Below, piece by piece: positions 1-20,443 of a stretch of DNA of 20,443 nucleotides. This stretch comes from a virus. The translations under genes were made by a program, and so were the position numbers. The notes under the pieces are model-generated. The model searched no databases. It had not been told where the DNA came from and was given only the letters and a program-made list of their open reading frames with translations. The stretch lies in the IMG/VR virus record IMGVR_UViG_3300027247_000032, positions 1-20,443 of that record; one strand, given 5' to 3'. The first letter of the stretch is position 1, and every line of letters starts with the position of its first letter.

Positions 1-912
1 TCTCCAGAAGTTAGTAAAGCAGCAGACTCAATGAGTGATAAAGATGCTAAAGATTTTGCATCAACATCTCATAAAGGATTACCTGATAAAATAAAAGAAA
101 TGGTATTGGCTGAATTACGTTCAGTAAGAGCCATTCAAACTGATTATGCTAAAACGTTAGATTCTATTCAACAAAATTTAGAAGGATATAAACAATCTAA
201 GGGAACTCCGCAAGAAAAACAATATGTACAAAAACTTAAAGCTCTAACCGCACAAAAGAAAAAACTTTCAGCAGAATTGGATGCTAAAGTTGGTGATATG
301 TATAAAGATGCCGAATTGAAAGTAGATGAAATGACCACTTCAGATGCAGCTGGCCCATATAACACACCATTTGCGTTTGGTAAAGGTGAGGATGAGAAAA
401 CTAAAGGTAAAAGACAAGCTGATTTAACAGGATATAGTGTAGTTAAAGAAGGTAAATACTATGTAACCTATAACAAAGGTAGAGGACAGGGTAAGGGGTT
501 GGAAAAAGAATTTGATAAAAAAACATTTAGTTCAACCAATAAGCCAAAAGTATTCAATTCATTTAAGGATGCAAAGAAACACGCCGAAGATATGGAAAAA
601 ATGTTTCGCCATTCGATAGGTGGTGGAACGGCATATTGGGTATCAGATGAAAAAATGAATCCAATAAACGAAAATCGTTGGTTAGAATTAAAAAGAGATG
701 AATCTACTGCACAATCTAAGATTGGTAGAGGCATATCTAATATCAATAAACAATTAGCAGAAATGGAAAGATTTCTTAATTGGTATGGTAAAATTAAGAA
801 CGAAAGTGGGGTAGATAATAAAAGTTATTGGAAAAGAACAAATAGTCATATTTATAGTATAAAGGAACGATTACTAAAATTAGACCAAAAAATAAGACAA
901 ATTTCAGAATAA
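1..912 (+). CDS. Unknown phage protein, 5'-truncated (C-terminal 303 codons)
   Basis: The frame is open from the first base, with ten codons before the first ATG at 31, so the true start probably lies outside the window. I do not recognise a named family. Counting from Met31, residues about 25-105 are highly charged and look helical or coiled-coil. A Gly/Pro-containing segment follows (AGPYNTPFAFGKGE, about 110-123), then a basic aromatic stretch (GKYYVTYNKGRGQGKG, about 141-156), a Gly-rich piece (SIGGGTAYWVSDE) and a C-terminal charged helix. No membrane segment or signal peptide is visible. It lies upstream of the prohead protease, where T4-like phages usually carry portal and prohead-core genes, so a virion or assembly role is plausible but only inferred from position. 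Its TAA overlaps the next ATG by one base (TAATG), implying translational coupling. Confidence 0.7.
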   Translation, partial: SPEVSKAADSMSDKDAKDFASTSHKGLPDKIKEMVLAELRSVRAIQTDYAKTLDSIQQNLEGYKQSKGTPQEKQYVQKLKALTAQKKKLSAELDAKVGDMYKDAELKVDEMTTSDAAGPYNTPFAFGKGEDEKTKGKRQADLTGYSVVKEGKYYVTYNKGRGQGKGLEKEFDKKTFSSTNKPKVFNSFKDAKKHAEDMEKMFRHSIGGGTAYWVSDEKMNPINENRWLELKRDESTAQSKIGRGISNINKQLAEMERFLNWYGKIKNESGVDNKSYWKRTNSHIYSIKERLLKLDQKIRQISE

Positions 913-1223
913 TGAAAATAGCTCAATTAAAAGAACTTGTTAAGCAAGTAGTGAAAGAAGAACACGATTATCAGCAATTATTTAAACATATGTTAGATAA
1001 GGCTGGTAAAGATATCTCATCGATGAACGATGATGAAAAAAAGAAATTCTTTAATGCTGTTGATACTGCTTATAAAGCAAAATCGGAAGGTAGATTGAGA
1101 GGATATAATGAAAACTTACCTGGAAATCAGGAAAAGTTAGATACTGATAAAGATGGTGAAATTGAGGCGAGTGATTTAGCAGCATTAAGAGCTAAAAATG
1201 AAGGAGCCAAAAAAAAAAAGTAG
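912..1223 (+). CDS. Small EF-hand/dockerin-like phage protein; zero frame of a probable frameshift gene
   Basis: The product is 103 residues and charged. It begins with a short amphipathic Lys/Glu helix (MKIAQLKELVKQVVKEE), a kind of N-terminus I associate with many marine T4-like small proteins. Residues 77-88 (DTDKDGEIEASD) match the 12-position EF-hand loop: Asp at 1, 3, 5 and 12, Gly at 6, Ile at 8. This suggests calcium binding, although only one loop is present. The zero frame ends in four Lys codons (AAA AAA AAA AAG) followed directly by TAG at 1221. That sequence contains the classic -1 slippery heptamer A AAA AAG, and the -1 frame continues open to 1639. The zero-frame product may therefore be the shorter of two products. 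The start overlaps the preceding stop. Its function is unknown. Confidence 0.75.
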   Translation: MKIAQLKELVKQVVKEEHDYQQLFKHMLDKAGKDISSMNDDEKKKFFNAVDTAYKAKSEGRLRGYNENLPGNQEKLDTDKDGEIEASDLAALRAKNEGAKKKK

Positions 1224-1266
1224 TTAGTGAGGGTGTAATAGAAGGAATCCTTGCAACTATAACCTT
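1201..1266 (+). promoter_or_regulatory. Candidate programmed -1 frameshift site (dnaX-like layout)
   Basis: Three elements occur in the order known from E. coli dnaX. An SD-like AAGGAG is at 1201-1206. An 11-A run (1209-1219) then ends in the slippery heptamer A AAA AAG (1214-1220), in phase with the zero frame. A possible downstream stem begins nine bases later: AGGGT (1230-1234) can pair with ACCTT (1262-1266), ATAG (1238-1241) with CTAT (1257-1260), and AAGG (1242-1245) with CCTT (1249-1252). The zero frame stops at TAG 1221. The -1 frame reads on through a hydrophobic segment into the downstream gene and would give about 242 residues. An assembly error in the A-run or transcriptional slippage could explain the layout equally well. 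Confidence 0.55.
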
Positions 1267-1297
1267 AGCTATATTAGGTAAAGTAGTTATCTATTTT

Positions 1298-1639
1298 ATG
1301 TATGAATTAGCTAAAAAAGTAGGAAACTATGTAAATGGTAACGAAAAATATAAAAAAGCCGTTGCTAAAATATTAGAATCAATATCCAATAATAAACAAG
1401 CTATGAATGATATAGCTAAATTAATGGATAGTAACGATGGAATAAATAATGGGGTTGCAGATAAGATAGTGAGAATGGGATATGTACAAACACTAATAAT
1501 TAAAATGGTGGAAAGTACAAATAGTGAGTTAGATGAAACGGAGTTAACAAATTATTTAAAAACAGCTTTATTAAAAGCTTGGGAAGATAAAGGATTAACT
1601 GATAGAGCAACAGAAAAGGTAAAAAAAGATATAAAATAA
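1298..1639 (+). CDS. Unknown small protein; probable -1 frameshift extension carrying a transmembrane segment
   Basis: From the first ATG the product is 113 residues, largely helical and charged, and of no recognised family. The frame is, however, open back to 1202, and the stretch before the ATG encodes GVIEGILATITLAILGKVV followed by IYFMYELAKK, a clear membrane-spanning helix. No ATG, GTG or TTG lies in frame before 1298, and that ATG falls inside the hydrophobic segment with no SD before it. The simplest reading is that this is the C-terminal half of a fusion with the preceding gene, made by -1 frameshifting at 1214-1220. The fused product would be an EF-hand-like N-terminus, one membrane helix and a helical C-terminal domain. 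Independent initiation at 1298 remains possible. The TAA abuts the next ATG with no gap. Confidence 0.6.
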   Translation: MYELAKKVGNYVNGNEKYKKAVAKILESISNNKQAMNDIAKLMDSNDGINNGVADKIVRMGYVQTLIIKMVESTNSELDETELTNYLKTALLKAWEDKGLTDRATEKVKKDIK

Positions 1640-2230
1640 ATGAATAAAGGATTATTAATAGAGACCCATTTGTTTGAAGCTAAGCTTGTAGAACAAGATA
1701 ACGGAACTTATTTAGTTAAGGGAATCCTACAAAGAGCAGGTGCTCCAAATCAAAATAATAGAAGATATCCTAAAGACATATTAGAAAGAGAGTGTAAGAA
1801 ATACGAACAACTTATTAAAGAAAGAAGAGCATTGGGTGAATTAGACCATCCAGACTCTCCGGTTATTAATTTAAAGAATGTATCTCATAATATTAGAGAA
1901 ATAGGTTGGGATGGAGATGATGTGGTTGGTACAGTAGAAATACTTTCAACTCCATCTGGAAATATCCTTAGAGAACTATTAAAAAACAATATTCGTTTAG
2001 GAATTTCATCGAGAGGACTAGGTTCGGTTAAAGAGTTATCAGACGGGACTGTAATGGTTCAGGAGGACTTTGAATTGGTAGGATGGGATTTTGTATCAAA
2101 CCCATCTACGCATGGCGCATTTATGGCACCAATGAATGAATCAAAGCAATGGGCTAAAGCTGCAGAAGAATGTGGAAAATGGTGTCGTTCACAAGATTTA
2201 ATGAGAGAAATTATAATAGAATTAAACTAA
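1640..2230 (+). CDS. 21: Prohead core protease, T4 gp21-like
   Basis: This serine protease of the T4 gp21 family (herpesvirus/HK97-type prohead protease fold) should act inside the immature capsid, cutting scaffold and shell proteins during maturation. The 196-residue protein is close to the T4 length. Visible signatures are RRYPKDIL (about 41-48), the catalytic-His region GELDHPDSP with His70, and the Ser region GISSRGLGS with Ser123 or Ser124 as likely nucleophile. FELVGWDFVSNPS comes next and is typical of the family after the active site. Near the N-terminus LFEAKL (11-16) resembles the (L/I)xE cleavage motif of T4 protease targets and could be a self-cleavage site; that is inference. It directly precedes small core-type genes, scaffold and capsid genes, as expected for this module. 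There is no recognisable SD. Confidence 0.9.
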   Translation: MNKGLLIETHLFEAKLVEQDNGTYLVKGILQRAGAPNQNNRRYPKDILERECKKYEQLIKERRALGELDHPDSPVINLKNVSHNIREIGWDGDDVVGTVEILSTPSGNILRELLKNNIRLGISSRGLGSVKELSDGTVMVQEDFELVGWDFVSNPSTHGAFMAPMNESKQWAKAAEECGKWCRSQDLMREIIIELN

Positions 2231-2231
2231 T

Positions 2232-2486
2232 ATGGCAAAGTTAATAAATTTAATACCTGGTAGACAAATTAATGTTAAAGAATCCATTGATGATATGGAT
2301 ACAAATTTACCAGCACAAGTAGATAGATTTTTAGAAAGATTGATTACTCAAATTAAAGGGTACAATTTAACAAAGAAAAAAGAGCAGTTGGTAATTGCTA
2401 AAATAATTGATGCATTAGGTATGGATAAATCTCAATTAATGCAGGCTATTACAAAAATTAAGAAAAACGATATTTTAAAAAAATAG
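2232..2486 (+). CDS. Small conserved-looking helical protein in the prohead module
   Basis: This 84-residue protein starts one base after the protease stop. After a short N-terminus it appears all-helical: residues about 27-48 (LPAQVDRFLERLITQIKGYN) and about 52-80 (QLVIAKIIDALGMDKSQLMQ and the following Lys-rich helix). I do not recognise a named family. Position between protease and scaffold matches the place of the small prohead-core genes 67 and 68 of T4, but I see no sequence basis to equate them. It ends in AAA AAA TAG, and the next gene is in the same frame, separated only by the TAG and one codon, so amber readthrough would fuse the two. There is no direct evidence that this happens. 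Confidence 0.75.
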   Translation: MAKLINLIPGRQINVKESIDDMDTNLPAQVDRFLERLITQIKGYNLTKKKEQLVIAKIIDALGMDKSQLMQAITKIKKNDILKK

Positions 2487-2489
2487 CAT

Positions 2490-2966
2490 ATGATAAGGTT
2501 AAAAGATTTACTAAATGAGGAAGATAAGTTACAACAACTTCCTACTGAAATCAAAAAACATTTCTTAGAAATTATTTCTACATTTGGCCAGTTTGGCGAA
2601 CAAATGAATAGAAAATCTGATATTAGAACTATTGCTGAAACATTGGGTGGTATTGCCGATGCAGCACAAGAATATACTTTGAGAGAAGGTGGTGATTGGT
2701 TTGATAGAGTTACCATCAAACGAAATATGAAAGAGTTGAAAGCATTACATGAGAAGTTCCAAACGGAATCAATGGAAGCAAAAGCACAAGAACAAAGAAT
2801 GGAAGCACTATATGAAGATATGGGACATGTATTAAATAGATATTTTGAAATAGCAGATGTATCTGAAGATGTTATGAGACAGAGATTGGGTTTAAGAGAG
2901 AGTAAATCAAATTGTGGATGTAATAAACATCACGATTGTGGTTGTGGAGGACATCACAAACATTAA
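2490..2966 (+). CDS. Unknown helical protein with a Cys/His-rich metal-binding-like tail
   Basis: This 158-residue protein has no family I can name. It opens with MIRLKDLLNEED, a short amphipathic helix resembling the starts of other small proteins here. The body (about 15-135) is predicted helical and rich in Glu, Lys, Met and Gln. The last 17 residues, CGCNKHHDCGCGGHHKH, pack four Cys and six His in an alternating CxC/HH arrangement, which is a strong candidate for binding Zn, Cu or Ni. LRES just before the tail fits the (L/I)xE pattern cut by T4-type prohead proteases, so the tail might be released; this is inference. It lies between protease and bS21 and ends six bases before the bS21 start codon. 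Confidence 0.75.
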   Translation: MIRLKDLLNEEDKLQQLPTEIKKHFLEIISTFGQFGEQMNRKSDIRTIAETLGGIADAAQEYTLREGGDWFDRVTIKRNMKELKALHEKFQTESMEAKAQEQRMEALYEDMGHVLNRYFEIADVSEDVMRQRLGLRESKSNCGCNKHHDCGCGGHHKH

Positions 2967-2971
2967 AAGTT

Positions 2972-3169
2972 ATGTTGATTGTTGATGTAAAAGATGGAAA
3001 CATCGAAAGAGCACTAAAAGTTTACAAAAATAAAGTAAAAAGCGTTAAGCAAATAGAACAACTTAGAAGTAGAAAAGAATTTGAAAAACTATCTGTTTCT
3101 AAGAGAATTCAAAAGTTAAATGCAGTACATAAAGAGAAATTACAAAATTATTTTAATAAAAATAGTTGA
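2972..3169 (+). CDS. rpsU: Ribosomal protein bS21, phage-encoded
   Basis: The 65-residue product reads as a complete bS21 of the Bacteroidota type. It starts MLIVDVKDGNIERALKVYK, continues with LRSRKEFEKLSVSKR, and ends in a basic helix (NAVHKEKLQNYF). The ERALK..K core and the LRSR.EF.K.SV..R block are the family's hallmarks. An in-frame ATG upstream at 2936 lies inside the previous gene and adds residues foreign to the family, so 2972 is chosen. bS21 sits on the 30S platform near the 3' end of 16S rRNA. In Flavobacteriia-type ribosomes it helps occlude the anti-SD. A viral copy could replace host bS21 and bias initiation toward phage mRNAs; that role is inference. It is the last gene before a terminator and the only TGA-terminated gene seen in the window. 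Confidence 0.87.
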   Translation: MLIVDVKDGNIERALKVYKNKVKSVKQIEQLRSRKEFEKLSVSKRIQKLNAVHKEKLQNYFNKNS

Positions 3170-3211
3170 TTTCTTTAGTTTTCTAAAAAATTTATATATT
3201 TATTTCTGAAT

Positions 3212-3237
3212 ATCCTATCTTATATAGGATTTTTTTT
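3212..3237 (+). terminator. Rho-independent terminator after bS21
   Basis: A perfect 7-bp stem, ATCCTAT (3212-3218) with ATAGGAT (3224-3230), has a 5-base loop and is followed by seven T. It lies 42 bases after the bS21 stop and closes the protease-bS21 transcript. The stem is AT-rich, so it may leak. Confidence 0.75.
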
Positions 3238-3354
3238 ATTACAATTAGTTGGTTAATGAATACCCTTCTCTATAAGGCGTGAACGAACAACCAGCAAAAT
3301 ATCATTGAAGTTCCACAATTACAATAACTTCACAGGAACAAAAATCATTTAAAA
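3238..3354 (+). promoter_or_regulatory. Leader region of the scaffold-capsid transcript
   Basis: This 117-base non-coding stretch lies between the terminator and the scaffold start. It contains a possible hairpin with a 7-bp stem, TGAAGTT (3306-3312) and AACTTCA (3326-3332), and a 13-base loop, 22 bases before the ATG. I see no SD at a useful distance. The shared intergenic motif occurs here only as the variant ATATTTATT at 3196-3204, upstream of the terminator. A promoter for the abundant capsid transcript is expected in this region but I cannot place it. Confidence 0.35.
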
Positions 3355-4557
3355 ATGGCAAATTCAAAATTATTGAAAGAAGCAATCGCCGATGCTAAAG
3401 CGGTTAAAGAAACTGCATTAGCTAACGCAAAGCTTGCTTTAGAAGAAGCCTTTACACCAAGACTACAGTCTATGTTAACTCAAAAGTTAAGAGCTGAAGC
3501 TGAAATGGAAGGCGATGAAGAGCAAGTAGATGAAGAACTAGATTCAACAGGAATCGGTTCAGGCACATCTAATCCTACTTTGGATGCACATACCGAATTT
3601 GAAGCCGGTTCAACTGAAACAACATCTGGTGAGCCAGGTGCACAAGTTGACGACTACAAAAAAGTAGCAGACATCAACGAAGAAGAGGGTATGGAATCAG
3701 AACCATCTGAAAAAGATGCTGAAATCGCAGAATTGAAAGCGAGATTAGCAGAATTAGAAGGTGAAGCAGGTTCAGAAGAAGAAAATCCTTTCGCACAAGC
3801 AGAAGGTGAAGATGAAGTGGGCATGGATGACATGGGCATGGATTCTGAAATGGGTGGTGATTCAATGGACATGGGTTCTGACGATGAAGAATCAGAAGAT
3901 GACATGGACTTAGAAGCTATCATCAGAGAATTAGAAGCTCAATTAGGAGATGACGAAGAGGTATCCGAAGAAGAATCTGAAGAAGAAAATCCATACGCAG
4001 CTAACGAAAACTTAGCAGATGGTTCTGAAGCAGGTACTGATAAAGGAGAAACACCTAAAGTAGTTGTAACTAATGAAGAAGCAGACTCAGACGAAGTTGA
4101 CTTAGAAGAAATTTTAAGAGAAATGGAAGCTGATATGAAAGGCGATGAAGAGAAAATGGATGAAGCTGAAGAAACCGAAAAAGACAAGGAAATCGAAGAA
4201 GCTTACAACACTATCAAATCATTACAAAGAACTATCAACGAAGTAAATTTGTTAAACGCAAAATTATTATTCGCTAACAAATTGTTCAGAGCTCATAATA
4301 TGACTAACGAACAAAAAATTAAAGTTATCGAAACGTTAGATAGAACAAAATCGGTAAGAGAGGTTAAATTGGTATTCTCTACATTAGCAGAGAACTTCAA
4401 ATACACTTCAATTAACAAAAACGCTAAGAAAACAATCAAAGAAGGAATCGCTAGTAAAGTAGTTAAATCTACTAAGCCAGCAGTAGCTAGAACAGTAATC
4501 TCTGAATCAGCTCAAATTTCTGATAGATTTAAGAAATTAGCAGGTATTATTAAGTAA
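3355..4557 (+). CDS. 22: Prohead core scaffold protein, T4 gp22-like
   Basis: The 400-residue protein would be the major internal scaffold on which the capsid assembles, later degraded by the gp21-type protease. The N-terminal 45 residues form a Lys/Ala/Glu-rich helix. Residues about 50-285 are extremely acidic and low in complexity, with long Glu/Asp runs and Gly-Met-Asp repeats around 155-180. The C-terminal third carries the diagnostic block INEVNLLNAKLLFANKLFRA, then NMTNEQKIKVIETLDRTKSV, then LVFSTLAENF, matching my memory of gp22 proteins of T4-like phages. It ends in a basic tail (SDRFKKLAGIIK). It is longer than T4 gp22, mainly through the acidic middle. Position immediately before the shell gene is the T4 arrangement. 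Many (L/I)xE tripeptides give potential protease sites. Confidence 0.82.
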   Translation: MANSKLLKEAIADAKAVKETALANAKLALEEAFTPRLQSMLTQKLRAEAEMEGDEEQVDEELDSTGIGSGTSNPTLDAHTEFEAGSTETTSGEPGAQVDDYKKVADINEEEGMESEPSEKDAEIAELKARLAELEGEAGSEEENPFAQAEGEDEVGMDDMGMDSEMGGDSMDMGSDDEESEDDMDLEAIIRELEAQLGDDEEVSEEESEEENPYAANENLADGSEAGTDKGETPKVVVTNEEADSDEVDLEEILREMEADMKGDEEKMDEAEETEKDKEIEEAYNTIKSLQRTINEVNLLNAKLLFANKLFRAHNMTNEQKIKVIETLDRTKSVREVKLVFSTLAENFKYTSINKNAKKTIKEGIASKVVKSTKPAVARTVISESAQISDRFKKLAGIIK

Positions 4558-4584
4558 TTAACAAAAAAAATAAATTAATCCAAA

Positions 4585-6195
4585 ATGGACTTAAAAAAAT
4601 TAATGAACGGCGCGAACCCACAAAGCGTAATGCTTGAGCAAACTCGTGGTTTGAAAGCTAAATGGGAAAAAACAGGTTTGTTAGAGAACGCAGGTTCTGA
4701 TACAACCAAGCATGGTATGGCAGTAATGTTAGAAAACCAAGCAAAACAATTATTAGATGAGGCAACTCGTACAGGTACATCTTCAGGTTCTGAAGAGTGG
4801 GCTGGTGTAGCATTACCTTTGGTAAGAAGAATCTTCGGTTCTATTGCAGCGAAAGAATTCGTTTCAGTTCAACCAATGAACTTACCTTCAGGTCTTATAT
4901 TCTACATGGACTTCAAATATGGTACTGCAGCAGCAGGTAACCCAGATTTCTCTGGTTCATCTTTATTCGGTAATGGTGGAGTTTTTGGTAAAGATTCACA
5001 ATCACCAGCAGGTAACAAATTAGGTTCAACTCAAGTAGCTGAAGGTGGTTTGTATGGTGCAGGTAGATTTGGATACACAATCAATAACGCAACTGCTGGT
5101 ATTGCTGCAACTTTTGCATCAGCATCTTTAGGAGATATTGATTATGATTTTTCAAACGCAACAGTTTCTGCATCTTATGCAGCTAACACTTTGAAAAAAG
5201 TTGTAGTAGCATTACCAGCTGATGCTGATTTTAATGGTATTAGAGCTTTCGAACCAACAACAACTACTGGTTCTGTAACTTTCTACCCACAATATACAAC
5301 TAAGAATGGTTCTAACGTTGAATTTGTTGCAACTGCAACCGGTTTAAGTAACTTAGCAAATCTTGGTGTATCTTTAGCATATCATGTACAACCTACTGAT
5401 ATCACTCGTGGAGATTTTGAAGATAGAGGTTCTAACTTAGCAATCCCAGAGATTGAATTAGAATTGAAATCAGAACCAATCGTTGCTAAGACTCGTAAGT
5501 TAAAAGCAATTTGGACTCCTGAATTGGCACAAGATTTGAACGCATACCACTCTGTAGATGCAGAAGCTGAATTGACTCAAATGTTAAGTGAGTACATCTC
5601 TTTAGAAATCGACTTAGAAATCTTAGAAATGTTACAACAAAACGCTTTCACAACTGAATTTTGGTCAGCAAAAGTTGGATACGATTGGAATGGTGCAGGA
5701 TTCTCTGTAGATTCTGATGCAGTTTCTTCTGGTGCATACCAAAAGAATACTTGGTTCCAGACTTTAGGTATTAAATTACAAAAAGTTTCTAACAAGATTC
5801 ACCAATTAACAATGAGAGGTGGAGCAAACTTCGTTGTATGTTCTCCAAACGTGGCAACTATCTTAGAATCAATGAACGGATTCTCTGCTAACCCAGGTAA
5901 AGATGCAACAACATTCTCTGCAGGTGTAACTAATATCGGTTCTATCTCAAATAGATACGATGTTTACAAAAACCCTTATATGACTGAGAACGTATTATTA
6001 ATGGGCTTCAAAGGTTCTAACTTCTTCGAGACTGGAGCAGTTTACGCACCTTATGTACCATTGATTATGACTCCTTTAGTGTACGACCCAACTAACTTCA
6101 CTCCAAGAAGAGGAGTTATGACTCGTTACGCTAAGAAAATAGTAAGACCAGAATTCTACGGTAAAGTAGTAATTGGTGGTTTAGAAACTCTTTAA
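4585..6195 (+). CDS. 23: Major capsid protein, T4 gp23-like
   Basis: This 536-residue protein is the HK97-fold shell subunit, close in length to T4 gp23 (521). Diagnostic segments are ALPLVRRIFG (76-85), FVSVQPMNLPSGLIFYMDFK (92-111, the gp23 VQPM..P.G..F block) and, after mid-protein, IPEIELELKSEPIVAKTRKL followed by ELAQDLNAYHSVDAEAELTQ. Residues about 115-285 are Gly/Ser/Thr-rich and would hold an inserted, surface-exposed domain. The likely maturation cut is LDE59/A60, which fits the T4 (L/I)xE rule and lies close to the position of the T4 cut (after residue 65); LLE34 and MLE50 are alternatives. It follows scaffold by 27 A-rich bases without an SD, so both are probably co-transcribed. 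Two strong terminators follow it, as expected for the most abundant late transcript. Confidence 0.95.
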   Translation: MDLKKLMNGANPQSVMLEQTRGLKAKWEKTGLLENAGSDTTKHGMAVMLENQAKQLLDEATRTGTSSGSEEWAGVALPLVRRIFGSIAAKEFVSVQPMNLPSGLIFYMDFKYGTAAAGNPDFSGSSLFGNGGVFGKDSQSPAGNKLGSTQVAEGGLYGAGRFGYTINNATAGIAATFASASLGDIDYDFSNATVSASYAANTLKKVVVALPADADFNGIRAFEPTTTTGSVTFYPQYTTKNGSNVEFVATATGLSNLANLGVSLAYHVQPTDITRGDFEDRGSNLAIPEIELELKSEPIVAKTRKLKAIWTPELAQDLNAYHSVDAEAELTQMLSEYISLEIDLEILEMLQQNAFTTEFWSAKVGYDWNGAGFSVDSDAVSSGAYQKNTWFQTLGIKLQKVSNKIHQLTMRGGANFVVCSPNVATILESMNGFSANPGKDATTFSAGVTNIGSISNRYDVYKNPYMTENVLLMGFKGSNFFETGAVYAPYVPLIMTPLVYDPTNFTPRRGVMTRYAKKIVRPEFYGKVVIGGLETL

Positions 6196-6218
6196 TCTTA
6201 ACGGATTAGGATAATCGG

Positions 6219-6250
6219 AAAGAGGGGATAGAAATATCTCCTCTTTTTTT
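6219..6250 (+). terminator. First of two tandem terminators after the capsid gene
   Basis: The stem is AAAGAGGGGATA (6219-6230) with TATCTCCTCTTT (6235-6246): 12 pairs including one G-U, a GAAA tetraloop, and a seven-T tract (6244-6250). It starts 24 bases after the capsid stop. Confidence 0.92.
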
Positions 6251-6283
6251 GTCAAAAATTTAAATAAAATAAAGTAAACTAAG

Positions 6284-6315
6284 AAAGAGTGGTTAGAAAT
6301 ATCCACTCTTTTTTT
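6284..6315 (+). terminator. Second tandem terminator, homologous to the first
   Basis: A 9-bp outer stem, AAAGAGTGG (6284-6292) with CCACTCTTT (6303-6311), surrounds a T-T mismatch, two further pairs and the same GAAA loop; seven T follow (6309-6315). It aligns base for base with the first terminator at 28 of 32 positions, and the outer-stem differences preserve pairing. Confidence 0.9.
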
Positions 6316-6321
6316 ATTTCT

Positions 6322-6330
6322 ATATTTATA
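6322..6330 (+). promoter_or_regulatory. Candidate late promoter element ATATTTATA before the neck genes
   Basis: The motif lies seven bases after the second terminator and 21 bases before the gp13 start, the right place to restart transcription for the neck genes. Its reverse complement is the T4 late consensus TATAAATA plus one T, so orientation is uncertain. A related TGTAAATA follows at 6331-6338. Confidence 0.4.
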
Positions 6331-6351
6331 TGTAAATATAATTGGATTAAT

Positions 6352-7551
6352 ATGTCTCAAAATTTAAAATGGACCGGCAGTGGTTCTGCTATATCGGGCT
6401 CAACACCATTTGGTATTTACGATAGTGATACCGACTTTAAAAACGATGGACCAAAGACGGCTGGGTGGTGTGCAACACGATTAGGATATCCCGTAGTTGA
6501 TGTAGAATTAATTGATACACAATTTTATGCTTGTTTCGAAGAATCTGTTTCAGAATATTCAGCACAAGTAAATCAATTCAATCTTAGAAACAACTTAGAT
6601 ATTTTAAGAGGACAGAAAAAGCAATCAGCTGGAGGTAGGAGTAATTATTCGCAAACATTAGTTGATGGTTCATTTCTTCCAACCATAGTTCGTATGTCCC
6701 AACAATATGGTACATTGGCAGAAGTTGGTGGTAATATTGCTATTAAGAAAGCATATATTGATTTAATTCCAGGTCAGCAAAAATATAATTTAATGAGTGC
6801 ATCTGTGGATGTAAACACATCTGGCTCATTTACAACTATATTTAGTGGTTCATCTACAATAGATGTAACTAGGGTTTATCACGAGGCAACTCCGGCAATT
6901 CAAAGATTTTTTGACCCATATTCAGTAGGTGGACAAGGTACATTAAATTTAATGGATGAAATGGGATTTGCAGAATTTTCACCCTCTGCACAATTCTTAT
7001 TAATGCCATTGTATGAAGATACATTAAGAGTTCAGGCGATTGAATTAAATGACCATATTAGAAAATCACATCATAGTTTTAATATTGTTAATAATGTAAT
7101 AGAAGTATTTCCTTTACCTAAAGAGGGATTTGGTACAACTAGATTGTATTTTGATTATATGAGTAGAGATTCATTTGAACAAGATTCTCAAACTATTCAA
7201 GCGAATTCACTTTCTGATTATTCTGATATTCCATATGATTTTATTCAATATAGTAATATAAATGATGTTGGTAAACAATGGGTTAGGAAATATACATTAG
7301 CATTATCTAAAGAATTATTAGGTGCAATTAGAGAGAAATATTCATCTATTCCAATTCCAGATGCAGATATTAGTTTAGATGGAGCAGCATTGAGAGCGGA
7401 AGCACAAGTTGAAAAAGATATGTTGATAACACAATTAAGAGAAAACTTAGAAGAATTAAGTAGAAAAAATGTGATGACAAATAAAAACGATGAAGCCAAT
7501 CATCAGCAAGATATGTTGAGAAAAGTTCCTTTAAAAATATATGTAGGATAA
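6352..7551 (+). CDS. 13: Neck protein (head completion), T4 gp13-like
   Basis: gp13 builds part of the neck that closes the filled head and accepts the tail. The start at 6352 (MSQNLKWTG) is chosen because the in-frame ATG at 6289 lies inside the second terminator hairpin and would encode an unrelated hydrophobic leader. The product is 399 residues, against 309 in T4. Two blocks match T4 gp13 as I recall it. Near the N-terminus TRLGYPVVDVELIDTQFYAC corresponds to the T4 [20 protein letters not shown] region. Near the C-terminus GKQWVRKYTLALSKELLGAI, continuing into IPDADISLDGAALRAEAQVE, corresponds to the T4 RWVKDYATALAKELNG region. Both proteins end in a similar ILVG/IYVG. The middle (about 140-290) is longer than in T4. 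It starts a tight run with gp14 and gp15. Confidence 0.85.
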   Translation: MSQNLKWTGSGSAISGSTPFGIYDSDTDFKNDGPKTAGWCATRLGYPVVDVELIDTQFYACFEESVSEYSAQVNQFNLRNNLDILRGQKKQSAGGRSNYSQTLVDGSFLPTIVRMSQQYGTLAEVGGNIAIKKAYIDLIPGQQKYNLMSASVDVNTSGSFTTIFSGSSTIDVTRVYHEATPAIQRFFDPYSVGGQGTLNLMDEMGFAEFSPSAQFLLMPLYEDTLRVQAIELNDHIRKSHHSFNIVNNVIEVFPLPKEGFGTTRLYFDYMSRDSFEQDSQTIQANSLSDYSDIPYDFIQYSNINDVGKQWVRKYTLALSKELLGAIREKYSSIPIPDADISLDGAALRAEAQVEKDMLITQLRENLEELSRKNVMTNKNDEANHQQDMLRKVPLKIYVG

Positions 7552-7552
7552 T

Positions 7553-8008
7553 ATGCCAAAATTTATTTCAGAGAGAGATGTAGCTTTTTTTAAAGGATTA
7601 GCTAGAGAAATCGTAGATGATGTAATACAAAATGCTATTGTTTTATTTAAAATAAACTTAAATGAAACGAAAGTAAATTTGTATGGAGAATCTATTAATA
7701 AAACTTGGCATCCAGGTGTTGAATTATATGCATTAATTAACAAAGAAAGTGAATCTTCTACATATGAAGGATTTGGACCAAATCAGATGCAAAATATAGA
7801 ATTTAAAATAGATAGATTTATGTGTGAAGAAAAGAACTCATATCCAGAAATTGGTGATGTAATTTTCTTTGATAGTGGTTATTATGAAATAGATAATACA
7901 GATGAACTACAATTTGTTGGAGGACAACCATATAATAGCTTTAGTATAGTATGTTCTACATTTTTGGTAAATAAATCAGTATTAAACATAGAAGAAAGAA
8001 TTAATTAA
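7553..8008 (+). CDS. 14: Neck protein, T4 gp14-like (short form)
   Basis: This 151-residue protein begins one base after the gp13 stop. gp14 acts with gp13 in head completion. The matching region runs from YEGFGPNQMQNIEFKIDRF through SYPEIGDVIFFDSGYYEIDN to ELQFVGGQPYNSFSI; it parallels the T4 gp14 stretch with FGMQVQDEV, GDLIYFPMDNSLFEI and YQLGQ. LYGESINKTWHPGVELYAL before it looks like the family's N-terminal receptor-type strand region. It is much shorter than T4 gp14 (256 residues), lacking the long C-terminal part. Gene order 13-14-15 supports the call. There is no convincing SD; AGGA four bases before the ATG is too close. Confidence 0.75.
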   Translation: MPKFISERDVAFFKGLAREIVDDVIQNAIVLFKINLNETKVNLYGESINKTWHPGVELYALINKESESSTYEGFGPNQMQNIEFKIDRFMCEEKNSYPEIGDVIFFDSGYYEIDNTDELQFVGGQPYNSFSIVCSTFLVNKSVLNIEERIN

Positions 8009-8009
8009 T

Positions 8010-9125
8010 ATGTCTACAAATCCACTAAGACCCGATTTAAATAGGGCAAACGAAATAAAATCTGAAAAAGGGGATGTTAAGAAAAGTGTAGGTCTTTTTG
8101 ATATAGACTATGCTATGATGACCTATTTGGAAGATACTGCTTTACCAAAATTAGATTATAATGGTAAATCGGTAAGTATTCCTGTTATATATGGCAATTC
8201 CGAAAGATGGGTAGGAGCAAGGAGACAAGGCGTTTATAGAGATAATAAGGGTAAAATACAATTACCACTTATGATGATACGAAGAACATCTATTGCAAAA
8301 GATGAAACGATGCCAATGTTAAATAGACACGTTTCATATCCAACTATAACAAAATATTCAAAAAATAATAGATACGATAGATTTACTGCATTAGGTGGCA
8401 ATACTCAACCAAAATATGAATTGTTCAATATAGTAATGCCTGAATATGTTGAGGTTAACTATGAATGCATGGTTTGGACTGATTATACAGAACAACTTAA
8501 TTCAGTAATTGAACAATTAAACTTTGCATCAACATATTGGGGAGATAAAGATAAATTTAAATTCAGAACACAAGTATCTGATTATAATGTTATAAATGAA
8601 GTTGGTGAAGGAACTCAAAGAATTAATAGAGTTGAATTTACATTGAATGTAAAAGCATATTTACTTCCTGAAAAGTTTGATGGAGAATTGACAACTAAAA
8701 AATCAATGTCAATTAAAAAAGTTGTCATATCAACTGAAGTAGATGTAACTGCAAATGGTAGATTAGAAGGATTATTAACAACACCATCGCCATATTATGA
8801 TAACAAAGATTTAATTGATTTTCTTTCAATAAATAATAGTAAAGCACAAAATCCAGTTTCAAATAATACTATAACATTTACAGGTATTAAATTAATAGAA
8901 GCACCTACTCAATTACAATCAGTAATATCGGCTGGATTAACAGTAAATAGCTTAACATATGATATTAAAGTTTATATAAATGGTGTTAGATATTATCAAA
9001 CTACACATTTTACGTGTACAGGTACTTCAAATACTTTAACAATTAATTTTATTTCTGCTAATTTAGGATTTGATGTAACTTCGACTGATGAAATTATTAT
9101 AACTGGTAAATTCATAAATGTATAA
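8010..9125 (+). CDS. 15: Tail completion / sheath stabiliser protein, T4 gp15-like, with extra C-terminal domain
   Basis: gp15 caps the proximal end of the tail, contacting sheath and neck. The product is 371 residues against 272 in T4. Matching segments, in order, are SVSIPVIYGNSERWVGARRQ (T4 IRVPITYASKEHF), KIQLPLMMIRRTSI, YVEVNYECMVWTDYTEQLNS followed by VIEQLNF (T4 IYELSIFTRYEDDMFQIVEQI), and INRVEFTLNVKAYLLPE (T4 RRIEWSLTFEVNGWMYPP). Residues from about 265 onward are additional: a linker, then a beta-rich module ending DEIIITGKFINV, which resembles the C-termini of the next two genes. It starts one base after the gp14 stop and its own TAA overlaps the next ATG by one base, so the run is probably translationally coupled. 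Confidence 0.8.
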   Translation: MSTNPLRPDLNRANEIKSEKGDVKKSVGLFDIDYAMMTYLEDTALPKLDYNGKSVSIPVIYGNSERWVGARRQGVYRDNKGKIQLPLMMIRRTSIAKDETMPMLNRHVSYPTITKYSKNNRYDRFTALGGNTQPKYELFNIVMPEYVEVNYECMVWTDYTEQLNSVIEQLNFASTYWGDKDKFKFRTQVSDYNVINEVGEGTQRINRVEFTLNVKAYLLPEKFDGELTTKKSMSIKKVVISTEVDVTANGRLEGLLTTPSPYYDNKDLIDFLSINNSKAQNPVSNNTITFTGIKLIEAPTQLQSVISAGLTVNSLTYDIKVYINGVRYYQTTHFTCTGTSNTLTINFISANLGFDVTSTDEIIITGKFINV

Positions 9126-9454
9126 TGAAAAGAAGCCTTTTAGATATAACACAAAAAATCAGTAGAAACCCAGGTAAAGCCGTTTTAACTCCAAAAGATT
9201 TAACAAACGCAACTCATTTTATTTTTGAAGCTACAGGTTGGAGATTTGTAGATATATTAAGAGAAATTGAATACAGAACTACACAAGATAGATTACAAGT
9301 TTATATTAACACACAAAGTATAAGTGCAAGAGATTATATAGTTGAAGAAGGTGGAAGTGGTTTATTGATTAAATTTATAAAATCTAATTTTGAATTTAAT
9401 TTGGATGATGATGATTATATTGAAATAAAAGGAGATATAGAACAATATGCTTAA
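9125..9454 (+). CDS. Small structural-type protein sharing the gp15 C-terminal module
   Basis: This 109-residue protein has no named family. The N-terminus (MKRSLLDITQKISRNPGKAV) is basic. The C-terminal half, from RLQVYINTQSISARDYIVEE to DDDDYIEIKGDIEQ, aligns by eye with the end of the gp15-like protein and the end of the next gene: a V.(Y/F)(I/V) strand with a short turn, a Y/H.(I/F) strand, L.I.F, then D.I.I.G. The pattern resembles the beta-hairpin modules common in phage tail and fibre proteins. The start overlaps the gp15 stop (TAATG) and the end overlaps the next gene by eight bases. A tail or neck accessory role is inferred from position. Confidence 0.65.
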   Translation: MKRSLLDITQKISRNPGKAVLTPKDLTNATHFIFEATGWRFVDILREIEYRTTQDRLQVYINTQSISARDYIVEEGGSGLLIKFIKSNFEFNLDDDDYIEIKGDIEQYA

Positions 9455-9932
9455 ACAATTTAATTCAAATAGTAGAAAACTGAATAGGATTATACCAAAA
9501 ATAAATCCTAATAATTTAGTGTCTACTGATTTGACAGGAAGTTTGTTAAATATAGAATTACCATCATCGGCTTCATATCAATCATATACCCGTTCTAATC
9601 CAAATCCAATAAAAGTTGTAAATAATAAAACAACTATATCAGATTTTTATCAAGAAATATTAGAACATAGTGCAAGATATATACAAAGAAATGTTGATGT
9701 GTTTGACAATAATGCAAATACATTAACGATATATAGTGCCAGTTTAGATTACGGAACAGAAGGAGCATCACCTAATAATTTTGAAGTATTAGTATTTGGT
9801 TTACATATTCCGGGAAACTATACAATAAAAGAAGTTGGAAATAATGTAGTAATAACTTTAAATGAACAATACATAGATTACGATAATGTGACTATAAATG
9901 ATATTTATGTTATGGGTAAGTTAAAAGAATAA
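9447..9932 (+). CDS. Small virion structural-type protein with the same C-terminal module
   Basis: This 161-residue protein is unnamed. The N-terminal third is basic and Asn/Ser-rich (MLKQFNSNSRKLNRIIPKIN). A short helical segment (TTISDFYQEILEHSARYIQR, about 68-87) follows, then a beta-rich region. The C-terminus NNFEVLVFGLHIPGNYTIKE through NVTINDIYVMGKL is the third copy of the module seen in the two upstream genes. An AAGGAG lies 12 bases before the ATG, one of the few SD-like sequences here, although spacing is long. It is the last gene of the neck run. Four bases after its TAA comes the ATATTTATA motif and then the first fibre-type gene. Confidence 0.65.
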   Translation: MLKQFNSNSRKLNRIIPKINPNNLVSTDLTGSLLNIELPSSASYQSYTRSNPNPIKVVNNKTTISDFYQEILEHSARYIQRNVDVFDNNANTLTIYSASLDYGTEGASPNNFEVLVFGLHIPGNYTIKEVGNNVVITLNEQYIDYDNVTINDIYVMGKLKE

Positions 9933-9935
9933 AAG

Positions 9936-9944
9936 ATATTTATA
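9936..9944 (+). promoter_or_regulatory. ATATTTATA motif before the first fibre gene
   Basis: An exact copy of the intergenic motif lies only four bases before the ATG at 9949. If it is a -10-type element, the mRNA would start at or inside the start codon, so this copy may be unused or act differently. Confidence 0.25.
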
Positions 9945-9948
9945 GGAT

Positions 9949-10470
9949 ATGGCAAACTTAATAAGATTAAAACAAATAGAGAGTGGTTCTGCATTACAAC
10001 AATCCGCAGAAATAGGAACGGATTTTAGTGCATCGGTAAATACGATTGTATCTCAATCATTGGTATCATCGTTATCACAATCTATTATAAATATTATAAC
10101 AAATAATGTAGGAGCAACTTTGCCAGCTGGGGTTGTATCGGGTTCATCTCAAATATACATTAGTGGAACAATTGGATATAGTGATATAGCAACGGATATA
10201 GAAGTAGCAGTAATAAGTTCTTCTTTATCGGCATCACAAGTTTTAATATCTTCTTCTATAAGTTCTTCAATTGCTGCAACATTAAGTGGAAGTTCATTAT
10301 CTGTTACCGCATTAAGTCAATCAGTAAGTGCGAGTTTAAGAGCCATAACTACATCTTATACAACAACTGCATCTTTCCATTCATACACATCATCATTAGG
10401 AGATACATTTGCAACCGATTTGGAAGTATATCTTACTTCTTCAAATATTATTGACCAAGGAGAATTTTAA
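9949..10470 (+). CDS. Short Ser-rich fibre-type protein with VSGSSQ motif
   Basis: This 173-residue protein is dominated by Ser, Thr, Ala and Ile in a low-complexity pattern typical of phage fibre stalks. It has a MANLIRLKQIESGSALQ head, then GVVSGSSQIYISGTIGY (a motif repeated throughout the fibre genes), then ATDIEVAVISSSLSASQ and a Ser/Ile run that is almost identical, also in DNA, to part of the next gene. It ends FATDLEVYLTSSNIIDQGEF, and the same ending pattern recurs in the gene at 12293. No enzymatic motif, signal peptide or membrane helix is visible. It may be a fibre subunit or an adaptor between fibres and baseplate; both are inference from composition and neighbours. Confidence 0.7.
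   Translation: MANLIRLKQIESGSALQQSAEIGTDFSASVNTIVSQSLVSSLSQSIINIITNNVGATLPAGVVSGSSQIYISGTIGYSDIATDIEVAVISSSLSASQVLISSSISSSIAATLSGSSLSVTALSQSVSASLRAITTSYTTTASFHSYTSSLGDTFATDLEVYLTSSNIIDQGEF
10242..10274 (+). repeat. 33-base direct repeat shared with the next fibre gene (copy 1)
   Basis: These 33 bases recur exactly at 11100-11132, in the same reading frame, encoding LISSSISSSIA. Similarity continues on both sides at protein level. Confidence 0.85.
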
Positions 10471-10483
10471 ATAATTAAAAGTT

Positions 10484-10496
10484 ATACTTATAAATA
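10484..10496 (+). promoter_or_regulatory. Candidate late promoter element before the 584-residue fibre gene
   Basis: ATACTTATA (10484-10492, one base off the shared motif) overlaps TATAAATA (10489-10496), which is exactly the T4 late promoter -10 consensus on the plus strand. It lies 25 bases before the ATG at 10522, in a 51-base gap with no other feature. Confidence 0.45.
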
Positions 10497-10521
10497 ATAA
10501 AGTAAATTAAGAATAATATAG

Positions 10522-12276
10522 ATGGCTCAATTAATACAGCATAAAAGAGGTAGATTAGAAAGATTATCGATAATTACGGGTTCTCTACAAAAAGGAGAAA
10601 TCTTAATTGTAACCGGTTCATCTAATATTACTTCATCAAATGGTTCATCTATTATATTCGCAGCAACTGAAAGTGGTTCAGTTCAAGCTACCAATAGATT
10701 TATAATTGGTAGTTCAGCACCAAATGTATTTCCAGCATCGACTTATGGTGGTTTAGTAAATGGAGTTCCTTATTACGATAGTGGTAGTGGAACTTTATAT
10801 TTGTTAGGAAACGATGGTAATACTCCAATCAACTTAACAGGTAACATCAGTACATTTAGTTCTTCAGTAGCAACAGCATTTTCGGCAAGTAATGCAACTT
10901 TAGCAAGTGTGACTGGTGATTTTAGTTCTTCAGTAGCAACATCATTTAGCGCGAGTAATGCAACTTTAAATACTTTAAGTTCTTCTATTTCCCAATCTAT
11001 TATTGATATTGTAAGTGCATCATTAAGTAGTTCTTTATCAGTTATAGCAACCGATATAGAAGTTGCAATTGTTAGTGCATCAGTATCTTCATCTCAAGCT
11101 TTAATATCTTCTTCTATAAGTTCTTCAATTGCATCAACTTTAAGTGGAAGTGCAGCATCAATTACGAGTTTAAGTTCATCAGTATCGGCTTCATTGGCAA
11201 CTTTGAGTGCAAGTAGTGGTTTCATTAACTATGTAACTAATAGTGTTCAAAATCTTACCGGAATTGAAGTTGCAGATTTTGATAGTAATACCGCAGTAAC
11301 ATTCGTAGATGGAGTTCTTAAATTTATTTTTGGAACACCAACACAACCAACATCGGTGGCAGCATCTACAAGTGGATTTGCAACTGATAGATTTAATAAT
11401 GTAACCGATGTATATTCAGTTAATGGAACTTGGAGTAATCAGGGATATACATTAGTAAGTGCATCTTTATACGAAGGAGCAACTCTATTAACACAAGTTG
11501 GTAGTGGAACATCATTAACATATAGTACGACAACATCGGGTTCTCACACATATAGATTAGAATATACGGCAAGTTCTCCATTGGATAATAGTTTATATAA
11601 AACATCAACTACTACAACAGGAACAGTATCTAAAACAAATCCTGCAGCACCTACATTGACACCAACTACAACAATTCAATTAGGAACTACTTCAAATCAA
11701 ATTGAACAAGGTGCAACTGGTAGTATTTCATTTACATCATCATCAGCAAATCCATCTAATAATTGGAATTTGACAAGTGTGACAACAAATGTGGCATCAC
11801 CTTATTATGTAACAGGTTCGGCAACGGGTTCTACTTCAATTAGTTTAACTGCAACTGCAAACTACGCATCTCCAACAGGTGAGAATATTCCTGATACTAC
11901 AACAACATCAACCGCAACTACTACATATACAAAAATTAGAAGTTTAAGATATGGTGCAAGTACGGCAACATCATTTACTGCAGGAGAATTAGAAAATATT
12001 GGTGCATGGGATACTACATTGGGTGGAACGATAGGAACGATTGCAAAAGGTACAACAACGGCAAGTGGACAAAGTGTAACAATAAGTTGGACTGGTGATA
12101 AATACCATTATATAGTATTTAATAGTTCACTATCAAACTTAACAAATATCACAACAGGTGGGTTTGGTGTATTTGGTTCGTTTACATTAACGACGGTTGG
12201 TAGTTATAAAGTTTATAGGATAGGTACTTTACAAGCAGGTGGTGCAGGAAGTAGCATAACATATGTATTAACATAA
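10522..12276 (+). CDS. Tail fibre/adhesin protein with Ig-like middle and distinct C-terminal domain
   Basis: The product is 584 residues. Residues 1 to about 115 (MAQLIQHKRGRLERLS, QKGEILIVTGSSN, FAATESGSVQATNRFIIG, GVPYYDSGSGTLYLLG) closely resemble the start of the 1438-residue fibre at 12812 and look like an attachment domain. Residues about 115-235 are a Ser-rich stalk with FSASNAT and ATDIEVAIVSASVSSSQ repeats. Residues about 272-465 read as Thr/Ser-rich beta-sandwich repeats (FN3 or Ig-like), such as GSHTYRLEYTASSPLDNS. From about 472 (IRSLRYGASTATSFTAGELE) a different domain ends in YKVYRIGTLQAGGAGSSITY, the likely receptor-binding tip. Host binding is inferred from architecture. It is preceded by a T4-like TATAAATA. 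Confidence 0.75.
   Translation: MAQLIQHKRGRLERLSIITGSLQKGEILIVTGSSNITSSNGSSIIFAATESGSVQATNRFIIGSSAPNVFPASTYGGLVNGVPYYDSGSGTLYLLGNDGNTPINLTGNISTFSSSVATAFSASNATLASVTGDFSSSVATSFSASNATLNTLSSSISQSIIDIVSASLSSSLSVIATDIEVAIVSASVSSSQALISSSISSSIASTLSGSAASITSLSSSVSASLATLSASSGFINYVTNSVQNLTGIEVADFDSNTAVTFVDGVLKFIFGTPTQPTSVAASTSGFATDRFNNVTDVYSVNGTWSNQGYTLVSASLYEGATLLTQVGSGTSLTYSTTTSGSHTYRLEYTASSPLDNSLYKTSTTTTGTVSKTNPAAPTLTPTTTIQLGTTSNQIEQGATGSISFTSSSANPSNNWNLTSVTTNVASPYYVTGSATGSTSISLTATANYASPTGENIPDTTTTSTATTTYTKIRSLRYGASTATSFTAGELENIGAWDTTLGGTIGTIAKGTTTASGQSVTISWTGDKYHYIVFNSSLSNLTNITTGGFGVFGSFTLTTVGSYKVYRIGTLQAGGAGSSITYVLT
11100..11132 (+). repeat. 33-base direct repeat shared with the previous fibre gene (copy 2)
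   Basis: Identical to 10242-10274, in frame. It sits in a longer shared module (ATDIEVA to TLSGS) whose flanks have diverged at synonymous and conservative sites. Confidence 0.85.
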
Positions 12277-12292
12277 AATAGAACAATAAGAA

Positions 12293-12682
12293 ATGGCAAT
12301 TATATTACCTAGTGGTTTTAACATAACGAATAGTGACCCGGTTGATGCTAGATTTAGTTTAGCAAATCAGGCAGCTCGTTATGCTTTATCAGCTGCTAAT
12401 ATTTATAAGGGATTAGTTGTATTTCAACAAGATGATTCTACATTATTTGTATTAACTGATACTACAAATGTAGGAAATGTGAATGGTTGGACACAAATAC
12501 AAATAGGAAGTGTTGTATCAAATCTTCCAAATGGTATTATAAGTAGTTCTCAACAAGTCATTGATATATTTAACGCAAACTTCACATCAGGTTCTACAAT
12601 GGCATCAACAGTAGATACCACATTTGCAACTGATGCAGAGTTATTTGTTACATCTTCTAACTTAGATGCAGGGGAGTTTTAA
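12293..12682 (+). CDS. Small fibre-associated protein
   Basis: This 129-residue protein has an N-terminal part (MAIILPSGFNITNSDPVDAR, then SLANQAARYALSAANIYKGL and VVFQQDDSTLFVLTDTT) resembling short phage tail proteins that cap or trimerise fibres; I cannot name the family. The second half carries NGIISSSQQVIDIFNANF, a divergent form of the VSGSSQ-type motif, and ends TTFATDAELFVTSSNLDAGEF, very like the C-terminus of the 9949 gene product. It starts 17 bases after the previous stop, so it is probably co-transcribed with the 584-residue fibre and may be its partner. The preceding sequence is A-rich without an SD. Confidence 0.65.
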   Translation: MAIILPSGFNITNSDPVDARFSLANQAARYALSAANIYKGLVVFQQDDSTLFVLTDTTNVGNVNGWTQIQIGSVVSNLPNGIISSSQQVIDIFNANFTSGSTMASTVDTTFATDAELFVTSSNLDAGEF

Positions 12683-12744
12683 TATAATAATAAATAATAT
12701 ATTAAAATATAATCCACTTTACTTAATGGTTACTTAAAAAATTA

Positions 12745-12753
12745 ATATTTATA
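12745..12753 (+). promoter_or_regulatory. Candidate late promoter element before the giant fibre gene
   Basis: An exact ATATTTATA lies in the 129-base gap 12683-12811, 58 bases before the ATG. The gap is very AT-rich and also holds TATATAATA downstream and a direct repeat TAGAATAAC (12779 and 12791). No terminator hairpin is apparent after the previous gene. Confidence 0.4.
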
Positions 12754-12811
12754 TCGGAATACTATATAATAACGCAGTAGAATAACAAAATAGAATAACC
12801 AATCCAAAAAT

Positions 12812-15800
12812 ATGGCACAAATCATTAGACACAGACGTGGTAGTTTAGAATCCCTTTCAGCAGCAACGGCATCGTTCCAAAAAGGTGAATTAATAATTGT
12901 ATCCGGCTCATCAAATCTTACTACAACAAATGGTAGTAGTATGGTATTCGCAGCTACCGCAAGTGGCTCAGTACAGGCAGTAAATAGATTCTTAATTGGA
13001 AATAATGCACCAAATACATTTCCTGCAGGAACTTATAACGGATTAGTTAAAGGTGTTCCTTACTACGCAAGTGGTAGTTCAACTTTATACTTATTAGGAG
13101 AAGGCCAAAATGATATCCCAGATTTAACTGGTAACATTAGTAACTTTAGTGCATCAGTAGTAACTTCTTTTTCAGCAAGTAATGCAAGTATTACTTCATT
13201 ATCAGCATCAGTTGCATCGGTAACAGGTGATTTTAGTTCTTCAGTTGCACAAACATTTACAACTCAAAGTGCTAGAATTACTTCATTAGAATCATTTAGT
13301 GGTTCTCAATTAACTCAAAATAGTGCATTAGCAACTATTTCTGGTTCATTGATTAGTTCAGCATCGGCTGCAAAAACAACAAATGATTCACAAGGCGTTT
13401 CAATAACAAACTTAAATACATTTAGTGGTTCTCAATTAACTCAAAATAGTGCATTAGCAACTATTTCAGGTTCGTTAATCAGTTCAGCATCCGCTGCTAA
13501 GACAACAAATGATTCACAGGATATTTCTATAACAAATATAAACTCATTTAGTTCTTCAGTATTAACACAATTAACTCAAATAGGAGTTGTTAGTGGTTCA
13601 TTAATTAGTTCAGCATCAGCAGCAAAAACATCAAACGATACACAAGATGTTAAATTAACAAATTTAGAATCTAAATCAGCTAGTGTTGATACTTCAATAG
13701 CAGCATTAAATAGTTATACATCTTCAAATGTATCGACTAACGCTTTAAATACATTCACAGGTTCTGCAAATGATAGATTTACTGAAATCGGCGTTGTAAG
13801 TGGAAGTTTGATAGCATCAGCATCCGCTGCAAAAACAACAAACGACTCACAAGGCGTTTCAATAACAAATATAAACTTAACTACTGCAAGTTTAAACACT
13901 TCAATAGCAGAATTAAACTCATATTCATCTTCATTAAAACAAGCATTTACTGCAAGTGGTGCTAATGTAACATTTAGTGGTGATGTAACTATTCCTGGTA
14001 ACCTTACGGTTAGAGGTACTCAAACTATTGTAGATTCTACAACTGTTCAAATCGGTGATAATATACTTGAATTAAACGGAAGTGCGGCTTCTAATGGTGG
14101 ATTGTATGTAAAAGATGCAACTGCACCAAATACCGCAACCGGTTCAATTGTTTGGGATTCAACAAATGACTTCTGGAAAGCAGGAGTTAAGAATTCTGAA
14201 TCTAAAGTATTATTAGCAGGTGGAGATTCAGTAGTAAGTGGTTCATCTCAAATTACTATTTCCAACACAACTGGATATGGTGATTTTAGTGGTTCTATTT
14301 CATCTTCAATTGCAGCTTTAAGTGCATCGGTAGGAAGTGGAGCTGGAGTTTCAATAGCAAATCTAAACTCATTCAGTTCATCTCAATTAACTCAAAATGG
14401 TACATTAGGAAACTATACCGCAAGTGTTGATACAAGATTAACTGAAATTGGTGTAGTAAGTGGTTCATTAATCGCTTCAGCATCAACTGCAAAATCTACA
14501 AATGATACACAAGATATTAGATTAAATAATTTAGAATCTAAATCAGGAAGTGTTGATACAAGATTAACTGAAATTGGAGTTGTAAGTGGTTCATTAATCG
14601 CTTCAGCATCAGCAGCTAAAACTACAAACGACTCACAAGGTGTTTCAATAACAAACATAAACTCATTTAGTTCTTCAGTATTAACACAATTAACTGAAAT
14701 TGGTGTAGTAAGTGGTTCATTAATTGCATCAGCATCAACAGCAAAAACAACAAATGATGCACAAGGTGTAAGTATTACAAATATAAATTCATTTAGTTCT
14801 TCAGCATTAACTCAATTAACCGAAATAGGTGTAGTTAGTGGAAGTTTAATTGCTTCAGCATCCGCTGCTAAGACAACAAATGATTCGCAAGGAGTTTCAA
14901 TTACTAATATTAATACTACAACTGCAAGTTTAAACACTTCAGTAACCAATTTAAATTTATCATCTGCATCTCAACAAACATCGATTGATGCATTGAATAG
15001 TTATACCTCTTCTAATACTTCTACAACTGCATTAAATTCATTCACTGCATCTGCAGAAACTAGATTTACTGAAATTGGAGTTGTAAGTGGAAGTTTAATC
15101 GCTTCAGCATCAGCAGCTAAAACAACAAATGATTCGCAAGGTGTAAGCATTACAAATATAAACTTAACTACTGCAAGTTTAAACACTTCAGTAACTAATT
15201 TAAATTTATCATCAGCATCTCAACAAACGAGTATTGATAATTTAAATACATTTAGTGGTTCGGCTAACACGAGATTAACTGAAATTGGTGTTGTTAGTGG
15301 AAGTTTGATAGCATCGGCATCGGCAGCAAAAACTACAAACGATTCGCAGGGTGTAAGTATTACAAATATAAACTTATTCAGTTCTTCAGTATTAACACAA
15401 TTAACTGAAATCGGCGTTGTAAGTGGAAGTTTGATAGCATCAGCATCAACGGCTAAAACTACAAACGATTCACAAGGAGTTTCAATAACAAACATAAACT
15501 CATTTAGTTCTTCAGCATTAACTCAATTTACTGAAATCGGAGTTGTTAGTGGAAGTTTAATCGCTTCAGCATCGGCAGCTAAGACAACAAATGACTCACA
15601 GGGTGTAAGTATTACGAATTTAAATTTAACTTCTGCAAGTTTAAACACTTCAGTAACTAATTTAAACTCAACTACTGCAAGTTTAAATACTTCAGTAACA
15701 GCATTAAATAGTTCATCAGCATCACAGCAAACATCTATTGATGCATTGAACTCTTACACTTCTTCTAATACATCGACTAACGCTTTAAATTCATTTACTG

Positions 15801-17128
15801 CATCTGCAGAAACTAGATTAACTGAAATCGGTATAGTAAGTGGAAGTTTAATAGCATCAGCATCAGCAGCTAAAACTACAAATGACTCACAGGGTGTAAG
15901 TATTACAAACTTAAATTCATTTAGTGCAAGTGTTAATACTTCGGTAACGGCTTTAAATAGTTCATCAGCATCTCAACAAATTAGTATAGATGCATTGAAT
16001 GTTGTAAGTAGTTCAAACTTAACTAGATTAACAAATTTAGAATCCAAATCAGCTAGTGTTGATACTTCAGTAGCAGCATTAAACTCATATTCATCCGCAT
16101 TAAAAACGGCATTTGAATTTACTGGTTCTAATGTTGTAGTATTAGGTGACTTTACTGTAAGAGGTACAACAACCGCAGTAGAATCAAATGTAGTTCAATT
16201 AGGTGATAACATCATTGAATTAAATGGTACTGGCGCTGCAAATGGTGGTTTATTAGTTAAAGACCCAACTGCACCTAATACGGTAAGTGGTTCTTTACTT
16301 TGGGATTCTACAAACGACTATTGGAAGGCAGGAGCAGCAGGAGCTGAAAGTAAATTATTAAGAGCAGGTGGTGATTCAGTAGTAAGTGGTTCTTCGCAAA
16401 TTACTATATCTTCAACAACCGGATTTGATACATTTAGTGGTTCAATTGCAACTTCATTTTCAGCAAGTAATGCAAGTATTACTTCATTATCTGCGAGTGT
16501 AGCAAGTGTAACGGGAGATTTTAGTGGTTCAGTAGCAACATCATTTAGTGCAAGTGCAGCATCTCAATTATTATTGAGTTCTTCATTCGCATCTTCTCAA
16601 ACTGCACAAAATGTTAGATTAGGTTTATTAGAAACATCGACTGGAAGTTTAAATTCATTTACTTCTTCGATTAATACTACTATTAAAACTAAATTAGATC
16701 TTGATGGTGTAGTAAGTGGTTCTTCGCAAATTACATACGCAAGTATCAGTTCTATACCAGCAGGAATAGTAAGTGGTTCTTCGCAAGTAACACCATTATT
16801 ACCAGCCGGTACTGTAAGTGGTTCTTCGCAAGTAACATCATTATTACCAGCCGGTATTGTAAGTGGTTCTTCGCAAATTGTATTAAACAACGCAGATTTT
16901 ACAGGATTTAATACTACGGATGTAGCAGAAGGAACAAACCTTTACTATACTGATGCAAGAGTTAAAACTAAATTAAATGCAGAAACAGTAGTAAGTGGTT
17001 CAATACAGGTTGATATTACTTCTACAACCGGATATTCAACATTTAGTGGTTCAATTGCAACATCGGTAAGTGCAAGTAATGCTAGAATAACAACATTAGA
17101 AACATTAATAGACGGAGGAACTTATTAA
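12812..17128 (+). CDS. Giant repetitive tail fibre protein (1438 residues)
   Basis: This is the longest gene in the window, probably a long tail fibre or whisker stalk. Residues 1 to about 115 are a paralogue of the N-terminus at 10522 (MAQIIRHRRGSLESLS, QKGELIIVSGSSN, NRFLIGNNAPNTFPAGTYNG). Residues about 174-1036 carry 13 copies of a core unit, GVVSGSLIASASAAKTTNDS, mostly spaced 42 residues with longer spacers of 69-97. Spacers such as TASLNTSVTNLNS have hydrophobic positions compatible with heptads, suggesting a trimeric coiled stalk. Two homologous compact domains interrupt it (about 389-470, GDVTIPGNLTVRGTQTIVDS; about 1111-1185, GDFTVRGTTTAVESNVVQLG), each followed by AGGDSVVSGSSQITIS. 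A 15-residue tandem repeat (about 1301-1355) precedes NLYYTDARVKTKLNAE, a common fibre motif, and the end LIDGGTY. It contains no Cys in the parts I read. Confidence 0.85.
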   Translation: MAQIIRHRRGSLESLSAATASFQKGELIIVSGSSNLTTTNGSSMVFAATASGSVQAVNRFLIGNNAPNTFPAGTYNGLVKGVPYYASGSSTLYLLGEGQNDIPDLTGNISNFSASVVTSFSASNASITSLSASVASVTGDFSSSVAQTFTTQSARITSLESFSGSQLTQNSALATISGSLISSASAAKTTNDSQGVSITNLNTFSGSQLTQNSALATISGSLISSASAAKTTNDSQDISITNINSFSSSVLTQLTQIGVVSGSLISSASAAKTSNDTQDVKLTNLESKSASVDTSIAALNSYTSSNVSTNALNTFTGSANDRFTEIGVVSGSLIASASAAKTTNDSQGVSITNINLTTASLNTSIAELNSYSSSLKQAFTASGANVTFSGDVTIPGNLTVRGTQTIVDSTTVQIGDNILELNGSAASNGGLYVKDATAPNTATGSIVWDSTNDFWKAGVKNSESKVLLAGGDSVVSGSSQITISNTTGYGDFSGSISSSIAALSASVGSGAGVSIANLNSFSSSQLTQNGTLGNYTASVDTRLTEIGVVSGSLIASASTAKSTNDTQDIRLNNLESKSGSVDTRLTEIGVVSGSLIASASAAKTTNDSQGVSITNINSFSSSVLTQLTEIGVVSGSLIASASTAKTTNDAQGVSITNINSFSSSALTQLTEIGVVSGSLIASASAAKTTNDSQGVSITNINTTTASLNTSVTNLNLSSASQQTSIDALNSYTSSNTSTTALNSFTASAETRFTEIGVVSGSLIASASAAKTTNDSQGVSITNINLTTASLNTSVTNLNLSSASQQTSIDNLNTFSGSANTRLTEIGVVSGSLIASASAAKTTNDSQGVSITNINLFSSSVLTQLTEIGVVSGSLIASASTAKTTNDSQGVSITNINSFSSSALTQFTEIGVVSGSLIASASAAKTTNDSQGVSITNLNLTSASLNTSVTNLNSTTASLNTSVTALNSSSASQQTSIDALNSYTSSNTSTNALNSFTASAETRLTEIGIVSGSLIASASAAKTTNDSQGVSITNLNSFSASVNTSVTALNSSSASQQISIDALNVVSSSNLTRLTNLESKSASVDTSVAALNSYSSALKTAFEFTGSNVVVLGDFTVRGTTTAVESNVVQLGDNIIELNGTGAANGGLLVKDPTAPNTVSGSLLWDSTNDYWKAGAAGAESKLLRAGGDSVVSGSSQITISSTTGFDTFSGSIATSFSASNASITSLSASVASVTGDFSGSVATSFSASAASQLLLSSSFASSQTAQNVRLGLLETSTGSLNSFTSSINTTIKTKLDLDGVVSGSSQITYASISSIPAGIVSGSSQVTPLLPAGTVSGSSQVTSLLPAGIVSGSSQIVLNNADFTGFNTTDVAEGTNLYYTDARVKTKLNAETVVSGSIQVDITSTTGYSTFSGSIATSVSASNARITTLETLIDGGTY
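13331..15920 (+). repeat. 13 in-frame copies of a fibre repeat, basic period 126 bases
   Basis: Copy positions, taken at the codon preceding (V/I)SGSLI, are 13331, 13457, 13583, 13790, 14450, 14576, 14702, 14828, 15077, 15287, 15413, 15539 and 15830. Seven of the intervals are exactly 126 bases (42 residues); the others (207, 660, 249, 210, 291) are multiples of three. Protein sequence is nearly constant while codons vary, except between copies 1 and 2, which share about 49 identical bases starting at 13293 and 13419. Confidence 0.9.
16712..16876 (+). repeat. Tandem VSGSSQ repeat, identical 18-base core
   Basis: GTAAGTGGTTCTTCGCAA occurs at 16712, 16769, 16814 and 16859, with a fifth copy upstream at 16382. 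The last three are spaced exactly 45 bases (15 residues, LPAG(T/I)VSGSSQVTSL). All five cores are identical at DNA level. Confidence 0.92.
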
Positions 17129-17156
17129 TAAAACAAAATAAAGAAATAACAACAAT

Positions 17157-17687
17157 ATGGCACAAAAAATATTATTAAAACGCTCCGGGGTATCGGGTTC
17201 GATACCTACAACCGCAAATATAGATTTAGGCGAATTAGCACTGAATACCTATGACGGTAAAGCCTTTATGCACAAATCGGGTTCAACTGATGAAGTTGTA
17301 CAATTTGTAGTAGCAGGCTCAACCACATCAGGTTCAATTAGTTTGACTGGAGCAATAACCGCATCGGCATTCAAAGGAGATGGTACATACTTAACAGGTG
17401 TAACCGCATCGATGAGACCTGATGACTTTGATTTCAACTCTGACCCGTTCGCAGGAACAATTGGATACATACAAGGTAGTGGTTCTCTTTATAAAGTAGC
17501 AACTACAACAAGTTCCGTTGATTTTAGATATAACGATGTAACAATCGCAACTATCACAACTGCACAAGGATTTAGTGGCTCTCTTTATGGAATTGGTGAT
17601 GTATTAGCATTTAGTGGCTCGGTTCATAGTAGATTATTCAACTTAGAAATATCAGCATCATTCGGACCAGATGGTGGAGAAATCTAA
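17157..17687 (+). CDS. Short fibre-type protein with KRS anchor and GDG-LTGV motif
   Basis: This 176-residue protein begins MAQKILLKRSGVSGSIPTTA followed by LGELALNTYDGKAFMHKSG, an N-terminal motif widespread in phage fibre and adhesin proteins, with weak resemblance to the N-terminal fold of tropism-determinant proteins. AITASAFKGDGTYLTGVTAS is the usual GDG..LTGV fibre motif. The C-terminal half is beta-rich and ends SASFGPDGGEI, sharing the D-x-G-(E/T) ending of other fibre genes here. It starts 28 bases after the giant fibre stop in an A-rich gap, so it is probably on the same transcript, and a strong terminator follows. It may be a short fibre or a subunit attached to the giant fibre; the role is inferred. 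Confidence 0.72.
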   Translation: MAQKILLKRSGVSGSIPTTANIDLGELALNTYDGKAFMHKSGSTDEVVQFVVAGSTTSGSISLTGAITASAFKGDGTYLTGVTASMRPDDFDFNSDPFAGTIGYIQGSGSLYKVATTTSSVDFRYNDVTIATITTAQGFSGSLYGIGDVLAFSGSVHSRLFNLEISASFGPDGGEI

Positions 17688-17707
17688 TAACAAATAAAAA
17701 AATTAAT

Positions 17708-17733
17708 AAAACCCCTCTTAGTAGGGGTTTTTT
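17708..17733 (+). terminator. Strong rho-independent terminator after the giant-fibre transcript
   Basis: A perfect 9-bp stem AAAACCCCT (17708-17716) with AGGGGTTTT (17723-17731), a 6-base loop and a T-rich tail ends the transcript 20 bases after the stop codon. Confidence 0.92.
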
Positions 17734-17743
17734 ATTTTATAGT

Positions 17744-17769
17744 ATATTTATATCCGTAGTATATACTAC
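17744..17769 (+). promoter_or_regulatory. Candidate promoter element plus 14-base palindrome
   Basis: ATATTTATA (17744-17752) lies 11 bases after the terminator and 50 bases before the ATG at 17803. It is followed at 17756-17769 by the perfect palindrome GTAGTATATACTAC, which would cover the expected transcription start region and could be an operator or just the 5' end of an mRNA hairpin. Confidence 0.42.
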
Positions 17770-17802
17770 ATTTTTGTTAGATAACTTTAAAGGATTAGAC
17801 AT

Positions 17803-18429
17803 ATGTCACAAATTGTTCAGCTGAAACGCAGTGCGTTATCGGGTAAGGTACCTGATACGGGTTCACTTAATTTAGGAGAATTAGCGGTAAATACTTACGA
17901 TGGTAAGATTTATTTTAAAAAATCAGGTTCAATTGAATCCATTGAAAGTGTTTTAACAACAAATTCCACAGTAACAGGTTCTATTAGATTAGAAGGAAGT
18001 GGTTCGTTTGGTTCTTTAAAAGTAAACGATACTCTTACCGTCAATCACGGTGAAACAATAATTAGTGGTTCTGCATTAGTAACAAACGACCTAACTATAT
18101 TAGGAGCAGTTAATGCCAGACAATTCAATATTTCAGTAATTTCTTCATCCGTACTTTTTGAAAGTGGTAGTTCTAGATTTGGTAATACTTCCGATGATAT
18201 ACATTCATTTACAGGCTCATTACAAGTTAGTGGTTCACAAACAATAACAGGAAGCGTAACCGCAACATCCTTTGTAGGAGATGGTAGTGGTTTGACAGGG
18301 ATGGTGGTAGATTTATCAACTGCACAATTAAACGATGTGGATGGGAATAACATACCAGCACGTTCATTTGCAGAATTATATGTAGCATGTGCAGCGGCAG
18401 ACATAGTAGATTTGGATTTTGGACTATAA
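17803..18429 (+). CDS. Fibre-type protein with KRS anchor and GDGSGLTGM motif
   Basis: This 208-residue protein is a paralogue of the 17157 product at its N-terminus (MSQIVQLKRSALSGKVPDTG, LGELAVNTYDGKIYFKKSG). The middle is beta-rich with repeated short strands of the type found in fibre shafts (SIRLEGSGSFGSLKVNDTLT, then TIISGSALVTNDLTILGAVN). It contains ATSFVGDGSGLTGMVVDLST, the standard fibre motif, but its C-terminus (ARSFAELYVACAAADIVDLD) is unlike its neighbours and may be a different tip. It is one of the few genes with a plausible SD: AAAGGA eight to nine bases before the ATG. It forms its own short transcript after the strong terminator, or continues into the next gene. Confidence 0.72.
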   Translation: MSQIVQLKRSALSGKVPDTGSLNLGELAVNTYDGKIYFKKSGSIESIESVLTTNSTVTGSIRLEGSGSFGSLKVNDTLTVNHGETIISGSALVTNDLTILGAVNARQFNISVISSSVLFESGSSRFGNTSDDIHSFTGSLQVSGSQTITGSVTATSFVGDGSGLTGMVVDLSTAQLNDVDGNNIPARSFAELYVACAAADIVDLDFGL

Positions 18430-18445
18430 TAAAAGAAAAAAGATA

Positions 18446-18463
18446 TTCTTATATTTATAAGAA
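18446..18463 (+). promoter_or_regulatory. ATATTTATA motif embedded in a perfect dyad
   Basis: In the 49-base gap before the last gene, the motif (18451-18459) is the centre of TTCTTATATTTATAAGAA, an 8-bp inverted repeat with a two-base centre. It lies 19 bases before the ATG. It could be a promoter, a small RNA hairpin or a protein-binding dyad; no T-run follows, so a terminator is unlikely. Confidence 0.35.
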
Positions 18464-18478
18464 ACATAATAGAATTAA

Positions 18479-20443
18479 ATGGCAGCTATATTTCAATTAA
18501 GAAGAGGTTCGGGTTCAATCGATGATACGATAGTCGATGGTGAATTATATGTAAATAAAGGACCAGATTCGTTACAATATTCAGTAGGCGATGGAAACCC
18601 TATAACTTTAGCAAAATTAGATGAACTAAATACAGGTTCACTATATTTGAAAGGTGGAATATCTGCATCCGGAGATATTACTGCATCAAACTTATATGTA
18701 TCGGCCAATGTAAAGATAGATGGTAAAATTACAGTTGGTAACGAAACCGGTGATACTCTTAATATAGTAGCAAGTTTAAGTTCTTCATTAATTCCAAGCA
18801 ACCATAAAGCATTTGATATTGGTAGTGATTCTAAATGGTATAAAAATTTATATATAGAAACCATATCATCATCATTTATTTCAGGTGCAATAGCAGGTAT
18901 AGGTAGTATAGAAGCATTTTCTCAATCAGTAGATAATAGATTAGATAGAGTAGAAGCATCATCATCTTTGTATGATAATGAAATGTCTGGTTCAAATAGA
19001 TTATATGTTTCTCCAAGTGGTAGTGATAGTAATGATGGTTCAGACCCATCAGTTCCATTTAGAACAATTAAGGCAGCAGTTGAATATTTAGGTTCGGCAG
19101 TTTTTTCAAATACAAAAAGATATACAATTTTTGTAGGTAGTGGTAATTATACCGAACAAAATCCAATCGAAGTTCCTCCTGGAGTTGCAATAGTTGGTGA
19201 TAACCTTCGTACTGTAAGATTAACGGCGGCAAATCCTACAAAAGATTATTTTCATTGTCACAATGGAAACTACTTTTATGGTTTAAGATTTTTAAATTTA
19301 CAAAATCCTTCATTTGCATTTTCCTATCCATGTTCTACCGCAAATACAACAATAAGTGGTGGAAGTGTAGCAACAATATCCGTAGTACATTCTATGACAG
19401 GATATACCAATGGAAATAATCAGGATTTAGGAATTATTATAGAAGGACCAAATGTTAGTGGAAGTGTAGCTACCGCAACTGCAAATGTTGCAGGTGGAGT
19501 TATTACACAAATAAATGTGGTAAGTGGTGGTACAAATTATTCAGCAACAGAAAAACCACATATATCAATACCGGCTCCTTTATCAAAAAGACCAATAATT
19601 GATACATCACCATACATTCAGAATTGTTCCTCAATTACAGGACCATTTACAACCGATGGTACTTTATTATCTCTTGTACCTGGAAATACAAATTATGCAC
19701 CATTACCATATAATGTAAATGATGTACGAAATGCATCCAATGCTGTAATTGGTTCAGGCGTAATAGATGAGCAAGGAGCAGGTGGTGGTATTAGAATTGA
19801 TGGTAACTTAGTACATCCATCATCACCATTAGAATCATTTGTAGCAGATGCGTTCACACAGGTAAACCAAGGTGGACCTGGTCACTTAATAATTAATAAA
19901 GGATATGCACAATTTGTATCGTGTTTTACAACATTTTGTACATATGGTTTCAAAACTGTAAATGGTGGTTTTGCAAATATTTCAAATTCAGTAATAGATT
20001 TTGGTAAAGAAGGATTAGTATCTAAAACATATTTCCCTCAAACATATAATACGGGGTCTTCATTACAAACATTGACATCAACAGTAGTTGGTGCAGTTAT
20101 CGACCAAGACGGAGCAGGTTATACAGGTTCGGTTGCAAGTGTGACTATTAGTGGTGGAGGAGCAAGTGTTCAAGCAACCGCAGAAGCAAATGTTAATGCA
20201 AATGGTTCAATTGACCAAATTGTAATTTTAACTCCTGGTAGTGGATATACATCACAACCAACTCTTACAATCGCAGCACCAACTGGTGGAAGTGCGATTC
20301 AAGCTACAACTGTAGCAGGTAAAGCAGAAATTAGTGGTATTGCTGCAATATTATTCCAATTAGAAAGTGGAAGTAGAGGTATTGATATTTCTTCAAATAT
20401 GATTTTAAGTGGTTCTAATTATTTAGTAACGAATGTTGCAACC
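18479..20443 (+). CDS. Large virion structural protein, beta-helix type (3'-truncated, 655 codons seen)
   Basis: The frame is open from ATG 18479 to the window edge. The N-terminus MAAIFQLRRGSGSIDDTIVD, then GELYVNKGPDSLQYS, is the third variant of the fibre anchor. A short coiled segment (AFSQSVDNRLDRVEA) leads to LYVSPSGSDSNDGSDPSVPF and RTIKAAVEYLG (from about 177), the classic entry of right-handed beta-helix adhesins. EQNPIEVPPGVAIVGDNLRT, then HCHNGNYFYGLRFLNLQNPS and later SPYIQNCSSITGPF match a large structural-protein family I recall from T4-like cyanophages. Two copies of a G.I..I.(I/V)..G..Y(T/S) module (coding about 19450-19575 and 20110-20285) are inserted. Likely a host-contacting baseplate or fibre component; the enzyme possibility cannot be judged from this part. 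Confidence 0.8.
   Translation, partial: MAAIFQLRRGSGSIDDTIVDGELYVNKGPDSLQYSVGDGNPITLAKLDELNTGSLYLKGGISASGDITASNLYVSANVKIDGKITVGNETGDTLNIVASLSSSLIPSNHKAFDIGSDSKWYKNLYIETISSSFISGAIAGIGSIEAFSQSVDNRLDRVEASSSLYDNEMSGSNRLYVSPSGSDSNDGSDPSVPFRTIKAAVEYLGSAVFSNTKRYTIFVGSGNYTEQNPIEVPPGVAIVGDNLRTVRLTAANPTKDYFHCHNGNYFYGLRFLNLQNPSFAFSYPCSTANTTISGGSVATISVVHSMTGYTNGNNQDLGIIIEGPNVSGSVATATANVAGGVITQINVVSGGTNYSATEKPHISIPAPLSKRPIIDTSPYIQNCSSITGPFTTDGTLLSLVPGNTNYAPLPYNVNDVRNASNAVIGSGVIDEQGAGGGIRIDGNLVHPSSPLESFVADAFTQVNQGGPGHLIINKGYAQFVSCFTTFCTYGFKTVNGGFANISNSVIDFGKEGLVSKTYFPQTYNTGSSLQTLTSTVVGAVIDQDGAGYTGSVASVTISGGGASVQATAEANVNANGSIDQIVILTPGSGYTSQPTLTIAAPTGGSAIQATTVAGKAEISGIAAILFQLESGSRGIDISSNMILSGSNYLVTNVAT

Follow-up and report, generated by a model that had tools for sequence, protein, structure and literature searches.

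A probable programmed −1 frameshift between two prohead-region reading frames of T4-like phages

Comparative analysis of viral metagenomic contigs indicates that a gene in the prohead region of a T4-like phage lineage very probably contains a programmed −1 frameshift site. The window, that is, the whole stretch of viral DNA that was analyzed (20,443 nucleotides; IMG/VR record IMGVR_UViG_3300027247_000032, positions 1 to 20,443), contains the site between two open reading frames, here denoted A and B (Table 1). Under the mechanism that we propose, most ribosomes would terminate at the TAG at 1221, yielding protein A of 103 aa, and a hairpin located just downstream would hold a minority of the ribosomes with tandem lysine tRNAs on the heptamer A_AAA_AAG. 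The held ribosomes would slip back by one base and read into B, resulting in an A-B fusion of approximately 242 aa whose added part is a membrane helix followed by a helical C-terminal domain. The slipping agent is probably the ribosome, not RNA polymerase, with some polymerase slippage on A10-11 likely to occur besides.

Table 1. Features of the window (positions are those of the window)
Feature	Position	Strand	Remarks
ORF A, short product, 103 aa	912..1223	+	helical N-terminal region, EF-hand-type loop, KKKK end
Candidate head-targeting leader of A, MKIAQLKE	912..935	+	gp21-type LxE motif at end
EF-hand/dockerin-type calcium loop DTDKDGEIEASD	1140..1175	+	invariant pattern, Pfam sub-threshold
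SD-like AAGGAG	1201-1206	+	group-wide conservation absent
Slippery run A11-G	1209..1220	+	A11 1209-1219, G1220
Core heptamer A_AAA_AAG, zero frame of ORF A	1214-1220	+	read from sequence
Zero-frame stop TAG of ORF A	1221-1223	+	read from sequence
Predicted 3′ stimulatory hairpin	1220..1260	+	inner stem 1227-1234/1247-1254, outer 1220-1225/1255-1260
ORF B, −1 frame, 139 codons + stop	1220..1639	+	C-terminal part of A-B fusion
Predicted membrane helix of B, VIEGILATITLAILGKVVI	1235..1291	+	Kyte-Doolittle
Prohead protease, gp21-like	1640..2230	+	Peptidase_S77, E 9e-30
Scaffold protein at gp22 position	3355..4557	+	position and acidic composition; no family match
Major capsid protein, gp23-like	4585..6195	+	E 5.2e-78

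Results

The A/B junction in the window

The 3′ end of ORF A reads GAA GGA GCC AAA AAA AAA AAG TAG, with CC separating the SD-like AAGGAG (1201-1206) from A11 (1209-1219). The −1 frame is blocked by a TGA at 1199-1201 and then remains open from 1202 to the TAA at 1637-1639, with no ATG, GTG or TTG upstream of 1298; a hydrophobic stretch with a Kyte-Doolittle value of 2.13 over 19 residues lies within the first 30 codons of this frame. An earlier reading of this DNA from the sequence only (hereinafter, the sequence-only reading) had listed the AAGGAG, the A11 run, the zero-frame A_AAA_AAG with its immediate TAG, the −1 frame that stays open to 1639 and lacks a start codon before 1298, and the early membrane helix, and each of these elements is present where it was reported. 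The 19-residue Kyte-Doolittle maximum of B lies between 1.84 and 2.39 in all 80 distinct homologues (80/80).

Conservation of the run, the stop and the frame relation

Homologues of B were collected from viral metagenomic contigs by scans with each half, with the B alignment and with divergent members, yielding 80 distinct sequences with identity to the window down to approximately 40%. Automatic classification assigned 76 of the 80 to a single layout, in which an A-run is followed by a prompt zero-frame stop and by B in the −1 frame; because these 76 junctions come from related sequences, they do not represent 76 independent trials. The conserved A-run for which the sequence-only reading advised a search is thus found in these 76 (10 or 11 A in 73), with A9 in 2 junctions, A10 in 46, A11 in 27 and A12 in 1. 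The distance from the run to the stop is 0-2 nt in 74 of the 76 junctions and 4 nt in 2, and differences in run length are offset by a compensating codon (KKKK, QKKK, EKKK, KKKR, VKKKK) such that the −1 relation is unchanged. B has widely diverged among the homologues, whereas the junction has not. Of the four exceptions, three are B genes with their own start (represented by L072, L074 and L079), and the fourth is a contig in which A has suffered a deletion (L143 = L258; IMGVR_UViG_3300008113_002210); in the latter, the intact A11 run is met in another phase, reflecting either a natural mutant or a chimeric assembly.

The overlapping loci retrieved for the analysis total 1.2 Mb and contain 171 A-runs of at least 10 nucleotides, of which 168 map to the A/B junction (167 by coordinate and one in the truncated L001, which ends just past the run), and the remaining three look non-coding. 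AT-rich coding therefore does not account for the run. Inside the run, each lysine codon ahead of the final one is AAA, and AAG directly precedes the stop in 60 of the 76 junctions; outside the run, AAG accounts for 28% of the lysine codons in A and 16% in B. Accordingly, A_AAA_AAG precedes the stop in the window and in 60/76 distinct junctions; a pure A_AAA_AAA is available in 14 junctions, and both A9 cases have A_AAA_AAG one codon earlier. In 14 of the 76, GG or the stop itself, instead of G-stop, directly follows the run.

Neither the run nor B is present in relatives whose A gene is directly followed by the protease gene, and in five of these B-less relatives, the largest with a record of 209 kb, the remainder of the record also yielded no B. 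B is dispensable in this lineage (L004, L015, L053 and others are without it), which, like the off-phase run of L143, weighs against the proposed mechanism. The run-stop-B cassette follows several distinct upstream C-terminal ends: the EF-hand-type loop in 68 of the 76 junctions, a domain ending in KEAFNKMAQKKK (e.g., L047), or a domain ending in TESTNEGVKKKK (L208/L211), and in L240 and L246 it lies behind a truncated A that lacks the loop. Another module exchange is seen in L119, L131, L134 and L136, where A carries an insertion of 29-67 aa that separates its N-terminal helices from the calcium-type loop.

RNA structure downstream of the run and the agent of slippage

Protein-preserving synonymous-codon shuffles were used as the control for RNA folding. 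In the window, the 66 nt after the run, for which a possible stem had been noticed in the sequence-only reading, fold at −15.6 kcal/mol, surpassing 98.8% of 1000 synonymous versions (z −2.61, p 0.012), and the inner 8-bp stem starts 6 nt past the slippery G. The same region has a mean z of −3.11 against synonymous shuffles over 59 distinct sequences, and the extra structure fades in the 3′ direction (z −1.72 for the following 66 nt, close to 0 by the 200-nt mark); the L211 homologue has no hairpin (z +0.36). The sister clade possesses a long hairpin that begins 8 nt past the slippery G, in which 79% of the cells pair, vs. 32-50% for slid registers, and 0 of 500 shuffles match the observed pairing or covariation. 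One pair in this hairpin is C-G in 20 sequences and U-A in 12, via synonymous changes in Leu and Lys codons. A one-register consensus for the sister-clade hairpin was discarded as a poorer fit than a consensus with a bulge. The hairpin of the window's clade is a different one that varies less, and covariation support for it was not found; this result and the hairpin-less L211 weigh against the proposed mechanism.

With respect to the 5′ side of the run, the AAGGAG that the sequence-only reading counted among the signal elements is present in the window, but 70 of the 76 junctions have no SD-like stimulator within 16 nt of the run, and hence the hexamer is rejected as a conserved part of the signal. 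Of the 17 starts inspected in the window, 14 are without an SD.

The most serious rival to ribosomal frameshifting is transcriptional slippage, whereby the polymerase would add one A or drop two on A10-11 and normal translation would then produce A-B. Bacterial RNA polymerase is known to slip on homopolymers (PMC6260861, PMC5009743), and the 9-12 A present in 76/76 junctions exceed what a 7-nt ribosomal heptamer needs and form a homopolymer of at least 9 on which the polymerase can slip; this route also tolerates equally well the 14 junctions with GG or a direct stop after the run. However, bacterial polymerase is reported to require longer A-runs than T-runs (PMC6260861), and the last codon, AAG in 60/76 junctions, completes A_AAA_AAG even though AAG is the rarer lysine codon. 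Moreover, the conserved hairpin lies on the 3′ side and has thus not been transcribed at the time when the polymerase sits on the run, which favors the ribosome over the polymerase and reduces RNA-polymerase slippage as the sole cause to an unlikely explanation.

Selection on the −1 segment and the start codons of B

Over the 26 codons past the run, the B frame is free of stops without exception in the 60 aligned junctions (0/60), and both other frames have stops. For the B frame, pN/pS amounts to 0.33 in the window's clade and to 0.52 in the sister clade, where the hairpin also restricts synonymous change, and the near-invariant residues of B start at the run. This pattern bears on a second possibility, namely that ribosomes slide on the poly-lysine AAA codons in an event that is tolerated and not programmed. 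An A11 insert gave robust out-of-frame product in E. coli extracts, with little from A9 and A10 (PMC4363877), and some sliding may accompany the shift on the A10-11 runs; here, however, the commonest length is A10 (46/76), and a frame that is always −1, a B segment under selection and a conserved hairpin make the event look used, such that mere sliding appears improbable.

It could also be envisaged that B is a separate protein, translated from an internal start (1298 or a non-canonical codon) or through re-initiation after the A stop, given the ATG at 1298 in the window and the own start of B in L072, L074 and L079. However, the first possible start (ATG, GTG or TTG) in the B frame falls anywhere from codon 7 to codon 64, with none conserved, so an internal start for B was rejected; a start at 1298 would drop the conserved hydrophobic helix of the window, and the position of the A-run and that of the stop would be left unexplained. 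The real own starts precede this helix and add a leader, contrary to the well-conserved start after the hydrophobic segment that the sequence-only reading had named as the observation that would speak against a shift. Altogether, a separately translated B seems highly improbable.

The own-start B genes (L072:4600-5046, L074:4600-5046 and L079:3013-3459) overlap the upstream stop (ATGA) and encode the leader MIKLKSILIEVM. The A10 run persists inside these genes, in frame through two extra bases, suggesting a conversion from the frameshift gene, or the reverse.

Proteins A and B

The AlphaFold model of A contains helices at 3-31, 40-58 and 87-98 (mean pLDDT 63.5), and that of B consists of a helix at 7-35 followed by a helical domain (mean pLDDT 86.1). 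The loop of A fits the 12-residue EF-hand pattern DxDxDGxIxxxD/E, and D77, D79, D81, G82, I84 and D88 are invariant in the 32-row family alignment. The EF-hand Pfam profile scores 16.2 bits vs. a cut-off of 25.9, and the loop region is modeled at pLDDT <50, such that a helix-loop-helix fold is not supported. Thus, the EF-hand-like character assigned to A in the sequence-only reading holds for the loop pattern, invariant in 32 homologues, and family matches are only sub-threshold. No named family in Pfam or PHROGs matches A or B above threshold, and searches of the PDB and of solved sequences gave no informative match for B.

Among the predicted viral proteins of BFVD, the sole significant structural match of both the A and the B models is A0A6J5M8K1, a 204-aa protein of an uncultured Caudovirales phage with 58% identity to A over 79 columns and 33% to B over 141. 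This one chain has the look of a single-frame A-B fusion, the form that had been proposed for a search among homologues, and its single frame may be native or due to another A-count. The shift that joins A to a membrane-helix domain is accordingly supported by the conserved run, stop and −1 relation, by the open segment before the first ATG with no conserved B start, and by the 3′ hairpin (covarying in the sister clade) together with this single-chain viral match to both halves. Long A-runs are error-prone and the BFVD match spans A and B in one chain, but a sequencing or assembly error in the homopolymer of a continuous gene, or a phase-variable contingency tract, is excluded for practical purposes by the same −1 frame in dozens of contigs from different metagenomes, with 9, 10, 11 and 12 A all offset to keep it and the stop directly after the run in 74/76, so that the miscounted A-run feared in the sequence-only reading cannot account for all 74 distinct junctions.

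The candidate leader of A has an invariant L6 and E8 in 32 homologues, and LxE-like motifs recur elsewhere in the phage (gp21 LIE, gp22 LKE, and LNE in the ORF at 2490). In T4, proteins are directed into the head by a ten-residue capsid-targeting sequence, which gp21 processes; T4 gp21 has such a motif of its own, LIE-9 (PMC9026906). The own-start B of L072 begins with MIKLKSILIEVMKKK, with LIE at residues 8-10. By analogy, these motifs suggest, without proving, that the frameshift gives B the head-targeting N-terminus of A. The ORF at 2490-2966 encodes a leader MIRLKDLLNEED, with LNE at 8-10 resembling the leader of the own-start B, and ends in a tail rich in Cys and His, CGCNKHHDCGCGGHHKH; its product could be a core protein with a metal-binding tail.

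Gene order and distribution

The complete gene order is seen in L031: gp20 (Portal_T4, E 5.3e-72), two ORFs, A, B, gp21, gp22-like, gp23. In tblastn searches of INPHARED, no isolated phage showed a match to A or B. Among the nearest capsid relatives, B is absent in Microcystis phage Mel-JY01, Flavobacterium phage immuto and LR756508; Rhodothermus RM378, another of these relatives, was assessed by its annotation only. GTDB genomes yielded no relative of B. We infer that these are phages of Bacteroidota, which fits the scarcity of SD and the presence of Flavobacterium phages among the nearest capsid relatives. Farther downstream in the window, 12812-17128 encodes a 1438-aa protein built from numerous, almost identical repeats (GVVSGSLIASASAAKTTNDSQGVSITN...); several related putative fibre genes rich in repeats, this one included, lie within 9949-20443.

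Discussion

Assembly of T4 proheads starts on the inner membrane with gp20 and gp40 (PMC9958956). Given this, and the T4-like place of the gene, the most likely role of the fusion is that of a minor membrane-linked form of a core protein; the alternative is injection with the DNA. We tentatively suggest that the N-terminus of A brings B into the growing prohead and that the fusion is a minor membrane-linked component. With A in the cytoplasm and a single spanning helix, the C-terminal domain of B would be periplasmic, a neat fit with neither role. A more speculative extension, which we consider rather unlikely as it stands, is that the frameshift sets the dose of a membrane-inserted core component: soluble A would fill the core, and a fixed B-bearing minority would anchor the nascent complex of portal and core at the host inner membrane, or else be carried within the head and enter the membrane of the next cell with the DNA. 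If true, frameshifting would divide one head protein between a soluble and a membrane form, and this would take the place of the gp20/gp40 membrane start known from T4, or add to it.

The practical consequence is that ordinary gene calling splits A-B, such that B is missed or given a false internal start and the membrane helix is lost. As a recoding site, the junction is well supported and comes with an extensive natural alignment, which encompasses run lengths of 9-12, varied hairpins, module swaps, losses and own-start conversion, in phages with mostly SD-less genes, where frameshift stimulation is little known. Furthermore, the apparent production of soluble and membrane forms from one gene of the portal-protease interval, as predicted from sequence, could help in studying the way in which T4-like heads make contact with the membrane.

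With respect to known systems, the site resembles dnaX (E. coli tau/gamma and the 'reversed' dnaX) in the A_AAA_AAG heptamer, the 3′ stem-loop a few nucleotides downstream and the two products in different frames. The upstream SD-like stimulator is a feature of E. coli dnaX that is not obligatory in the dnaX-type class. In reversed dnaX genes, such as the Chlorobium candidate, the stop comes after the site and the shift yields the long product (PMC5009743). The present site agrees with this reversed arrangement and differs from E. coli dnaX, in that the stop follows the site and the longer product would arise by the shift; of the E. coli dnaX element order proposed in the sequence-only reading, the heptamer and the 3′ stem thus stand, and the unconserved SD and the stop order, that of the rarer 'reversed' dnaX, do not. 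Of the features that define the dnaX type, the heptamer, a 3′ structure 5-9 nt downstream and a conserved downstream ORF without its own start are found here, and a conserved SD-like stimulator is not. Unlike dnaX, the site has a longer A-run (9-12), no conserved 5′ SD stimulator, a location in the phage head region and unrelated proteins. The −1 frameshift of carboxysomal Cso2 likewise produces short and long forms, in a shell-like assembly, and has a 3′ structure without a 5′ SD (PMC5009743); the proteins are different, the genes are unrelated and Cso2 is without a membrane helix.

Phage structural genes with −1 frameshifts include T7 gene 10 and lambda G/GT. In Listeria phage PSA, the structural-gene frameshift is +1 (PMC5009743). 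As in these three systems, a frameshift would set the ratio of two forms of an assembly protein, whereas the known cases are capsid, tail or tail-chaperone genes. To our knowledge, none of them adds a membrane helix. Proteins A and B are comparable to T4 gp67/gp68 and the CTS-led internal proteins in their place within the gp20-gp21 interval and in the LxE-type leader, and differ from gp67/gp68 in having no sequence match to a named family and in the extra EF-hand-type loop and membrane domain. We know of no such frameshift in T4, and no description of one in T4-like proheads was found in the open-access literature, which is weak evidence of absence. In summary, a −1 shift at A_AAA_AAG combined with a 3′ stem-loop belongs to a known kind, which includes the stop-after-site dnaX genes (PMC5009743); the T4-like prohead-region site with its long conserved A-run, the added membrane helix and the breadth of natural variation appear to be new and previously undescribed.
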